The notes under the pieces: model-generated
Told to the model about the DNA's origin: nothing
Database searches by the model: none
Seen by the model: the letters and a program-made list of their open reading frames with translations, nothing else
In this document: piece by piece, positions 1 through 64,000 of the stretch
Numbering within the stretch: the stretch's first letter is position 1
How the letters are laid out: every line of letters starts with the position of its first letter
Assembly (NCBI GenBank): GCA_902597095.1
Contig: CACJWK010000007.1
Span: 1-64,000 of the forward strand
Direction of reading: 5' to 3'
From: an uncultured Pseudohongiella sp.
GTDB lineage: Bacteria; Pseudomonadota; Gammaproteobacteria; Pseudomonadales; Pseudohongiellaceae
Length of the DNA: 64,000 bases
Program-made: the position numbers and the translations under genes

Positions 1-363
1 GGCCTTCGGGTTCAGACCGCGGAAGTCCCGGATGCGCGGGATAGAAATGTCGACCAGACGCTCCAGAAACTCATACATTCGCTCACCACGGAGGGTAACC
101 TTGCAGCCGATTGGCCAACCTTCCCTGATCTTGAAGCCGGCAATACTCTTCCGAGCCTTGGTCACTACAACCTTCTGACCACTAATCTTTTCAAGATCCG
201 CGGTGGCGGCCTCTAGAATCTTCTTATCCGCCACCGCTTCGCCAAGACCCATGTTCAGTGTGACCTTGGTAATTTTTGGGACCCGCATCGGGTTATCGAA
301 GCTGAACTGCTGTATCAAGGCAGGGACAACTTCTTTTTGATAATACGCTTTCAACTGAGCCAT
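1..363 (-). CDS. rplE: 50S ribosomal protein L5 (partial, C-terminus outside window)
   Basis: L5 binds 5S rRNA and contacts the P-site tRNA in the large subunit. The visible 121 codons begin [20 protein letters not shown] and contain the family's [12 protein letters not shown] and [10 protein letters not shown] stretches. The family is about 179 residues, so roughly the last 58 lie beyond the left edge. The ATG start is followed at once by a typical L5 N-terminus. It lies 10 bp downstream of rplX in the same transcription unit, as in the spc operon of other Gammaproteobacteria. Confidence 0.96.
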
Positions 364-373
364 GATTCGTAAC

Positions 374-688
374 CTAGTCTATATCCTGACCATTCGACTT
401 AAACACACGCTTCTTAGCGCCGTCTTCGAGGATTTCGATACCAACTCGGTCAGCCTTGTTGGTCTCTGAATTAAAGATCGCCACATTAGAGATATGCAAG
501 GACGCTTCGCGCTCCACGATACCGCCGGGCTGGCCCAGATTCGGATTTGGCTTGGTGTGACGCTTCACCATGTTGACCCCGGCCACAATGACGCGATCAT
601 CACCGACCAGTTGTGTGATTGTTCCGCGCTTGCCCTTGTCTTTGCCGGCAACAACAATGACTTCATCTTCTCTCTTTAACTTGTTCAT
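374..688 (-). CDS. rplX: 50S ribosomal protein L24
   Basis: L24 starts assembly of the large subunit by binding 23S rRNA domain I. The 104-residue product has the KOW motif near its N-terminus ([14 protein letters not shown]). The frame is open for 33 more codons upstream, but that extension runs back over rplN and shows no L24 similarity. The ATG at 688 gives [20 protein letters not shown], matching known L24 starts. It sits between rplN and rplE in standard spc order. Confidence 0.96.
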
Positions 689-713
689 CCTAAGATTCTC
701 TCTAAGCCGGCTG

Positions 714-1082
714 TCAAAGCACTTCAGGAGCCAGCGATATAATGCGCATGAATTTTTCATTCCGGAGTTCGCGGGTGACCGGACCAAAAACGCGAGTACC
801 GATGGGTGCCTCCTGATTGTTCAGCAGAATCGCAGCATTATCATCAAACCGGATCAGAGAGCCGTCACCGCGACGAACACCCTTTTTAGTCCGGACAACG
901 AGCGCGGTAAGCACCTGGCCTTTCTTTACCTTGCCGCGAGGAATCGCTTCCTTCACGGTGACTTTGATGATGTCACCAATACGTGCGTAGCGGCGGTGAG
1001 AGCCCCCGAGCACCTTGATACACATAACACGGCGCGCGCCGCTGTTATCTGCAACATCTAAGTAAGACTGAACTTGAATCAT
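714..1082 (-). CDS. rplN: 50S ribosomal protein L14
   Basis: L14 is a large-subunit protein at the inter-subunit bridge with 16S rRNA. The product has the full family length of 122 residues and begins [20 protein letters not shown], a near-invariant L14 signature; the [11 protein letters not shown] stretch near the C-terminus is also typical. About 98 bp separates it from rpsQ upstream and 25 bp from rplX downstream. All are on the minus strand and probably cotranscribed. Confidence 0.97.
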
Positions 1083-1180
1083 CGATTCGCTCCATCACGC
1101 AACCCTTATACGAGTGCCGACTGTAAATTCCTTCGTTATGCGCCTATCCCGGCATGCCCTGCGAAGCCCGGAATCTAGGC

Positions 1181-1474
1181 CTATATTTGTGTTGCCCGCT
1201 CATCAATAGACACAAGTGTCCATGACTTAGTCTTGGAAATTGGGCGAACTTCCCTGATCGTCACTGCGTCGCCGACACCGCAGTCGTTGTTGGCATCATG
1301 CGCATGAATTTTGGTTGATCTCTTAATGATCTTGCCATACACAGGGTGCTTCACACGGCGCTCGATAAGCACAACGATGGACTTATCCATCTTATTGCTG
1401 ACCACTCTGCCAGCAGCAGTACGTGCTGTTTTGTCCCTAGCCTCCTGGCCGCTTTGCATCTCAGTTTCCGCCAT
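1181..1474 (-). CDS. rpsQ: 30S ribosomal protein S17
   Basis: S17 is a primary 16S rRNA-binding protein of the small subunit. The OB-fold sequence [18 protein letters not shown] and [18 protein letters not shown] is diagnostic. At 97 residues it is about 13 longer than the E. coli protein because of an N-terminal extension ([19 protein letters not shown]) that has no known role. It lies 59 bp after rpmC in the S10 gene order. Confidence 0.96.
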
Positions 1475-1533
1475 AACTTGTTTCGCTCTTTCCGTTTCTG
1501 CGCCAAGGGAGCGCGCAAAATGACTTGAATTCC

Positions 1534-1728
1534 TTACGCCTGCTTCTGCTTTTCAGCGATAATCGTTTTTACCCGGGCGATATCTCGTCTAACTGCCTTC
1601 AACAGATGAATCTGACCGAGCTGACCTGTCGCACTCTGCATGCGATTGTTGAACTGATCTTTATACAAATCCTGCAGGTGGGCCCGCAGCTCCTCCACAG
1701 ATTTGCCTCTTAACTCACTCGCTTTCAT
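1534..1728 (-). CDS. rpmC: 50S ribosomal protein L29
   Basis: L29 is a small helical protein near the exit tunnel, part of the docking site for trigger factor and SRP. The 64 residues start [18 protein letters not shown] and carry the typical [13 protein letters not shown] core. A GTG lies one codon upstream, but the ATG at 1728 is better placed behind an AGGG Shine-Dalgarno, so I chose it. It follows rplP by 43 bp. Confidence 0.95.
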
Positions 1729-1771
1729 CACTCTACCCTTACAATTCTCGTTGTTTGCCGAGCAAGGCTGC

Positions 1772-2185
1772 TTACATCACCGTCCGCTTCACAAAACTTG
1801 TGTCGAACGGCAACTTGGCGGATGCAAGGCCGAACGCCTCACGCGCAAGCTCTTCATCAACTCCTTCAATTTCGAACATAATGCGGCCGGGCTGAATCTG
1901 AGCGACCCAGTATTCTACCGAGCCCTTGCCCTTACCCTGTCGCACTTCCAGCGGCTTTTGTGTGATTGGCTTGTCAGGAAACACCCGGATCCAGATCTTC
2001 GCGCCACGCTTTACTTTACGCGTCATTGCACGACGAGCAGCCTCAATCTGGCGGGCAGTCAAGCGACCACGGGATACGGCCTTAAGACCAAATTCACCGA
2101 AATCGACCTTGCTCCCACGATGCGACAGGCCGCGGTTTCGACCTTTCATCATCTTGCGATACTTTGTGCGTTTGGGTTGTAACAC
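1772..2185 (-). CDS. rplP: 50S ribosomal protein L16
   Basis: L16 organises the A-site region of the large subunit. The complete 137 residues begin [19 protein letters not shown], the canonical L16 start. The initiation codon is GTG, with GAGG about nine bases upstream; no ATG fits the family N-terminus. It lies 26 bp downstream of rpsC and continues the S10 order. Confidence 0.97.
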
Positions 2186-2211
2186 TTCACTAGTCCTCTA
2201 ACACCAATTGC

Positions 2212-2886
2212 CTAGTTGCCGGCTGACGCCTGCTGCTTGGGCACGATAGCTTCGTCCAGATCAAGGACCTCACCTTTGAAGATCCATACCTTCACACCGA
2301 TAATGCCGTATGTAGTGCTGGCTTCCGATGTGGCGTAATCAATGTCGGCCCGCAAGGTATGCAAAGGCACACGACCTTCCCGATACCACTCACTGCGCGC
2401 GATTTCAGCCCCACCCAGTCGACCGCCTACCTGCACTTTGATGCCCTCAGCGCCCTGGCGCATCGCGTTTTGAACGGCGCGCTTCATGGCACGGCGAAAC
2501 ATGACACGTCGCTCCAGTTGTTGAGCCACACTGTCCGCAACCAGCTGCGCGTCCAGGTCAGGCTTGCGAATTTCTTCAATATTGATTTGCACGGGAACGC
2601 CCATCTTGGCCGAAAGAACTCCGCGCAGGGCTTCAACGTCTTCACCTTTTTTCCCGATAACGATACCCGGCCGTGCCGTATAAATTGTTATCTTCGCGGT
2701 CTGTGCAGGTCGCTCAATATCGACGCGGGAGACCGAGGCGTTCGCCAGACGTTTCTTAACAAATTCTCTGACCTGCAGGTCAACCAGCAGGTTATCTGCG
2801 TATTCCTGCCCTTCAGCAAACCATGTAGAGGTATGCTTCTTAACAATGCCGAGGCGAATACCTGTGGGATGTACTTTCTGACCCAT
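2212..2886 (-). CDS. rpsC: 30S ribosomal protein S3
   Basis: S3 forms part of the mRNA entry channel of the small subunit. The product of 224 residues starts [13 protein letters not shown] and contains the KH-domain motif [15 protein letters not shown] around residues 72-87. The C-terminal half has the family's [20 protein letters not shown] block. It is 9 bp after rplV, consistent with tight translational coupling. Confidence 0.98.
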
Positions 2887-2895
2887 CCAAATCTC

Positions 2896-3228
2896 CTAGC
2901 TGTCAGCGACTGTAATTGTGATGTGGCAAGAACGCTTGAGGATGCGATCAGCGCGCCCTTTCGCCCGTGGCATGATGCGCTTCATGGTCATACCCTCGTC
3001 CACACAGATGGTCGAAACTTTCAATTCATCCACGTCAGCGCCTTCGTTGTGCTCAGCGTTGGCGATCGCAGAATTCAAAACCTTCTTGATGACTGCAGCA
3101 CCCTTCTTGGTGCTGTAGGTAAGCAGTTCAAGCGCCTCTTCGACGCCTTTACCACGAATCTGATCAGCTACCAGACGAGCCTTCTGAGCTGAGAGCCTGG
3201 CGCCTTTTAGTCTTGCCGAAACTTGCAT
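2896..3228 (-). CDS. rplV: 50S ribosomal protein L22
   Basis: L22 lines the peptide exit tunnel with a long beta-hairpin, which is the macrolide-sensitive constriction. The 110 residues match the usual length, with [18 protein letters not shown] near the start and the hairpin [18 protein letters not shown] intact and unmutated. It lies between rpsS and rpsC with 9-bp gaps on both sides. Confidence 0.97.
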
Positions 3229-3237
3229 CTTAATCTC

Positions 3238-3510
3238 CTAGCGCGCCTTCTTGTCGGCAACGTGGCCCTTATACGTTCGGGTCAGCGCAAACTCACCGAG
3301 CTTATGGCCGACCATATCTTCGCTGACGAAAACCGGGACATGCTGGCGGCCATTATGTACAGCAATCGTGAGGCCGATCATTTCTGGCGAAATCATGGAT
3401 CGCCGCGACCAGGTCTTGATTGGACGTTTGTCGTTGTTATCAACTGCGGTCTGAACTTTCTTCATCAGGTGAAGATCAATGAACGGACCTTTTTTCAGTG
3501 AACGTGGCAC
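3238..3510 (-). CDS. rpsS: 30S ribosomal protein S19
   Basis: S19 sits in the head of the small subunit and pairs with S13. The 90 residues begin [18 protein letters not shown], a diagnostic S19 N-terminus, and include [19 protein letters not shown]. The start codon is GTG behind a GAGGA Shine-Dalgarno at about eight bases; no ATG fits. It is 15 bp downstream of rplB. Confidence 0.97.
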
Positions 3511-3525
3511 GAGTCTAATCCTCTA

Positions 3526-4365
3526 TCACTTGCCTTTACGGGCTGAATTTCTGCGACGTACGATCATGTCGTCGGTTCGCTTATTGGTTCGGGTCTTGTA
3601 GCCCTTGGTAGGAGTACCCCACGGAGACACCGGGTGACGGCCACCGGACGTACGTCCTTCACCACCACCATGCGGATGATCAACCGGATTCATTGCCACA
3701 CCGCGGACGGTGGGACGAACACCGCGCCAGCGCTTCGCACCGGCTTTGCCGAGCGAGCGTAGCGCGTGCTCAGAATTGGATACTTCTCCGAGGGTTGCCC
3801 GGCAGTCGCTCAGCACCTTGCGCATCTCACCGGAACGCAGACGCAACGTCGCATAGTCGCCTTCGCGGGCCACTAGCTGCAGGGAAGTACCCGCGCTACG
3901 CGCGATTTGCGCTCCCTTACCGGGCTTCATCTCAACACAGTGAACTGTGCTACCCAGGGGGATGTTGCGCAAAGGCAAGGTATTGCCAATCTTGATCGGC
4001 GCATCCTCACCAGAGACGACGACGTCGCCCGCACTGACTTTGGCAGGCGCAATGATGTAGCGCCTCTCACCATCAGCATACAGCAGCAGAGCGATATTGG
4101 CTGACCGATTCGGATCGTACTCCAGACGCTCGACCTTCGCCTCGATACCATCTTTACTGCGACGGAAATCGATAACGCGATATTTCTGCTTGTGACCACC
4201 CCCCTGGTGACGGCGGGTGATGCGGCCCTTGTTATTACGACCACCAGACTTTGACTTAGCTGCAGTGAGCGGCGAAAAAGGTTCGCCCTTGTGCAGATCG
4301 GGGTTCACTACTTTGACGACAAAGCGGCGTCCTGGTGATGTCGGTTTACATTTGACTACTGGCAT
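3526..4365 (-). CDS. rplB: 50S ribosomal protein L2
   Basis: L2 is needed for subunit association and peptidyl transferase centre assembly. At 279 residues it is six longer than the E. coli protein. It starts [20 protein letters not shown], contains the [18 protein letters not shown]-binding block, and keeps the functionally important [15 protein letters not shown] loop near residue 225. It sits between rplW and rpsS in the S10 order. Confidence 0.98.
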
Positions 4366-4386
4366 GACTTAACCCCCTACTCCCGA

Positions 4387-4686
4387 TCAACCAATATCCG
4401 CGAAGTCGATCTCATGACCGACTTCCAGACGCACATAGGCTTTTTTCCAGTCGCTCTTGCGACGGATTCTGCCGCGAGCCGAGCGCTTGGTCTTACCCTT
4501 TACGTTCAGCACCTGAAGATCTGAAACCACCACTTTAAAAATGGCTTCTATGGCTTCTTTAATTTCCGGCTTGGACGCATCAACCGCAACCTTGAACGCG
4601 TACTGGTTGTTACCCTCAGTCATCATTGCTGCTTTCTCAGAAACGTGAGGCCCCTGAATGACTTGATACATACGCTCTGAATTCAT
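4387..4686 (-). CDS. rplW: 50S ribosomal protein L23
   Basis: L23 surrounds the exit tunnel and is the main docking point for trigger factor and SRP. The 99 residues match family length and include [16 protein letters not shown] and [20 protein letters not shown]. Its ATG overlaps the TGA stop of rplD by 4 bp (ATGA), so the two are probably translationally coupled. Confidence 0.97.
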
Positions 4687-5300
4687 GACAGCATCTCCTC
4701 GGCCTTTTTAAGCGCAGGCACGGTAATCAGCACCTTGTCGAAGCCGATCAGGCTAACTGGATCCAGACCAGACACGTCCAGCACATCAACCTTGTGCAGG
4801 TTACGTGCCGCGAGGTGAAGATTTTCTTCAATTTGATCGGAAACGATCAGGACGTTATCTAGGTCATAGTCTTTAAGCTTGGTGACCAAGTCTTTTGTTT
4901 TGTGGGATTCGACTGCAAATTCATTGACGGCAATCAGTCGGTCTTGTCGGATAAGCTCGGAGAGTATGCATTGCATGGCTCCGCGGTACATCTTTTTATT
5001 CAGCTTTTTACTGAAGTCTTGGGGTCTGGCAGCGAAGGTGACGCCACCGGAGCGCCAGATCGGGCTGCGGATAGTCCCGGAGCGCGCCCGGCCGGTGCCT
5101 TTCTGGCGCCAGGGCTTACGCCCGCCGCCCCGCACTTCAGAGCGAGTCTTTTGCTGAACCGAGCCCTGACGGGCTCCGGCCAAATAAGTCACGACGGACT
5201 GATGCACGAGTGGCTCGTTGTACTCGCGACCAAAAGTCTCGTCAGACAATGAAATCTTCTCGCCCGTTTCGTTACCAGGCAGAGCAAGTGCTAGTTCCAT
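4683..5300 (-). CDS. rplD: 50S ribosomal protein L4
   Basis: L4 lines the exit tunnel; in E. coli it also represses its own S10 operon by acting on the rpsJ leader. The 205 residues include the tunnel loop block [19 protein letters not shown] around residues 58-76, with no visible macrolide-resistance change. The stop codon overlaps the rplW start. It begins 7 bp after the rplC stop, so L3-L4-L23 form one tight coupled unit. Confidence 0.97.
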
Positions 5301-5307
5301 GACTTAC

Positions 5308-5946
5308 TTACCTCTTAACCTTGATCGTTGGACGGACAATGACGCTTGACCCGGTGGCTCCCGGTACCGCGCCCTTGATGAGCAGCAGGTTGTTCTCAGC
5401 ATCGACCCTAACCACCTCGAGGCTCTGAGTGGTCTTGCGTTCAGACCCCATCTGACCGGCCATCTTCTTACCCTTGAACACTCGGCCCGGTGTCTGACAC
5501 TGACCGATAGAGCCGGGAGCTCGGTGCGAGATCGAATTACCGTGAGTGGCATCCTGCATGCGGAAGTTGTGTCGCTTCACGCCGCCCTGAAAGCCTTTAC
5601 CTTTGGAAGTCCCGGTCACATCGACCTTCTGACCAGCTTCAAACAGATCGACCTTGATCTCGCCACCGACTTCAATCTCGGCCAGATCCTCTGTGCGAAA
5701 CTCCCACAAGCCTTCGCCAGCCTCTGTGTTGGCCTTGGCATAGTGACCGGCCATCGCCTTGCTGACCCGTGACGCACGACGGGAACCCATGGTTACCTGA
5801 ATCGCGCTGTATCCATCTGTCTCAGGCGTTTTTATTTGTGTCACGCGGTTGGGTTGTACCTCCACCACAGTGACAGGCACAGAATTGCCTTCTTCAGTGA
5901 AAACGCGGGTCATCCCGCTCTTTCGACCGACTAATCCAATCGACAT
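5308..5946 (-). CDS. rplC: 50S ribosomal protein L3
   Basis: L3 is an early assembly protein that reaches into the peptidyl transferase centre. The 212 residues begin [20 protein letters not shown] and contain [17 protein letters not shown] and the [20 protein letters not shown] loop. That loop holds the Gln that PrmB methylates in E. coli. It is separated from rpsJ by 174 bp holding a hairpin, an unusually wide gap within this operon. Confidence 0.97.
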
Positions 5947-6073
5947 TGTTTAGACCTCGTTGTGCAAGGGGCTAAAACCCGCTCTGGCCGCTGACGCGTT
6001 ACACGAAACTTGCTCCCGCAGGGGGAGGCAGAACATTCAGTGCGCCAAAACTTTTAAAACAGCTGGTTAAAAG

Positions 6074-6100
6074 GGTAGCGAGGACTGATAGCTCGCTACC
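6074..6100 (-). terminator. Hairpin between rpsJ and rplC (possible attenuator)
   Basis: A perfect 9-bp inverted repeat (GGTAGCGAG / CTCGCTACC) with a 9-base loop lies just after the rpsJ stop. On the minus strand the stem is followed by CCTTTTAACC, a weak U-run. It could cause partial termination, act as a processing site, or serve as an internal control point that sets S10 apart from L3-L4-L23. The hairpin is clear; its function is inference. Confidence 0.4.
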
Positions 6101-6120
6101 TGGTTATGTCATCCTCCGGG

Positions 6121-6432
<312 letters not shown>

Positions 6433-6790
6433 CTACGTGTATCTCCAAAAAATCGATGTAAAAGAACGGGTTACTGCCCCTTCTTTGACGCGACCATGCA
6501 AGACGCCAAAAAAGGATGCGCATTGTAAGTGAGCCCCCAGCCCAAGTCAACACATTATCAGGCCGAAAGGCGCAACATCCGTGGGCTAGAGCCCTTGGAG
6601 CGATACTGACGAGGCGAGCCCGTTTTTACCGAATTTAGTCGGTCAAAAGGGCATACTTTCCGAAGATTCTTCTGCTGGGCAGGGCAGCCCACGATTGCGA
6701 CCCTGATGACAACTCCTGATCAAGGGCTGTGTGGCGGTCAGACAGCGAGCAAAGCCAACACAGTTAATCGCTCCAGCTGACCATGGCCCT
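6433..6790 (-). other. rpsJ leader and intergenic region between tuf and rpsJ
   Basis: This 358-bp stretch has no gene. Its rpsJ-proximal part is an approximately 85-nt untranslated leader behind the promoter at 6522-6550. The leader is shorter than the 172-nt E. coli S10 leader, and I could not recognise the E. coli-type L4 target in it. The distal part, up to the tuf terminator, shows no feature I recognise. Confidence 0.5.
6522..6550 (-). promoter_or_regulatory. Sigma-70 promoter for rpsJ (S10 operon)
   Basis: Read on the minus strand, TTGACT and TACAAT are separated by exactly 17 bases. Both hexamers match consensus in five of six positions. The bases after the -10 box are GC-rich (GCGC), the discriminator type typical of stringently controlled ribosomal promoters. 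The predicted transcript starts near 6515. Confidence 0.75.
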
Positions 6791-6794
6791 AAAA

Positions 6795-6831
6795 GGAAAA
6801 AAGGCCGGCCCACATGCGCAGGCCGGCCTTT
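6795..6831 (-). terminator. Rho-independent terminator after the first tuf gene
   Basis: An 11-bp perfect stem (AAAGGCCGGCC / GGCCGGCCTTT) with a 10-base loop is followed on the minus strand by TTTTTTCCTTTT. It lies just after the tuf stop codon and separates the str and S10 units. Confidence 0.85.
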
Positions 6832-6848
6832 CCAGTCCGAGCACAGTC

Positions 6849-8042
<1,194 letters not shown>

Positions 8043-8104
8043 AATAGCACCTCATCTAAATTCAATTGCAATTAACTAAAACAGAATTTTCTATTCTTAC
8101 TTAT

Positions 8105-10201
<2,097 letters not shown>

Positions 10202-10241
10202 GGTCTTATCCTGATGGATTCAGAGGAAACGGCAATGACAC

Positions 10242-10712
10242 TCAGAAGCGGAAGTGCGAGAACGCTCGGTTCGCTTCGGCCATTCTGTGGACGTCTTCTC
10301 GCTTCTTGACGGCACTACCGCGACCTTCAGCTGCGTCAGTGATTTCGCCCGCTAGGCGCAAAACCATGGATTTTTCGCCGCGCGCGCGGGAATGCTCCAC
10401 CAACCATCGCATGGCCAGCGCGCTCCGCCGTTCGGCCCGCACTTCAACGGGCACCTGATAGGTGGCGCCGCCGACACGACGAGACTTCACCTCCACCATC
10501 GGAGCGATGGCTTCGAGCGCCGCTTCAAAGACTTCAAGTGGATCAGAGCCGGAACGCTCTGAGACTATATCAAGTGCGCCATAGACGATTTTCTCGGCGA
10601 TTGACTTCTTGCCATCGACCATGACGTGGTTCATGAACTTAGCTAGGATTTTCGATCCGAATTTCGGATCAGGCAGAACTTCACGTTTTGCCACTACTCT
10701 TCTTCTGGGCAT
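10242..10712 (-). CDS. rpsG: 30S ribosomal protein S7
   Basis: S7 starts assembly of the 30S head and contacts the E-site tRNA. The 156-residue length equals that of many Gammaproteobacteria. The sequence starts [20 protein letters not shown] and has [20 protein letters not shown] in its middle. It is 40 bp upstream of fusA. In E. coli S7 represses the str operon at the rpsL-rpsG gap; here that gap is 196 bp. Confidence 0.97.
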
Positions 10713-10908
10713 AATCGACCTCGATGTTTATTCAGGTTAACCCGGGACCTCACAGCGCTCCTCTTAAGAGTAACTGTCACCCGGCCTTACTCATTCTCGC
10801 TACCTTTTTTTAGAGCCGCAGCGAGACACGCGTTCCGTGCGCTTGTCTTCCGCTCTTATGTATTTTGGGAGCTCCCGCCAGCTGTACTGTACGACAGCCA
10901 GACCAGTC

Positions 10909-11283
10909 TTACCCTTTAGGCCTCTTCGCTCCGTACTTGGATCGACCCTGCTTCCTGTCAGCCACACCCGACGTGTCGAGCGTGCCGCGAACTGTGTGGT
11001 AACGCACACCAGGAAGGTCTTTCACACGACCACCACGAATCAGAACCACCGAGTGCTCCTGCAAATTGTGGCCCTCACCTCCTATATAGGAAGTCACCTC
11101 ATAGCCATTGACCAGACGAACACGACAGACCTTGCGCAGTGCAGAATTCGGCTTTTTAGGAGTCGTCGTATAAACCCTCGTACAAACCCCCCGTTTCTGC
11201 GGCGAGCTTTGCAGAGCAGGCACATCGCTCTTAGACACCTTACTCTTGCGGGGTTTGCGCACTAACTGATTAATTGTAGCCAT
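10909..11283 (-). CDS. rpsL: 30S ribosomal protein S12
   Basis: S12 controls decoding fidelity at the A site. The 124-residue protein is complete, with [18 protein letters not shown] and [18 protein letters not shown]. Both streptomycin-resistance lysines (K43 and K88 by E. coli numbering) are wild type. It is the first gene of the str unit, about 130 nt downstream of a good sigma-70 promoter. The 196-bp gap to rpsG shows no ORF. Confidence 0.98.
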
Positions 11284-11412
11284 CTTTGTCTCTGGGTTCC
11301 TTTATCTTCTGTCTTTGTCGATTCTTGCCGTGGCGCCGTTATTCGCAAAATACCAGTCGAATGGGTGTCAACGGTTCCGTAGAAACGGGGCGGCGGACAA
11401 AAAGAGGGCCGA

Positions 11413-11441
11413 AGTGTAATGACAGGCCCGTTTTGAGTCAA
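11413..11441 (-). promoter_or_regulatory. Sigma-70 promoter for rpsL (str operon)
   Basis: On the minus strand, TTGACT and TACACT are separated by 17 bases and followed by a GC-rich discriminator (TCGGCC). The transcript would carry a leader of about 120 nt before rpsL. The site lies between the rpoC end hairpin and rpsL, so str genes can be transcribed apart from rpoBC. Confidence 0.65.
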
Positions 11442-11454
11442 CTTTTGCGCGACC

Positions 11455-11486
11455 CGGGATTTCGACCAGAATTGACCGAAATCCCG
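11455..11486 (-). terminator. Hairpin after rpoC (possible terminator)
   Basis: A perfect 10-bp inverted repeat (CGGGATTTCG / CGAAATCCCG) with a 12-base loop begins 12 bp beyond the rpoC stop. No U-run follows it, so it may be a weak terminator or an mRNA 3'-end stabiliser rather than an efficient intrinsic terminator. Confidence 0.45.
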
Positions 11487-11498
11487 ATTCCGAGCCGA

Positions 11499-14400
11499 TT
11501 ACTCAGCTGCAGGGGCCGCATCAGCGCCCGTATCCAAACCCTCCGAGCTCAATGCCTCGGACAACGCCGCTTCAACATCGCTCGCACTGACCGTTTCGCT
11601 GTCTGCTTCCTCAAGCGCCTGCTTCTTACGTGCCTCATGATAGGCCAGCCCGGTTCCGGCAGGAATCAGCCGCCCAACAACGACGTTTTCCTTGAGGCCG
11701 CGAAGGAAATCGCGCTTTCCGGTAACCGCGGCTTCGGTAAGAACACGCGTGGTCTCCTGAAAAGATGCCGCAGAAATGAAAGATTCCGTCGCCAATGACG
11801 CCTTCGTTATGCCAAGCAGCTGGCGGTCATAGCGAGCTGGCTGCTTGTCTTCAGACTCGAGCTGTTCGTTGATTTCAAGGATCTCAGTATAGGTGAGCTG
11901 CTCGCCTTTAATGAGGTTTGAGTCGCCGGAGTTGGTGATTTCAACTTTCCGCAACATCTGGCGGACGATCACTTCAATGTGCTTATCGTTGATCCGAACA
12001 CCCTGAAGTCGATAGACATCTTGCACTTCGTTAACGATATATTGAGCCAGCGCCTCTACGCCTTTCAAACGCAAAATATCGTGCGGCGCAGGAGGCCCCT
12101 CGGAAACTACTTCGCCTTTTTCAATTGACTCGCCCTCAAAAACGGTCATGGTTCGCCATTTTGGAATAAGAGTTTCGTAATGACTGGAGCCATCGATAGG
12201 GTTCACTCCGTCCGTCGGAGTAATCACCAAACGTCGCTTACCTTTTGTTTCTTTGCCGAAGCTAACAGTACCTGATATCTCAGCAAGAATCGCCGGTTCC
12301 TTCGGCTTACGCGCCTCAAACAGATCCGCCACTCTGGGCAGACCCCCGGTGATATCGCGAGTCTTGGAACCCTCCTGAGGAATACGGGCGATAAAATCAC
12401 CAATATTCATATCCGCACCGTCTTTGAGGCTAATAATGGCATTAGCCGGCAAGAAGTAGTGAGCAGGCACCGTGGTTCCCGGTAAACAAACTTCTTTTCC
12501 CTTCTTATCCACAACCGTGACCGCTGGTCTCAGCTCTTTCGCTGAAGACGCGCGCTCGGCGGGGTCAATTACCGACATACTGGTAAGTCCGGTGATTTCA
12601 TCGGTTTGCTCGCGAACCGTAATACCCTCTTCCATCGACGCGAATTTAACCTTACCTGCCACTTCAGACACAATTGGGTGCGTGTGCGGATCCCAGGTCG
12701 CGACGATCTGGCCGGCTTCAACATCGCGGTTCTTACCGGCCGTTACCACAGCACCATATGGCAGCTTATAGCGCTCACGCTCACGACCATTAGTGTCATT
12801 AACGACCAGCTCACCGGAACGGGAGACAACGACCAGCTCCCCTTTCACATTTTCAACGGTCTTCATGTTGCTCAGGTGAATCGTACCGCTGTTCTTGACC
12901 TGCACGCTGTCTGAAGCTGTTGCCCTTGAAGCTGCGCCACCAATGTGGAAAGTCCGCATAGTGAGCTGGGTACCCGGTTCGCCGATGGATTGCGCAGCGA
13001 TCACGCCGACAGCCTCACCGACATTAGCCAAATGGCCACGGGCCAGATCACGTCCATAACACTGGCTGCAGATACCGAACCGTGTTTCACAGGTAATTGG
13101 AGATCTTACATAGACCTGATCGACACCATTTCTTTCTAGGCGGTCGACCATACGCTCACCGATCAGAGTGCCCTTTTCGGCAATCACGTCACCGGATTCC
13201 TCATGGATCACATCAGCGGCCAAAACTCGCCCGAGCACGCGATCACCCAGTGGAGCGATGATGTCACCACCTTCGATGATAGGCGCCATGGTCAGGCCTT
13301 CTTCTGTACCACAATCCTCTTCCGTAATTACCAGATCTTGGGAAATGTCTACCAGCCGTCTGGTCAGATAACCCGAGTTCGCCGTCTTCAGTGCAGTATC
13401 GGCAAGACCCTTACGCGCGCCGTGAGTCGAGGTGAAATACTGCGATACGTTCAGACCCTCGCGAAAGTTGGCGGTAATCGGAGTTTCAATAATCGAACCG
13501 TCCGGACGCGCCATCAGGCCACGCATCCCTGCAAGTTGGCGAATCTGTGCTGGCGAGCCTCGCGCGCCTGAGTCAGCATAGACGTAAACCGAATTGAAAG
13601 ACTCTTGCTCTTCCTCCTTGCCTTCACGGTTAACGACCGTCTCGGTCGAGAGGCCTTCCATCATCGACTTAGCAACAATATCGTTGGCCCGCGACCAGAT
13701 ATCGATCACCTTGTTGTACTTTTCGCCCTGCGTAACGAGACCTGATGCAAACTGAGATTCAATCTCAGCGACTTCCGAATTGGCCTGATCGATAATCTTG
13801 GCTTTTTCGTCCGGAATCTCAAAGTCATTGACCCCGATAGAAGATCCGCTGCGCGTAGAATATTTATAGCCCGTGTACATCAGTTGGTCAGCAAAGATAA
13901 CCGTTTCTTTCAGACCAACGTTTCGATAGCAGGCATTCAGAATCTGGGAGATTGGCTTCTTGGCCATCTTCTGGTTTACCATCGCAAACGGAAGGCCTTC
14001 CGGCACAATGTTAAACAGAAGAACCCGGCCTACTGTCGTATCAACAATGGCTGTACTGGTTTCTTTTTCGCCATCTTCGTTGAGAACGCTTTCGCTAATG
14101 CGAACCTTGATGCGCGCCTGCAAATGGGCATTGCCGGACTCGTAAGCTCTCTGAACTTCCTTCGGATCAGCAAAGACCATGCCCTCACCTTGGGCATTCA
14201 CACGCTCTCGAGTCATGTAGTACAAACCCAGAACAACATCTTGAGAGGGCACGATTATCGGCTCTCCGTTAGCGGGAGCAAGTATGTTGTTGGTCGACAT
14301 CATCAGCGTTCGAGCCTCCAACTGCGCTTCCAGAGTCAGCGGGACGTGAACAGCCATCTGGTCACCATCGAAATCGGCGTTATAAGCAGCACAGACAAGC

Positions 14401-15752
14401 GGATGCAGCTGGATCGCCTTACCCTCGATGAGCACCGGTTCAAAAGCCTGAATACCCAATCTGTGAAGCGTGGGCGCCCGGTTCAGCAGCACAGGATGCT
14501 CGCGGATGACCTCTGCGAGGATATCCCAGACTTCAGCTGTCTCACGCTCAACCATCTTCTTGGCTGCCTTAATCGTTGTGGCCAGACCGCGTCGTTCCAG
14601 TTTGCCGAAGATGAATGGTTTAAACAGCTCGAGCGCCATCTTCTTGGGTAACCCACATTGATGCAGCTTCAGAGTAGGACCGACGACGATGACGGAACGG
14701 CCGGAGTAATCGACCCGCTTACCCAACAGATTTTGGCGGAAGCGGCCTTGCTTACCCTTGATCATGTCAGCCAGCGATTTCAGTGGCCGCTTGTTTGATC
14801 CGGTTATCGCTCTCCCCCTTCGACCATTATCGAGCAGGGCATCGACCGCTTCCTGCAGCATACGCTTTTCGTTGCGGACGATGATGTCTGGCGCATTTAG
14901 GTCCAGTAATCGCTTGAGGCGATTATTTCTGTTGATCACCCGGCGATAGAGATCGTTCAGGTCTGAGGTGGCAAAGCGGCCACCGTCAAGGGGTACCAGA
15001 GGACGCAAATCGGGGGGCAGAACCGGCAAAACGCTCATCACCATCCATTCCGGCTTGTTGCCGGATTCCGAAAAAGCTTCCAGGAGCTTGAGACGCTTGG
15101 ACAATTTCTTCAGCTTGGTTTCGGAATTCGTCTGCGGGATTTCCTCTCGAAGGCGCGCCACTTCACCTTCTACATCCAGGTCTTTCATGAGGGCCTGAAC
15201 AGCCTCGGCGCCCATCTTGGCTTCGAACTCATCGCTGAATTCTTCCATGGCTTCGTAGTACTGTTCGTCGTTGAGCAACTGGCCCTTCTCTAGGTTCGTC
15301 ATTCCCGGATCGGTTACCACGAAGGATTCGAAGTACAAGATACGCTCAATATCTCTGAGCGTCATATCCAGCAACAAGCCGATGCGTGACGGCAGAGACT
15401 TCAAAAACCAGATGTGGGCTACCGGACTCGCGAGTTCGATGTGTCCCATGCGCTCGCGCCGGACCTTCGAGAGTGCTACTTCCACACCGCATTTCTCACA
15501 GATTACGCCCCGGTGCTTGAGTCGCTTATATTTCCCGCAGAGACACTCATAGTCTTTGACTGGGCCAAAAATCTTGGCGCAGAACAAGCCGTCTCGCTCA
15601 GGTTTGAATGTCCGATAGTTGATCGTCTCTGGCTTCTTTACCTCGCCAAAGGACCACGCCCGGATCATCTCCGGCGAAGCCAGACCGATGCGAATGGAAT
15701 CAAACTCATCTGACTGTGACTGAGATTTCAGCAACCCTAAAAGGTCTTTCAT
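11499..15752 (-). CDS. rpoC: DNA-directed RNA polymerase subunit beta'
   Basis: Beta' holds the catalytic magnesium of RNA polymerase. The product is 1417 residues (E. coli 1407). It shows the N-terminal zinc ribbon [20 protein letters not shown] near residues 70-90 and the invariant active-site motif [14 protein letters not shown] near 455. The frame is open 14 codons further upstream, but the ATG at 15752 has a GGAGG Shine-Dalgarno and gives [11 protein letters not shown], the known N-terminus. It lies 104 bp after rpoB in the same operon. Confidence 0.98.
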
Positions 15753-15856
15753 TCTATTTCCTCCGCCTGCGCTCCCAAGAGACACGGGCTTCACTAATCA
15801 AAATTTCGCTATTTTCTAGAATTCATCCTAGGACTCATCAATGCGCCGGATCGATA

Positions 15857-18800
15857 CTATTCGCTGACGTCGAGCTCCATATCGATACCAAGAGAGCGTA
15901 TCTCCTTAACCAGAACATTGAAGGATTCCGGCATCGCTGGCTCCATCCGATGATCACCATCCACGATGTTCTTATACATCTTTGTCCGGCCGGCGACGTC
16001 GTCAGATTTAACGGTGAGCATCTCCTGCAGCGTGTAAGCCGCGCCATACGCCTCCAGCGCCCACACCTCCATTTCACCAAAACGCTGCCCACCGAACTGA
16101 GCCTTACCGCCCAGCGGTTGCTGCGTGACCAGACTGTATGATCCGGTGGAGCGCGCATGCATTTTGTCATCAACCAGATGATTGAGTTTCAACATATACA
16201 TGATGCCAACCGTAACAGGACGATCAAAGGCATCCCCGGTGCGACCATCAAACAAGGTGACCTGACCACTTTCGTCCATATCTGCAAGGGCCAGCATATC
16301 CTTGATCTCAGTCTCTGCAGCGCCATCAAAAACCGGTGTTGCCATGGGCACGCCTGACCTCAGATTGGCGGCCAGTTCCCCAAGCTCCTCTTCCGAGAAG
16401 GACTTGATGTCTTCGGTGCGGTTGCCGATTTTGTTGTAGACATCTGTTACCAGCTTTCTGAGCTCTGCCACCTTGGCTTGCGCATCCAGCAGCTTGCCGA
16501 TTTTTTCGCCAAGCCCTTTGGAGGCAGCACCCAGGTGAGTTTCAAGAATTTGACCTACATTCATCCGGGACGGGACACCGAGCGGATTAAGCACGATATC
16601 TACCGGCTCTCCCTTCTCGTCATAGGGCATATCTTCCTCAGGCATAACAACCGAAATCACACCTTTGTTCCCGTGGCGGCCAGCCATCTTGTCTCCTGGC
16701 TGGATAGTGCGCTTGATAGCCAGATACACCTTGACGATCTTCAGTACGCCCGGCGCAAGATCATCCCCCTGAGTGAGTTTGTTCTTCTTGTCCTCAAACC
16801 TTGCGTCCAGCTCGACGCGACGCTCTGCCAGTTGCGCCTCCGCTCTTTCCAACTGCTGGTTCACAGCCTCATTGGACATTCTCAGCTTGAACCAATCTTC
16901 CCGCGGGAGGTTGTTCAGATAGTCGTTGGTGACTTTCTGGCCTTTTTTCAGCTTCGGACCACCGGCAACAACCTTGCCGACCAGCGCCTTCTGCAGCCGC
17001 TCATAAGTGGCTTCCTCAACAATGCGATACTCATCATTGATGTCCTTGCGAACCTGCGCCAGCTGCATCTCTTCGATTTCGATCGCGCGCTGATCTTTTT
17101 CCAGCCCATCTCGGGTAAAAACCTGCACATCAATCACAGTGCCTTTAACGCTCGAAGGCACTCGCAGAGAGGTGTCTTTAACATCAGACGCTTTCTCACC
17201 AAAGATGGCGCGAAGTAGCTTTTCTTCCGGGGTAAGTTGCGTTTCACCCTTCGGTGTCACTTTGCCCACGAGAATGTCGCCAGCACCAACTTCAGCCCCG
17301 ATGTACACAATGCCGGCTTCATCGAGCTTGCCAAGCGCCCCCTCACCAACATTCGGAATGTCTGCAGTGATTTCTTCTGAACCAAGCTTCGTATCCCGAG
17401 CAACACAGGTCAGTTCCTGAATATGGATACTGGTGAACCGATCCTCTTTAACCACGCGCTCGGAAATCAATATCGAATCTTCGAAGTTGTAACCGTTCCA
17501 GGGCATGAATGCGATACGCATGTTCTGACCCAGGGCCAGCTCACCGATATCAATAGACGGACCGTCCGCAAGAATGTCACCGCGGGCTACCGTATCACCG
17601 TCTTTGACCAACGGCTTCTGGGAGATGCAGGTATTCTGATTAGAGCGGGTGTACTTAGTCAGATTATAGATATCAACACCTGCCTCACCCGCGTCCGTTT
17701 CTTCGTCGTTGACGCGAACAATAATTCGCCCGGCATCAACGCTCTCGATGACACCGCCTCTGAAGGCCACCACACAGACCCCCGAATCCCGCGCCACATT
17801 GCGCTCCATACCGGTACCAACCAGCGGCTTCTCCGTTTTAAGAGTGGGCACTGCCTGACGCTGCATGTTAGAACCCATCAGCGCGCGGTTCGCATCATCG
17901 TGTTCAAGAAACGGAATTAATGCTGCAGCAACCGATACCATCTGCTGCGGAGCCACGTCCATGTAGTCCACTTCGTCGCGAGGCTTGAGAGTTGTCTCGC
18001 CCTTGTAACGAACAGTCACCAGCTGATCGACAAACCCGCCTTTTTTATCCAGCGGGGCACTGGCCTGCGCTATGACGAAATCACTTTCGTCGATAGCGGA
18101 CAGGTGGTCGATTTCATCAGTGACCTTGTTCTTCACTACCTTACGGTAGGGACTTTCCAGAAAACCGTAACTATTAGTTCTGGCATAGGTAGCCAGTGAG
18201 TTAATCAGTCCGATATTCGGACCTTCCGGCGTTTCAATAGGACACACGCGACCGTAGTGAGTCGGGTGCACGTCCCGCACTTCAAAACCCGCCCGTTCGC
18301 GGGTCAGGCCACCCGGGCCGAGCGCTGAGACCCGACGCTTGTGAGTCACCTCAGAAAGCGGATTGTTCTGATCCATGAACTGTGACAACTGACTGGAGCC
18401 AAAGAATTCCTTAATAGCAGCGGCAACAGGCTTCGCGTTGATCATGTCCTGCGGCATCAGACCTTCGGAGTCTGCCATGCTGAGTCGTTCCTTGACGGCG
18501 CGCTCAACACGCACCAGGCCGACCCTAAACTGATTCTCGGCCATTTCACCGACCGAGCGAATACGCCGATTACCCAGATGATCAATGTCGTCAACTGAGC
18601 CAAACCCATTGCGAATACCGACCAAGTTCTTCAGCACGTCAACGATGTCGTCGGTATCCAGAACCGGCGCACCGGTTGACTCGGGACGACCCAGCCGACG
18701 GTTGAATTTCATTCGACCAACCGCGGACAGATCGTATCGCTCCGGAGAGAAGAACAAATTGGAAAACAGATTTTCGGCAGACTCCTTCGTCGGAGGCTCA

Positions 18801-19942
18801 CCGGGGCGCATCATGCGATAAATCTCGACCATCGCTTCTAATTTTGACGTGGTCGTATCATTGCGTAATGTGTCGGAAATAAACGGCCCGCAATCGAGGT
18901 CGTTGGTGTAAATAGTCTGAAATTCTGATATCTCTTTCTCAAAGAACTGCTCAACAAGCTCTTCGGTAATCTCTGAATTACAGGCGTAGAGCACCTCCCC
19001 GGTTTCCGCGTCGACGATATCCTGGGCCAGAGAAGTCCCCACTACAAAGTCGCTACTGATGACCAGTTCAGTGAGCTTAGCCGTCTCCATCTGGCGAATA
19101 TGACGGGACGTAATGCGGCGACCTTCCTCGACGATTACCTTGCCCTTTTTGTCCTTGATCGGAAAGGTTAGCACCTCGCCACGCAAACGCGCAGGCACCA
19201 ACTCCAACGCGATAGAAGGTTCTTTACCCTTCTTAATTTTGAAGGAATTGTTCTCGTAGAACATCCCTAGGATTTCCTGAGAATTGAACCCAAGCGCGCG
19301 CAGCAGTACCGTCGCAGGCAGTTTTCGCCGGCGATCAATGCGCACATAGACCATGTCTTTTGGGTCAAACTCAAAGTCCAGCCATGATCCACGGTAGGGA
19401 ATAACCCGTGCCGAGTAGAGTAACTTGCCCGAACTGTGGGTCTTGCCTCGGTCGTGATCAAAGAAAACTCCCGGCGAGCGGTGGAGCTGAGAAACCACTA
19501 CACGCTCGGTGCCATTGATGACAAAAGTGCCGGAATCAGTCATCAACGGGATCTCTCCCATATAGACCTCCTGCTCTTTGATGTCCTTAATCGTTTGCGT
19601 TGTTGATTCCTTGTCATAGAGAATCAAACGCACCTTTACGCGCAGAGAAACAGAGTAGGTTGAGCCCCGAAGCTGGCATTCCTTGACATCAAAGACCGGT
19701 TTCCCGAGTTCGTAGCTCACATATTCCAGTACCGCTTTTCCGGAGTAGCTGACAATTGGGAATACAGATTTAAACGCAGCATGTAAGCCCTGATCGAAGC
19801 GATCCTCGGCGGCGACGCCGTCCTGAGTAAATTGTCTGTAAGAATCAACCTGGATGGACAACAGGTAAGGGATGTCCATGGCGCTTGGCAATTTGCCAAA
19901 ATTCTTACGAATGCGCTTTTTCTCTGTATACGAATAGGCCAT
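15857..19942 (-). CDS. rpoB: DNA-directed RNA polymerase subunit beta
   Basis: Beta forms the other half of the polymerase cleft and the rifampicin pocket. The 1361-residue protein begins [19 protein letters not shown]. The rifampicin region ([20 protein letters not shown] and following [19 protein letters not shown]) is wild type by E. coli comparison, so no resistance is indicated. It is separated from rplL by 168 bp containing the conserved attenuator hairpin, which sets polymerase output below L7/L12 output. Confidence 0.98.
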
Positions 19943-20053
19943 TAGTCTGTTCCTAGCTATGAGTACTGTGTATCAAAACTATCGGCAGAGATTACAGCGC
20001 CCTGCCTGCCGCTTGCCCCACCTCAGTGGAGGCAGTATTCCGAAGCGCAGAAA

Positions 20054-20086
20054 GGCACCAGGCTCATTTGCCATGAACCTGGTGCC
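20054..20086 (-). terminator. rplL-rpoB attenuator hairpin
   Basis: A 9-bp stem (GGCACCAGG / CCTGGTGCC) is extended by a TCAT/ATGA inner stem across one mismatch. On the minus strand it is followed by a short U-run (TTTCTG). It is in the position of the partial terminator known between rplL and rpoB in E. coli, where only a fraction of transcripts read into rpoBC. Confidence 0.75.
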
Positions 20087-20110
20087 GTGTCTCGCTTAAG
20101 CTCGAGCTTA

Positions 20111-20491
20111 TTACTTAAGCTCAACGGTTGCGCCAGCTTCTTCCAGAGCCTTTTTGGCTTCTTCGGCTTCTGCTTTCGGGGCAGCTTCCTTAAGTGTGGA
20201 AGGTGCGCCATCAACCATTTCTTTGGCCTCTTTGAGTCCAAGGCCGGTAATGCCGCGGACTGCCTTGATGACGTTGACTTTCTTGTCGCCGGCAGCGGTC
20301 AGAACGATATCAAACTCGTCCTTTTCCTCAGATGGCGCTGCATCGCCGCCCGCTGCCGCAACCGGAGCTGCCGCAACTGCAGCAGCAGCCGATACACCAA
20401 ATTTTTCTTCCATTGCTTCAACCAGCTGAACAACGTCCATCACCGACATTTCAGCAATTGCATCAAGTACTTCTTCTCTAGATAGAGACAT
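20111..20491 (-). CDS. rplL: 50S ribosomal protein L7/L12
   Basis: L7/L12 forms the stalk that recruits translation factor GTPases. The 126-residue acidic protein has the N-terminal dimerisation helix ([20 protein letters not shown]), an Ala-rich hinge near residues 35-50, and the C-terminal factor-binding domain [20 protein letters not shown]. It follows rplJ by 39 bp and precedes the attenuator. Confidence 0.98.
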
Positions 20492-20530
20492 GATTCTTAT
20501 CTCCTAAAATAAGCGTAATAATCAAAGGAA

Positions 20531-21061
20531 TTAGGCCGCATCCTGTTTCTGGTCTCGAACAGCAGCTACCGCTCGGGTAACTTTCGAAGGAACTTCGTTC
20601 ATTGTTCTTGCCAGTTTAGTGACAGGTGCCAGCATGACACTCATGAGCATAGACCGCGCCTGATCCAGCGTCGGCAGTTTCGCCAACACATCGATCTGGC
20701 TGGCATCCATGAGTTGCCCACCAACAGACAGCGCCTTTATTTCGAAATCGTCGTTTTCTTTCGAAAAATCCTTCAAAACGCGTGCAGCTGCACCCGGATC
20801 TTCCTGAGAAAACGCTAAAATCGTCGGACCTACCACCGCTTTTTGAATACACTCGAATTCAGTATCCGCAACCGCACGCTTCAGTAGCGTGTTCCGGACT
20901 ACGCGCAGATAAACCTTATTCTCACGAGCATTCTTGCGAAGCGCAGTCATGTCCTCCACAGATACCCCGCGATAATCAGCGAGGACTGCAGACAAAGCAC
21001 TGCTAGCAGCCTGATTGACTTCAGAGACTATTTGTTGCTTGTCTTCCAGTCGTATAGCCAC
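20531..21061 (-). CDS. rplJ: 50S ribosomal protein L10
   Basis: L10 anchors L7/L12 dimers to the ribosome, and the L10-L12 complex represses its own mRNA. The 176 residues include LRKNARENKVYLRVVRNTLL and an Ala/Val-rich C-terminal helix. The start is GTG with GGAG seven bases upstream. The 268-bp upstream gap contains the conserved L10 leader, which supports autogenous control. Confidence 0.97.
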   Translation of the reverse strand: MAIRLEDKQQIVSEVNQAASSALSAVLADYRGVSVEDMTALRKNARENKVYLRVVRNTLLKRAVADTEFECIQKAVVGPTILAFSQEDPGAAARVLKDFSKENDDFEIKALSVGGQLMDASQIDVLAKLPTLDQARSMLMSVMLAPVTKLARTMNEVPSKVTRAVAAVRDQKQDAA

Positions 21062-21149
21062 TAGTTAACTCCTTATCAAATGGCTCCTGGAGAGCCTATT
21101 CTGACAGCTTTCGCTGCCACCGAGTTTGGTGATAAGAGCCGGAGCAAAT

Positions 21150-21235
21150 CCGGATCGGGTTTCACCATCTGCGTAGGAAATTAAGAAACCGGTTGCCAAC
21201 AAGCACAACTGCTTCACCTACGGTCTTTGATGATC
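21150..21235 (-). ncRNA. L10 leader (autoregulatory RNA element)
   Basis: The minus strand contains AAAGACCGTAGGTG followed about 40 nt later by CTTAATTTCCTACGCAGATG. This closely follows the E. coli rplJ leader (AGACCGCAGGTG ... CTTAATCCCCTGCGTAGACG), and the two parts can pair (CCGTAGG with CCTACG). In E. coli the L10-L12 complex binds this element and blocks rplJ translation. Element boundaries are approximate. Confidence 0.75.
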
Positions 21236-21329
21236 TCGGCCGTTCCCAGAAACAGCGAAACCACTCAAAGTCATGGTGCGGCGTGTATGACCGAGTCAGC
21301 CAATCACGACGCACTCAATTCAAATTGGG

Positions 21330-22025
21330 TTAGAGTGCCAGCGATGACTGGTCGATCTGTAAACCTGGCCCCATGGTAGAGGAAAGCACTACCTTCTTGA
21401 TGTAGACACCCTTGGCGGATGACGGCTTCGCTTTTTTCAGATCAGCCAGCAGCGCTTCCAGATTGGACTTAATAGCCTCACCCTCAAAGCCGACTTTCCC
21501 GATACCGCCATGAATAATGCCGTTTTTGTCTGTGCGATAGCGCACTTGGCCGGCCTTGGCATTCTGCACCGCTGATTCCACATCAGGTGTCACTGTCCCA
21601 ACCTTGGGGTTCGGCATAAGGCCTCTGGGCCCGAGTACTGTGCCCAGTTTACCCACCACACGCATGGCGTCGGGGGTCGCAATGACCACATCAAAATCGA
21701 GATTACCGCCCTGAATAGATTCAGCAAGATCGTCGAATCCGACGATGTCTGCGCCTGCAGCCTTGGCTTTTTCAGCGTTATCACCCTGAGCGAACACAGC
21801 CACGCGCACATCCTTGCCGGTGCCTGCTGGCAAAGTTGTTGAGCCACGTACGACCTGATCAGATTTACGTGGATCCACTCCGAGGTTCACAGAAACATCA
21901 ATCGACTCTTTGAACTTGGGAGAGGCAAACTCGGCGATCAAAGAGACTGCTTCTTCTACAGAGTAGGTTTTGGCTGAATCCAGTTTTTCAGCCATGGCTT
22001 GTTGCTTCTTGGATAATTTGGCCAT
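21330..22025 (-). CDS. rplA: 50S ribosomal protein L1
   Basis: L1 is the mobile protein of the E-site stalk and, in E. coli, represses the rplK-rplA mRNA. The 231 residues contain [20 protein letters not shown] near residue 46 and the signature [20 protein letters not shown] in the second half. Its ATG shares one base with the rplK TAA stop (TAATG), indicating coupled translation. Confidence 0.98.
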
Positions 22026-22459
22026 TACTCAACCCCTTCCACTTCCAGACCGGCACTGCGCGCACTGCCAGCTAGCGTCCGAACCGCTGCATCCATATCG
22101 GCCGCCGTCAGATCCGGCATTTTCTGCGTCGCGATTTCTTCCAGCTGCGCCCGGCTGACTTTGCCGACTTTTTCAGTATTAGGACGGCCACTGCCTTTCT
22201 TGATACCCGCTGCTTTACGAAGAAGCACAGAGGCTGGCGGTGTCTTGGTAATAAAGGTAAAGCTGCGGTCTGCATATACAGTGATTACAACGGGAATAGG
22301 CAAGCCGGGCTCGGTACCCTGTGTCTGGGCATTGAACGCCTTGCAAAATTCCATGATGTTTACACCGTGCTGACCCAGAGCAGGGCCAACGGGAGGACTG
22401 GGGTTTGCCTGGCCAGCACCCACCTGTAGCTTGATATAAGCCAATACTTTCTTAGCCAT
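22025..22459 (-). CDS. rplK: 50S ribosomal protein L11
   Basis: L11 forms the factor-binding region with the L10 stalk and is needed for RelA-dependent stringent response. The frame is open upstream to 22681 over the end of nusG, but the ATG at 22459 has an AAGGAG Shine-Dalgarno. That start gives [20 protein letters not shown], the canonical start, and 144 residues. The [20 protein letters not shown] block is intact. The 169-bp gap to nusG probably holds the rplK promoter and the L1 target, though I could not place hexamers with confidence. Confidence 0.97.
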
Positions 22460-22628
22460 AAGATTCTCCTTGGGTTCGAGCGCTGGGCCTGCACACGGTC
22501 GGACTATTACGCGCAGCCATTCCGTATGGATCTCAACTCCCCTTTCCACCCCTTGCACGGCTAAATGCCCGGGGATCGATGTCATAGAGCCGGAGCATGA
22601 TACAAGCTCCACGCTTATCAGCGGGCCC

Positions 22629-23162
22629 CTAGCTTTTCTCCACCTGACCAAACTCAAGTTCGACTGGCGTGGAGCGACCAAAAATCAATACCGCAACGCG
22701 CAGGCGGCTCTTTTCGTAATTCACTTCCTCGACTGTACCGGTGAAATCGTTGAACGGGCCATCAGTAACCCGAACCATCTCACCGGGCTCATAAACCACT
22801 TTATGAGTGGGCGTATCCTCACTGTCTTCCATGCGCTGCAGAATCTTGTTCGCTTCCGCATCCGTAATGGGAGCAGGCTTTTCCGCCGTACCACCGATAA
22901 ATCCCATCACCCGCGGTGTCTCTTTAACCAGATGCCACGTTTCGTCATTCAGATCCATATGAACCAGGACATAACCCGGGAAAAATTTCCGCTCACTCTT
23001 ACGCTTCTGCCCCGCTCGCATCTCCACCACTTCTTCGGTCGGAACCAGTACTTCATCGAAGTGCTCTTCCATACCCGACAGGGCGATGCGCTCTTTCAGG
23101 GCGTGCATAACCTTTTTCTCGTAGCCCGAGTAAGCGTGAACCACATACCAGCGTTTAGCCAT
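22629..23162 (-). CDS. nusG: Transcription termination/antitermination protein NusG
   Basis: NusG is a processivity factor that links RNA polymerase to Rho or to the ribosome through S10. The 177 residues show an N-terminal NGN domain ([34 protein letters not shown]) and a C-terminal KOW domain ([20 protein letters not shown]). It is 9 bp downstream of secE, in the conserved secE-nusG pair. Confidence 0.98.
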
Positions 23163-23171
23163 TGTCTTCCT

Positions 23172-23540
23172 CTAACCGATCACCGAAGAAACCACGCCGT
23201 TCAGGCCCCAATCCAGAAGCCAGAGGATCAGCGCCACAATGAAAATAACGATGAGGACGACGATTGTTGTCTGCGTAGTTTCCTGCCTCGTTGGCCAAAC
23301 CACCTTTCTGATTTCTACCCGGGCATCCAGACACAGCGTCACAAAGGCTTTACCTTTTACCGTCTGCGATGCAAGCCACCCCGCCGCGCCCGCTACCACC
23401 AGCAAGCCCATTGTGCGGATTAACAACGATTCTGCTGAAAAATAGGAATTGCCATAGACAGCTGCACCGACAATGACGGCTACGGCCGCCCACTTTGCCC
23501 AGTCCAGCGTTCCTTCTTCACTTTCGATCTTGTCAGCCAT
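23172..23540 (-). CDS. secE: Preprotein translocase subunit SecE
   Basis: SecE clamps SecY in the inner-membrane translocon. At 122 residues it is the long gammaproteobacterial form. Two N-terminal membrane segments (about residues 14-32 and 38-58) precede the conserved amphipathic helix EIRKVVWPTRQETTQTTIVV and the essential third membrane helix near 92-115. It lies 58 bp after tRNA-Trp, probably in the same transcript. Confidence 0.96.
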   Translation of the reverse strand: MADKIESEEGTLDWAKWAAVAVIVGAAVYGNSYFSAESLLIRTMGLLVVAGAAGWLASQTVKGKAFVTLCLDARVEIRKVVWPTRQETTQTTIVVLIVIFIVALILWLLDWGLNGVVSSVIG

Positions 23541-23598
23541 AACTACTTTGTTGTTTCATTTAGAAGGCATTTGGCTCTGCCTACCGTGCCAGTGCTAG

Positions 23599-23674
<76 letters not shown>

Positions 23675-23801
23675 ACGATATCGTGTCAAGTTCAGGTCTC
23701 TGTCTCATCAGGCATACGGGTTGACTCGATTTGGCTGGCCGCTTGGAAAGAAGCAGCCACGAGCTTTGTCGCAAGCTTGCAGGACCTGTTTCTGTCGGCC
23801 A

Positions 23802-23854
23802 GTCGGCAGTACCGCAGCCACCCGAACCGTTTACTCAGAGTCGTTACTGCCGAC
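23802..23854. repeat. Inverted repeat between tuf copy 2 and tRNA-Trp
   Basis: A perfect 10-bp inverted repeat (GTCGGCAGTA / TACTGCCGAC) encloses 33 bases. It lies in the 252-bp gap that otherwise has no gene. It may form a transcript structure that guides processing of the tuf-tRNA-secE RNA, or be a relic of a deleted tRNA unit. No function is assigned. Confidence 0.5.
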
Positions 23855-23874
23855 CCGTTTCATAAAGACGACTA

Positions 23875-23905
23875 AGCCAGCGCACCGGCTCCCGGTGTGC
23901 TGGCT
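23875..23905 (-). terminator. Hairpin after the second tuf gene
   Basis: A 14-bp stem with one G-T pair (AGCCAGCGCACCGG / CCGGTGTGCTGGCT) and a 3-base loop starts about 20 bp beyond the tuf stop. Only a poor U-run follows (TTAGTCGTCTTT). It may terminate partly, so tRNA-Trp-secE-nusG could still receive read-through. Confidence 0.6.
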
Positions 23906-23923
23906 CCGATAATTGATGCTTTA

Positions 23924-25117
<1,194 letters not shown>

Positions 25118-25402
25118 GCCAGACAGCCTCTATCTTCAAACGTTTGATCAATGTGGTTTAAATCTTTTCCTGCTTCCCAGGTTCATTCCTGACTGGGTGT
25201 TGCTCATCTGTCCCTACCTTTTCATCCCTTCCAGATCGGGCCGAAGTTCATGCCATGTGCTGCCAAACTTCTCTCATCCCTGCACTAAGCGCTTTATCCG
25301 GCGCCGTCTTGTCGGGGCCTCTGGTTCGCTCTCATCGGGATCAGGTCCCCCCTACCCTGCCCGCGACCAGCTTGGCTGAGCCTCGTGTTACGCTAACAAT
25401 TC

Positions 25403-25478
25403 TGGTGCTCACTCCCGGAGTTGAACCGGGGACCTCTTCATTACCAATGAAGTGCTCTACCGCCTGAGCTAAGCGAGC
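25403..25478 (-). tRNA. tRNA-Thr (GGT anticodon)
   Basis: 76 nt including encoded CCA. The acceptor stem GCTCGCT pairs with AGTGAGC through one G-T pair, the anticodon stem-loop is CTTCATTGGTAATGAAG, and the T-arm GGTTCAA is present. It is third in the Tyr-Gly-Thr-tuf series. Confidence 0.97.
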
Positions 25479-25567
25479 CAGTCTCTATCCATCAAGCCCA
25501 GCGGTGCGATGAAATTTCTACTTTCATTGTCTATTTTCCGTTTTCAACCCGTATGTTGGGTCGAAAA

Positions 25568-25641
25568 TGGAGCGGGTAGCGGGAATCGAACCCGCGCAAC
25601 CAGCTTGGAAGGCTGGGGTTCTACCTCTGAACTATACCCGC
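25568..25641 (-). tRNA. tRNA-Gly (TCC anticodon)
   Basis: 74 nt including encoded CCA. The acceptor stem is GCGGGTA/TACCCGC, the anticodon loop contains CTTCCAA, and the T-loop is GTTCGATTC. It lies between tRNA-Tyr and tRNA-Thr. Confidence 0.97.
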
Positions 25642-25755
25642 TAATCTCTTGCTGACCGTTTACGAATGTGCCCGACCCAGCACTCCCGCCCCATAGGAGA
25701 CTGCCGCGCGCTCTTTGCCTGATGGAGATTTACGTCAATATCCCGAAAAATCAGG

Positions 25756-25839
25756 TGGTGGAGGGGGGTGGATTCGAACCACCGAAGCTTGCGCGTCAGA
25801 TTTACAGTCTGATCCCTTTGGCCACTCGGGAACCCCTCC
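25756..25839 (-). tRNA. tRNA-Tyr (GTA anticodon)
   Basis: 84 nt with the long class II variable arm expected for tRNA-Tyr. The acceptor stem is GGAGGGG/CCCCTCC, the anticodon loop is CTGTAAA, and CCA is encoded. It is the first gene of the tRNA-tuf unit, downstream of a good promoter. Confidence 0.97.
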
Positions 25840-25890
25840 TAGAAGATATCCCAAGGGTCAAAAACCCTGGCTCTCCAACTCAGGGGCGGC

Positions 25891-25919
25891 ATTTTATTGG
25901 AATTGGGTGGCTTGTGCAA
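25891..25919 (-). promoter_or_regulatory. Sigma-70 promoter for the tRNA-Tyr/Gly/Thr-tuf unit
   Basis: On the minus strand TTGCAC and TAAAAT are separated by 17 bases, with a GC-rich discriminator (GCCGCCCC) after the -10 box, as in stringent stable-RNA promoters. It overlaps the last codons of the upstream SPOR-like gene. The start would fall about 45 bp before tRNA-Tyr. Confidence 0.6.
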
Positions 25920-26574
25920 TCGTTTGACAGAGATTTTCTACTCGACTCAATTTCGGCCTTTCTCTAGTTAAATCAAGCCATTCGGGCGTCTCAACACGCC
26001 CGGATTGAGTCGGTCTGAGCCAGAGCTTCAGCCTTTCTGGCTCCGGTTGAATTCGCTCTATTTGAGGGCTGTAACCAAGCGTCGATATTCGATCCCGCAG
26101 CGACACCGCAGCTCTAGCCAAGTCAAAACTGCCGAGCTCGATGGCATTTTGACCGTCACCGCTACTGATAATACCAATATCGGCTGTGACGTCAGCCGCT
26201 ACCAGACGGGCTGCGAGATCTTCCAGGGTGAGGCGGGCGATCTCAGCGGAGGGTGTTGGCGGCAGAAAGACCCGGTACTGACGCTCACGGCCTGACTGGC
26301 CCGCCGCATAGGCAGCGTCGAGACCCCGGCGGATCGCCTCAGCCATGAAATCTGCCGCCTCCGCCTCATCCCCAAAACCCGACACCAGGGAACAAAGACG
26401 CTCCGGCTCCGAGTCAGCCTGAAGGTTACGCGCGTCAAATTCAGAAACCAGCGTCAAGCCGGAATTCAGCAAAGAGCGCGACTCCCCTGCTTCCGGCTCA
26501 GGCAATGGCCAGCCCAAAGTCCAGCCAAGGTAGGCCAGATTTAACAGCACCAGGGTGATCACTACGTAACGCAT
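25894..26574 (-). CDS. SPOR-like domain membrane protein downstream of coaX
   Basis: A 226-residue protein anchored by one N-terminal membrane helix (MRYVVITLVLLNLAYLGWTL). It ends in a region resembling a SPOR peptidoglycan-binding domain (QYRVFLPPTPSAEIA ... ELGSFDLARAAVSLRDRIS, about residues 112-190). The open frame extends 60 codons upstream into coaX, but the ATG at 26574 directly precedes the hydrophobic helix. It lies 10 bp after coaX. The same birA-coaX-SPOR order upstream of tRNA-tuf is seen in Pseudomonas. The domain call rests on pattern and context only. Confidence 0.75.
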   Translation of the reverse strand: MRYVVITLVLLNLAYLGWTLGWPLPEPEAGESRSLLNSGLTLVSEFDARNLQADSEPERLCSLVSGFGDEAEAADFMAEAIRRGLDAAYAAGQSGRERQYRVFLPPTPSAEIARLTLEDLAARLVAADVTADIGIISSGDGQNAIELGSFDLARAAVSLRDRISTLGYSPQIERIQPEPERLKLWLRPTQSGRVETPEWLDLTRERPKLSRVENLCQTIAQATQFQ

Positions 26575-26584
26575 AGACGCAATC

Positions 26585-27346
26585 TCACTGATTGCCGCAG
26601 GCATATTCAAGGCCATCGAGCACCAGATCCGGCTCGACGGTGAATCCGGACTCGCCCCGCGAGCGCAGCGCCTGAGCGAGGAGTTCGGCATCGCCACCGC
26701 AAAGATAGACCATCGCTCCGGAGTCCGTACAGCGCAACTTCCCCAAGGCTTCAAGTATCAAGGACACTGCGCTACACAGAGCGCCGCCGAGCACGGCTTG
26801 CTCTGTCGAAGTGCCGGGACCCGCGAGCGGACTGAAGTCGCGATTGCGCAGTGTAATGCCAGTATTATTCTCCAGAGCCTTCACTGCCATACTCAGTCCT
26901 GCCAGGATATATCCTCCCTGGTGTAGGCCGTCATCTGCAACGAGATCGATTGTCAGTGCGGTCCCCGCATCAACAATTAGGCAGGCTCTTTTTTGTCGAT
27001 TGAACGCCGCTATCATTGCCAGCCAACGATCAACCCCCATGCGCTCAACCTCAGCATAGCTGTTTGTGATGCCACCACATTGCGCTGACACCTCTGCCAC
27101 ATCCAGCTCAAGTCCCCAACGCTCCTTCAAACCTTCAGCGAGCTCGACGAGTAATAACTCACTGCCCACGCTGCACCCGCGGGCCGCTGACAGCTGAAGA
27201 TCGCGCGGAATACTCTCGAACAGCTTGACGGCGGCGTCCTCAGCGCCACCCACCAACGCGCCGGGTTGCCGGGCGCCCGCCTGAGCATCACGATTAAGGA
27301 CTCGCCATTTTATGCGGCTGTTGCCCACATCTAATTCTAGAATCAT
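26585..27346 (-). CDS. coaX: Type III pantothenate kinase
   Basis: CoaX phosphorylates pantothenate, the first step of coenzyme A synthesis, and unlike CoaA is not feedback-inhibited by CoA. The 253-residue protein has the ASKHA-fold motifs LELDVGNSRIKWR at residues 3-15 and IVDAGTALTIDLV around 123-135, followed by HQGGYILAGLSMAVKALENN. Its ATG overlaps the birA TGA by 4 bp (ATGA), indicating translational coupling, as in many Gammaproteobacteria. Confidence 0.95.
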   Translation of the reverse strand: MILELDVGNSRIKWRVLNRDAQAGARQPGALVGGAEDAAVKLFESIPRDLQLSAARGCSVGSELLLVELAEGLKERWGLELDVAEVSAQCGGITNSYAEVERMGVDRWLAMIAAFNRQKRACLIVDAGTALTIDLVADDGLHQGGYILAGLSMAVKALENNTGITLRNRDFSPLAGPGTSTEQAVLGGALCSAVSLILEALGKLRCTDSGAMVYLCGGDAELLAQALRSRGESGFTVEPDLVLDGLEYACGNQ

Positions 27347-28158
27347 GTCATCGCCTCGCCTGAAGCAATTAAACGCACAGAGGGTATAATTTCGCCCGTT
27401 CTGATCACTTTTTCTCCCGACTTCGTTCGCAATCTGAGTTCTCCTCGAGCGTTAACCCCCTGCGCCTCTCCCTGACTGACAGACCCAGACAACTGAACCC
27501 GGACCGGTTTGCCCAGATAGGCATCCCGGCCGTTCCAATCTGCCACAAAATCCTTGAAGCCGTTTTCACTAAAGCGGGCGATATTTGCCAGCAGCTTTGT
27601 CGTAATACCCGCGACCAGACGCTCGACTTCGAAGTCCGACTCGAGCAACTCTTTAACATCGATCACCGGCTGGCCAATATCGCGCTTAATCGATTCGGGG
27701 AGATTCACATTCACACCAACGCCGATCACGATAAAAAAACGGTCTTTGATTTTGAGACTTTCCAGCAAGATCCCACAGAGCTTGCGCGCATCGCCGAGTA
27801 CATCGTTTGGCCATTTCAGCTCAAGCGCATGCACTCCCATCTCCTCCAAAACAGAACAGACACTCAAGGCAGTGACCAGACTCAAGACAGCAACGTTTTG
27901 CATATCCTGTTGCACCTCGACAGCCAGCGTGTAGTACAGGCCTGCACCGGGCGGACTTTCCCACCGACGCCCGCGCCTGCCCCGGCCGTCGGTCTGTTGA
28001 CTTGCAAGAACCAGAAAAGGACAAGTCTGACCCTGACGCAACAGACGCAGCGCCTCCGAGTTCGTCGAATCGACGCGCTCATGAGTGTCCACCCGCTCGA
28101 GCGGCAACTGGTGCAGCAAGTCCCTGTAAACTGAATGATCCACGGGTAATTTTAACAC
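27343..28158 (-). CDS. birA: Biotin-[acetyl-CoA-carboxylase] ligase without HTH domain
   Basis: BirA activates biotin to biotinyl-AMP and attaches it to AccB. The 271-residue product carries the catalytic motif TDGRGRRGRRW at residues 57-66, LKWPNDV and LCGILLE, and a C-terminal SH3-like domain (LSGSVSQGEAQGVNARGELR). E. coli BirA is 321 residues. The missing part is the N-terminal winged helix that binds the bio operator, so this is a monofunctional ligase that probably does not repress biotin synthesis. The start is GTG. Confidence 0.93.
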   Translation of the reverse strand: MLKLPVDHSVYRDLLHQLPLERVDTHERVDSTNSEALRLLRQGQTCPFLVLASQQTDGRGRRGRRWESPPGAGLYYTLAVEVQQDMQNVAVLSLVTALSVCSVLEEMGVHALELKWPNDVLGDARKLCGILLESLKIKDRFFIVIGVGVNVNLPESIKRDIGQPVIDVKELLESDFEVERLVAGITTKLLANIARFSENGFKDFVADWNGRDAYLGKPVRVQLSGSVSQGEAQGVNARGELRLRTKSGEKVIRTGEIIPSVRLIASGEAMT

Positions 28159-28167
28159 TCATCAAAA

Positions 28168-28218
28168 GCACAAAAGGAGCAGATCCATGTGCCATACACA
28201 CCGATCCGCTCCTTTGTG
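28168..28218 (-). terminator. Terminator after cstA
   Basis: An imperfect stem (CACAAAAGGAGC with GCTCCTTTGTG, one bulge, and inner AGATCC/GGATC pairing) is followed on the minus strand by TTTTGTGCTTTTG. It lies between the cstA stop and birA and would insulate birA-coaX. Confidence 0.65.
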
Positions 28219-28274
28219 GAACTGTCTTCTCAGCCCCGTCACCGACGCTTGCTGTCGGAGACCGGAACCCTAAA

Positions 28275-30002
28275 TCAGTCGCCTGAGGACGCTGAGCCCG
28301 CTTCTTCCGGATCTCCTAGACCATCACCACTTCGCAGTTTAGAAATGACGGACATGGCCTCAAGCATAACCATCACACTTACCACCATCACCGCTAGGTT
28401 AAGGGCAACCAGCAGCCAGCGCTCCGTTTGGAAGTAATCGATCAGGTACCATACACTTGCCCAGAAAGCCATAAAAATAATGAACACCATGGGCGCAAGT
28501 GTGAAAATTGCGGGTCGACCAAGCTTCATCAGATAGATTGACACAATCAGCAAGGTCAAACTGGCAAGAATCTGGTTGGTCGCACCAAAAACCGGCCAAA
28601 TTAGGTTGCCACCATCTCCCGGATAATTGCCTGCGGTCACCCCGAATGCCAGCAGCAAACAGAAGCCCACCCCGATCAAGGTTGAGATGTAGTTATTCTT
28701 CAGTGGCGGGATATTGTAGATCGCACCCCATTCCTGAACGATATAACGCTGCAACCTTAGTCCTGCATCCATGGTCGTGCCGGCGAACAGGACCACCATG
28801 GTTGCCAGCATGGTCTGCGAGAAAGCCTCGGGAATTCCCCAACCTGTTGAGATCAGAGCGGCTCCGCCCTCGATAAATCCCTTCTGGCCAGGACCACCGC
28901 TAAAGCTGGTGTAAATCGCCGTCCAGTCTGCCGCGTTGGCTGCATAGAGCGACCCTGTGACCGCCACAATGGTGATCAGCGCGAGCGATCCTTCACCGAG
29001 TGCACCGAGATAGCCAACAAAGCGGGCATCCTTTTCATTATTCAGCTGTTTCGAACTGGTTCCTGACGACACAATACCGTGAAATCCGGAAAGCGCCCCA
29101 CAGGCAATCGTTACAAACAGTATAGGGAATAAAGGTGGTGTGCCTTCGGCGAGGTTCGGATTGAATGCTGGAGCGGACACCGAAGGCATCGCCAGCAGCA
29201 CGGCTCCGTACATGACAACAAGCCCGATCACGAGCTGTGCACCATTAATGTAGTCGCGCGGTTGCAACAGCAACCAAACCGGCAACATCGAGGCAATACC
29301 GGCATAAATAAATAAAATAATAATCCAGTTACCGTTGGGGCCCAGTAGAAATTCCGGATCGTCCGTGCCGGGCAGATAGAGTGGCGTGACGCTGCCAACC
29401 CAGATGGTGAAATATAAAATCACCACGCCGATTACCGACACCGCCAGTAGATTGACCTTTCGACGAATCAGAATGCCCACGCAGATGGCGACAGGTATCG
29501 CGGCCCAAGCGGGAAAGACCGAGGTCGGAAAGATCACCATGTCCGTCGCGATGATCGTGCTGAACACCGCGTTCACTAACATAAGCAACAGGAAAATTAC
29601 CACCATGAACAGCGCTCGCGTGCGAGTGCCAATAACGCTCTCTGAGAGAGCCCCGATTGATTTGGCGTCATGCCGGCTGCTCGCCCAAAGCGCACCGAAA
29701 TCGTGAACTCCGGCGAAAAAGATAGAACCGAAAGTGACCCAAAGGACGGCGGGCGCCCAGCCCCAATAAACCGCGAGGGCAGGACCTGCAATCGGTGCTG
29801 CGCCGGCAACAGCGGTAAAATGCGAACCCCACAGCACAAACTTGTTAGTAGGAACATAGTCCACGCCATCGTTGAAACGGTGCGCTGGAGTCTCGTAGTT
29901 CGGATCAAGGCGATAAATTTTTTCGGCAATAAATTTAGAGTAGACAAACCATCCGAATGTAAACCCAACGAGACCAAATAAGACAATAAAGATCGAGGAC
30001 AT
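28275..30002 (-). CDS. cstA: CstA-family carbon starvation protein (pyruvate/peptide permease)
   Basis: CstA proteins are inner-membrane permeases; E. coli members import peptides or pyruvate during carbon limitation. The 575-residue protein has many hydrophobic helices and the family blocks AGAAPIAGPALAVYWGW and GVHDFGALWASSRHDAKSIG (residues 66-115), and SGFHGIVSSGTSSKQLNNE. It is shorter than E. coli CstA (701), in the class of compact homologues. It stands alone between terminators, with an extended -10 promoter candidate upstream. The exact substrate cannot be told. Confidence 0.9.
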   Translation of the reverse strand: MSSIFIVLFGLVGFTFGWFVYSKFIAEKIYRLDPNYETPAHRFNDGVDYVPTNKFVLWGSHFTAVAGAAPIAGPALAVYWGWAPAVLWVTFGSIFFAGVHDFGALWASSRHDAKSIGALSESVIGTRTRALFMVVIFLLLMLVNAVFSTIIATDMVIFPTSVFPAWAAIPVAICVGILIRRKVNLLAVSVIGVVILYFTIWVGSVTPLYLPGTDDPEFLLGPNGNWIIILFIYAGIASMLPVWLLLQPRDYINGAQLVIGLVVMYGAVLLAMPSVSAPAFNPNLAEGTPPLFPILFVTIACGALSGFHGIVSSGTSSKQLNNEKDARFVGYLGALGEGSLALITIVAVTGSLYAANAADWTAIYTSFSGGPGQKGFIEGGAALISTGWGIPEAFSQTMLATMVVLFAGTTMDAGLRLQRYIVQEWGAIYNIPPLKNNYISTLIGVGFCLLLAFGVTAGNYPGDGGNLIWPVFGATNQILASLTLLIVSIYLMKLGRPAIFTLAPMVFIIFMAFWASVWYLIDYFQTERWLLVALNLAVMVVSVMVMLEAMSVISKLRSGDGLGDPEEAGSASSGD

Positions 30003-30044
30003 AGAGCACTCTCCCGACTTGTTATTATTAATTATTCAGGTGAG

Positions 30045-30074
30045 ATCATACCAATATTGCGGGGGCGGGGCCAA
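30045..30074 (-). promoter_or_regulatory. Candidate promoter for cstA
   Basis: On the minus strand TTGGCC and TATGAT are separated by 18 bases, with a TG one base before the -10 box (extended -10). It lies about 45 bp before the cstA ATG. The rest of the 231-bp gap to the HupE-like gene shows nothing I recognise. Confidence 0.4.
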
Positions 30075-30233
30075 GCGATAAATAGGACAGAGACCTAACA
30101 AATTCAAAGGCTTGCGCCGCCCTGACCGACAGACAAACTGTGCCGCCGCGAGTCGAGCCACCTCTGGAGCGCGCTTTCTCTCAGCACGGTTCACCCTTAC
30201 CATGAAGCACTTCCGGCGCTCCGCTTTGGCAAG

Positions 30234-31601
30234 CTAGGACTCGGGCTCACTGCTGAGCCTGTCGCCGGGCCCGTAAGTGGAAAAGCTGCCAATCAGAGAA
30301 AACCGCCTAAAGAGTTCATACATACCCCAGAGCACTCCGATCACAACGATCAGCAACATGCCCCAGCGCATCAAGGCCGCGAGAAATATCCCATCCATTA
30401 CTGGCGCCTGATAGCTGAACTGGGACAACTGCCCTCCTCGATCAAGCATCCAATGCCAGGCGCTGTGGGCAAGCAAGGCGGACAACAGAATCGCTCCAAT
30501 GCGCTCATCAACCAAATATTTGAACAAAAGGTTGAGAATCGGAATAACCAGAATTAGTATCAGCAGCTGCCCAAGTTCTACCCCGATGTTAAATGCCAGC
30601 AGAGATGAAAAGAGATGCCCTCCAGCGAACTGCAGGGTTTCACTGAATAAAAAGGAAAAGCCGAACCCATGAATCAAACCGAATCCGAACGTTACGATCC
30701 AACGGTGCTCCAGTTTGGCACCGACAATGTTTTCAAAGGCCATATAAACAATTGAGAGCGCAATCAGTGTCTCGATGAGCGGCGGAAACCAGAGCACATT
30801 CGGCGCCAGACCGAACGCTGAACTGATCAGCGTGATGGAATGCGCGATGGTAAACGAGGTGACAACCGGAATCAGGGCTCTGACACGACGCAGCGGTATG
30901 ACCAGACAAAACAGAAACAGAAGATGATCGATACCTTCGAGAATGTGCAGAAACCCCATCTCGACAAATCGCAAGGCTGCCTGATGCCAGCGAGGGTCAA
31001 GCTCAACAAGGCCGGGATTGCCAAGGTAGTTGAAAACTCTTTCAGCACCTGTCGGAACAAGAAACCTCAGCACGGTCGTTGTCTCTTCTGACAGAGTGCC
31101 CAGCTCCGGGTTCACGGAAAATTGCGAATCTTCAGAGTCGATCGGGTAGGTCACCAGAATGTCCAGCACACCTTGGCGCCAGAACAAGTTGACATCATCA
31201 TCCAGGGGCTCCGAAAGGATGTTTTCCATCGCGGTCTCAAAGTCGCGGAAAGTTCGATTCGAGGGCAGAGAAACCCGGGTCGTGACCAATTCCTTTTCAG
31301 TCAGCTCGACCCCATTTTCGAAAAAATTAATGGAATCAGTAATGTAGACGCGGGCAGCCTCCTCCTGGGCCGACTCGGCTCCGGATATCTGCAGATAGCC
31401 GGGCCCCCGCAAAGGAAACACAATCTCGCTGAGTGCCTCCATGGGGACTCTCAGCAAGGCGGTCAGCTCATTTCCGGCTGGTTTCACGAATGCGTAGACG
31501 GTCACCCGCGATGGAATATCATGGGCATGGGTCGCTGAAGACCATCCCACAGCGGCAGCCAGCAGTACCAAACACTCAGCAAAGCGCCGTATTCGCTTCA
31601 T
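30234..31601 (-). CDS. HupE/UreJ-like membrane protein with large extracytoplasmic domain
   Basis: A 455-residue protein. It has a signal-like N-terminus (MKRIRRFAECLVLLAAAVGW), a soluble region to about residue 205, then about seven membrane helices with His-containing motifs: HILEGIDHLLFLFCLVIPL, FGLIHGFGFSFLF, AHSAWHWMLDR. This is the HupE/UreJ-2 family, related to nickel or cobalt permeases but of unproven substrate. The frame extends 15 codons upstream, but the ATG at 31601 follows an AGGGA Shine-Dalgarno. It is divergent from the PAL-like gene, which together with the conserved His suggests a metal-transport link (inference). Confidence 0.75.
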   Translation of the reverse strand: MKRIRRFAECLVLLAAAVGWSSATHAHDIPSRVTVYAFVKPAGNELTALLRVPMEALSEIVFPLRGPGYLQISGAESAQEEAARVYITDSINFFENGVELTEKELVTTRVSLPSNRTFRDFETAMENILSEPLDDDVNLFWRQGVLDILVTYPIDSEDSQFSVNPELGTLSEETTTVLRFLVPTGAERVFNYLGNPGLVELDPRWHQAALRFVEMGFLHILEGIDHLLFLFCLVIPLRRVRALIPVVTSFTIAHSITLISSAFGLAPNVLWFPPLIETLIALSIVYMAFENIVGAKLEHRWIVTFGFGLIHGFGFSFLFSETLQFAGGHLFSSLLAFNIGVELGQLLILILVIPILNLLFKYLVDERIGAILLSALLAHSAWHWMLDRGGQLSQFSYQAPVMDGIFLAALMRWGMLLIVVIGVLWGMYELFRRFSLIGSFSTYGPGDRLSSEPES

Positions 31602-31764
31602 CCTATTCCCTAAAATGGTTGTCTTACTTATATTTTTTCTATTCATTACAGATACTTATGAAAAATATGCCGCAGCAGGGTAGCCGGAGATAACTCGCCG
31701 CGCAACAGTGTGATAATGGACTGTTACAAATTCTTACAAGTCTACGTGGGATAAAGAAGAGCGT

Positions 31765-31797
31765 GAGTATACTGTCTGCTCCTAAGTCAGTATACTC
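31765..31797 (+). promoter_or_regulatory. 10-bp inverted repeat upstream of the PAL-like gene (candidate operator)
   Basis: A perfect inverted repeat, GAGTATACTG and CAGTATACTC, with a 13-base spacer. Each arm contains the self-complementary octamer AGTATACT, and the right arm includes a -10-like TATACT. The site is in the 251-bp divergent region between the HupE-like gene and the PAL-like gene, about 55 bp before the start of the latter. This is what a dimeric repressor or activator site would look like. Confidence 0.5.
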
Positions 31798-31800
31798 GGC

Positions 31801-31831
31801 CCTTGCCGTGTGCATTGACTGCCTGGCAAGG
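31801..31831 (+). repeat. Second inverted repeat before the PAL-like gene
   Basis: CCTTGCC and GGCAAGG flank 17 bases and end about 12 bp before the Shine-Dalgarno (AGGAG). In RNA this would make a 7-bp hairpin in the 5' leader, which could affect translation or stability. Its role is unknown. Confidence 0.35.
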
Positions 31832-31852
31832 TAGAAAAATAGGAGAAGAAAA

Positions 31853-33049
31853 ATGATAAACAAGAAACTGGCGATCGGCTCATTCCTGACAGTAAGCTTG
31901 GTTGCGCTGGGAATCGGTCAATCAAAGCTTCAGGACCCTACCATTGCAGCCAGCAATGACGTAATGGCCCCGGCCTTCCTGGTAGACCCGCTGTGGCCCA
32001 AGCCACTCCCCAATCACTGGATCACCGGTAACACCATTGGTGTGGATGTGGATGACAGAGATCACATCTTTACGGTACACAGAAATACTGAAAACATGTT
32101 CGGTGGACGCACTGAAATCGGACTGGCACTCGGCGTGGCAGAATGCTGCACACCGGCACCTCCTATTCTTGAATACGACATCGAAGGCAACCTGATCAAC
32201 GCGTGGGGCGGTCCGGTCGAGGGAGCCCCTTACCAGTGGCCGGAGTCAAACCACGGCATCGAAGTCGCTGCCAACGGTGACGTCTGGATTGGTGGCAACG
32301 GCGGTCCTGATTCTCACGTGCTGGTTTTCACACGGGACGGCGAATACATTCGAACGGTCGGAGTTCCCGGCGAGGAATTCGACAGCAACAGTACAACTGC
32401 ATTTGGCCGCGTTGCCGAAATCGCCATCGATGAAGACGCCGGTGAAGCCTACTTTGCCGACGGCTACGTCAACAAGCGGGTTGCCGTGGTCGACGTGGCG
32501 ACCGGTGCGTTCAAGCGTTACTGGGGCGCCTACGGCAGCACGGACATAGACGACGACGCCGATGACACCTACACTCCAGGTCAACCGGGTCCGGACGTTT
32601 TCCGCGGGCCAGTTCACTGCGCAGAGCCTTCCAATGACGGCCTGATTTATGTGTGCGACCGAGGAGCTGACCGGGTGCAGATTTTCCGCCCCGACGGAAC
32701 CTTCGTGAGCGAACATATCTACAACCCGGCAACGCTTGCTCAGGGATCTACCTGGGATATCGCTTTCTCACCGGATGAAGATCAGGAATTCATCTACCTG
32801 GCAGATGGTCAGAATTTCAAGATCTCCATTATCGATCGTGCGTCAATGGAGGTACTGTACACCTTCGGTGACGGTGGCCGTCAGCCTGGACTGTTCTACG
32901 CACCGCATAGCATTGCCACGGATTCCGAGGGTAACATCTACACCACGGAGACCTATGAAGGTAAGCGCGTACAGAAGTTCCTGTATCAGGGTATGCGCCC
33001 GGTCACCGTCAGAGACCGCGCACCAACCTGGCCAGCTTCAGAGCTGTAA
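31853..33049 (+). CDS. Secreted NHL beta-propeller, peptidyl-hydroxyglycine lyase (PAL)-like
   Basis: A 398-residue exported six-bladed propeller (signal MINKKLAIGSFLTVSLVALG). It aligns by motif with the lyase half of eukaryotic peptidylglycine amidating monooxygenase. FTVHRNTEN (R77) matches FHRGDHVW with R533. SNHG (H134), PVHCAE (H255) and APHSIA (H352) sit where PAL has its zinc ligands H585, H690 and H786. ADGYVNKR (Y205) matches DGYCNSR with Y654, and CDRGADRVQIF (R270) matches ADRENGRIQCF with R706. PAL Met784 is replaced (A350). PAL cleaves alpha-hydroxyglycine peptides to amides; the real substrate here is unknown. It has an AGGAG Shine-Dalgarno and a terminator after it. Confidence 0.75.
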   Translation: MINKKLAIGSFLTVSLVALGIGQSKLQDPTIAASNDVMAPAFLVDPLWPKPLPNHWITGNTIGVDVDDRDHIFTVHRNTENMFGGRTEIGLALGVAECCTPAPPILEYDIEGNLINAWGGPVEGAPYQWPESNHGIEVAANGDVWIGGNGGPDSHVLVFTRDGEYIRTVGVPGEEFDSNSTTAFGRVAEIAIDEDAGEAYFADGYVNKRVAVVDVATGAFKRYWGAYGSTDIDDDADDTYTPGQPGPDVFRGPVHCAEPSNDGLIYVCDRGADRVQIFRPDGTFVSEHIYNPATLAQGSTWDIAFSPDEDQEFIYLADGQNFKISIIDRASMEVLYTFGDGGRQPGLFYAPHSIATDSEGNIYTTETYEGKRVQKFLYQGMRPVTVRDRAPTWPASEL

Positions 33050-33071
33050 GCCACAGCCAGACCGGCTTAAC

Positions 33072-33107
33072 AAAGCCCGGTTCTCTGTCGCGAGAGCCGG
33101 GCTTTTT
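33072..33107 (+). terminator. Rho-independent terminator after the PAL-like gene
   Basis: A 9-bp stem AAAGCCCGG / CCGGGCTTT, extended inward by TCTC/GAGA, is followed by TTTTTC. Confidence 0.85.
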
Positions 33108-33260
33108 CATGCCTTCAATCCGGATTAGAAAACTGATACCGAGATAATCTTTTCAGTCAAAAACGATCGATGCCCGTGGGTGCAAGCCTTGAACACTCGA
33201 GACTCAGGAATTATTCTCACTGATAACAGATTCGCCTGCCGCATGAGCCGAGGGACTTTC

Positions 33261-33800
33261 ATGACCAGACTTACTTTCACCTTTTTGCTGTGCCTCAGCT
33301 CATTTGATCTGAAACCGGTGGTAGCTGATGAGCTGACTATTGACTTCACGTACGGGCGCAATGTGAATATTGGCAGTATCAGCCCGAGCCTGCATTTAGC
33401 GCCTTTCGCTGACGAGCGTGGTCTTGCAGATCCAAATACCATTGTCGGAGAAGATCGGGCACAGTTGCCTCTGGCAGATCTGATCAGAGACGCCTTCGAG
33501 CAGGGCTTCAACAAGGGCGGTGTCGAATTTGTGGACGAGGGTGCTGACATGGAAATTGTCGGCACTTTGCTCAGCTCTGAACTGGAAACTGTTGACAGAG
33601 CAGGAGTTCCCACCCTACAGCTCACCATTCGCACTGGCATTGAGCTTCGCGGCGGTGGCCGCATCATCTGGTCGACCACGCTGTTCGGGCGCGGGCGCGT
33701 TCCGGTGGAGGAAGGCCTTGGCAGTGCGGTCAATGCCTCACTTGAGCGACTGGTGCGCGAGCTTTTACGAGACGACTATTTCCTGCTCGAGCTGGAATAA
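33261..33800 (+). CDS. Small exported protein of unknown function
   Basis: A 179-residue protein with a signal peptide (MTRLTFTFLLCLSSFDLKPV) and a mixed alpha/beta mature region. I do not recognise it. The later part (ADMEIVGTLLSSELETVDRA ... GGGRIIWSTTLFGRGRVP ... ASLERLVRELLRDDYF) recalls the shape of YajG-type lipoproteins, which are built from a similar strand-helix pattern, but there is no lipobox. The ATG at 33261 has GAGGG six bases upstream and precedes the signal peptide, so it was preferred to earlier in-frame starts. It converges on the nuclease-fold gene with a 10-bp gap. Confidence 0.65.
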   Translation: MTRLTFTFLLCLSSFDLKPVVADELTIDFTYGRNVNIGSISPSLHLAPFADERGLADPNTIVGEDRAQLPLADLIRDAFEQGFNKGGVEFVDEGADMEIVGTLLSSELETVDRAGVPTLQLTIRTGIELRGGGRIIWSTTLFGRGRVPVEEGLGSAVNASLERLVRELLRDDYFLLELE

Positions 33801-33810
33801 CATCGGAAAT

Positions 33811-34605
33811 TCAGCTGCGGCAGCCGAGCATGGGATACAGCGACAGTTCAACTTCCTCCGTTGCCGCCGGAAAAAAATCCAACCCGCTCAGCGCTTCTAT
33901 CTCTTCAATGCCAGCACGCAAGTCGCAGTGGTGAACGTGCACTGCAGTGTCTTGCGGAAAAAGAAACGCAGCGGCACGTGCGTCTTCTGTTAGCACAATT
34001 TTAAAAAATTTGTCCGGTATACGATACCCACTGTCTTCTGTCAGTAGCCTTGGTTCCGCCTCAGGGTCAAAGATCGCTCCAGTATAGACATAAACCGCTG
34101 CTTCACGATTCACCAAATTTCGAAGCGACCAGTCAAGCCCGTACCAGGCTCCCTGACTCAGACTACGGCTGCGCACCGTGGCGTTCGAGGCAAAGTTGAC
34201 TTCACGCCAGTAGGGAGTTCCCGCAAAGCTGACCAGTGGCACATGTTGTGACCGCACGTATTCCTGCTCCGCCAGCGCCGCGAAATCTGCAGCGGTAAGC
34301 GATTCCGAAACCCAATCATCCCGGATGAGATCGCGCGATAAACTGGAAGCAATGCCAATCGACCCGGGCGTCACTTGATACGCTGCCCAGACTGCCGATT
34401 TCCTGCCCTCGTCATACGACAAGGTGTAGACCGATCTCACCAGAATCTGGTTGCCGCTGGAACCTTCCGGGCATCCGAACAGGCAGTGGCCGAACCGATA
34501 GATCTGCGCCTGAGCGGGAAGGGTCAACACGCCAGCCATCATAAGGGCACAAGCCTTACCCGAACGCAGGAAGTTGTGGCTCAAAACGCGCTTCAATGGG
34601 AACAT
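33811..34605 (-). CDS. Exported DNA/RNA non-specific endonuclease-fold protein, active site altered
   Basis: A 264-residue protein with signal peptide (cleavage near AQA-Q34). The family layout of Serratia-type nucleases is visible: VYTLSYDEGRKSAVWAAYQV, a histidine in the position of the DRGH motif (RSQH, H121), NFASNATVRSRSLSQGAW, then VYVYTGAIFD. The catalytic His is kept, but Arg87 of DRGH is Ser and the magnesium ligand Asn119 (LNQGAW) is Ser150. Glu127 is Asp158. Activity is therefore doubtful. The start was set at the ATG before the signal peptide; the Shine-Dalgarno is weak. Confidence 0.65.
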   Translation of the reverse strand: MFPLKRVLSHNFLRSGKACALMMAGVLTLPAQAQIYRFGHCLFGCPEGSSGNQILVRSVYTLSYDEGRKSAVWAAYQVTPGSIGIASSLSRDLIRDDWVSESLTAADFAALAEQEYVRSQHVPLVSFAGTPYWREVNFASNATVRSRSLSQGAWYGLDWSLRNLVNREAAVYVYTGAIFDPEAEPRLLTEDSGYRIPDKFFKIVLTEDARAAAFLFPQDTAVHVHHCDLRAGIEEIEALSGLDFFPAATEEVELSLYPMLGCRS

Positions 34606-34825
34606 GGTTGGGTTGGCAGTATCCTGGTTGACTAGCTCTATTCTCGCACTTCTGCAGCCCGGATCGAAGCACCAAAAGGTCAGCGATGAAAGCAGGTTAG
34701 GCTCTACTGCCCGCGACCGGCCCGGCAAATCTCAAGCCGTTGCCGGTGCACTAATACGCCATTATTTCTGAAGGCCCCCCTCAGAGTGCCTTGTGGTTGA
34801 TGGCGATCCTCTCTAATGAACCCGC

Positions 34826-34900
34826 TTGAAACCGGCGCAAAGCCTGCGTAATCGGCGGAAAAATCTGCTCAATTATTCAAATTAAAGGACTTTTTAATTT
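34826..34900 (+). promoter_or_regulatory. Candidate promoter and AT-rich inverted repeat before the heme-copper gene
   Basis: TTGAAA and TAATCG are separated by 17 bases (34826-34854). Just downstream, AAATTAAA and TTTAATTT form a perfect 8-bp inverted repeat with a 6-base spacer (34879-34900). The repeat lies about 75 bp before the start codon and could be an operator or a leader hairpin. The -10 match is weak. Confidence 0.35.
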
Positions 34901-34976
34901 TCAGGATGCCCAGTCATCGCTTCGAGCCTACACTTCGTACCTGCAATATATCCTGCAAGTAGCTTAGGAGATCAAC

Positions 34977-36707
34977 ATGCGTACAGTTTCATTCCTGCTC
35001 GGATTGGCTGCGGTTTTTGCTGCAGCGACCTTGGCAAGCATCCCGGTCAGTGCGGGCGAGCGCATCAGTGACTTTTCACTGATCGATCAGCACGGAAAAT
35101 TCTTTCAGCTGAGTCGTCAGGCTAATTTTGATGCCATCGTGTTCATGGCCCATGAGGACAGCAGAGACGTTCGTCGTGCGGCCTCAGACCTGGCCGACCT
35201 CAGCACGCAGTTCGAAGGGCAAAACGTCGGCTTTTACTTCATCAACTCTACCGGTGAAACGGACAAGGCAGAAATTCGGGAATCTGCAGATGATGCAGAT
35301 ATCAAGCTGCCAGTTCTGATGGATGAGACACAGTTAGTGGCCCGCGAACTCGGCATTGAGCGCGCAACCGACGTAGTCATTCTTGACCCGACCGCGCTTG
35401 AGCTGGTCTTCCACGGAGCGCTCAATGATCGCTGGGCTGAGGACACCAGGTCGCGACGGGCTTCAGATCATTATGCAGCTGACGCGCTCAGCCAGTTTCT
35501 GGCAGGCGAGTCCGTCACCGCCAGACAGACCTCATCGAAGGGCGACGCAATCACTGTGGCAGCTGTCAAAGACATTTCCTACGCCAATGACGTCGCGCCC
35601 ATTCTGAAAGAGCGCTGCGTGAGCTGCCACATGGAAGGTGGAATCGCACCCTTCGCCATGAACAGCCACCAGATGGTCCAGGGCTGGTCTCCCATGATCC
35701 GCGAGGTTCTCTACACCAAGCGCATGCCTCCGGGCCAGATTGATAACGAGTACGTTCACGACTTTCGCGATGTTGCTCACATTACGGTTGAAGAGACCCA
35801 GACATTGGTTAACTGGATCGAGAACGGGGCGAAAAACACAGACGACGCCGATCCGCTCGCCGAATATTCTCCTGAGCTGGTAAAGTGGGCCTACGGTGAG
35901 CCGGACATGGTGATTCCGGTTCCTCCTCAGCAGATCCCGGCGACCGGAATTCAGGACTATCGCAACATACCGGTTGCGCTGGATCTCGAAGAAGATATCT
36001 GGGTCAAGGCGATCGAGTTTGAAGCAGGCGATCCAACCGTTCTTCACCACATCATCGCTTTTGCCTACGGTCCCGACGGTATGAACCAGTTTGAGATTCT
36101 CAATCAAGGGATTGGGCTGGGTGCCTATGCGCCGGGCAACGAAATCAACACCTACCCAGAGAATTCGGGCTTCCCGCTTAAGGCCGGTGGAGGGCTCTTC
36201 CTCCAGCTTCACTACACCACCTCTGGGAAAGAAACGACAGATGCCTCTGAGATCGCACTCTATTTGTGGGATGAAGAGCCAGAGCGTCAGGTTCTGGGCG
36301 GATCTGCCGCGGACTTGGATATCAACATCCCACCGTTCGCACAGCGCCACGAGATGGTTGCCACAGCAAAGTTCAGAAAGGATTCCTACATCACCATGCT
36401 CGGTCCCCACATGCACTACCGGGGCCATGACGCCAATTTCACTCTGGCCTATCCAGACGGCTCGAGTGAAGAAGTGCTGAACGTTCCGAACTACCAGTTC
36501 AACTGGCAGAAGGTGTACGACTTTAAAGAACCCAAGTTTGTGCCGGCAGGGACCGAAATGGTATTTACCGGCACGTTTGACAATTCCGAATTCAATCCGT
36601 CTAACCCGGACGCCTCGCAAACCCTGTCATGGGGTGAACAGACCTGGCAGGAAATGTTTTTCGGTTTCTACCGCTACGTTGAAGCTGGTAATCCAGGCGG
36701 CGAATAG
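34977..36707 (+). CDS. Secreted redoxin-like / heme c / PHM-like copper monooxygenase protein
   Basis: A 576-residue exported protein in three parts. After the signal peptide, residues 26-180 resemble an AhpC/thioredoxin fold (ISDFSLIDQHGKFFQLSRQA) but have no cysteine. Residues 200-290 hold one heme c site: C214-V-S-C217-H218 with probable axial M250 in RMPP. Residues 310-576 match type II ascorbate-dependent copper monooxygenases: H357-H358 and H412 (CuH site), H478-M-H480 and M560 in QEMFFGFYRY (CuM site), so the full ligand set of PHM is present. Heme could deliver electrons in place of ascorbate (inference). TTAGGAG Shine-Dalgarno; monocistronic. Confidence 0.8.
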   Translation: MRTVSFLLGLAAVFAAATLASIPVSAGERISDFSLIDQHGKFFQLSRQANFDAIVFMAHEDSRDVRRAASDLADLSTQFEGQNVGFYFINSTGETDKAEIRESADDADIKLPVLMDETQLVARELGIERATDVVILDPTALELVFHGALNDRWAEDTRSRRASDHYAADALSQFLAGESVTARQTSSKGDAITVAAVKDISYANDVAPILKERCVSCHMEGGIAPFAMNSHQMVQGWSPMIREVLYTKRMPPGQIDNEYVHDFRDVAHITVEETQTLVNWIENGAKNTDDADPLAEYSPELVKWAYGEPDMVIPVPPQQIPATGIQDYRNIPVALDLEEDIWVKAIEFEAGDPTVLHHIIAFAYGPDGMNQFEILNQGIGLGAYAPGNEINTYPENSGFPLKAGGGLFLQLHYTTSGKETTDASEIALYLWDEEPERQVLGGSAADLDINIPPFAQRHEMVATAKFRKDSYITMLGPHMHYRGHDANFTLAYPDGSSEEVLNVPNYQFNWQKVYDFKEPKFVPAGTEMVFTGTFDNSEFNPSNPDASQTLSWGEQTWQEMFFGFYRYVEAGNPGGE

Positions 36708-36723
36708 ACCTACCCTCGACACT

Positions 36724-36759
36724 AAAAACCCGGCCGCGTCACGCAGCCGGGTTTTTTTA
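36724..36759 (+). terminator. Rho-independent terminator after the heme-copper gene
   Basis: An 11-bp stem AAAAACCCGGC / GCCGGGTTTTT with an 11-base loop, followed by a T-run. It insulates the gene from the amidohydrolase operon. Confidence 0.9.
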
Positions 36760-36941
36760 TGTCTAAGGAAGGCAAACGTTCAGACACCTTGCCAGTGTGG
36801 CCGGCATTCTTTCAACAACTGCTCTCAATGCCGGAATATGTTTGCAAGCTGCTCGTCAATGCGTTTGCAGCCGATGGGCCTGTGGTAGACTCACTCCAAC
36901 GACTTTCAACGAAACGCCGACCGCATTCCTGACAATTGACC

Positions 36942-38588
36942 ATGAATAAACTGACTCCATTACTCCTATCACTGCTTTGCTCGGCGACAGTAGCCGAAAC
37001 GACCCTGTACTTCAATGTGAATGGCTACACGCTGGACCGGGATTTTAAGCTGCTGCGGTTTTCGGCTATTCAGTTCACCGATGACAGAATTGATGCCATT
37101 TACGGCGACTCGAACCCCTTAGCGCAAGAGCCTGACCATCGCATTGATGGCAACGGACAAACCATGATTCCGGGCCTGATAGACGCGCATGGCCATGTGC
37201 TGTCTTACGGGCTTTCACTGCTGCGGGTCGACCTGGTCGGTGCAGAGTCGGAGTCTGAAGCTGCCGGGCGTGTGCTAGATTTTGCGCAAGCCAATCCCGC
37301 TGTCGAATGGATACAGGGCCGGGGTTGGAATCAAGTGCTGTGGGACAGCAATGAATTTCCCCAGGCAGCCAGCCTTGACGCTGTCGTCAGTGACCGACCG
37401 GTGTGGCTGACCCGAGTGGACGGCCACGCTGCTTGGGCAAATTCGCTGGCGATGGAACTGGCCGGCATCAGCGATGACACCGAAGATCCTGTCGGCGGAC
37501 AGATCGTCCGCGACGAGAATGGTAAGGCAACCGGAGTATTTATCGACACCGCGATGTCCTACATCCGCGAGCAGATCCCGGCCACGTCTTTCGAAGAGGA
37601 GAAAGTTGCTCTCACTACTGCACTGAATTCCCTGGCGACTTATGGCATTACCAGTGTTCATGACGCCGGTATCGGCAGCAGCACGATCGCTGCATACAAG
37701 GAACTGGTTAGCGAGGCACCCCTGCCCGTTCGCGTTTATGCGATGATTGCAGCCTCCGACCCACTCTATCAGGACCGCTTAGCAGAAGGTTTTTTCCACA
37801 GTGAAGACATGACACTTGCAGTTGAGAGCGTCAAGGTGGTGGCGGACGGAGCCTTGGGGAGCCGCGGTGCCGCGCTGATTGAGGATTACGATGACTCGCC
37901 TGGCTATCGCGGTTTGTTGCGTTATAACGACGAACGCTTGGAATATTTGATTCGCACCGCAATGAACGCCGACTTTCAGGTAGCCACTCACGCCATTGGT
38001 GATAATGCCAATATGCGAGTGTTGGATAACTATGAAAGACTGATCAGGGAAACTGACTCCAAAGATCGGCGCCATCGCGTCGAACACGCGCAAATTTTGC
38101 GCTACGAAGACATTATGCGATTTGCTGAGCTTGGCGTGATCCCTTCGATGCAGGCAACTCATGCCACTTCCGACAAAAACATGGCAGAAGACCGACTCGG
38201 CCCAGTACGAATTCAGGGTGCTTATGCCTGGCGAAAACTTCTGGACTCCGGAGCCCGCATTGCGAATGGTTCCGATTTCCCGGTTGAGCACCCGAACCCC
38301 TTTTATGGTCTGCATGCCTCCGTCACACGCCAGGATCAACAGAACAACCCACCGGGTGGCTGGTATGGTGAGGAGCGCATGACGCTCGAAGAATCCCTGG
38401 CGAGCTTCACCATCGATGCCGCTTACGCAGGGCACCAAGAAGCACATCTTGGTACCTTGGAGCCCGGCAAAAAGGCCGATTTCATCTTGCTCGACCGGGA
38501 TATCTTCACGCAACCTCCCACCCAGATGTGGCAAACTCTGGTGCAAGAGACCTGGGTGGATGGGGTAAGAGTCTCAGTACAAAACTAA
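36942..38588 (+). CDS. Exported metal-dependent amidohydrolase (YtcJ-like)
   Basis: A 548-residue enzyme of the amidohydrolase superfamily, YtcJ type. It has a signal peptide (MNKLTPLLLSLLCSATVAET), the metal motif GLIDAHGHVLSYG around residue 75, VVADGALGSRGAALIEDYDD, HAIGDNANMRVLDNYE, RVEHAQ and ANGSDFPVEHPNP. Such enzymes hydrolyse N-acyl, N-formyl or amide bonds; the substrate is not predictable. A TTG two codons upstream is possible but the ATG is preferred. It is first in a four-gene unit, 26 bp before the acylase. Confidence 0.85.
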   Translation: MNKLTPLLLSLLCSATVAETTLYFNVNGYTLDRDFKLLRFSAIQFTDDRIDAIYGDSNPLAQEPDHRIDGNGQTMIPGLIDAHGHVLSYGLSLLRVDLVGAESESEAAGRVLDFAQANPAVEWIQGRGWNQVLWDSNEFPQAASLDAVVSDRPVWLTRVDGHAAWANSLAMELAGISDDTEDPVGGQIVRDENGKATGVFIDTAMSYIREQIPATSFEEEKVALTTALNSLATYGITSVHDAGIGSSTIAAYKELVSEAPLPVRVYAMIAASDPLYQDRLAEGFFHSEDMTLAVESVKVVADGALGSRGAALIEDYDDSPGYRGLLRYNDERLEYLIRTAMNADFQVATHAIGDNANMRVLDNYERLIRETDSKDRRHRVEHAQILRYEDIMRFAELGVIPSMQATHATSDKNMAEDRLGPVRIQGAYAWRKLLDSGARIANGSDFPVEHPNPFYGLHASVTRQDQQNNPPGGWYGEERMTLEESLASFTIDAAYAGHQEAHLGTLEPGKKADFILLDRDIFTQPPTQMWQTLVQETWVDGVRVSVQN

Positions 38589-38614
38589 CGAAAATCAGAC
38601 AGTCGGAGGCGGTT

Positions 38615-40879
38615 ATGCCGGTAAAAAACTTTATTGCAGTCACACTTCTCAGTGTTGTGCTCATTGGCTGCGGACAAGATGACCGCAACTCGACAGAAAA
38701 CCTGACAGAAACGAGCCCAACTGCCCCCCTGTTTTCCGGTGAAGAGATCGCCCGCTGGGAAGCCAGCGCTGACAAAGTCACTATCCTCAGGGACACTTGG
38801 GGTATCGCCCACATTTATGGTGTAAGCGACGCTGACACTGTCTTCGGCACGCTCTACGCCCAAGCCGAAGATGACTTTTATCGGCTGGAGACAAACTACA
38901 TCAACGCCATGGGCAGGCTGGCTGAAGCAGAAGGAGAAACACAGCTCTATCGGGATCTTCGCATGAAGCTGTTTATCGATCCGGTTGAGATGCAGGCACA
39001 ATTTGAGACCAGCCCTGACTGGCTCAAGGACCTGATGGTCGCATTTGCGGATGGTCTTAACTATTACCTGTATACGCACCCTGAGATCGAACCCCGGGTA
39101 ATCAAAAAATTCGAGCCATGGATGGCGCTCACCTTCTCGGAGGGAAGCATCGGTGGCGACATCGAGCGGGTAAATATCAGCCGACTGAAAGATTTCTATG
39201 ATCCGACATCAATGGTAGCAGTAGCAGAAGGCCTTTTTGACGGCGAGCCAAGGGGGTCAAACGGCTTCTCTATCGCGCCTAAAAATACGGCGAACGGGAA
39301 CGCGCTCTTTTTAATCAACCCTCACACTTCATTTTTCTTTCGCTCAGAATTGCATATGGTGAGCGAGGAAGGGCTGAACGCCTACGGCGCGGTCACCTGG
39401 GGTCAATTTTTCATCTACCAGGGTTTCAACGAGAATACCGGATGGATGCACACCTCCAGCAGAGCCGATGCGATCGATGAATACCTCGAGACCATCGTCC
39501 AACAGGATGACGGATACTACTATCAGTACGGAGACGAATTGAGGCGTCTCGAGGAAAAACTGATCAATCTCCCTTTTCGCGACGGCGACGCGATGTCGGA
39601 AATCGAAGTCACTGCCTATTACACCCATCACGGACCTATCATTCGGGAGGAAGACGGAAAATGGGTCTCGATAAGCCTGATGCAGGAGCCTGTCAAGGCA
39701 CTGTCTCAATCCTATGGCAGGACCAAATCCCGCAACTACGAAGAATTTGCCGCCACCATGGAGCTGCGCACCAATTCCTCCAACAACACCGTTTATGCGG
39801 ACAGCGAGGGCAATGTTGCCTACTGGCACGGCAACTTTATTCCCAGAAGAGATCCAAATTTTGACTGGAACAGCCCGCTCGATGGCAGTAACCCGGCAAC
39901 CGATTGGGGACCTCTGCACGCAGTCAGTGAAATGATCACCGTGTTCAATCCGGACAGCGGCTGGATCCAGAATACAAACAACACACCGTTCAATGCCGCG
40001 GGTCCCGGTAATAGCCCGCAACCGGAAGATTACCCTGCCTATATGGCGAACAATCCGGAAAATCCGCGCGGAGTTCACGCAGTGCGAGTTCTGCAGGGCA
40101 AGAACGACTTCACGCTCGATTCGCTAATTGAGGCTGCTTATGATCCGGCCCTGCCGTTTTTTGATGATCTGATTCCCAGACTTTTGCTCACCACTGCGGT
40201 GGATAGCCCGAGCATTGTCGATGAAGACGGCAACGCCGTGCAGCTGCAGAGCACTCTCACCGGGGAGATTCTCGATTGCATCGATTTACTCAGAGGTTGG
40301 GACACAAACTTTAGCGTGGATTCGGTTGAGACGTCACTGGCTGTTTTTTGGGCTGAAGCGCTCATGGAAATGGTGCGGGCCGATGCCGCAGCGGCGGACA
40401 TCAACATTTATGACTACATGGTGAATAATGCCTCCCCGAATCAGCTTCTCGGCGCCCTGAATCAGGCAGCCGACGCACTATCCCAGGATTTTGGTTCTTG
40501 GCAGGTTCCATGGGGAGAGATCAATCGCTACCAGCGCATCACCGGAGATCTGGTGCAGAATTTTGACGACAATGCGCCAAGCGTTCCGGTCGGTTTTGCC
40601 TCAGGCAGATGGGGAGCACTGGCTTCATTTGGCGCGCGCACCTATCCGGGCACCCGACGCATGTACGGCACCAGTGGCAACAGCTTTGTCGCAGCCGTGG
40701 AGTTTGGCCGTCCAATAAGAGCCAAAGCCATTACCGTCGGCGGCTTGCAAAGCGATCCAGAATCGCCGCATTTCGACGATCAGGCAGAAATGTATGCAAA
40801 TGGCGAATTTCGTGATGTCCTGTTCTATCGTGACGACATCGAAGCCAACCTGGAGCGGGAATACCGCCCGGGAAATTAA
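38615..40879 (+). CDS. Penicillin acylase-family lipoprotein (N-terminal nucleophile amidase)
   Basis: A 754-residue precursor of the penicillin/AHL acylase family, which cleave acyl groups from amines. The lipobox LIGC (Cys19) predicts attachment to a membrane after export. The cleavage site that creates the beta subunit is G214-S215-N216 (PRGSNGFSIAP), with Ser215 as nucleophile. Oxyanion-region motifs such as GFNENTGWMHTSSRAD follow. The true start has GGAGG before it; the frame extends back over the amidohydrolase. Substrates could be acylated amino acids, homoserine lactones or polyamines. Confidence 0.88.
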   Translation: MPVKNFIAVTLLSVVLIGCGQDDRNSTENLTETSPTAPLFSGEEIARWEASADKVTILRDTWGIAHIYGVSDADTVFGTLYAQAEDDFYRLETNYINAMGRLAEAEGETQLYRDLRMKLFIDPVEMQAQFETSPDWLKDLMVAFADGLNYYLYTHPEIEPRVIKKFEPWMALTFSEGSIGGDIERVNISRLKDFYDPTSMVAVAEGLFDGEPRGSNGFSIAPKNTANGNALFLINPHTSFFFRSELHMVSEEGLNAYGAVTWGQFFIYQGFNENTGWMHTSSRADAIDEYLETIVQQDDGYYYQYGDELRRLEEKLINLPFRDGDAMSEIEVTAYYTHHGPIIREEDGKWVSISLMQEPVKALSQSYGRTKSRNYEEFAATMELRTNSSNNTVYADSEGNVAYWHGNFIPRRDPNFDWNSPLDGSNPATDWGPLHAVSEMITVFNPDSGWIQNTNNTPFNAAGPGNSPQPEDYPAYMANNPENPRGVHAVRVLQGKNDFTLDSLIEAAYDPALPFFDDLIPRLLLTTAVDSPSIVDEDGNAVQLQSTLTGEILDCIDLLRGWDTNFSVDSVETSLAVFWAEALMEMVRADAAAADINIYDYMVNNASPNQLLGALNQAADALSQDFGSWQVPWGEINRYQRITGDLVQNFDDNAPSVPVGFASGRWGALASFGARTYPGTRRMYGTSGNSFVAAVEFGRPIRAKAITVGGLQSDPESPHFDDQAEMYANGEFRDVLFYRDDIEANLEREYRPGN

Positions 40880-40908
40880 GAACCTTCTACGAGAGCGGCA
40901 ACAGAACC

Positions 40909-42087
40909 ATGAGTATTGATGGAGCCTATCAGCCCGGCCGCCATTTTCTGCAAATTCCCGGACCCTCTAATGTTCCGGAAAGTGTGCTCAGGGCCATGGC
41001 TCAACCGGTCATTGATCACCGTGGCCCGGAATTTCCGGCCCTGACGTTCAGATTACTGGAGAAGCTCGCGCCCGTATTCAACACTGAGTCCTCTGTCTTT
41101 ATCTATCCGGCATCCGGTACCGGTGCATGGGAATGCGCCCTGCTTAATTGCCTGTCACCCGGAGATAAAGTACTGGCTTTTGAAACCGGACACTTCGCCA
41201 CTCTTTGGAAAGAAGTCGCTGAAAAGCTGGGGCTTCACATCTTATGGATACCTGGAGACTGGCGCCACGGGGTCGATCCGTCAGTCGTGGAGGAAAAACT
41301 GTCAGAGGACAGCAAGCATGAAATACAGGCCGTTCTGGCTGTCCACACGGAAACATCAACCGGTGTCACCAGTCGAATCGGCGATATCAGGCGCGCGATA
41401 AACAAAGTAAGGCACCCTGCTTTACTCATAGTTGATGCTGTCTCCTCTCTCGCTTGCACAGAGTTTCTGCATGATGACTGGGGAGTGGATGTGACGGTCA
41501 GCGCCTCACAGAAGGGGCTCATGCTGCCACCGGGATTGAGTTTCAATGCAGTCAGCGAGCAGGCGCTGGAGCGCTCCAGAGTGAATCAGAGCCACCACTC
41601 CTACTGGCAGTGGGAAGCCATGGCAAGCAACAACGCCAAAGGCTATTTCCCCTACACGCCCAGTACCAACCTTCTCTACGGTCTGGATGAAGCGTTAAAT
41701 TTGTTGCTTGCAGAGGGGCTCGACAAGGTGTTTGCCCGTCACTCTCGTCTGGCCGCAGCCACCCGTGCGGCAGTCAATGCCTGGGGGCTGGAAAATGTCT
41801 GCATGAATTCAGAGGAATATTGCAATTCAACGACAGCGGTCTTCGTGCCCGAAGGCTTCGATGCGGATGATTTAAGAATGATCATTCGTGAGAGATTCAA
41901 CATGTCATTGGGGACGGGTCTGGGCAAACTTAAAAACAGAATCTTCCGCATTGGCCATATTGGTGACTTCAACGACCTGATGCTCATGGGCACGCTGAGT
42001 GGTGTGGAAATGGGCCTGAAACTCGCGAATATTCCCCATCAACCGGGAGGCGTTGAAAGCGCAATGGATGCGCTCAGCAAAAGCTAG
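40909..42087 (+). CDS. Class V aminotransferase, serine/alanine-glyoxylate type
   Basis: A 392-residue PLP enzyme of the AGXT/SgaA group, which transfers amino groups from serine or alanine to glyoxylate. Visible features are LQIPGPSNVPESVLRAM at the N-terminus, ASGTGAWECALLNCLSPGD (residues 68-86), VHTETSTGV, VDAVSSLACTEF (PLP-binding Asp) and the Schiff-base lysine K202 in SASQKGLMLPPG. It is 29 bp after the acylase and 41 bp before the GntP permease, suggesting it acts on an amine released by the upstream hydrolases. Confidence 0.9.
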   Translation: MSIDGAYQPGRHFLQIPGPSNVPESVLRAMAQPVIDHRGPEFPALTFRLLEKLAPVFNTESSVFIYPASGTGAWECALLNCLSPGDKVLAFETGHFATLWKEVAEKLGLHILWIPGDWRHGVDPSVVEEKLSEDSKHEIQAVLAVHTETSTGVTSRIGDIRRAINKVRHPALLIVDAVSSLACTEFLHDDWGVDVTVSASQKGLMLPPGLSFNAVSEQALERSRVNQSHHSYWQWEAMASNNAKGYFPYTPSTNLLYGLDEALNLLLAEGLDKVFARHSRLAAATRAAVNAWGLENVCMNSEEYCNSTTAVFVPEGFDADDLRMIIRERFNMSLGTGLGKLKNRIFRIGHIGDFNDLMLMGTLSGVEMGLKLANIPHQPGGVESAMDALSKS

Positions 42088-42128
42088 ATATCTCTTAATA
42101 ACAACGATAAAAATCACTGGAGATGCCC

Positions 42129-43502
42129 ATGGATTCTGCCACCGCGGTCAATACCAGCGCTGCCGTATCACTGCTGGGATTCGCTGCGATTATTTTTCTG
42201 CTGCTATTTCTGATCGCCAGATGGAAGTGGCACGTTTTCTTCGCGCTTCTCATCCCAATCCTGCTCTTTGGCATCTTGCCGGGAATCCAGCAGAACAACT
42301 TTATTGACGCATTTGAGAACGGTTTCGGGAACACCTTGAGCTCGATTGGTGTGGTGATTGTACTGGGCTCAATCATTGCTGAAGCCCTGAAACACACTGG
42401 GGCAATTCAGGTGATCACACGTTCGATGGTCAATCTGGTCGGTTCTCAAAGGATGCCTCTGGCCCTCACCCTGACCGGCTTTATCATAGGCGTCGCGATT
42501 TTTTCAGATGTTGCTTATGTGATTCTCAATCCACTCGTCCACTCGGCGGCAAAAACCATGGGAGTGGGCATCGCGGTGATGTCCACCGGGCTGGTCGGCG
42601 CCCTGCAATTGACCCATGCCATCGTGCCACCAACACCCGGGCCACTTGCAGCCGCAGCGCTGGTCGGCGCAGACATCGGGAAGACCATCATCCATGGCAG
42701 CATCGCCTGCCTGTTTGGTTCATTGGCTTGCTGGGCGTGGGGAGTACTGTTTGCCGGTCCGCGCGTCAGCACACCGCCAAGTGACGAATTCGAGGGTATC
42801 ACCGTCGATGACCTTGATCAGGACGGTCCACAGGAGTTGCCGAGCACCCTGAGTTCCTATTTGCCCATCGTGGTTCCTATCCTGTTGATTGGTGCACAGA
42901 GCGTCGTGACGTTGGCATTTCCCGACGGACACATACTGCGTACGGTCTTTCTGTATCTGGGATGGCCAGTGATGGCACTGTCCTTCGGCGTGTGGCTGGC
43001 ATTTCGCAACATCAAGAACCCGAAAGATCGCGAGAATGCCAAAGACGCCTGGGTAGAAGCTGCCCTGAAAACCTCTGCTATGATTCTCGTGGTGACGGGC
43101 CTTGGAGGGTCGCTCAGTGCGATTCTGAGAGGAACGCCGGCGGTGGACTTCATCGCCGCATTCTTTAGTGACTATGGTTTGCCAGCAATTTTGTTGCCTT
43201 TCGTCATAGGCATTATTGGCAACATGATCACCGGCTCTACAACCGTCGGGGTTATCACCGCTGCATCGCTGGTCTCTCCCATGCTCGGCAATCTCGCCCT
43301 CTCACCGGAAGCGGCCATGCTGGCAGGAGCAAGTGGTTCCGTCATCATCAAATACGTGAACAGCAGCTATTTTTGGGTCTGTACGTCTCTTTCGAAGCTC
43401 AGCGTAGCTGACGCCGTTTTCAGCTATGGCGGTGCAACCCTGGTGGGGGGTATCGTCTCCTTTGTCACGGTATGCGTGATGTGGGGACTCGGGATTATCT
43501 GA
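42129..43502 (+). CDS. GntP-family permease
   Basis: A 457-residue inner-membrane carrier with about 12 helices of the GntP/gluconate:H+ symporter family, whose members import hydroxy acids such as gluconate, glycerate or serine. The family pattern is seen in HTGAIQVITRSMVNLVG, SDVAYVILNPL, HAIVPPTPGPLAAAALVGAD and GSTTVGVITAASLVSP. An ATG two codons upstream overlaps the Shine-Dalgarno (TGGAG), so the second ATG is chosen. Last gene of the operon. Pairing with a serine-glyoxylate type aminotransferase points to a hydroxy or amino acid substrate. Confidence 0.88.
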   Translation: MDSATAVNTSAAVSLLGFAAIIFLLLFLIARWKWHVFFALLIPILLFGILPGIQQNNFIDAFENGFGNTLSSIGVVIVLGSIIAEALKHTGAIQVITRSMVNLVGSQRMPLALTLTGFIIGVAIFSDVAYVILNPLVHSAAKTMGVGIAVMSTGLVGALQLTHAIVPPTPGPLAAAALVGADIGKTIIHGSIACLFGSLACWAWGVLFAGPRVSTPPSDEFEGITVDDLDQDGPQELPSTLSSYLPIVVPILLIGAQSVVTLAFPDGHILRTVFLYLGWPVMALSFGVWLAFRNIKNPKDRENAKDAWVEAALKTSAMILVVTGLGGSLSAILRGTPAVDFIAAFFSDYGLPAILLPFVIGIIGNMITGSTTVGVITAASLVSPMLGNLALSPEAAMLAGASGSVIIKYVNSSYFWVCTSLSKLSVADAVFSYGGATLVGGIVSFVTVCVMWGLGII

Positions 43503-43519
43503 CGGGTATAAAAGTGCGC

Positions 43520-46408
43520 TCAGCTGTCCAGCGCCATCTGCAGGACTCTGGCAACGTGCAGGGCCCGGTGACCTGCTCCGTGTAAGATTTGACTACGGCA
43601 GCTGGTGCCATCGGCTACCACCAGTGTGTCTGCATCTACTTTCTCAAGAGACGGCAACAGACTTAATTGAGCCATCGCCATGCTGGCGTCATAATGTTCC
43701 GCCTCAAAGCCAAATGACCCGGCCATACCACAACAAGACGAATCGATCATTTCCACTTCTAGCCCCGGAACCAGCGCCAGAATCTGCGCGACCGGTGAAA
43801 GCGCACCGAACACCTTTTGATGACAGTGCCCGTGAACCAGCGCCCTTGACTGGGCCAGAGGCCTCAGCGCCAGATCCAGCCTCTCTGCCTGCATTTCACT
43901 AAGCAGGAATTCCTCAAGCAGCCATGTATTTTTTGCCAGCCTATCAGACTGCTGACCCGGTAGCAGTGCCTGAAATTCGTCTCGCAGCGTTAGCAGGCAG
44001 GAAGGCTCCAGTCCGACAACCGGAACGCCCCGCTCTACAAAAGGCCAGAGCGCCGCGATAGTCCGCCGAACTTCGCTCTTCGCCTCATCAAGAAGCCCAT
44101 TACTAATAAACGTACGGCCACAACACAGCGGACGCGGACCATCCAATGCTTCCGGTACATGAACGCGATATCCGGCTGCAGTTAACACTGATACCGCAGC
44201 TTCTGCATTTTCCTTCTCAAAACACCCGTTAAAGGTGTCCACCAGCAAGACCACCTCATTTGTGGCTGACGCCGCTGGAGAATGTTGTACCTGTCGTCGA
44301 AAGTGGTCGGTTCGCCAGGTAGGAAGTGTCCGACGCGCTGACAAACCCAGCAGTTTTTCAGAGAGGATTGGCAGACCGGGAATACGATCTCGCAAATTCA
44401 GCAGAGGCGACAGAAATTTGATCTTATGCGCGTAACGAGGGAGATAGGCAAATAACCTCTCCCTGAGTGGCAGGCCATGACGCGAGCGGTAGTGATATAA
44501 AAATTCGGTTTTCATCCGGGCCATATCAACCCCGGTCGGACATTCGCGCTTGCATGCCTTACAGCCAACGCAAAGCCGCATGGCGTCATACATTTGCTCT
44601 GAAGTAAAGGCGCCCTCTCCCAGCTGACCTGTCAATGCCAGACGTAGGCTATTTGCCCGCCCTCGTGTCAGATGCTGCTCCTCGCCGGTGATTCTATAAG
44701 AGGGACACATGGAGCCATCGTGGACTTTCCTACAGGCACCATTGTTGTTACACATCTCCGTCGCACGATCGAAGCCATTCCAGGCTGACCAGTCTAGTTG
44801 AGTATCGACGGCAATGGGTTTATAGCCGGGCGGGTAGCGCATGAGGTTTCGATCGTCCATCTTATAGGGATGAACGATTTTCCCGGGATTAAAGAGCCCG
44901 CGCGGATCAAAGAGCTGCTTTATTTCCTCGAAATTACTCACCATTTGATCGCCAAACATCGGGCGATGAAATTCGGAGCGAGAGATTCCATCTCCATGCT
45001 CACCAGAGTGAGAGCCTTTGTATTGGCGCACCATCTCGAGAGTCTCTTCAACAATCGCCCGCATCTTTATTGCGCCGGCTTCTTCCTTCATGTTGAGGAT
45101 AGGTCTGACGTGGAGACAGCCTACGGATGCGTGCGCGTAAAACGTTCCTGAAGTGCCATGCTTTTCGAAAATTTCAGTCAGTCGGCGAGTGTATTCGGCA
45201 AGATCTTCAAGACGCACCGCACAGTCTTCGATAAAGGAGACAGGTTTTCCATCACTTTTCATCGACATCATGATATTAAGGCCTGATTTTCGTACTTCCC
45301 AAACTGCGGCTTGAAATTCCGTCTCGGCGGCTTCGACCACGGCATCAGGAAACCCCAGATCTCCCATCAACTCATTCAGCTGACGCAGACTCTGTAACTG
45401 CTCATCCAGATCAGCACCGGCAAATTCCACAAGCAGAAGCGCCTGCGGCTCTCCTTTTACGAAGCGCCTGACCGTTGGCGCAAAAAGCGGAATGTCCCGC
45501 GCCAGGTCAATCATCGTGCGGTCAACCAGTTCAACAGCCGCCGGATTGAGTTTCACGATGTGCTGCGTGCAATCCATAGCCGAATAAAAACTCGGGAAGT
45601 GGCAGATACCGAGAACCTTATGAGACGGCACAGGTTGGAGATCGAGATGTATGCGCTGAAAGAAACCCAGCGTGCCTTCAGAACCTACCAGAAGATGGCC
45701 GAAATTGGGCTGCTTCTGAATCAGCGCGTCAATATTGTAGCCCCCCACTCTTCGCAGTAGATCGGGGAATCGATCGGTAATTTCCCCGGCCTCGCGCTTG
45801 CCCAATTCCAGGAGCTCTTTCAGTAAATGGTCTGGAATAGCAGGCGCCGGCATGCGGCCGTTTGATGGTCCGAAATGGATCTTACTGCCGTCAGCAAGCA
45901 GAGCCTCGACGCTGCGCACGTTGTCAACCATATTACCATAGCGAATCGAGCGAGCCCCGCAGCTGTTATTCCCGGTCATACCGCCTATGGTGGCGCGATT
46001 CGCTGTGGAAACATCAACCGGATAGAATAATCCGTAAGGCTTGAGGAAACGATTGAGATGATCCAGCACCATGCCTGGCTGGACACACGCGGTACGTCCC
46101 TTCTGATCGAAGGTCAGTAACTGATTGAGGTGACAGGTGGTATCAAGAACCAGCGCCTCGCCAACTGTCTGGCCATTCTGTGAGGTTCCGCCTCCTCTGG
46201 GCAAAACAGGCACTCCGTATTCAGACGCGAGCTGCACCGCAACTTCTACATCTTCATCTCCATCCGGGATTACGACGCCGAGGGGCATTAACTGATAGAT
46301 CGAGGCGTCGGTGCTGTATCTGCCCCGACTGAACGCATCAAACAAGACTTCGCCTCGAAGGTTGTCTCGTAATCGACGCTGTAGAGTATTTAGTGAATCA
46401 TTGATCAA
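43520..46408 (-). CDS. YdiJ-like FAD-linked D-2-hydroxyacid dehydrogenase with Fe-S/CCG domains
   Basis: A 962-residue fusion. Residues 1-470 are a VAO-type FAD oxidase (VLPRGGGTSQNGQTVGEALV, ANRATIGGMTGNNSCGARS). The middle holds CNNNGACRKVHDGSMCPSYR and the 4Fe-4S motif CVGCKACKRECP. The last third has two CCG heterodisulfide-type motifs (RPLCCGRTF, DSSCCGMAGSFG). This matches YdiJ-type enzymes that oxidise D-2-hydroxyglutarate or D-lactate and pass electrons to quinone. The start is TTG; no in-frame ATG fits the N-terminus. It converges on the GntP gene with a 17-bp gap. Confidence 0.9.
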   Translation of the reverse strand: MINDSLNTLQRRLRDNLRGEVLFDAFSRGRYSTDASIYQLMPLGVVIPDGDEDVEVAVQLASEYGVPVLPRGGGTSQNGQTVGEALVLDTTCHLNQLLTFDQKGRTACVQPGMVLDHLNRFLKPYGLFYPVDVSTANRATIGGMTGNNSCGARSIRYGNMVDNVRSVEALLADGSKIHFGPSNGRMPAPAIPDHLLKELLELGKREAGEITDRFPDLLRRVGGYNIDALIQKQPNFGHLLVGSEGTLGFFQRIHLDLQPVPSHKVLGICHFPSFYSAMDCTQHIVKLNPAAVELVDRTMIDLARDIPLFAPTVRRFVKGEPQALLLVEFAGADLDEQLQSLRQLNELMGDLGFPDAVVEAAETEFQAAVWEVRKSGLNIMMSMKSDGKPVSFIEDCAVRLEDLAEYTRRLTEIFEKHGTSGTFYAHASVGCLHVRPILNMKEEAGAIKMRAIVEETLEMVRQYKGSHSGEHGDGISRSEFHRPMFGDQMVSNFEEIKQLFDPRGLFNPGKIVHPYKMDDRNLMRYPPGYKPIAVDTQLDWSAWNGFDRATEMCNNNGACRKVHDGSMCPSYRITGEEQHLTRGRANSLRLALTGQLGEGAFTSEQMYDAMRLCVGCKACKRECPTGVDMARMKTEFLYHYRSRHGLPLRERLFAYLPRYAHKIKFLSPLLNLRDRIPGLPILSEKLLGLSARRTLPTWRTDHFRRQVQHSPAASATNEVVLLVDTFNGCFEKENAEAAVSVLTAAGYRVHVPEALDGPRPLCCGRTFISNGLLDEAKSEVRRTIAALWPFVERGVPVVGLEPSCLLTLRDEFQALLPGQQSDRLAKNTWLLEEFLLSEMQAERLDLALRPLAQSRALVHGHCHQKVFGALSPVAQILALVPGLEVEMIDSSCCGMAGSFGFEAEHYDASMAMAQLSLLPSLEKVDADTLVVADGTSCRSQILHGAGHRALHVARVLQMALDS

Positions 46409-46488
46409 GGCTTTCTCACGGAATATCCATCGCTGACTTCAGAACATTTGTTATCGAACCTATTTCTGGCAGAGCATCCACTATGCGA

Positions 46489-46980
46489 TTACAGCCTTCG
46501 CCAGGTCAGGGTGGCCGTCGTCCGGCCTTCAGCGTTTTTTAACGAAAGTCTCAGAAGGTCGCCTTCGAACTCATAGAAGCGGACATTATCTCCGCCAACC
46601 CAACCGGGCATGAGGGGCGAGCCCTCTACGTGGTGAATTACAATTTTCTTCTCGCTATCTACCGTGACCTTGCCCCAATAGGCAAAACCTCCGGTCAGCC
46701 TGCCGCCAGCTTCGCGCTCAAGCTCTGGCAGGCCGCTTGGCATCCCAAGACCTGACATATTGCCTGCCCGGTCATAGCTCAGCCTGCCCACATATTTCAT
46801 GTCGACCGCCGGTCCAGCCTCCGGGTAGGTCACATAACTGATCAGCGTATAATCTCCAACGAACCGCTCCGCGTCCGTTTGCGCCTGACCGACAGTAGTC
46901 AGGGGCAAAGCGAGCATGCAGAGCATCAAAGCACGGCCGAAGGCCCTGGAAAACCTACTGAATATCTCAGCTGTTTTCAT
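46489..46980 (-). CDS. Secreted lipocalin-like protein
   Basis: A 163-residue protein with signal peptide (cleavage near GQAQT34) and a lipocalin-5-like domain. It opens FVGDYTLISYVTYPEAGPAV and continues with strands (GRLSYDRAGNMSGLGMPSG, GGFAYWGKVTVDSEKKIVIH, TATLTWRRL). Such proteins bind small hydrophobic ligands, but no specific function is known. It follows ggt by 12 bp and is probably cotranscribed with it. Confidence 0.75.
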   Translation of the reverse strand: MKTAEIFSRFSRAFGRALMLCMLALPLTTVGQAQTDAERFVGDYTLISYVTYPEAGPAVDMKYVGRLSYDRAGNMSGLGMPSGLPELEREAGGRLTGGFAYWGKVTVDSEKKIVIHHVEGSPLMPGWVGGDNVRFYEFEGDLLRLSLKNAEGRTTATLTWRRL

Positions 46981-46992
46981 AGAATTCCGACC

Positions 46993-48732
46993 TTAGTAGC
47001 CCACCGCCCCGCCATCTCCGCGCCGTGAATCAGCCGCCCCGAGGAACAGGTCCTGGTCACGATCGTAGTAGACCCCCATAGCAGCCCCCTGCGAGTCCCG
47101 CTCTCTGGTCTGGTGACCACGATCTCGGTAACTGTTAAGGGTGTCGGCAGAGAGCGCATTGGATTCAACACTAGTGATGTCGGGCAACCATTGATGGTGA
47201 ATTCTGCCAGCCTCAATGGCCTCGGCAATATTAAAACCATGATCAATCACATTCAGTATGACCTGCATGGTGGTATTGATGATGGTCTTGCCACCCGGGC
47301 TGCCCACAGCGAAGAGCGGCTTTCCGTCCCGCGCGACGATGGTAGGCGTCATGCTCGAGAGGGGCCGCTTTTCGGCAGCAACCAAGTTTGGCGTAGTGCC
47401 AATCTGACCACGCAGATCCGTTACCCCAGGCACTGCATTGAAATCACCGAGCTCATTGTTCAGTAGGTATCCTCCACCCGCAACGGTGATGGCGGAACCA
47501 TAGCCAAATTCCAGTGTGTAAGTCAGGCTCACCATATTGCCGTCTTTGTCTACCACAGAAAAATGCGTGGTTTCTTCCGACTCATAAACCTGAGCAAACA
47601 ACTCAGGGTTGCTCTCTGATTTTTGGGTCATATCGATAGAGGCACGCAGTTCGCTTGCATAGCCTTTGTCGAGCAAGCGATCCAGCGGCATAGCCTCGTT
47701 GAAGTCAGGGTCACCAAGATGCTCCGCCCGATCGGAGTAGGCTCTGCGCATAGACTCTGTCAACACATGCAGGTAATCCGCAGAATTGTGTCCCATGGCA
47801 GCCAGATCGAAGCCCTCCAGTATGTTCAGCATTTGCACAATTCCCACGCCACCGGAGCTAGGGGGCGGCATGCTGACAATATCGTAGCCCCTATAATTGC
47901 CGCGAATCGGCTCACGTTCTTTCGCCTCGTAGGCTGCAAGATCTTCTTCTGTGATCAGTCCGCCGATGTCCGCCATAAAATCAGCAAACCGCTCTGCATT
48001 TTCTCCCCGATAAAAGCCGTCCGCACCGTGATCCCTGATCAGCTCCAGAGTGTGTGCCAAATCGGGTTGCACCCAGGTCTCACCCAAGCGGTAGAAAGAG
48101 CCATCTGCTTTGAAGAATTTTCGGGCAGAAGCCGGATACTGACGCAAGCGGCTGGCGCTTCTTTCAAATCCTGTCTGCAAAGAATAAGTGATCGGAATGC
48201 CGTTGCGGGCGAGCTCTATAGCAGGCTGCACCAGGTCCGCCCAGGCCATCGATCCCAAGCGCTGATGAGCCAGATAAAGCCCTGCCACCGTGCCCGGCAC
48301 ACCGACAGCAAGCGGGCCGAAATGATTAGAGTTGTTCACCACGCTGCCGTCGAGGCCCAGATACATGCGCTCGGTTGCGCCCATCGGCGCTTTCTCTCGG
48401 AAATCAAATGTCGTCGCCATGCCGTCATCATCATGATAGATGAGAAACCCGCCACCGCCGATGTTTCCAGCTGAAGGCCAAGTCACGGCCAATGCGAGCG
48501 CCGTGGCGATCGCCGCGTCCACGGCATTCCCACCAGCCTGAAGCGTGCTAGCACCCACTTCTGATGCCAGCACGGACGCGCTGCTGACCATGCCATTTTT
48601 GGCATAAACGGGAGTACGACCTCCGGCTCCAAAGGACGGGTGAATGACGGATAAACTGCAAACCAACAGGAAGGTCAGCAAGCCGGCCGAGAACTTTCGG
48701 ACCACCCCCATAGGTGTAAAGATCATGCGCAT
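46993..48732 (-). CDS. ggt: Gamma-glutamyltransferase
   Basis: GGT removes gamma-glutamyl groups from glutathione and related peptides in the periplasm. The 579-residue precursor has an N-terminal signal (cleavage near SFGAGG), the family start GMVSSASVLASEVGASTLQA, GGNAVDAAIATALAL, and the autocatalytic cleavage site at Thr388 (ESEETTHFSVVDKDGNM). The C-terminal small subunit contains PLSSMTPTIV and GSPGGKTIINTTMQVI. It fits the window's theme of organic nitrogen release outside the cytoplasm. Confidence 0.94.
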   Translation of the reverse strand: MRMIFTPMGVVRKFSAGLLTFLLVCSLSVIHPSFGAGGRTPVYAKNGMVSSASVLASEVGASTLQAGGNAVDAAIATALALAVTWPSAGNIGGGGFLIYHDDDGMATTFDFREKAPMGATERMYLGLDGSVVNNSNHFGPLAVGVPGTVAGLYLAHQRLGSMAWADLVQPAIELARNGIPITYSLQTGFERSASRLRQYPASARKFFKADGSFYRLGETWVQPDLAHTLELIRDHGADGFYRGENAERFADFMADIGGLITEEDLAAYEAKEREPIRGNYRGYDIVSMPPPSSGGVGIVQMLNILEGFDLAAMGHNSADYLHVLTESMRRAYSDRAEHLGDPDFNEAMPLDRLLDKGYASELRASIDMTQKSESNPELFAQVYESEETTHFSVVDKDGNMVSLTYTLEFGYGSAITVAGGGYLLNNELGDFNAVPGVTDLRGQIGTTPNLVAAEKRPLSSMTPTIVARDGKPLFAVGSPGGKTIINTTMQVILNVIDHGFNIAEAIEAGRIHHQWLPDITSVESNALSADTLNSYRDRGHQTRERDSQGAAMGVYYDRDQDLFLGAADSRRGDGGAVGY

Positions 48733-48855
48733 AATTAACTCAATTTAATCAGTATGTTATAGTTAAAAAGCTGTATCGGAATTCCCCGACGGGCTAGTGT
48801 AAGTCAGGGACTCTGCTCGATCAAACTCATCATTGTAAAAGCGGTCAGCGCAGTG

Positions 48856-49171
48856 CTAAATTTCCAAGCCACAGCCAGATGATTCGCCTGCATCCATAGC
48901 GCTCAGAAGTTCCAATTGCAGGTGCTCGAACAAATCCTTTATTCTAGAATTGACGCGTTGAATCTGCTTTATAATGGCGCTAAAGGCGTTCTTCAGGCAG
49001 AAATCGACAATAATGCGGTGGCTCAGCGGCTCTCGTGGGTATAGCATTGGAACGGCTAATTCGTATATTGAAAACCGCTTCACACTACTGCCTTCATTGA
49101 CACGAAGGTTGCGCGAACAGTCTGATGACCCCGGAAAAGTCTCCGAATACCAAGTGGTAGAAAGAAACTCA
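48856..49171 (-). pseudogene. Possible LysR-type regulator remnant in the ggt-deiodinase gap
   Basis: The 439-bp gap between ggt and the deiodinase-like gene has no intact gene. One minus-strand reading frame here encodes [20 protein letters not shown] and then DFCLKNAF. This recalls the C-terminal end of LysR effector domains, which often read like LYPRNRHLSPKVRAFIDFL. No helix-turn-helix or full effector domain is left, and the frame runs into the neighbour. It may be the decayed end of a divergent regulator, or chance. Confidence 0.25.
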
Positions 49172-49843
49172 ATGACAAACAAAGACGCCATCAACGAGCC
49201 GCTAGTCTTCCAGTCCAAACCGGCGGAGCAAATGCAAAAGTCTGCCCGCGAGTTTTACGAAACCGTGCGAACGCGCAGAACTGTCCGGGAATTTTCAGAT
49301 AATCCGGTTCCTCGAGGGGTAATAGAAAATTGTTTGCGCGCCGCGGGAACAGCACCCAGTGGAGCCAATCGACAACCCTGGCACTTTTCGGTGGTTAGCG
49401 ATCCAGAACTTAAACGGAAGATTCGCGTAAGGGCCGAAGCCGAAGAACGAGAGTTTTATACCTCAAGGGCGCCACAGGACTGGCTGGACGCTCTGGCGCC
49501 TCTTGGTACTGATGCCGACAAGCCCTTTCTCGAAACCGCGCCCTACCTGATCATCATCTTCGGAGAAAAATTCAGCAAAGACCAAAACGAGGCCAAACTA
49601 AAAAACTATTACGTTAGTGAATCTGTGGGAATTGCGACCGGCGTCTTGATTACAGCGTTGCATACAGCCGGGCTGGCTACCTTGACCCATACGCCCGCGC
49701 CCATGAAATTCCTGAACGAACTGGTTGGCAGACCACCATCGGAAAAACCCTATATGATCCTCGTTACCGGGTTCCCAGCAGAGGGATCAACAGTTCCTGC
49801 CATTGGCCGTAAATCCCTGGACGACATTGCGAGCTTTCTCTGA
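49172..49843 (+). CDS. Iodotyrosine deiodinase-like flavoprotein (nitroreductase superfamily)
   Basis: A 223-residue FMN enzyme. The N-terminal [18 protein letters not shown] and [15 protein letters not shown] are typical of nitroreductases. The closest match by motif is the iodotyrosine deiodinase branch. The lid residues that grip the amino-acid part of halotyrosine in human IYD (E157, Y161, K182) are matched by E92, Y96 and K117, with the same 4- and 25-residue spacings. The [20 protein letters not shown] segment is also typical of that branch. Such enzymes remove halogens reductively from halotyrosines. The frame is open upstream, but ATG 49172 gives the family length. Weak Shine-Dalgarno. 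Confidence 0.8.
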
Positions 49844-49917
49844 AACTCAAGCAAGCCAACCTCTAATCGTCATTCAGTATAGTTCCTCATGATAGTCAAA
49901 TATTCGCCTCAGCAGGC

Positions 49918-49948
49918 AAAAAAACCCGGGTCGTAGCCCGGGTTTTTT
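49918..49948. terminator. Bidirectional rho-independent terminator
   Basis: A perfect stem AAAAACCCGGG / CCCGGGTTTTT with a 6-base loop has an A-run on its left and a T-run on its right. It stands between two convergent genes, so it can serve both strands. Confidence 0.88.
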
Positions 49949-49956
49949 TGATGTCG

Positions 49957-50778
49957 TTATTGCGGCGGATTGCCGATTGGCGTCCCTTCTTTACGCCATT
50001 CGCCGTAGATATATTCTTCAGCGAACTCAGCACACTTAAATTCGAGCAATTGATAATTCTCTGCAACGTGGCGGTACAGTGGAAAGCTGACTTTCCAGGG
50101 CTGCGTGAAGGTATTCGGGTCCGTCATGGTAGCCTCATACTGCACGTGATTGGGGCCCATCGGCGTCCAGCGCTCTTCAACGACCATCTCCCAGCTATGA
50201 TGATTACCGGCTCTGTCGAACCAGGTATCAGGCATCTGACCGGTCACTCTGACCACCAGCGTATCTCCATCCCACTCGGCATTCGAGTGCCCCATCCAAG
50301 CATCCACCTGCGACTGGATCTCCGGCTGATCCACGTACAGTATCCGATTTGATTCCGCAAATTCATAGGCAATAAGAATCACGTCCGTCGACTGCACAAT
50401 CTGGAAAGGAAATGGCAGGTAATTGGCGCGAGGCACGCCCGGCATATAACACTTGGTCAGCGGATCTTTGTCGATCGCATCGATTCGATTTTCATCTCGC
50501 TGGCGACGCGCAGGCTCGGTGTAGGGAATTCGGCCTCCCTCAACGATACCCTGACTGCCCGGAATGGCAGATAACGTACCCATCTGGCCGGGATGAGGCC
50601 CGTAAGCAGCAGCATGGGGCTCGATGTCATAGTGCGCCTTGGTCATTGCCTGCCAGATTCCGCTGAAATCAGGCTTACCTGACGGCGTCCTCGGGAACTC
50701 ATCCACCTGAGCACTGACGTTCGCGGCGAACAGGCTTAATGCCAATGCACTCAGCATTTTGTACTTACGATATTTCAT
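49957..50778 (-). CDS. Secreted protein of unknown function, paralogue of the next gene
   Basis: A 273-residue exported protein (signal MKYRKYKMLSALALSLFAAN, cleavage near SAQ). I do not recognise the family. It shares with its neighbour the N-terminal pattern PRTPSGKPDFSGIW, a central KCYMPGVPRA followed by IVQSTDVILIAYE, and a later WDGDTLVVRVT and TDPNTFTQPW, so the two arose by duplication. It lacks catalytic motifs I can name. The ATG at 50778 follows AAGGG; an earlier in-frame start is less likely. It lies 37 bp after its paralogue. Confidence 0.7.
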   Translation of the reverse strand: MKYRKYKMLSALALSLFAANVSAQVDEFPRTPSGKPDFSGIWQAMTKAHYDIEPHAAAYGPHPGQMGTLSAIPGSQGIVEGGRIPYTEPARRQRDENRIDAIDKDPLTKCYMPGVPRANYLPFPFQIVQSTDVILIAYEFAESNRILYVDQPEIQSQVDAWMGHSNAEWDGDTLVVRVTGQMPDTWFDRAGNHHSWEMVVEERWTPMGPNHVQYEATMTDPNTFTQPWKVSFPLYRHVAENYQLLEFKCAEFAEEYIYGEWRKEGTPIGNPPQ

Positions 50779-50815
50779 TATTAACCCTTTTGTTCCTTCT
50801 GTGAGTTTTATCAAT

Positions 50816-51853
50816 CTAGCTGTCGTCGCCAGCTCGCTGTTCGGCCATACGTTCGCCCCGAAGGATATTCACCATTCCATAATTTCCTTCGTGGCAGGCG
50901 TATTCATAGATCTGTCCGGCCACCTTAGTCATCGGTACAATCGCAGTGATCTTGTCGGTAAACGTAGTTGGATCATCGATTGTGAATTCATAGTTAACCG
51001 TGTCATACGCCGTGCGGGTAAACCGCTCGGTCAACACCATGTCGAAGTTGGTGCCGGTGCTGCTGAACGTCTGTCGATACCCATTGAAATTTCGCGTTTG
51101 CACGACCAGAGAGTTCTCCTCCCACCAGCCGCGAGAGTCTCCTGACCAGAGACGAATATCCTCATCGAGAGCAGGCGCTTCAACCAGGGGCACAATCCGG
51201 GCGTCATGAATCATCTCCGTGAATATCACGGCGGTGTCCCGATTCTGAACGATCTGCATGTTATTGTTGTACAAGCTTGGCACAAACGGTGGTCCCGAGT
51301 TAAAGCCCACGATGCATCGCTCTGATAGTCCTCTATCTTCCGGACCGTCCTTGGCGATACCGCCGACGACATACCGCACTGGACGGGAGCCCGGAATATC
51401 TGGGCCAAGGCCGCCAAACGCCCTGGGCGCGCCTTCAACCGCAGGAGGCACACGGCCATTTTCCGGGTAGACGATGTGCGAAGTTCGAACCGTATCGCCA
51501 AGTCCTGCCACTTCAAACCAGAAATCATTGTAGCCACCGGGATCTCCGGTGACCGGTGGTGCCTCCGGATCGACCACTCGCTTTGCCGCCGCAGCGTCAG
51601 CAGCAGCCGCCGCTCTAGCCTGACGTTCAACCGCTTCCTCGATTTGTTCCGCGGTCAGAAATTCTTGGGTGCCGTAGCGGGTGGGCCGCTGCATGGGCGT
51701 ATTGGAACTGAAATTCCACACCCCCTGCAGATCAGGCTGACCCCATTGCGTTCTAGGAACCTCGTAATCCGTTTGCGCCTGAGCGCCGTGCAGGAGCGCG
51801 ATACAGCACGCCGTTGTCAGTGTCGTGGACAAGGATCGCTTTTTGATAATCAT
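50816..51853 (-). CDS. Secreted protein of unknown function, larger paralogue
   Basis: A 345-residue exported protein (signal peptide, cleavage near AQA-QTDY). It has the same skeleton as the downstream gene: PRTQWGQPDLQGVWNF, RCIVGFNSGPPFVPSLYNNN with QIVQNRDTAVIFTE, WWEENSLVVQTRNFNG, and DDPTTFTDK. It differs by an Ala-rich insert near residues 75-92 and a longer middle. Secreted proteins with this G-x-PDL-x-G-x-W pattern are, to my knowledge, uncharacterised. Transcribed just before its smaller paralogue. Confidence 0.7.
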   Translation of the reverse strand: MIIKKRSLSTTLTTACCIALLHGAQAQTDYEVPRTQWGQPDLQGVWNFSSNTPMQRPTRYGTQEFLTAEQIEEAVERQARAAAAADAAAAKRVVDPEAPPVTGDPGGYNDFWFEVAGLGDTVRTSHIVYPENGRVPPAVEGAPRAFGGLGPDIPGSRPVRYVVGGIAKDGPEDRGLSERCIVGFNSGPPFVPSLYNNNMQIVQNRDTAVIFTEMIHDARIVPLVEAPALDEDIRLWSGDSRGWWEENSLVVQTRNFNGYRQTFSSTGTNFDMVLTERFTRTAYDTVNYEFTIDDPTTFTDKITAIVPMTKVAGQIYEYACHEGNYGMVNILRGERMAEQRAGDDS

Positions 51854-51985
51854 GCTTAACTTTCCGATATTGTCTTATGAATGCGTAAAAGTAGAGCTTT
51901 GCCTAATAATAATCAATAGGACTGGCCGGCGTTCACCGCACCCCGGGGGGGCTTGATCGCAGTTGGAAGAACTTCGCGGAGCTTA

Positions 51986-52852
51986 TTACCACCGCGTGTA
52001 ACGGGTTAGCAAGCTGGAAGTATCCCAGCGGCCACCGCCAGCCAGCTGGACCTCTTGATAGAAACTATCCACCAGGGCGGTAACGGGTAATTCAGCTCCG
52101 TTCTTCGCAGCCTCAGCCAGAGCTATCCCCAGATCTTTTCGCATCCAGTCGACCGCAAAACCAAATTCATACTGATCCTGCAGCATCGTCTGATATCGAT
52201 TTTCCATCTGCCAGGAACCCGCCGCGCCCTTGGAAATTGTCTCTATCAGCGCCTCTCCTTCAAGGCCTGCTTTCATCGCGAAACTCAAGCCTTCAGCCAA
52301 CCCCTGCACCACGCCGGCGATACAGATCTGATTGACCATCTTTGCCAGTTGACCATGGCCCGCCGGTCCGAGCAGCTTGCTGAATCTCGAGTAGCAGTCG
52401 ATGACCGGCTTGGCCAGATCATAAGTGGACTGGTCACCGCCAATCATCACGGTTAGCGCGCCATTCTCCGCACCCGCCTGCCCACCAGAAACCGGCGCAT
52501 CCAGAAACTGCTTACCTTGCTGTTGGGCTGCCTCAGCGAGCTCCCGCGCCAGCTCGGCAGAAGCCGTTGTGTGATCCACCAGAATCGCGCCGGGCTTCAT
52601 GGAAGCGAGCGCACCGTTCTCACCCAGCACCACGGCACGAACGTCATCATCATTCCCAACACAGACCAGCACCACATCAGCATTCTTCGCAGCATCCGCT
52701 GGCGTTGGCGCCATATCACCCCCGTGCTCAGCGCACCATTGCTCAGCGCGGGCAGCATTCCGGTTAAAAACACAGATCTCGAGGCCAGCGCGGAGCACAT
52801 GGCCCGCCATGGGATACCCCATCACCCCTAGTCCGATAAATGCAACTTTCAT
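51986..52852 (-). CDS. Beta-hydroxyacid dehydrogenase (tartronate semialdehyde reductase / HIBADH family)
   Basis: A 288-residue NAD(P)-dependent enzyme with the Rossmann motif FIGLGVMGYPMAGH at the N-terminus, the substrate loop FLDAPVSGGQAGAENG near residue 118, and the catalytic lysine in GHGQLAKMVNQ. The family reduces tartronate semialdehyde or oxidises 3-hydroxyisobutyrate. AAGGAG precedes the chosen ATG by five bases; a GTG two codons earlier lacks this spacing. The GntP permease and glyoxylate-type aminotransferase elsewhere in the window make a glyoxylate/glycerate role plausible. Confidence 0.88.
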   Translation of the reverse strand: MKVAFIGLGVMGYPMAGHVLRAGLEICVFNRNAARAEQWCAEHGGDMAPTPADAAKNADVVLVCVGNDDDVRAVVLGENGALASMKPGAILVDHTTASAELARELAEAAQQQGKQFLDAPVSGGQAGAENGALTVMIGGDQSTYDLAKPVIDCYSRFSKLLGPAGHGQLAKMVNQICIAGVVQGLAEGLSFAMKAGLEGEALIETISKGAAGSWQMENRYQTMLQDQYEFGFAVDWMRKDLGIALAEAAKNGAELPVTALVDSFYQEVQLAGGGRWDTSSLLTRYTRW

Positions 52853-52929
52853 GTCCACTCCTTAATGCTCCTACGCAACAGTTTGTACGAGAAATTGCCG
52901 TGTGTTACACGCAACTGCGCTCCAGTCAC

Positions 52930-53696
52930 CTAAGACATCCAGTTCTGTTGTAGTAACATAATCACTTCTTCCATACATTGGAACCTGCTGTCGGGGTTTT
53001 TATCCAGACATCTGGCGGCAGTCTCATTGAGCAAGGTCGGCACTTTGTATTTGGCCACAGTAGCGGCTTCTGCTGGTTTCTGGTTCAGCACGGAATCCAC
53101 CACCTCATGCAATTTTTCACCGTACGCGGGCTTTTCGCCGCACAGGATTTCGTAGAGCACAGCGCCAAGGCTGGAAATATCCGTCCGATGGTCAATTGAG
53201 GGGTTCTGTTTCAATTGCTCAGGCGACAAATGGTGCACGGTCCCCTGAGCTTTACGGTGCCCGGTAAGCGTGATGTCTTTGATAGCCGGTGCCCCGCTGC
53301 GATTAATCTGCGCCGACGATTCGCTTTCTTTCTCTGCCTCGACTGCAGAGCCAGAGCCCGAAGCGCGGCCGTCAGGGTGCAAGACTTTGGCCAACCCCCA
53401 ATCCAGCAGCAGAACCTCGCCATACGGCCCGGCCAGAATGTTTTCAGGCTTAATGTCCCGGTGAGCCACACCATGCGTATGAGCATATTGCAGTGCATGC
53501 CCTACCTGAATCACCAGTTCGACGATTTGATGCAGATCATATCGCTCTCGAAAATTCAGAATTTCAAGAAGGGTATAACCGTGAACAAGCTTCATCGTGA
53601 AATAAGGATTGCCACGACCATCGCGAACCAACTCATAGGTGGGAACGGTATTCGGGTGCTGCAGAAAGACAGCAAACTGCTGCCGCCCCGAGCACT
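52930..53696 (-). pseudogene. N-terminally truncated Ser/Thr protein kinase
   Basis: The reading frame encodes the C-terminal lobe of a Hanks-type kinase: FTMKLVHGYTLLEIL, HRDIKPENILAGPYGEVLLL, DWGLAKVL (DWG in place of DFG), GTVHHLSPEQL and ISSLGAVLYEILCGEKPAYG. The frame can be followed upstream as FAVFLQHPNTVPTYELVRDG to an in-frame TAG at about 53695. No glycine loop or ATP-anchoring lysine is found before it, and no ATG fits; only TTG is available. The N-lobe is therefore missing. It is a probable pseudogene, or a catalytically dead fragment. Confidence 0.7.
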
Positions 53697-53842
53697 ATGC
53701 ACTATTCACAACTGCTTAGACAGCTGCCCAGCTGGCGTCACTGGCGCAGGGAGCTCCAACAGGCCATTCAATGAGCTCAGGATCAGTTTCAGGTATACTC
53801 ATGTGCCCAGCCCAGCAGGCGACGCGAAACAACTTATCTCCC

Positions 53843-54256
53843 ATGAGTAACAGCAATTTCAACGAGATGCGAGAAACCGAGTTTCCCGTGCGCTACGCAG
53901 AGACTGATGCCATGGGCGTGGTTCATCATGCTAACTACCTGGTCTACTTTGAAGAAGGGCGCAGTCAATACATGCGGGATCTGGGCAGCGATTATGCCCT
54001 GATTGAAGCCAGTGGATATCGACTCCCCGTAACTGAGGCCCAGCTGCGCTATATCGGCAGTAGCCGCTATGGCGAACGAGTCCGCATCCGCACCCGTATT
54101 GGCGAAAACAGGAGCCGCAGACTTACCTTCCATTATGAGGTCATCGCTCCTGAATCTGGCGATATTCTGGTGACAGGATACACCCGACACATCTGGACTG
54201 ATGTCGATGGCAAAGTAACCCGCGTACCGGAAAACTGGCGCAAACTCTTCAGTTGA
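53843..54256 (+). CDS. Acyl-CoA thioesterase, 4HBT/YbgC family
   Basis: A 137-residue hotdog-fold enzyme. The active-site signature RYAETDAMGVVHHANYLVYF carries the catalytic Asp, and EEGRSQYMRDLG follows; later strands (YIGSSRYGERVRIRTRIGEN) match the family. Members hydrolyse short or aromatic acyl-CoA. The start is uncertain because no clear Shine-Dalgarno is seen; ATG 53843 gives the usual length. The next gene overlaps or nearly overlaps its stop. Confidence 0.85.
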   Translation: MSNSNFNEMRETEFPVRYAETDAMGVVHHANYLVYFEEGRSQYMRDLGSDYALIEASGYRLPVTEAQLRYIGSSRYGERVRIRTRIGENRSRRLTFHYEVIAPESGDILVTGYTRHIWTDVDGKVTRVPENWRKLFS

Positions 54257-54273
54257 AAACAGGACTTCTTCCA

Positions 54274-55125
54274 GTGATTAATGAAACCTGCTACCGGATT
54301 TTCCAATTCGGCCTACTCTGCGCCGTGGCGTTGGCTGGCGGAACTGGGCTGACACAGAATTTTGCACCAGTGGCTGAGAATGTCACTTTTGATCAGGTGC
54401 AGACATTGCCGCATCGGGAACCCGACGCAATGGTTGCCTATGGCGACAATGCGCTGCAGTACGGCCTACTCTGGGTACCTAACATGATCGCAAACGCGCC
54501 TCTGGTGATACTCATCCACGGGGGTTGCTGGCTGAACAGTTTTGACGTCAATCACTCACGCCCACTCGCGACCGCCCTGAGCCAGGCAGGGTTCGCAGTC
54601 TGGTCACTTGAATATCGCCGCACCGGAGACCCTGGGGGTGGATGGCCCGGCACCCTTGAAGATATCCAGCTCGCGCTGACTCAGCTGGAACGCCTTTCCT
54701 CTTACTCCATTGATCTGTCACGGGTCGCCGTTGCTGGCCACTCCGCAGGCGGCCACCTGGCGCTGATGGCCGGTGCAGACCTGACCCCGGCAATAGCAGT
54801 CATCGGGCTGGCAGCAATCGTGGACATAGAGACTTACAGCATAGGAACCAACAGCTGTGAGACAGCGGGGCCTGCTTTCATCGGAGTTTCCTTGGAAGAT
54901 GGGCCAGAGCTTTACGCTCTGGCGAATCCGGCAAAGCAGGCGCTGCACCCGGCCAGCATGCTGCTGCATGGCGATAATGACGAAATCGTGCCGCTCGACC
55001 ATTTCCCTCAAGACCTTCTGCCTCTTTCAGTTGTAGCAGGCGCTGGCCATTTTGACTGGATTCATCCCGGCACACCGGCCTACCACCTGTTTCTGGGCAT
55101 GCTCAAATCCCGGCTCGCCCAATGA
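54274..55125 (+). CDS. Exported alpha/beta hydrolase, candidate kynurenine formamidase
   Basis: A protein of about 283 residues with a hydrophobic N-terminus (signal peptide or anchor), the oxyanion motif HGGCW, the nucleophile elbow AGHSAGGH and a likely catalytic His near the end (VVAGAGHFDWIHPGTP). This is the BD-FAE/esterase group, which includes the eukaryotic kynurenine formamidase with its HGG-x-W motif. Its stop overlaps the kynureninase ATG by 4 bp, so the two are coupled and formylkynurenine hydrolysis is a good guess. The predicted export argues against a cytosolic role. Start is GTG (AGGA upstream) or TTG at 54253. Confidence 0.75.
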   Translation: MINETCYRIFQFGLLCAVALAGGTGLTQNFAPVAENVTFDQVQTLPHREPDAMVAYGDNALQYGLLWVPNMIANAPLVILIHGGCWLNSFDVNHSRPLATALSQAGFAVWSLEYRRTGDPGGGWPGTLEDIQLALTQLERLSSYSIDLSRVAVAGHSAGGHLALMAGADLTPAIAVIGLAAIVDIETYSIGTNSCETAGPAFIGVSLEDGPELYALANPAKQALHPASMLLHGDNDEIVPLDHFPQDLLPLSVVAGAGHFDWIHPGTPAYHLFLGMLKSRLAQ

Positions 55126-56366
55126 CTGAAGAAGACATCATCAAATTCGATACCGCGGACCCTCTCGCTGCACATCGCCGGCATTTTGAATTACCAGCAG
55201 ACACGATCTATCTGAATGGAAATTCTCTGGGACCACTGAGCACAGCGTCAAAGCACCGTGTCCGGGAAGTGATCGAGTCGCAATGGGGCAATGACCTGAT
55301 CTCGAGCTGGAATAAACACCAATGGATTGATCTGCCATTGACCGTTGGCGAGAAGATTTCACCACTGATCGGCGCAGCATCGGGTCAGGTACTTTGCTGC
55401 GACTCTGTTTCGGTAAATTTGTTCAAATTGCTGGCGGCCGCACTGACCAACCGAAAAAGCGAGCACGCTGTCATCCTGAGTCAGCAAGATAATTTCCCCT
55501 CTGACCTGTACATCGCTGAAGGACTAATAAATCTGTTGCGAGAAAACGGCATCAGCGCGGAGCTCCGACTGGTCGATGCGGAGAATCTGGAAGAGGCTAT
55601 CGCCCAATCACCCGATATTTTACTCCTCACTCATGTAAATTTCCGAACTGGCGAAGTGCACAACATGCAGCGGCTGACTGCGCTGGCACATGATCATGAT
55701 ATCCAGGTTATCTGGGATCTGTCCCATAGTGCGGGCGCGATAGAAGTGGCTCTGGATGACTGTCAGGTAGATTACGCCGTTGGCTGCGGCTATAAATTTC
55801 TTAATGGAGGGCCGGGCGCTCCAGCTTTCCTGTATGTTGCGTCAAGACATCAAGCGAACCTTGAGCATCCCCTGCAAGGATGGATGGGTCACAGACAGCC
55901 CTTTGAATTCAAATCAAACTATGTGCCTGACGAAGGCATCAATCAACTTCAGGCCGGCACGCCCGGCATCTTGTCCATGTCAGCGCTGGATGCCGCCCTA
56001 TCATGCTTTGAGGGAATCACTGCAGATCAGCTCCGAGAAAAGTCGCTGGCTTTGAGCGAAATTTTTCTGTCCCGAATCGAAGGGGATTCAACCTGTAAGG
56101 CGCTCATCTTGGTTTCTCCTAGAGAAGCACGACTGCGGGGAGCTCAGCTGAGCTTTTCCCACAGTGATGCTTATCCGATCAGCCAGGCGCTGATTGAGGC
56201 TGGGGTCATAGTTGATTTTCGCGCACCGAATCTACTCAGGCTGGGATTTTCGCCTTTGTTTCTGTCTTTCAGCGAAGTGGCAAAAGGCGCTTCCATTCTC
56301 AAGCACATTATTTCAGAAGGCCTATTTAGGAACGAACGCTTCTCCATCAGAGCAAAGGTGACCTGA
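55122..56366 (+). CDS. kynU: Kynureninase
   Basis: Kynureninase cleaves kynurenine to anthranilate and alanine, a step of tryptophan breakdown. The 414-residue PLP enzyme shows IYLNGNSLGPLSTASKHRV near residue 29, SQQDNFPSDLYIAEGL, WDLSHSAGAIEVAL (PLP Asp) and the Schiff-base lysine K225 in GCGYKFLNGGPGAPAF. It starts inside the stop codon of the alpha/beta hydrolase. No tryptophan dioxygenase or anthranilate pathway gene is in the window. Confidence 0.95.
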   Translation: MTEEDIIKFDTADPLAAHRRHFELPADTIYLNGNSLGPLSTASKHRVREVIESQWGNDLISSWNKHQWIDLPLTVGEKISPLIGAASGQVLCCDSVSVNLFKLLAAALTNRKSEHAVILSQQDNFPSDLYIAEGLINLLRENGISAELRLVDAENLEEAIAQSPDILLLTHVNFRTGEVHNMQRLTALAHDHDIQVIWDLSHSAGAIEVALDDCQVDYAVGCGYKFLNGGPGAPAFLYVASRHQANLEHPLQGWMGHRQPFEFKSNYVPDEGINQLQAGTPGILSMSALDAALSCFEGITADQLREKSLALSEIFLSRIEGDSTCKALILVSPREARLRGAQLSFSHSDAYPISQALIEAGVIVDFRAPNLLRLGFSPLFLSFSEVAKGASILKHIISEGLFRNERFSIRAKVT

Positions 56367-56376
56367 TCGAAGCTCA

Positions 56377-57231
56377 TCAGAATTTAGACAAATTTTGAAC
56401 CTGCTTATACAAGTAGTCCGTCAGTTGGGTGCGTCCTCCCTGCCCAGCTAAAGTTTCCCACATAATTGGCTCCCCTACTTCAACTTTGATTGATTCTCCA
56501 AACTTACTTAAAGCCTCATGGATCAACAGCGCCATACGAAATGGTTCTGCAATATGCGAAGCAATGTGAAATATTCGACTATTTGTCCCGTGAAAAAATA
56601 CGGGAACGACCGCTGCCTCGGCTTCCCGTATTATTTTGGCCGCAAATGTTGTCCATGGCGCATCGACTACCGGGCCAAAACCAAACCCTCCGGCGGTGGA
56701 TACCATGCCGGAAGGAAAGATTAATATTGGAATATCTTGCGAGAGGAATTCCAGCGCCAGCTGTTTAGATCTGATGTTTGTCGCAACGGCTTTTTTGGTT
56801 GGTTCAAAATCTATGGGCAGAAAATATGGTGCAAGGTCTTTATCCTGACACAGAAGAGAATTGATCATGATACGGATCTCTCCCCGAACCTTGAGGGCGA
56901 GATCGCACAGGACAATACCATCAACCACGCCGAACGGATGGTTTGCTACGAACATGAGCGGTCCGGTCTTGGGAATGGATTTAAGTTTTGAAGAATCGAA
57001 CTGAACGTCGATCTGTGTTTCTTCAAGCGCAGCCCCAAAGAACGATTGCACGGACGAGCCCCGATTCTTCAACCGACAGTAGATCTGCTCCATCCGACTG
57101 CGCCCAAACAGCACCTCCAGCGAAGACACCAGATGCCTGGAAAGCCAGGGATCCTCCGGATTAGAATAGGAAAATCTGGGCGGTTCTCGCAGATAGGACG
57201 TAAACTGCGGATCAATCTCAAGGGTACTCAT
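56377..57231 (-). CDS. Lysophospholipid acyltransferase family protein (OlsA/hemolysin-like)
   Basis: A 284-residue acyltransferase of the PlsC/LPLAT superfamily. The acceptor motif is ANHPFGVVDGIVLCD (HxxxxD) and the second block is ILIFPSGMVSTAGG. The form NHPFGVVDG is typical of the OlsA/hemolysin-like branch, which acylates lyso-ornithine lipids or lysophosphatidate, rather than classical PlsC. It converges on kynU with a 10-bp gap. Confidence 0.85.
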   Translation of the reverse strand: MSTLEIDPQFTSYLREPPRFSYSNPEDPWLSRHLVSSLEVLFGRSRMEQIYCRLKNRGSSVQSFFGAALEETQIDVQFDSSKLKSIPKTGPLMFVANHPFGVVDGIVLCDLALKVRGEIRIMINSLLCQDKDLAPYFLPIDFEPTKKAVATNIRSKQLALEFLSQDIPILIFPSGMVSTAGGFGFGPVVDAPWTTFAAKIIREAEAAVVPVFFHGTNSRIFHIASHIAEPFRMALLIHEALSKFGESIKVEVGEPIMWETLAGQGGRTQLTDYLYKQVQNLSKF

Positions 57232-57559
57232 CCAAGGTCCACATTAACCGCAAGTCGTTTCTATTTCGTGACATCGGCTGAAGATCACAGCGCTTCCAGA
57301 ATCTGAGCGAAATTGTCTGCCACCGGATATCTGCCTGAAGTCCAGCCAAGGCGTGATCCCGATGCTGTTTAGACCTACCAGCCCGAGAACGATTAACAAC
57401 AGCAATCCCACAACCAGTCTTTTAATAATAGTTACATCACGCGAGTGAGTCTGAGAACAACGATCCATTCATCAGGCCATCGCCGGCAAGGTAGAGGGAT
57501 CAACTACGGCATGCATTTGACCTCACGAACCCTCACCATTCAAGCAGACAGAATCGCAC
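57232..57559 (-). other. Gap between acyltransferase and MFS genes, with a small ORF
   Basis: The 328-bp gap contains a minus-strand frame of 74 codons (57468 to 57244) with one hydrophobic stretch (RLVVGLLLLIVLGLVGLNSI). It has no convincing Shine-Dalgarno, and its C-terminal half looks non-coding. It could be a small membrane protein or a gene remnant. Nothing else is recognised. Confidence 0.3.
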
Positions 57560-58840
57560 TCATTTCGCCACTGCAGGACTTTCTGATTGAGCCAGTTGGC
57601 CTCCTGATAAAAAAAGCATCAAACCAACACAGCCCGCTGCTGAGGCAACCAGATAAGGCGTCATGTAGCGGTCATCACTTGCAGCATAAACAAAGCCAAG
57701 TAGGGCCGGCCCGATGGCAGTCCCCATCGAGGACATGAGATTGCTTACTGAGAAAATTCTCGCGTAATCCCGCGCACCAAATGCCTCGGCCAAAATCAGA
57801 GGCTGGAGCATGAGCAAATTACCAACGGACGCTCCGAACAAGAACAATCCCGCGCACAGAGTCACGACACTGAAACCACTTGCTAGCATGGAAAGCGAAA
57901 CGGCCTGTAATAGCATCATACACACCGCAAACACCTTAATTGAACCCCGCTCTACAACCCAGCCGCCAATCAAACGACCAACAATGCTCGCCACAGGCAG
58001 GAGGGCTACCACCAGCGCTGTCTGAGCATCATCGAGCTGCTCCCGTGCAAGACCATACTGGTGTGCAATTCCTCCGACTTGTGCCAGCATGAGAAAGATG
58101 TAGGCCAGGCTGGTCCCCCAAAAAAAACGTCTCCTGCGGGCCTGTTGAAAAGTAAAACCCTCCTCCGACGCTCTCGCGCTTTCAACAGCCGGTTTCTGTT
58201 CGGAATCGTTATCACTCTTCATACTCGACTCCCCGTCAGGCAACAAACCCATCGATTCCGGATCAGGACGCAACCAGATCAGCGCAACCGGAATAACGCC
58301 CACGACAAACAGCAAGGCGAGCAGCGGCATGGCCAGCCTGAAACCTAAAGTGTCAATCATTACGGCACTCAATGGAGTTAACACCACTCCACCCAGCGAC
58401 AATCCAGTCGAGGCCACTGACAACGCCACCGCGCGCCGGCGGCGAAACCATCGAGTCACGAGGGTTGTCGCAGGGATCAGTGCTGCTGCCGCAAAGCCCG
58501 CGCCAAAAACTGCGTAGACGGCAAACAGCTGAACCAGGTTGGCGACAAAAGGAAGTGCGCACAAAGACAGGGATGCCATTAAGGCGCCTAGCGTAATACT
58601 CACCCGAGGATCATGATCCTGAACCAGCTTGGCCACATAGAGACCGGTAAAGCCGCCGCTCAGAAAAAAAATAGAAACAGCGGTTGAGGCCGACTGCACA
58701 TCGAAGTTTGGCTGAGCCGCAAGCGCGTTGAGGTAGATAGCATGGTTATAAAAGCTCAGACCGCTGGTGAATGTCAGCTGCACCAGGATCGCCCAGACTA
58801 TTGTCCATCCATAAAAAGTTTGTTTAGTCACCGGTGCCAC
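57560..58840 (-). CDS. MFS transporter (OFA/monocarboxylate-type)
   Basis: A 426-residue major facilitator with 12 predicted helices and a polar central loop (about residues 200-235). The sequence GWTIVWAILVQLTFTSGLSF at the start and the RWFRRRRAVALSVASTGLSL segment after helix 4 fit the oxalate/formate or monocarboxylate porter-like branch. The substrate is not predictable. The start is GTG. The 166 bp upstream, between it and the heme-copper gene end, shows no feature. Confidence 0.85.
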   Translation of the reverse strand: MAPVTKQTFYGWTIVWAILVQLTFTSGLSFYNHAIYLNALAAQPNFDVQSASTAVSIFFLSGGFTGLYVAKLVQDHDPRVSITLGALMASLSLCALPFVANLVQLFAVYAVFGAGFAAAALIPATTLVTRWFRRRRAVALSVASTGLSLGGVVLTPLSAVMIDTLGFRLAMPLLALLFVVGVIPVALIWLRPDPESMGLLPDGESSMKSDNDSEQKPAVESARASEEGFTFQQARRRRFFWGTSLAYIFLMLAQVGGIAHQYGLAREQLDDAQTALVVALLPVASIVGRLIGGWVVERGSIKVFAVCMMLLQAVSLSMLASGFSVVTLCAGLFLFGASVGNLLMLQPLILAEAFGARDYARIFSVSNLMSSMGTAIGPALLGFVYAASDDRYMTPYLVASAAGCVGLMLFLSGGQLAQSESPAVAK

Positions 58841-59006
58841 AAACTCTGCACCCAGTTTTGAAAGCGGAAACTTTGAGCCCGATGAAACGATTGTCTGAAA
58901 GTTGCACTTCCAGGCACGCAGAGAGAATCAGGCATGGGCAAATCCGTTAAAGAGGAGGCATCCTCAACATTGAAGCTGGAGCAATCAAAGCGTGCGTCCC
59001 TCGACA

Positions 59007-60701
59007 TCAGTCGAGGCTCTGGTAGTAAGTAAAGTAACCCGTAAACATCTCTTCCCAACTGTTGAATCCAAATGGGATTTCGAGGTTCGGATCTGGGTTG
59101 GTAGGGTTCGACTCTGAATTATCCAAAGCACCCGTCACACGTAGCGTCGAGCCTGCAATAGCAGTAACCGGCTCGTCGAGCAGGTAATGGGGCTGCCAAC
59201 CATAGTTGAACGCCGGCACACTGAATAACTGATTGCTGACGCCACTCGGTGCTTCTACCTCAAAACGCATTTTTTTGCCGCGATAATTCATTCGTGCACG
59301 CACGCCGGTAATCACGATATTTTCATCAAGCGAGTGGCTGGCTTGAAGAGCAAACTCCGGCGTGTTGGGAGGAAGTACGAACCGCGTGCCGATCGCTTGA
59401 ACTCGCTGCTCTCGTGGCAAGGGGAGGTCGCTGAAATACAGTCCCAGTTGAGTTTGATCCACTGTAGACTGACCATTCGTGACATAGTGGAACTGCATTG
59501 ACAGGCGGTAACCAGCCGGAATAAAAGTGCCTACCCCCTCAGGGAACTCATAGACATTAACCTTACCGGGGATGTAGCCAGCAACGAAGCGACGGCTGAC
59601 TGAGGTGCTGACGCGCTCTGCCCCCCAGAAATCCTCTTCGGGTTCGGACACAAAAGTGATCAAATGGTGAAGAACAGTCGGATCACCCGCGCGGTATTGC
59701 ACCGCTTTTACCCACTTGTCTTCGGTAAAGGGCAACTCAATATTGTTGTAGTAGTAATCAAGAACGCCGGTGGAAGGTATCGAATGTTCAGGACCCTGAA
59801 CAATGTAATCCGGTTCTCCAAGTACCCATCCCTTGTTGGATTGCATGTGATGCTCCAGCGGATCGATCTCTCCCTCACCCCGGGGAGCTCCTGCATCAAT
59901 CCAGTGAATCAGGGTCTGCAAATCCTGCTTAGAAACTCCTCTGGCGCTGGCACTATGTCCGACGTAGGGGTCGACCTGCATAGGCGGCATGCGCTTATTC
60001 AGCAGCACCTCGCGAATCATGGGTGACCACCCGAGCAGCATGATGTGGGAGTCCATTGCAAACGGACCTACCCCGCCCTGCACATGACAGTCCAAACAAT
60101 TTTCGATTACTATAGGTGCCACTTCTGATACATAATCCGGAGGCGACTCGAGGTGCCGGCTCCGGGCTGGAAAATCAATCGTGCAACCAGTCGTTTCGAC
60201 AGCAATCGTATCATCCATACTGCCGTCCACTACCGCATTCAACGCATCGTCAAGAGCCTCACTGACGTCCCCGCGGTAGTAAACGGAAAGCCTCTGAGGG
60301 TTAAGCACGAGCACATCGCCGGCCCTGGTGATCTCGAGGGTCTCCGACACCAACTGCCCATCATCTTCCAGCAGAGGAAGGGGCAGATCGAGTGCGCGGG
60401 CGACCTCCCGACCGAGGTCTCTCGCATCCAACAAGATAAAATCAATACCTTGGTCTTCATACGAGGAGTCCAGAGCCGCAAAGCGGTCAAGCATGCTGCC
60501 CATCTCGGCACAGCTACTGTCATACGCCATCAGGGCGAGTGCAGCCCGGTGCTGGTAACGACTAAGTTGGTGAAAAGTTCCGCGATCGTCCAGCAGCGCA
60601 AAGTCGCCAACACGATCAAGGGCTCCGTGAAGAGTCCCGCTTAACGTCGCGCAGCAGACCAAGAAAAAAATTCGCAATGCGCGCTGCCTGGCTTGTTTCA
60701 T
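59007..60701 (-). CDS. Secreted redoxin-like / heme c / PHM-like protein lacking CuM histidines
   Basis: A 564-residue homologue of the 34977 gene with the same three parts: signal peptide, redoxin-like domain (VGDFALLDDRGTFHQLSRYQ) with a single cysteine C64 instead of CxxC, heme c site C202-L-D-C205-H206 with M238 in RMPP, and a PHM-like domain. The CuH ligands H345-H346 and H405 and the CuM methionine M552 (EEMF) are present, but the CuM HxH motif is replaced by R470-M-N472 (VRARMNYRG). Oxygen activation as in PHM is therefore doubtful. The ATG at 60701 is chosen before the signal peptide; the frame is open further upstream and no good Shine-Dalgarno is seen. Confidence 0.78.
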   Translation of the reverse strand: MKQARQRALRIFFLVCCATLSGTLHGALDRVGDFALLDDRGTFHQLSRYQHRAALALMAYDSSCAEMGSMLDRFAALDSSYEDQGIDFILLDARDLGREVARALDLPLPLLEDDGQLVSETLEITRAGDVLVLNPQRLSVYYRGDVSEALDDALNAVVDGSMDDTIAVETTGCTIDFPARSRHLESPPDYVSEVAPIVIENCLDCHVQGGVGPFAMDSHIMLLGWSPMIREVLLNKRMPPMQVDPYVGHSASARGVSKQDLQTLIHWIDAGAPRGEGEIDPLEHHMQSNKGWVLGEPDYIVQGPEHSIPSTGVLDYYYNNIELPFTEDKWVKAVQYRAGDPTVLHHLITFVSEPEEDFWGAERVSTSVSRRFVAGYIPGKVNVYEFPEGVGTFIPAGYRLSMQFHYVTNGQSTVDQTQLGLYFSDLPLPREQRVQAIGTRFVLPPNTPEFALQASHSLDENIVITGVRARMNYRGKKMRFEVEAPSGVSNQLFSVPAFNYGWQPHYLLDEPVTAIAGSTLRVTGALDNSESNPTNPDPNLEIPFGFNSWEEMFTGYFTYYQSLD

Positions 60702-60951
60702 GAGAATTCGGCTTGAGATATGTAACATTTTGTAAAAAAACAACAACATAAAGGCACTGTTTACCGCTTCAATAATGTGGACGCCAATGGAATTGGTCGC
60801 TATCCTAGCTGTCCTGATTATCAGTGCGCAACTTAAACTAACTTGATAAAGCGTGCCTCTCTGTCCCGCCGGACTTTCACTGCCGACGGACGAGAATGAG
60901 CAACTGTTCAATCACTGGATTAGCTGAAATGACTAAATGGAGAGTACATCC

Positions 60952-61890
60952 ATGCTAACGACAAAAAATTTCCTGACTACCGCCGCATCGACCCTGCTTG
61001 CCCTGTTCGCGATTTCATTATCGGCGCAGTCGGCTGATAATGGCCGCTTCCTGAGCCTTACGCCACCCGATGGACTGCCTGTCATACCGGTACTCGAGGG
61101 CTGGATAGACAATCAAGACGGAACCACCAGCTTTTCTTTCGGCATCATCAATCGGAATGAAGAAGGAATGGACATCCCGCTTGGGGAGGCCAATCGCATC
61201 GAGCCGGCAAGGTGGGACGGCATTCAGCCTACCTATTTTCCACCCGGTCGCACCACTGGCGCTTTCACTGTCACCGTGCCTAACGCAGAACGGGAGACGG
61301 ACGTTTGGTGGTATCTCAAAACGGGTAGCAATGAAGAGCTTAAAGTGCCCGGCCGTTATGGTGCATCCGCCTATGAACTGGATTTCGTACGTCCCCGGCC
61401 GCAAGGGGCCCTGCAGCCACTAGTTGGGCTCGGCGAAGACGGTGACCAACTCCCCGGGCTGTATGCACAGATCGGAGACTATCCGGGCGGCGCAGCGAGC
61501 GTGGGCCAGCGCATTGAGCTGGTCGTAAATGCATCGGACCCAGCAGAACGCGACCCCACTGATCCCCGTTTCGGAGAGCCTTTGCCGATGGGCGTGGCCT
61601 TCATGAAGTATCAGGGCCCGGGTGACGTGGAGTTCACTCCGCACGAGTCCACCCCGGCGGCGGAAAACCCGTACAACGAAAACGACCGACGCTACAACTT
61701 CTGGCGAGCCCCGGCTGCCAATGAACTGGAAATTCCCGGTCCTGCCGGCACAGCCCGCGTTTATGCGACGTTCTCAGCGCCGGGCGACTACATTATCAGC
61801 ACTAAAGTGGATATCCATGAGGCCCCCGACAGTTCGAATGGCGATCAGTGCTGCTGGACTAACGTCTATCAGCGAATCTCCGTCCGCTAG
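60952..61890 (+). CDS. Exported protein of unknown function in the heme-copper cluster
   Basis: A 312-residue secreted protein (signal MLTTKNFLTTAASTLLALFA, cleavage near SAQSAD). I do not recognise it. The mature part looks like beta-sandwich repeats: VLEGWIDNQDGTTSFSFGII, GAFTVTVPNAERETDVWWYL, VGQRIELVVNASDP, and a C-terminal block GDQCCWTNVYQRISVR with adjacent cysteines. The ATG at 60952 has GGAGAG seven bases upstream, whereas an ATG five codons earlier overlaps that site. It is divergent from one heme-copper gene and just upstream of another, so a partner role is likely. Confidence 0.7.
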   Translation: MLTTKNFLTTAASTLLALFAISLSAQSADNGRFLSLTPPDGLPVIPVLEGWIDNQDGTTSFSFGIINRNEEGMDIPLGEANRIEPARWDGIQPTYFPPGRTTGAFTVTVPNAERETDVWWYLKTGSNEELKVPGRYGASAYELDFVRPRPQGALQPLVGLGEDGDQLPGLYAQIGDYPGGAASVGQRIELVVNASDPAERDPTDPRFGEPLPMGVAFMKYQGPGDVEFTPHESTPAAENPYNENDRRYNFWRAPAANELEIPGPAGTARVYATFSAPGDYIISTKVDIHEAPDSSNGDQCCWTNVYQRISVR

Positions 61891-61905
61891 CCGGAAATTC
61901 ACAGC

Positions 61906-61939
61906 AAAACGACCGGCCTAGCGCCGGTCGTTTTATTTT
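61906..61939 (+). terminator. Rho-independent terminator
   Basis: A perfect 12-bp stem AAAACGACCGGC / GCCGGTCGTTTT with a 5-base loop, followed by ATTTT. It ends the unknown exported gene. Confidence 0.9.
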
Positions 61940-62156
61940 GACCTCAGAACTTTCGCTGATTTCGCCGCTGGGCGATCATATTTAGCCACCCTAAAACGGA
62001 AAAACCCCCTCAAACTCCCGTATTCTGCGCTCTTCAGACTGTTGCAATTTGTTGCACAAAGTCCCGTAAAAAGGCTGTTAACAATGGACTTTTCCCAAGC
62101 CTCCCATTACCATGTAGGGTGGAGATTTGCCTAATATTCCTACCAAGGAGAGCAGC

Positions 62157-63512
62157 ATGAGAAACATGCGTCAAACTACCACCCTGCTTGGCGGAGCCAT
62201 CGCCTTTGCCGTTAGCCTGGGTGCCCACGCTCAAGACCGCGAAATCACCTACAATAGTGATGTAGCGAAAATCATCAACGAAAACTGCGTAGTCTGTCAC
62301 CGCGAAGGTGGTGTGGGCCCGATGCAGTTTGAAAATTTCGAACAAGTTCGCCCCTGGGCACCGCTGATTTCCTACAAAGTGGAAAATCGGGAAATGCCCC
62401 CATACGCCTATGACCAACACATAGGCCTTCAGGACTTGGAGGGCGATTGGCGACTCGAGCAGGAAGAGATCGACACCATCGTCGCATGGGTCCAGCAAGG
62501 CGCGCCTATGGGTGACGTTGATGTTGTTCCCCCGGCCGCGGACCTGCCGGATGCCAACGGATGGACTTTTGAGCCGATGTTCGGCCAGCCGCACATGATC
62601 ATACCATCGAACTCCTATGACATTCCCGCCAATGGCAATGATTTATGGAGCAAGGAATTCGTTGACCCTCAGCTTTCTGAAAACCGCTGTATCAAGGCGG
62701 TGCAGGTGAAGCCACGCGGTGACGCCAAGGCGGTAGTTCATCACGCCAACTCAGACGTTTACGTCTACGACGAAGAGGGCGAACTGCAGCAGTACGGCCA
62801 ACTGACCGAGTACGCTATGGGCAAGTGGGGCGAGTTAATGCCTGAGGGCGTTTGCCGTACTATGCCAGCAAACTCGCTAGTTCGCTGGGATATCCACATG
62901 TTCCCCGGTGGTGTAGGCGCTACTGCGGAAGGCGGCATGATTAAGGATAACGTTGTCGAAATTGGACTATGGTTCCATGATGAGGACTACGAGGAAACTA
63001 ACGATGTCTACAATCAGGATCTGCGACTCTATCCACTTCGCGGTGGTTATGAAAACGGCCACCTCCTTGTGCCTCCGAATGGCTACGCAATGACTCAAGG
63101 CTTTCACTCTTTTGACCATCCGGTCCGCATTGATAGCTTCCAGCCTCACGGGCATCTTAGAATGAACGCTGCGTCGCTTGAGATCTTTGACCCTAAAACT
63201 GGGCGCACCACGCCGATCAGTCAGATCTCAAACTGGAGCGCTACCTGGCATCACAGCCATATCTATGATCCAGACGTGGCTCCGCTCCTGGCGCCAGGTG
63301 AGGTTATGGTAATGAAGCAGTGGTATGACAACACAGCCGATAACCCCAATAACCCTGATCCTGATCAATGGGTGTATGGCGGCAGCCGCACGGGCGACGA
63401 AATGTCTCACGCTTGGATTGCTGTGACTCACCTCGATGAGGAAGGTTATGAGCAACTTCTCGCCGAACGTCGAGAAGCTGAGCAACGCTCCCTGGCTGGC
63501 AGCGACGACTAA
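62157..63512 (+). CDS. Secreted heme c / PHM-like copper monooxygenase protein (short form)
   Basis: A 451-residue exported protein (signal cleavage near AHAQD) without the redoxin-like part. The heme c site is C44-V-V-C47-H48 in NENCVVCHREGGVGPMQFEN, with axial M80 in REMPP. The copper ligand set of PHM can be traced: H195-H196 (VVHHANSDV), H247 (RWDIHMFPGG), H331-G-H333 (FQPHGHLRM) and M416 (GDEMSHAW). This form is thus a complete candidate for copper oxygen chemistry fed by heme. The AAGGAG Shine-Dalgarno fixes the start at 62157; an upstream non-ATG start is unlikely. Confidence 0.8.
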   Translation: MRNMRQTTTLLGGAIAFAVSLGAHAQDREITYNSDVAKIINENCVVCHREGGVGPMQFENFEQVRPWAPLISYKVENREMPPYAYDQHIGLQDLEGDWRLEQEEIDTIVAWVQQGAPMGDVDVVPPAADLPDANGWTFEPMFGQPHMIIPSNSYDIPANGNDLWSKEFVDPQLSENRCIKAVQVKPRGDAKAVVHHANSDVYVYDEEGELQQYGQLTEYAMGKWGELMPEGVCRTMPANSLVRWDIHMFPGGVGATAEGGMIKDNVVEIGLWFHDEDYEETNDVYNQDLRLYPLRGGYENGHLLVPPNGYAMTQGFHSFDHPVRIDSFQPHGHLRMNAASLEIFDPKTGRTTPISQISNWSATWHHSHIYDPDVAPLLAPGEVMVMKQWYDNTADNPNNPDPDQWVYGGSRTGDEMSHAWIAVTHLDEEGYEQLLAERREAEQRSLAGSDD

Positions 63513-63537
63513 ACCTCTCGCTGGTAAAGCAAATCTC

Positions 63538-63571
63538 AAAAAGGCCGGTTATCGATAACCGGCCTTTTTTT
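63538..63571 (+). terminator. Rho-independent terminator
   Basis: A nearly perfect palindrome (AAAAAGGCCGGTTAT / ATAACCGGCCTTTTT) with a 2-base centre and a run of seven T. It ends the short heme-copper gene and is strong on the plus strand. Confidence 0.92.
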
Positions 63572-63831
63572 GTGCCTGACAATTGTAGAAGCAACCAATT
63601 CATGCCACCCGCAGCGCTTGCCTAAACATGGGTCTTGACCTGAAAAATCCCTTCCTGCGTCATCAATTCTCCAAATCCTGGTAAATCGGATGGCTAAAAG
63701 GATAGGAATTGCACCAAATTAGGACAAATTCCCACTTTTTTACTGAGGTTTTAAGGAGTACACTCTAGACGTTGTACAAAAGGCATCACAATAAGCTTTC
63801 GATCCACTACACACGATTACGGGAGAGGAAT
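63572..63831 (+). promoter_or_regulatory. Intergenic region before the last heme-copper gene
   Basis: With the terminator before it, this gene-free stretch is just over 300 bp. It must contain the promoter of the last gene, because a strong terminator precedes it. GTACA and TGTAC form a small inverted repeat at about 63756-63775. GGAATT and AATTCC flank a 16-base AT-rich stretch near 63705-63732. Neither is strong enough to call an operator. Confidence 0.3.
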
Positions 63832-64000
63832 ATGAGAAACTCTAAAGCTTGGTCAGGGATTGCCGCTCTTACCCTACTGGCGGGGGCTACTGAGGCATCC
63901 GCCCAGTCCGACCACGAACTGGCCTACAATGGCGAGATTGGCCGAATCATCAATGAAAATTGCGTGGTATGCCACCAGGAAGGCGGCATTGGTCCGATGG
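63832..64000 (+). CDS. Heme c / PHM-like protein, tandem paralogue (partial)
   Basis: The first 56 codons of a second short-form heme-copper gene; the rest is beyond the right edge. A GGGAGAGG Shine-Dalgarno precedes the ATG. The product begins MRNSKAWSGIAALTLLAGAT with cleavage near ASAQS, then IINENCVVCHQEGGIGPM. This is nearly the same as IINENCVVCHREGGVGPM in the gene before it, so the two are tandem duplicates. Only the signal peptide and heme motif are visible. Confidence 0.85.
   Translation, partial: MRNSKAWSGIAALTLLAGATEASAQSDHELAYNGEIGRIINENCVVCHQEGGIGPM

Follow-up and report, generated by a model that had tools for sequence, protein, structure and literature searches.

A heme-c-linked PHM-like protein and a PAL-like NHL propeller in a conserved bacterial neighbourhood

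Two genes lying 1.9 kb apart on the forward strand of an uncultured Pseudohongiella sp. encode proteins that resemble the two halves of eukaryotic peptidylglycine amidating monooxygenase (PAM): an NHL propeller carrying the residue set of the lyase half, PAL (31853..33049), and a heme-linked protein carrying the copper ligands of the monooxygenase half, PHM (34977..36707). The window, by which we mean the whole 64,000-nucleotide stretch analysed, comes from a 2.4-Mb assembly that is 77% complete. Within the reach of models and alignments, fold and metal site match the animal counterpart in both proteins. On the genes, their residues, the modelled folds and a conserved neighbourhood we base a reading that we regard as having an even chance of being correct, namely that a heme-c-fed binuclear copper monooxygenase and a PAL-like lyase act in one periplasmic cleavage route. 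The initial annotation had interpreted the locus as a split bacterial PAM; that interpretation holds up for folds, metal sites, neighbourhood, family co-distribution and the proximity of paralogues, but not for PAM chemistry.

The 34977 protein begins with a signal peptide, assigned by eye, and continues with a Cys-less redoxin domain, a heme c site (CxxCH at 214, M250) and a double jelly-roll domain that models as the PHM/DBH fold; judging by its N-terminus, it is probably exported. The heme c and all six copper ligands named in the initial annotation are present: H357, H358, H412, H478, H480 and M560 align with those of DBH, completing both the CuH set (His-His plus His) and the CuM set (His-x-His plus Met). 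These ligands are conserved in the protein and its orthologues, each being kept in 60-61 of the 61 alignment rows of its relatives, and all are kept in 13/13 short paralogues. At E 0.001, Pfam and NCBIfam gave neither a copper-monooxygenase match for this protein nor a PAL name for the NHL protein, and we therefore built profiles. PF03712 scores the 34977 protein at 14.9 bits, below the curated cut-off of 23, and, with an E limit of 10, matches 51/61 relatives, the best of them at 1.5e-6. Given the invariant fusion, it is plausible that heme c replaces ascorbate as the electron source.

What might such a protein oxidize? In rat PHM, the carboxylate of the substrate glycine is held by three anchors, which we take to be Arg240, Asn316 and Tyr318. 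Their counterparts in the 34977 protein are Gly476, Phe562 and Phe564, positions placed by spacing from the copper ligands, without alignment to rat PHM itself, because a short-paralogue profile run against the PDB listed no PHM. A counterpart of Asn316 appears in 0/61 alignment rows. Same-genus relatives have divergent PHM-like copies across the NHL gene that keep the Arg and Tyr, not the Asn, and in some other genera these copies have Ala and Trp; a divergent copy of this kind is missing from the locus in the window's genome. Peptide amidation by the window pair looks doubtful, since it lacks the residues with which PHM holds its substrate, and the substrate of the window copy is probably not a glycine-extended peptide.

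The 31853 protein adopts the PAL fold, a six-bladed NHL propeller colinear with PAL, and its N-terminus, read by eye as a signal or anchor, suggests that it is probably exported as well. Its R77, H134, Y205, H255, R270 and H352 occupy the positions given in the initial annotation and fall in register with rat PAL Arg533, His585, Tyr654, His690, Arg706 and His786, with H134/H255/H352 corresponding to the zinc ligands His585/690/786, and the PAL residues are kept in the protein and its orthologues. In the same alignment, Asp787 and Met784 of rat PAL are replaced by Ser353 and Ala350. Asp787 is a Ca ligand of PAL; because Ser353 replaces it, we call the protein PAL-like and not PAL. The roles that we attach to residues of PHM and PAL follow general background or the initial annotation. 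Fold comparison of the NHL protein ended in a tie with TRIM-type NHL.

The initial annotation placed the two genes in separate operons with a nuclease-fold gene on the other strand between them, and the local layout agrees. Terminator-like hairpins followed by T-runs lie on the forward strand 3' of the NHL gene (33072..33108; -27.2 kcal/mol, z -5.7, 33065-33115 folded) and of the PHM-like gene (36724..36758; -21.4 kcal/mol, z -5.3, 36722-36762 folded), and the strength of both makes the genes look like separate transcripts; a consensus terminator scan listed neither hairpin. The intervening gene on the reverse strand encodes a DNA/RNA non-specific endonuclease (PF01223, 33811..34728), preceded on the forward strand by a 206-aa protein (33180..33800) that matches no Pfam, NCBIfam or PHROG family and whose gene cluster recurs in 33/42 compared regions. 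Downstream of the pair are N-acyl-hydrolase-like genes, with an amidohydrolase (PF07969, 36936..38588, +; gene cluster in 19/42 regions) and a penicillin-amidase family protein (PF01804, 38528..40879, +; 17/42), and then an aminotransferase resembling aspartate-glyoxylate aminotransferase BhcA (40909-42087, +), which scores 416 bits against the BhcA model, under its cut-off of 650, and whose cluster occurs in only 4/42 regions. PADLOC listed nothing. Divergent from the NHL gene is a HupE/UreJ_2 membrane protein (30234..31646, -), one of the genes that accompany the NHL gene most consistently (its cluster is in 32/42 regions) and a possible metal supplier.

The proximity of the pair, first noticed in this one window, proved to be a conserved neighbourhood: all 20/20 orthologue loci of the first-fetched set have a PHM-like gene close to NHL. 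Among 40 regions around NHL homologues of the bacterial family, each up to 20 kb (some contigs are shorter, one 6 kb), 34 include a PHM-like gene: the 20/20 orthologue regions and 14/20 others, the latter being a further orthologue together with paralogues and loci from other genera. A further 20 regions gave 16/20, and a named genome collection gave 55/78, where many regions are cut by contig ends and some come from the same organisms as the earlier ones. Within the genus the locus usually opens with PHM, PHM and HupE/UreJ, all on one strand; next come NHL, frequently in two copies, the 206-aa gene, the opposite-strand nuclease, PHM, amidohydrolase and penicillin amidase. Two genomes of the same genus, G072 and G073, have no PHM-like gene in the 20 kb around the orthologue (L239, L243; L252 and L253 are second copies). 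In one relative (L083 2862-4587, the same as L148), two overlapping frames make up a PHM-like gene near NHL.

Four relatives have nearly complete genomes in a single contig, and there 12/49 NHL islands have a PHM-like gene no more than 6 kb away, against about 2.4-2.5 expected, a count reached in 0/4000 rotations; the other 37/49 have no PHM-like gene within that distance. Near NHL islands, neither of two control families is clearly enriched (PF00144, 5 vs 2.9 expected; PF01011, at least 6 vs 4.3), and PHM islands lean weakly towards both (PF00144, 7 vs 3.6, with 5% of rotations reaching 7; PF01011, at least 8 vs 4.8, with 9% reaching 8), the PF01011 gene counts being lower bounds with fragments merged by hand. 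The four genomes are relatives and their islands are not independent; distances were taken between the low coordinates of the two genes, the counts exclude six NHL fragments, a partial NHL match (G050 at 908918) and the second halves of split PHM genes, and G042, in four contigs, was left out of the rotation test. Does the PAL residue set decide which NHL genes sit near PHM? By hand sorting, PAL-type NHL genes are near PHM in 5/7 cases in G050, against 3/19 for other NHL genes, and in G072 in 0/2, with three other-class NHL genes near; the preference holds in G050 and is not general. Several near-PHM NHL proteins (L199, L200, L217, L226, L227, L230, L235) lack the PAL Tyr or third His, carrying His/Glu or Leu variants. 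In G050, an NHL gene and a short PHM-like gene are separated by 69 bp on the same strand.

The initial annotation also made its reading depend on co-occurrence of the two families, which is found inside the bacterial family and, among the genomes of the phylum that were searched, not beyond it. Close NHL and PHM-like matches occur together in 91 of 119 family genomes, PHM-like matches alone in 7, close NHL matches alone in 0 and neither in 21, by a hand count at thresholds chosen after seeing the data (close NHL, E below 1e-120; PHM-like, E up to 1e-30). The 21 genomes with neither fall in three genera, all with weaker NHL matches, so the distribution represents a few events, not 119. Across 249 genomes of the phylum, in searches that scored at most 5-7 candidates per genome, strong full-length NHL matches were found in 7, the window's own included, and the heme-copper part of the 34977 protein was matched in 2, its own genome and G214, the other matches covering the redoxin part only. 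In all six of the more distant genomes where NHL matches strongly, the PAL residue set is intact and no PHM-like gene was found, and thus beyond the family the NHL protein can do without such a partner.

In our preferred reading, the 34977 protein would be a periplasmic binuclear copper monooxygenase of PHM/DBH fold, whose fused heme c would pass respiratory-chain electrons to the copper domain in place of ascorbate, and which would hydroxylate a C-H bond adjoining a heteroatom. The 31853 protein, as a PAL-like metal-dependent lyase with three His for the metal, a Tyr base and two Arg for the substrate, would then break the resulting hemiaminal or hemiacetal, and the two, with other family members, would make up a periplasmic route of oxidative C-N or C-O cleavage. 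Export, the metals, the electron route, catalysis and a shared substrate are the conditional parts of this scheme. That the two proteins share a pathway is supported by the specific, recurrent proximity of their genes, and we put it at about one half. Against the scheme stand the separate transcripts with a nuclease gene between, the many NHL islands without PHM, the orthologues in G072 and G073 that have no PHM nearby, the kinship of the four genomes counted, the PAL-site-changed NHL proteins near PHM, the replaced Asp787 and Met784, and the distant NHL genes without PHM. A broader picture, which we offer only tentatively, is of a marine family with a respiration-powered periplasmic version of the PAM reaction, in which heme-c-fused PHM-like copper enzymes would draw electrons from cytochromes and not from vitamin C and would pass their hydroxylated products on to PAL-like lyases; this system would have multiplied into many substrate-specific pairs that scavenge amides and related compounds.

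Both proteins might instead be active enzymes of separate pathways, neighbours because expanded secreted families cluster in islands, a reading that we find rather unlikely. The separate transcripts, the 37/49 NHL islands with no PHM-like neighbour, the absence of PHM from all six distant NHL genomes, the hydrolase genes in the same island and the weak lean of PHM islands towards PF00144 and PF01011 speak for it, but neither control family has a comparable excess near NHL genes, and the pairing recurs with other paralogues, twice as tight same-strand runs. A true bacterial PAM, which would turn N-acylglycines or glycine-extended peptides, once exported, into amides plus glyoxylate, seems improbable. 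The complete PAL residue set speaks for it, as do the Arg240 and Tyr318 counterparts in the divergent PHM-like copies beside NHL in the same genus and, since glyoxylate is the by-product of PAL, the glyoxylate-aminotransferase-like gene at 40909 downstream along with the N-acyl-hydrolase-like genes. However, the Gly/Phe/Phe at the anchor positions of the window protein, the Asn missing from every row, the rarity of the aminotransferase cluster among compared regions, the PHM genes beside site-changed NHL and the distant NHL without PHM all argue against this chemistry.

The possibility that neither protein is an enzyme, the PHM-like one being a copper/heme electron-transfer, storage or sensor protein without oxygenase activity and the NHL protein a binding scaffold, we consider very unlikely, because the copper ligands of the one and the PAL residues of the other persist here and in the orthologues. 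It would gain from the loss of both CuM His, with CuH kept, in the window paralogue at 59007-60911 and its relatives, from the fold tie with TRIM-type NHL, and from the human NHLRC2 NHL propeller, judged a non-enzyme in an excerpt of PMC6107167.

PHM is known as a eukaryotic, ascorbate-fed enzyme. An excerpt of PMC8812541 assigns PHM to eukaryotes and PNGase F to bacteria, and among titles and abstract openings of open-licence literature we found neither a heme-c-fused bacterial PHM nor a bacterial PHM/PAL pair. From PHM and DBH (PF01082/PF03712), the 34977 protein differs by its fused heme c and Cys-less redoxin domain, by lacking the substrate-carboxylate anchors of PHM, by being bacterial, with 13 copies found in a 77%-complete genome, and by scoring under the Pfam cut-off. 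Unlike PAL (PDB 3fvz), the 31853 protein is a separate gene product with Asp787 and Met784 replaced, and is one member of a large NHL family of bacteria in which the site varies; its best NCBIfam match, the ScyF NHL proteins (NF035926), yet lies far under the cut-off (72 bits against 350). The locus is like bifunctional eukaryotic PAM in having counterparts of both halves in one neighbourhood, and unlike it in having two genes, apparently two transcripts and, in our reading, heme c for ascorbate. If the reading is right, a PHM fold wired to heme in a bacterium, close to PAL-like lyases, would show how this chemistry can proceed without ascorbate, offer a candidate bacterial setting from which to view both halves of PAM, and mark an unrecognised marine route of organic-nitrogen or ether breakdown; the built-in donor would also allow study of electron delivery to two separated coppers.

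The window pair belongs to a much larger expansion: 13 heme-PHM-like genes were found in the window's incomplete genome, and four relatives have 14 to 33 each. In the paralogue at 59007-60911 (-), the CuM His residues are replaced by Arg and Asn, with the CuH ligands and Met kept; exactly this loss is shared by 9/25 related places (in 8/10 genomes), which makes the protein a conserved CuM-less heme-copper protein. Beside it, two adjacent short heme-c/PHM-like genes on the forward strand (62127-63512 in the window and 63907-65082 on the same contig, C7) lack the redoxin domain and keep all ligands. In a large NHL class (L202, L205-L208, L017 and others), the PAL Tyr is His and the third Zn His is Glu, which suggests a remodelled metal site. 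Fusions occur as well: L224 (4302-7262, -) combines an NHL domain of this variant class with a PQQ dehydrogenase domain in 986 aa, and on contig C28 of the window's own genome (L013, 5647-11879, +) a tight run of four genes encodes a 292-aa protein of no Pfam family, a heme-PHM-like protein, a cytochrome-PQQ enzyme and a metallo-beta-lactamase+NHL fusion with Glu at the PAL Tyr position.

What the first reader, a model, noticed from the sequence alone, without database searches (positions are those of the whole stretch)
31853..36707. A split, bacterial PAM-like pair: PAL-like propeller and heme-linked PHM-like monooxygenase within 5 kb
Eukaryotic peptidylglycine amidating monooxygenase has two catalytic halves, PHM (copper) and PAL (zinc propeller). 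Here the secreted NHL protein keeps counterparts of PAL Arg533, His585, Tyr654, His690, Arg706 and His786 (R77, H134, Y205, H255, R270, H352). The secreted 34977 protein keeps all six PHM copper ligands (H357, H358, H412, H478, H480, M560) and adds a heme c. Seen: the motifs and proximity. Known: the roles of these residues in rat PHM and PAL. Inferred: that the two act in sequence on one exported substrate, with heme c replacing ascorbate as electron source. They are not in one operon, and a nuclease-fold gene on the other strand lies between.
Basis: partly seen in the sequence, partly recalled or inferred. Interest (0 to 1): 0.85.

Follow-up and report, generated by a model that had tools for sequence, protein, structure and literature searches.

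The report
Bacterial split copper amidation-like enzyme pair
A marine bacterium carries, close together, two exported proteins that look like the two halves of the animal enzyme that finishes peptide hormones, one of them fused to its own heme; they are probably linked in function, but this copy lacks the parts that the animal enzyme uses to grip its substrate.

Summary
In detail: every named residue is where stated and kept in at least 117 of the 120 homologs listed for each protein. Predicted models match rat PAL and rat PHM.

The pairing is partly supported. All 16 homologous loci with enough flank carry one to three redoxin-heme-copper genes near the propeller. Elsewhere in 15 genus genomes, 8 of 22 PAL-like genes lie within 5 kb of a PHM-like gene, 1.4 expected, with partners from several clades.

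Against it: outside the genus the families do not travel together (phylum sample of 299: PAL-like 11, PHM-like 3, both only in the window's own genome), and this protein has Gly/Phe/Phe where rat PHM has its carboxylate clamp.

I read it as a lineage-specific periplasmic hydroxylase/lyase module that cleaves C-N bonds, probably not a true peptide-amidating enzyme. No activity was tested.

The parts
31853..33049 (+). Exported NHL propeller with the PAL-type residue set R77, H134, Y205, H255, R270, H352
34977..36707 (+). Exported three-domain protein: redoxin-like, cytochrome c, PHM/DBH-type copper monooxygenase
35049..35570 (+). Redoxin-like domain (about residues 25-198) without cysteine
35616..35630 (+). 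Heme c motif CVSCH (residues 214-218); Met250 downstream is invariant
35895..36695 (+). PHM/DBH-type copper domain (about residues 307-573) with six copper ligands; Gly476, Phe562, Phe564 at the rat clamp positions
33180..33800 (+). Protein without Pfam match; homologs stand after the propeller(s) at the same locus in relatives
33811..34728 (-). DNA/RNA non-specific endonuclease family gene between the two
30234..31646 (-). HupE/UreJ-type membrane protein, divergent from the propeller
28275..30002 (-). CstA family transporter; in many relatives two redoxin-heme-copper genes lie between it and HupE
36936..38588 (+). Amidohydrolase family 3
38528..40879 (+). Penicillin-acylase-type amidase (start as called; it may start later)
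40909..42087 (+). Class V aminotransferase of the glyoxylate type
42123..43502 (+). GntP family permease
59007..60911 (-). Paralog of the 34977 protein with Arg and Tyr at the clamp positions but Arg and Asn in place of two copper-ligand His
62127..63512 (+). Heme-copper paralog without the redoxin domain (another follows beyond the window end)

Best explanation
The two genes encode the halves of a periplasmic two-step C-N cleavage module of this bacterial lineage. Step 1: the 34977 protein, a PHM/DBH-type dicopper monooxygenase fed with electrons through its own cytochrome c domain, hydroxylates a carbon next to an amide or amine nitrogen. Step 2: the PAL-like metal propeller splits the carbinolamide into the free amide or amine and an aldehyde or keto acid. 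Since the glycine-carboxylate clamp of rat PHM is missing, the substrate of this protein is probably not a glycine-extended peptide; the sister copies that many relatives keep at the same locus, with Arg and Tyr at the clamp positions, are better candidates for that. Amidase, acylase and glyoxylate-type aminotransferase genes downstream suggest that the products are eaten, so the purpose is more likely catabolic than peptide maturation. Shown: domains, folds, conserved residues, recurrent gene linkage within the lineage. Inferred: metal content, activities, the order of action, the electron route, the substrate.
Against: No co-occurrence outside the genus in the samples. 0 of 32 more distant propeller loci have a PHM-like gene of 200 bits or more, many with short flanks. 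Within 1 kb the excess is weak (2 of 22, 0.5 expected, P 0.09). The counts are not independent, as genomes share ancestry. Genomes of the genus carry many PHM-like genes (9-34 matches in the 14), so some proximity is chance. The PHM clamp is absent. Non-enzymatic NHL domains match the propeller's fold as well as PAL does. A PQQ dehydrogenase between the two in L013 and L085 would also fit oxidation of an ordinary alcohol.
Confidence: 0.42

Rival explanations
1. Neighbours in a shared catabolic island, not one pathway: the copper enzyme hydroxylates some lipid, aromatic or terpenoid carbon (DBH-like), and the propeller is a hydrolase or lactonase that acts on another step or compound.
For: Profile match to DBH, not PHM; clamp missing; a PQQ dehydrogenase sits between the two in L013 and L085; PAL-like propellers occur without PHM-like genes elsewhere; Pfam gives SGL/gluconolactonase as a weaker match.
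Against: The full PAL-type residue set is kept; partners from several clades and in different arrangements.
Confidence: 0.3
2. Chance proximity in genomes crowded with heme-copper genes; the two have nothing to do with each other.
For: 13 such genes in 2.4 Mb of the own genome; the nuclease between them; no co-occurrence in class and phylum samples.
Against: 16 of 16 well-flanked main loci keep one, but these descend from one ancestral locus; outside it, 8 of 22 within 5 kb against 1.4 expected.
Confidence: 0.15
3. A true split bacterial PAM: the pair amidates or degrades glycine-extended peptides or N-acylglycines, releasing glyoxylate.
For: Both ligand sets; glyoxylate-type aminotransferase nearby; sister copper genes of relatives have Arg and Tyr at the clamp positions.
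Against: The window's protein and its orthologs have G (119 of 120), F (117 of 120) and F (117 of 120) there; the one R+Y copy of the redoxin type in this genome lacks two copper-ligand His. Amidase and acylase genes fit breakdown better than maturation. I did not search for a precursor peptide.
Confidence: 0.1

Closest known systems
PAL half of rat PAM (PDB 3fvz)
   Same: NHL propeller fold; Arg, His, Tyr, His, Arg counterparts and a PH motif like that of His786
   Different: About 19% identity over the structural alignment; the residue after the last His is Ser where rat PAL has Asp; separate gene; most relatives outside the lineage have no PHM-like gene near
PHM half of rat PAM (PDB 1phm) and human dopamine beta-hydroxylase (PDB 4zel)
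   Same: Two-domain copper fold and six copper ligands
   Different: Redoxin and cytochrome c domains in front; PHM carboxylate clamp absent
MgdH/MgdL methylguanidine hydroxylase and lyase (PMC12508155; abstract and passages read)
   Same: A bacterial hydroxylase followed by a dedicated lyase that splits the hemiaminal
   Different: Iron/2-oxoglutarate hydroxylase; the paper says that MgdL and PAL share no sequence homology, so this is an analogy only
Thiol-disulfide/redoxin proteins such as 2cvb/2ywo
   Different: No cysteine in this domain

Membership tests
PAL (EC 4.3.2.5) | NHL-type propeller fold nearest to PAL | tested here: inconclusive
PAL (EC 4.3.2.5) | Arg533, His585, Tyr654, His690, Arg706, His786 counterparts | tested here: met
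   Four aligned directly, His690 one residue off, His786 by motif only; kept in 44-46 of 46 relatives
PAL (EC 4.3.2.5) | Asp787 calcium ligand (role recalled) | tested here: not met
   Ser353 here; Asp in 1 of 46 relatives, by motif position
PAL (EC 4.3.2.5) | Zn-dependent glyoxylate release from alpha-hydroxyglycine | not testable with these tools
   needs purified protein
PHM/DBH-type copper monooxygenases | Two-domain copper fold | tested here: met
PHM/DBH-type copper monooxygenases | Five His and one Met copper ligands | tested here: met
PHM proper (EC 1.14.17.3) | Arg240, Asn316, Tyr318 carboxylate clamp (role recalled) | tested here: not met
   Gly476, Phe562, Phe564; placed by spacing from the HxH and Met ligands
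PHM proper (EC 1.14.17.3) | Ascorbate-dependent hydroxylation of peptidylglycine | not testable with these tools
   needs purified protein
PAM as a coupled pair | The two families occur together across genomes | tested here: not met
   Phylum sample: both in 1 of 299 (own), PAL-like 11, PHM-like 3; class sample 1 and 5 of 229. Together only in the genus: 24 of 25 and 25 of 25
Redoxin/peroxiredoxin (name used by sources) | Catalytic cysteine | tested here: not met
   Cysteines only at 214 and 217, in the heme motif

The most novel reading that the evidence does not exclude
A lineage of marine Gammaproteobacteria has built a large family of heme-wired copper monooxygenases (about 33 genes in one genome) that work with PAL-like metal lyases as a modular extracytoplasmic oxidative C-N cleavage system, the respiratory chain instead of ascorbate feeding the copper sites through a fused cytochrome c.
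Probability: 0.35. Interest if true: 0.82.

Novelty: new variant of a known kind. Interest (0 to 1): 0.62.

Why it matters
Amidating copper enzymes are known from eukaryotes and use ascorbate (recalled). A bacterial form with a fused heme would offer a testable electron route to the two separate coppers and a source of new C-H hydroxylases. Where sources name homologs of the 34977 protein, they call them redoxin, peroxiredoxin or mono/diheme cytochrome c proteins, or hypothetical, so the copper monooxygenase half is hidden in current annotation. The expansion in the genus gives a natural series for linking pocket residues to substrates.

Tried and rejected
Pfam reaches the copper domain of the 34977 protein only below its cut-off (Cu2_monoox_C, E 0.018) and NCBIfam not at all. 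Fold match as proof of PAL function: rejected, because NHL domains of Thin and TRIM71 score about the same. A phmmer search of the PDB with a relative's sister copy found only redoxin and cytochrome parts. Promoter-like and terminator-like sites were fewer than in shuffles; Rfam found three tRNAs and nothing else in 25000-46500.

Results against a general pairing: class sample, PAL-like in 1 of 229 and PHM-like in 5 of 229, of which one (G210) matches only the redoxin part. In some searches only part of the first-look candidates was scored (for example 6 of 19 in the own genome, which returned 6 of its 13 PHM-like genes), so copies are undercounted and weak relatives may be missed. Among main loci with short flanks, 7 show no PHM-like gene (L024, L026, L027, L035, L043, L047, L063); L027 has 9.5 kb upstream without one and L035 9.4 kb downstream without one. 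Two weak hits among distant loci (L081 122 bits, L083 83 bits) were below my 200-bit cut; L081 lacks the copper ligands.

An internal contrast: 8 short propellers of the genus (open frames 360-411 aa, 35-41% identical) are never within 10 kb of a PHM-like gene (0 of 8, 0.9 expected), too few to prove a difference. Whether they lack the Tyr was not checked for these 8; two similar short sequences (L100, L101) have Glu there.

Literature: ten searches of the held open-access library listed no paper on this pair or this architecture that I recognised; subscription papers are mostly not held. I read passages of PMC8812541 and PMC5461114 and the abstract, outline and passages of PMC12508155; nothing else was read. 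The roles of Arg240, Asn316, Tyr318 and Asp787 and of the PAL and PHM ligands are recalled; searches did not confirm them. MgdL as a PAL homolog: rejected on that paper's own statement.

Rows dropped: 48 of the 80 propeller loci were tried and 2 skipped (L057 a stop, L102 frame and stops). The 22 genes are the PAL-like genes that I judged to lie outside the main locus, in 15 of the 24 genomes with a match; one fragment (G007) and the second tandem copies at the main locus were left out; positions and copy numbers were typed by hand, with split fragments merged by eye. The tree used 79 rows, 10 of the 120 listed orthologs among them, by the quick method, and warns of long branches.

Full report
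What is there. The window lies in a 2.4 Mb, 77% complete genome; records with near-identical propellers are named Pseudohongiella or Gammaproteobacteria MAGs. The ORF at 31853-33049 is an NHL propeller, that at 34977-36707 a protein of 576 aa; both begin with a hydrophobic stretch.

Substrate grip. Rat PHM holds the glycine carboxylate with Arg240, Asn316 and Tyr318 (recalled). Placed by their spacing from the HxH and Met ligands, the window protein has Gly476, Phe562 and Phe564, as have 119, 117 and 117 of 120 listed orthologs, the rest being gaps. The two sister genes that many relatives keep between CstA and HupE have Arg and Tyr at the outer two positions. The window's genome has no such pair there; its paralog at 59007-60911 has Arg and Tyr but Arg and Asn in place of two copper-ligand His.

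Neighbourhood. Of 80 propeller loci from GTDB genomes, 33 have a PHM-like gene of 200 bits or more within the held flank and 37 a HupE gene. The 16 main loci with at least 6.8 kb on both sides all have one to three redoxin-heme-copper genes: some the 34977 type only, some the sister types only, some both. L070-L103 without L073 and L085 have 0 of 32, many with short flanks. In 15 genus genomes, 8 of 22 PAL-like genes outside the main locus lie within 5 kb of a PHM-like gene (1.4 expected, P 2.5e-5), 9 of 22 within 10 kb (2.5 expected), 2 of 22 within 1 kb (0.5 expected, P 0.09). The genomes are related, so these are not independent events and the P values are too small. But the partners sit in several clades of a quick tree and the arrangements differ: propeller then copper gene (L048, L049, L066-L068), or copper gene, PQQ dehydrogenase, propeller (L013, L085).

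Distribution. In the genus, 24 of 25 genomes have a PAL-like and 25 of 25 a PHM-like gene; 0 of 13 other genomes of the order have either at the cut-offs used. In 229 class genomes: 1 and 5. In 299 phylum genomes: 11 and 3, both only in the window's own. The families do not need each other in general. The link, if real, was made in this lineage, where PHM-like genes multiplied.

Pathway hints. Behind the copper gene, on the same strand, come an amidohydrolase (gap 228 bp), a penicillin-acylase-type enzyme (61 bp overlap as called), a class V aminotransferase (29 bp) and a GntP permease (35 bp). The aminotransferase is closest in the PDB to a serine-glyoxylate enzyme (2.1e-108) and scores 416 bits, under the cut-off of 650, on the glyoxylate aminotransferase BhcA. 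Glyoxylate is what PAL releases (recalled). This fits the module, but I saw it only at the main locus, and such aminotransferases have other uses.

Judgement. The PAM comparison is right for fold and metal ligands, unproven or wrong for substrate and for general pairing. The best reading is a lineage-specific hydroxylase-lyase module with a built-in heme electron supply; a shared catabolic island without direct coupling is the main rival. Activity, metal content and order of action are untested.

Noticed in passing
30234-31646 beside 31853-33049; L065, L070, L072, L076, L078, L083, L088, L094: The HupE/UreJ-type gene next to the propeller is the widest-kept linkage: 37 of 80 propeller loci, including Kordiimonadaceae, Gemmatimonadota and Acidobacteria. 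It may supply a metal to the propeller.
   Followed up: partly
L013:5647-11879 (own genome contig C28): Tight run of heme-copper monooxygenase, cytochrome c/PQQ dehydrogenase and a metallo-beta-lactamase/NHL fusion whose Tyr position is Glu; similar propeller and copper-gene spacing in G005, G010 and G019.
   Followed up: partly
59007-60911: Redoxin-heme-copper paralog that keeps Arg and Tyr at the clamp positions but has lost two copper-ligand His; possibly inactive.
   Followed up: no
genus genomes G003-G024: Large expansion of heme-copper genes: 9-34 matches in each of 14 genomes searched, with variable residues near the copper ligands (for a subset).
   Followed up: partly
50816-51853; L057, L066-L069: Exported protein with no Pfam match (PDLQG motif); relatives stand just before the propeller in L057 and L066-L069.
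   Followed up: no
L028, L030, L034, L036-L046 and others: A second, tandem propeller (about 66% identical) at the main locus in many relatives, absent from the window.
   Followed up: no
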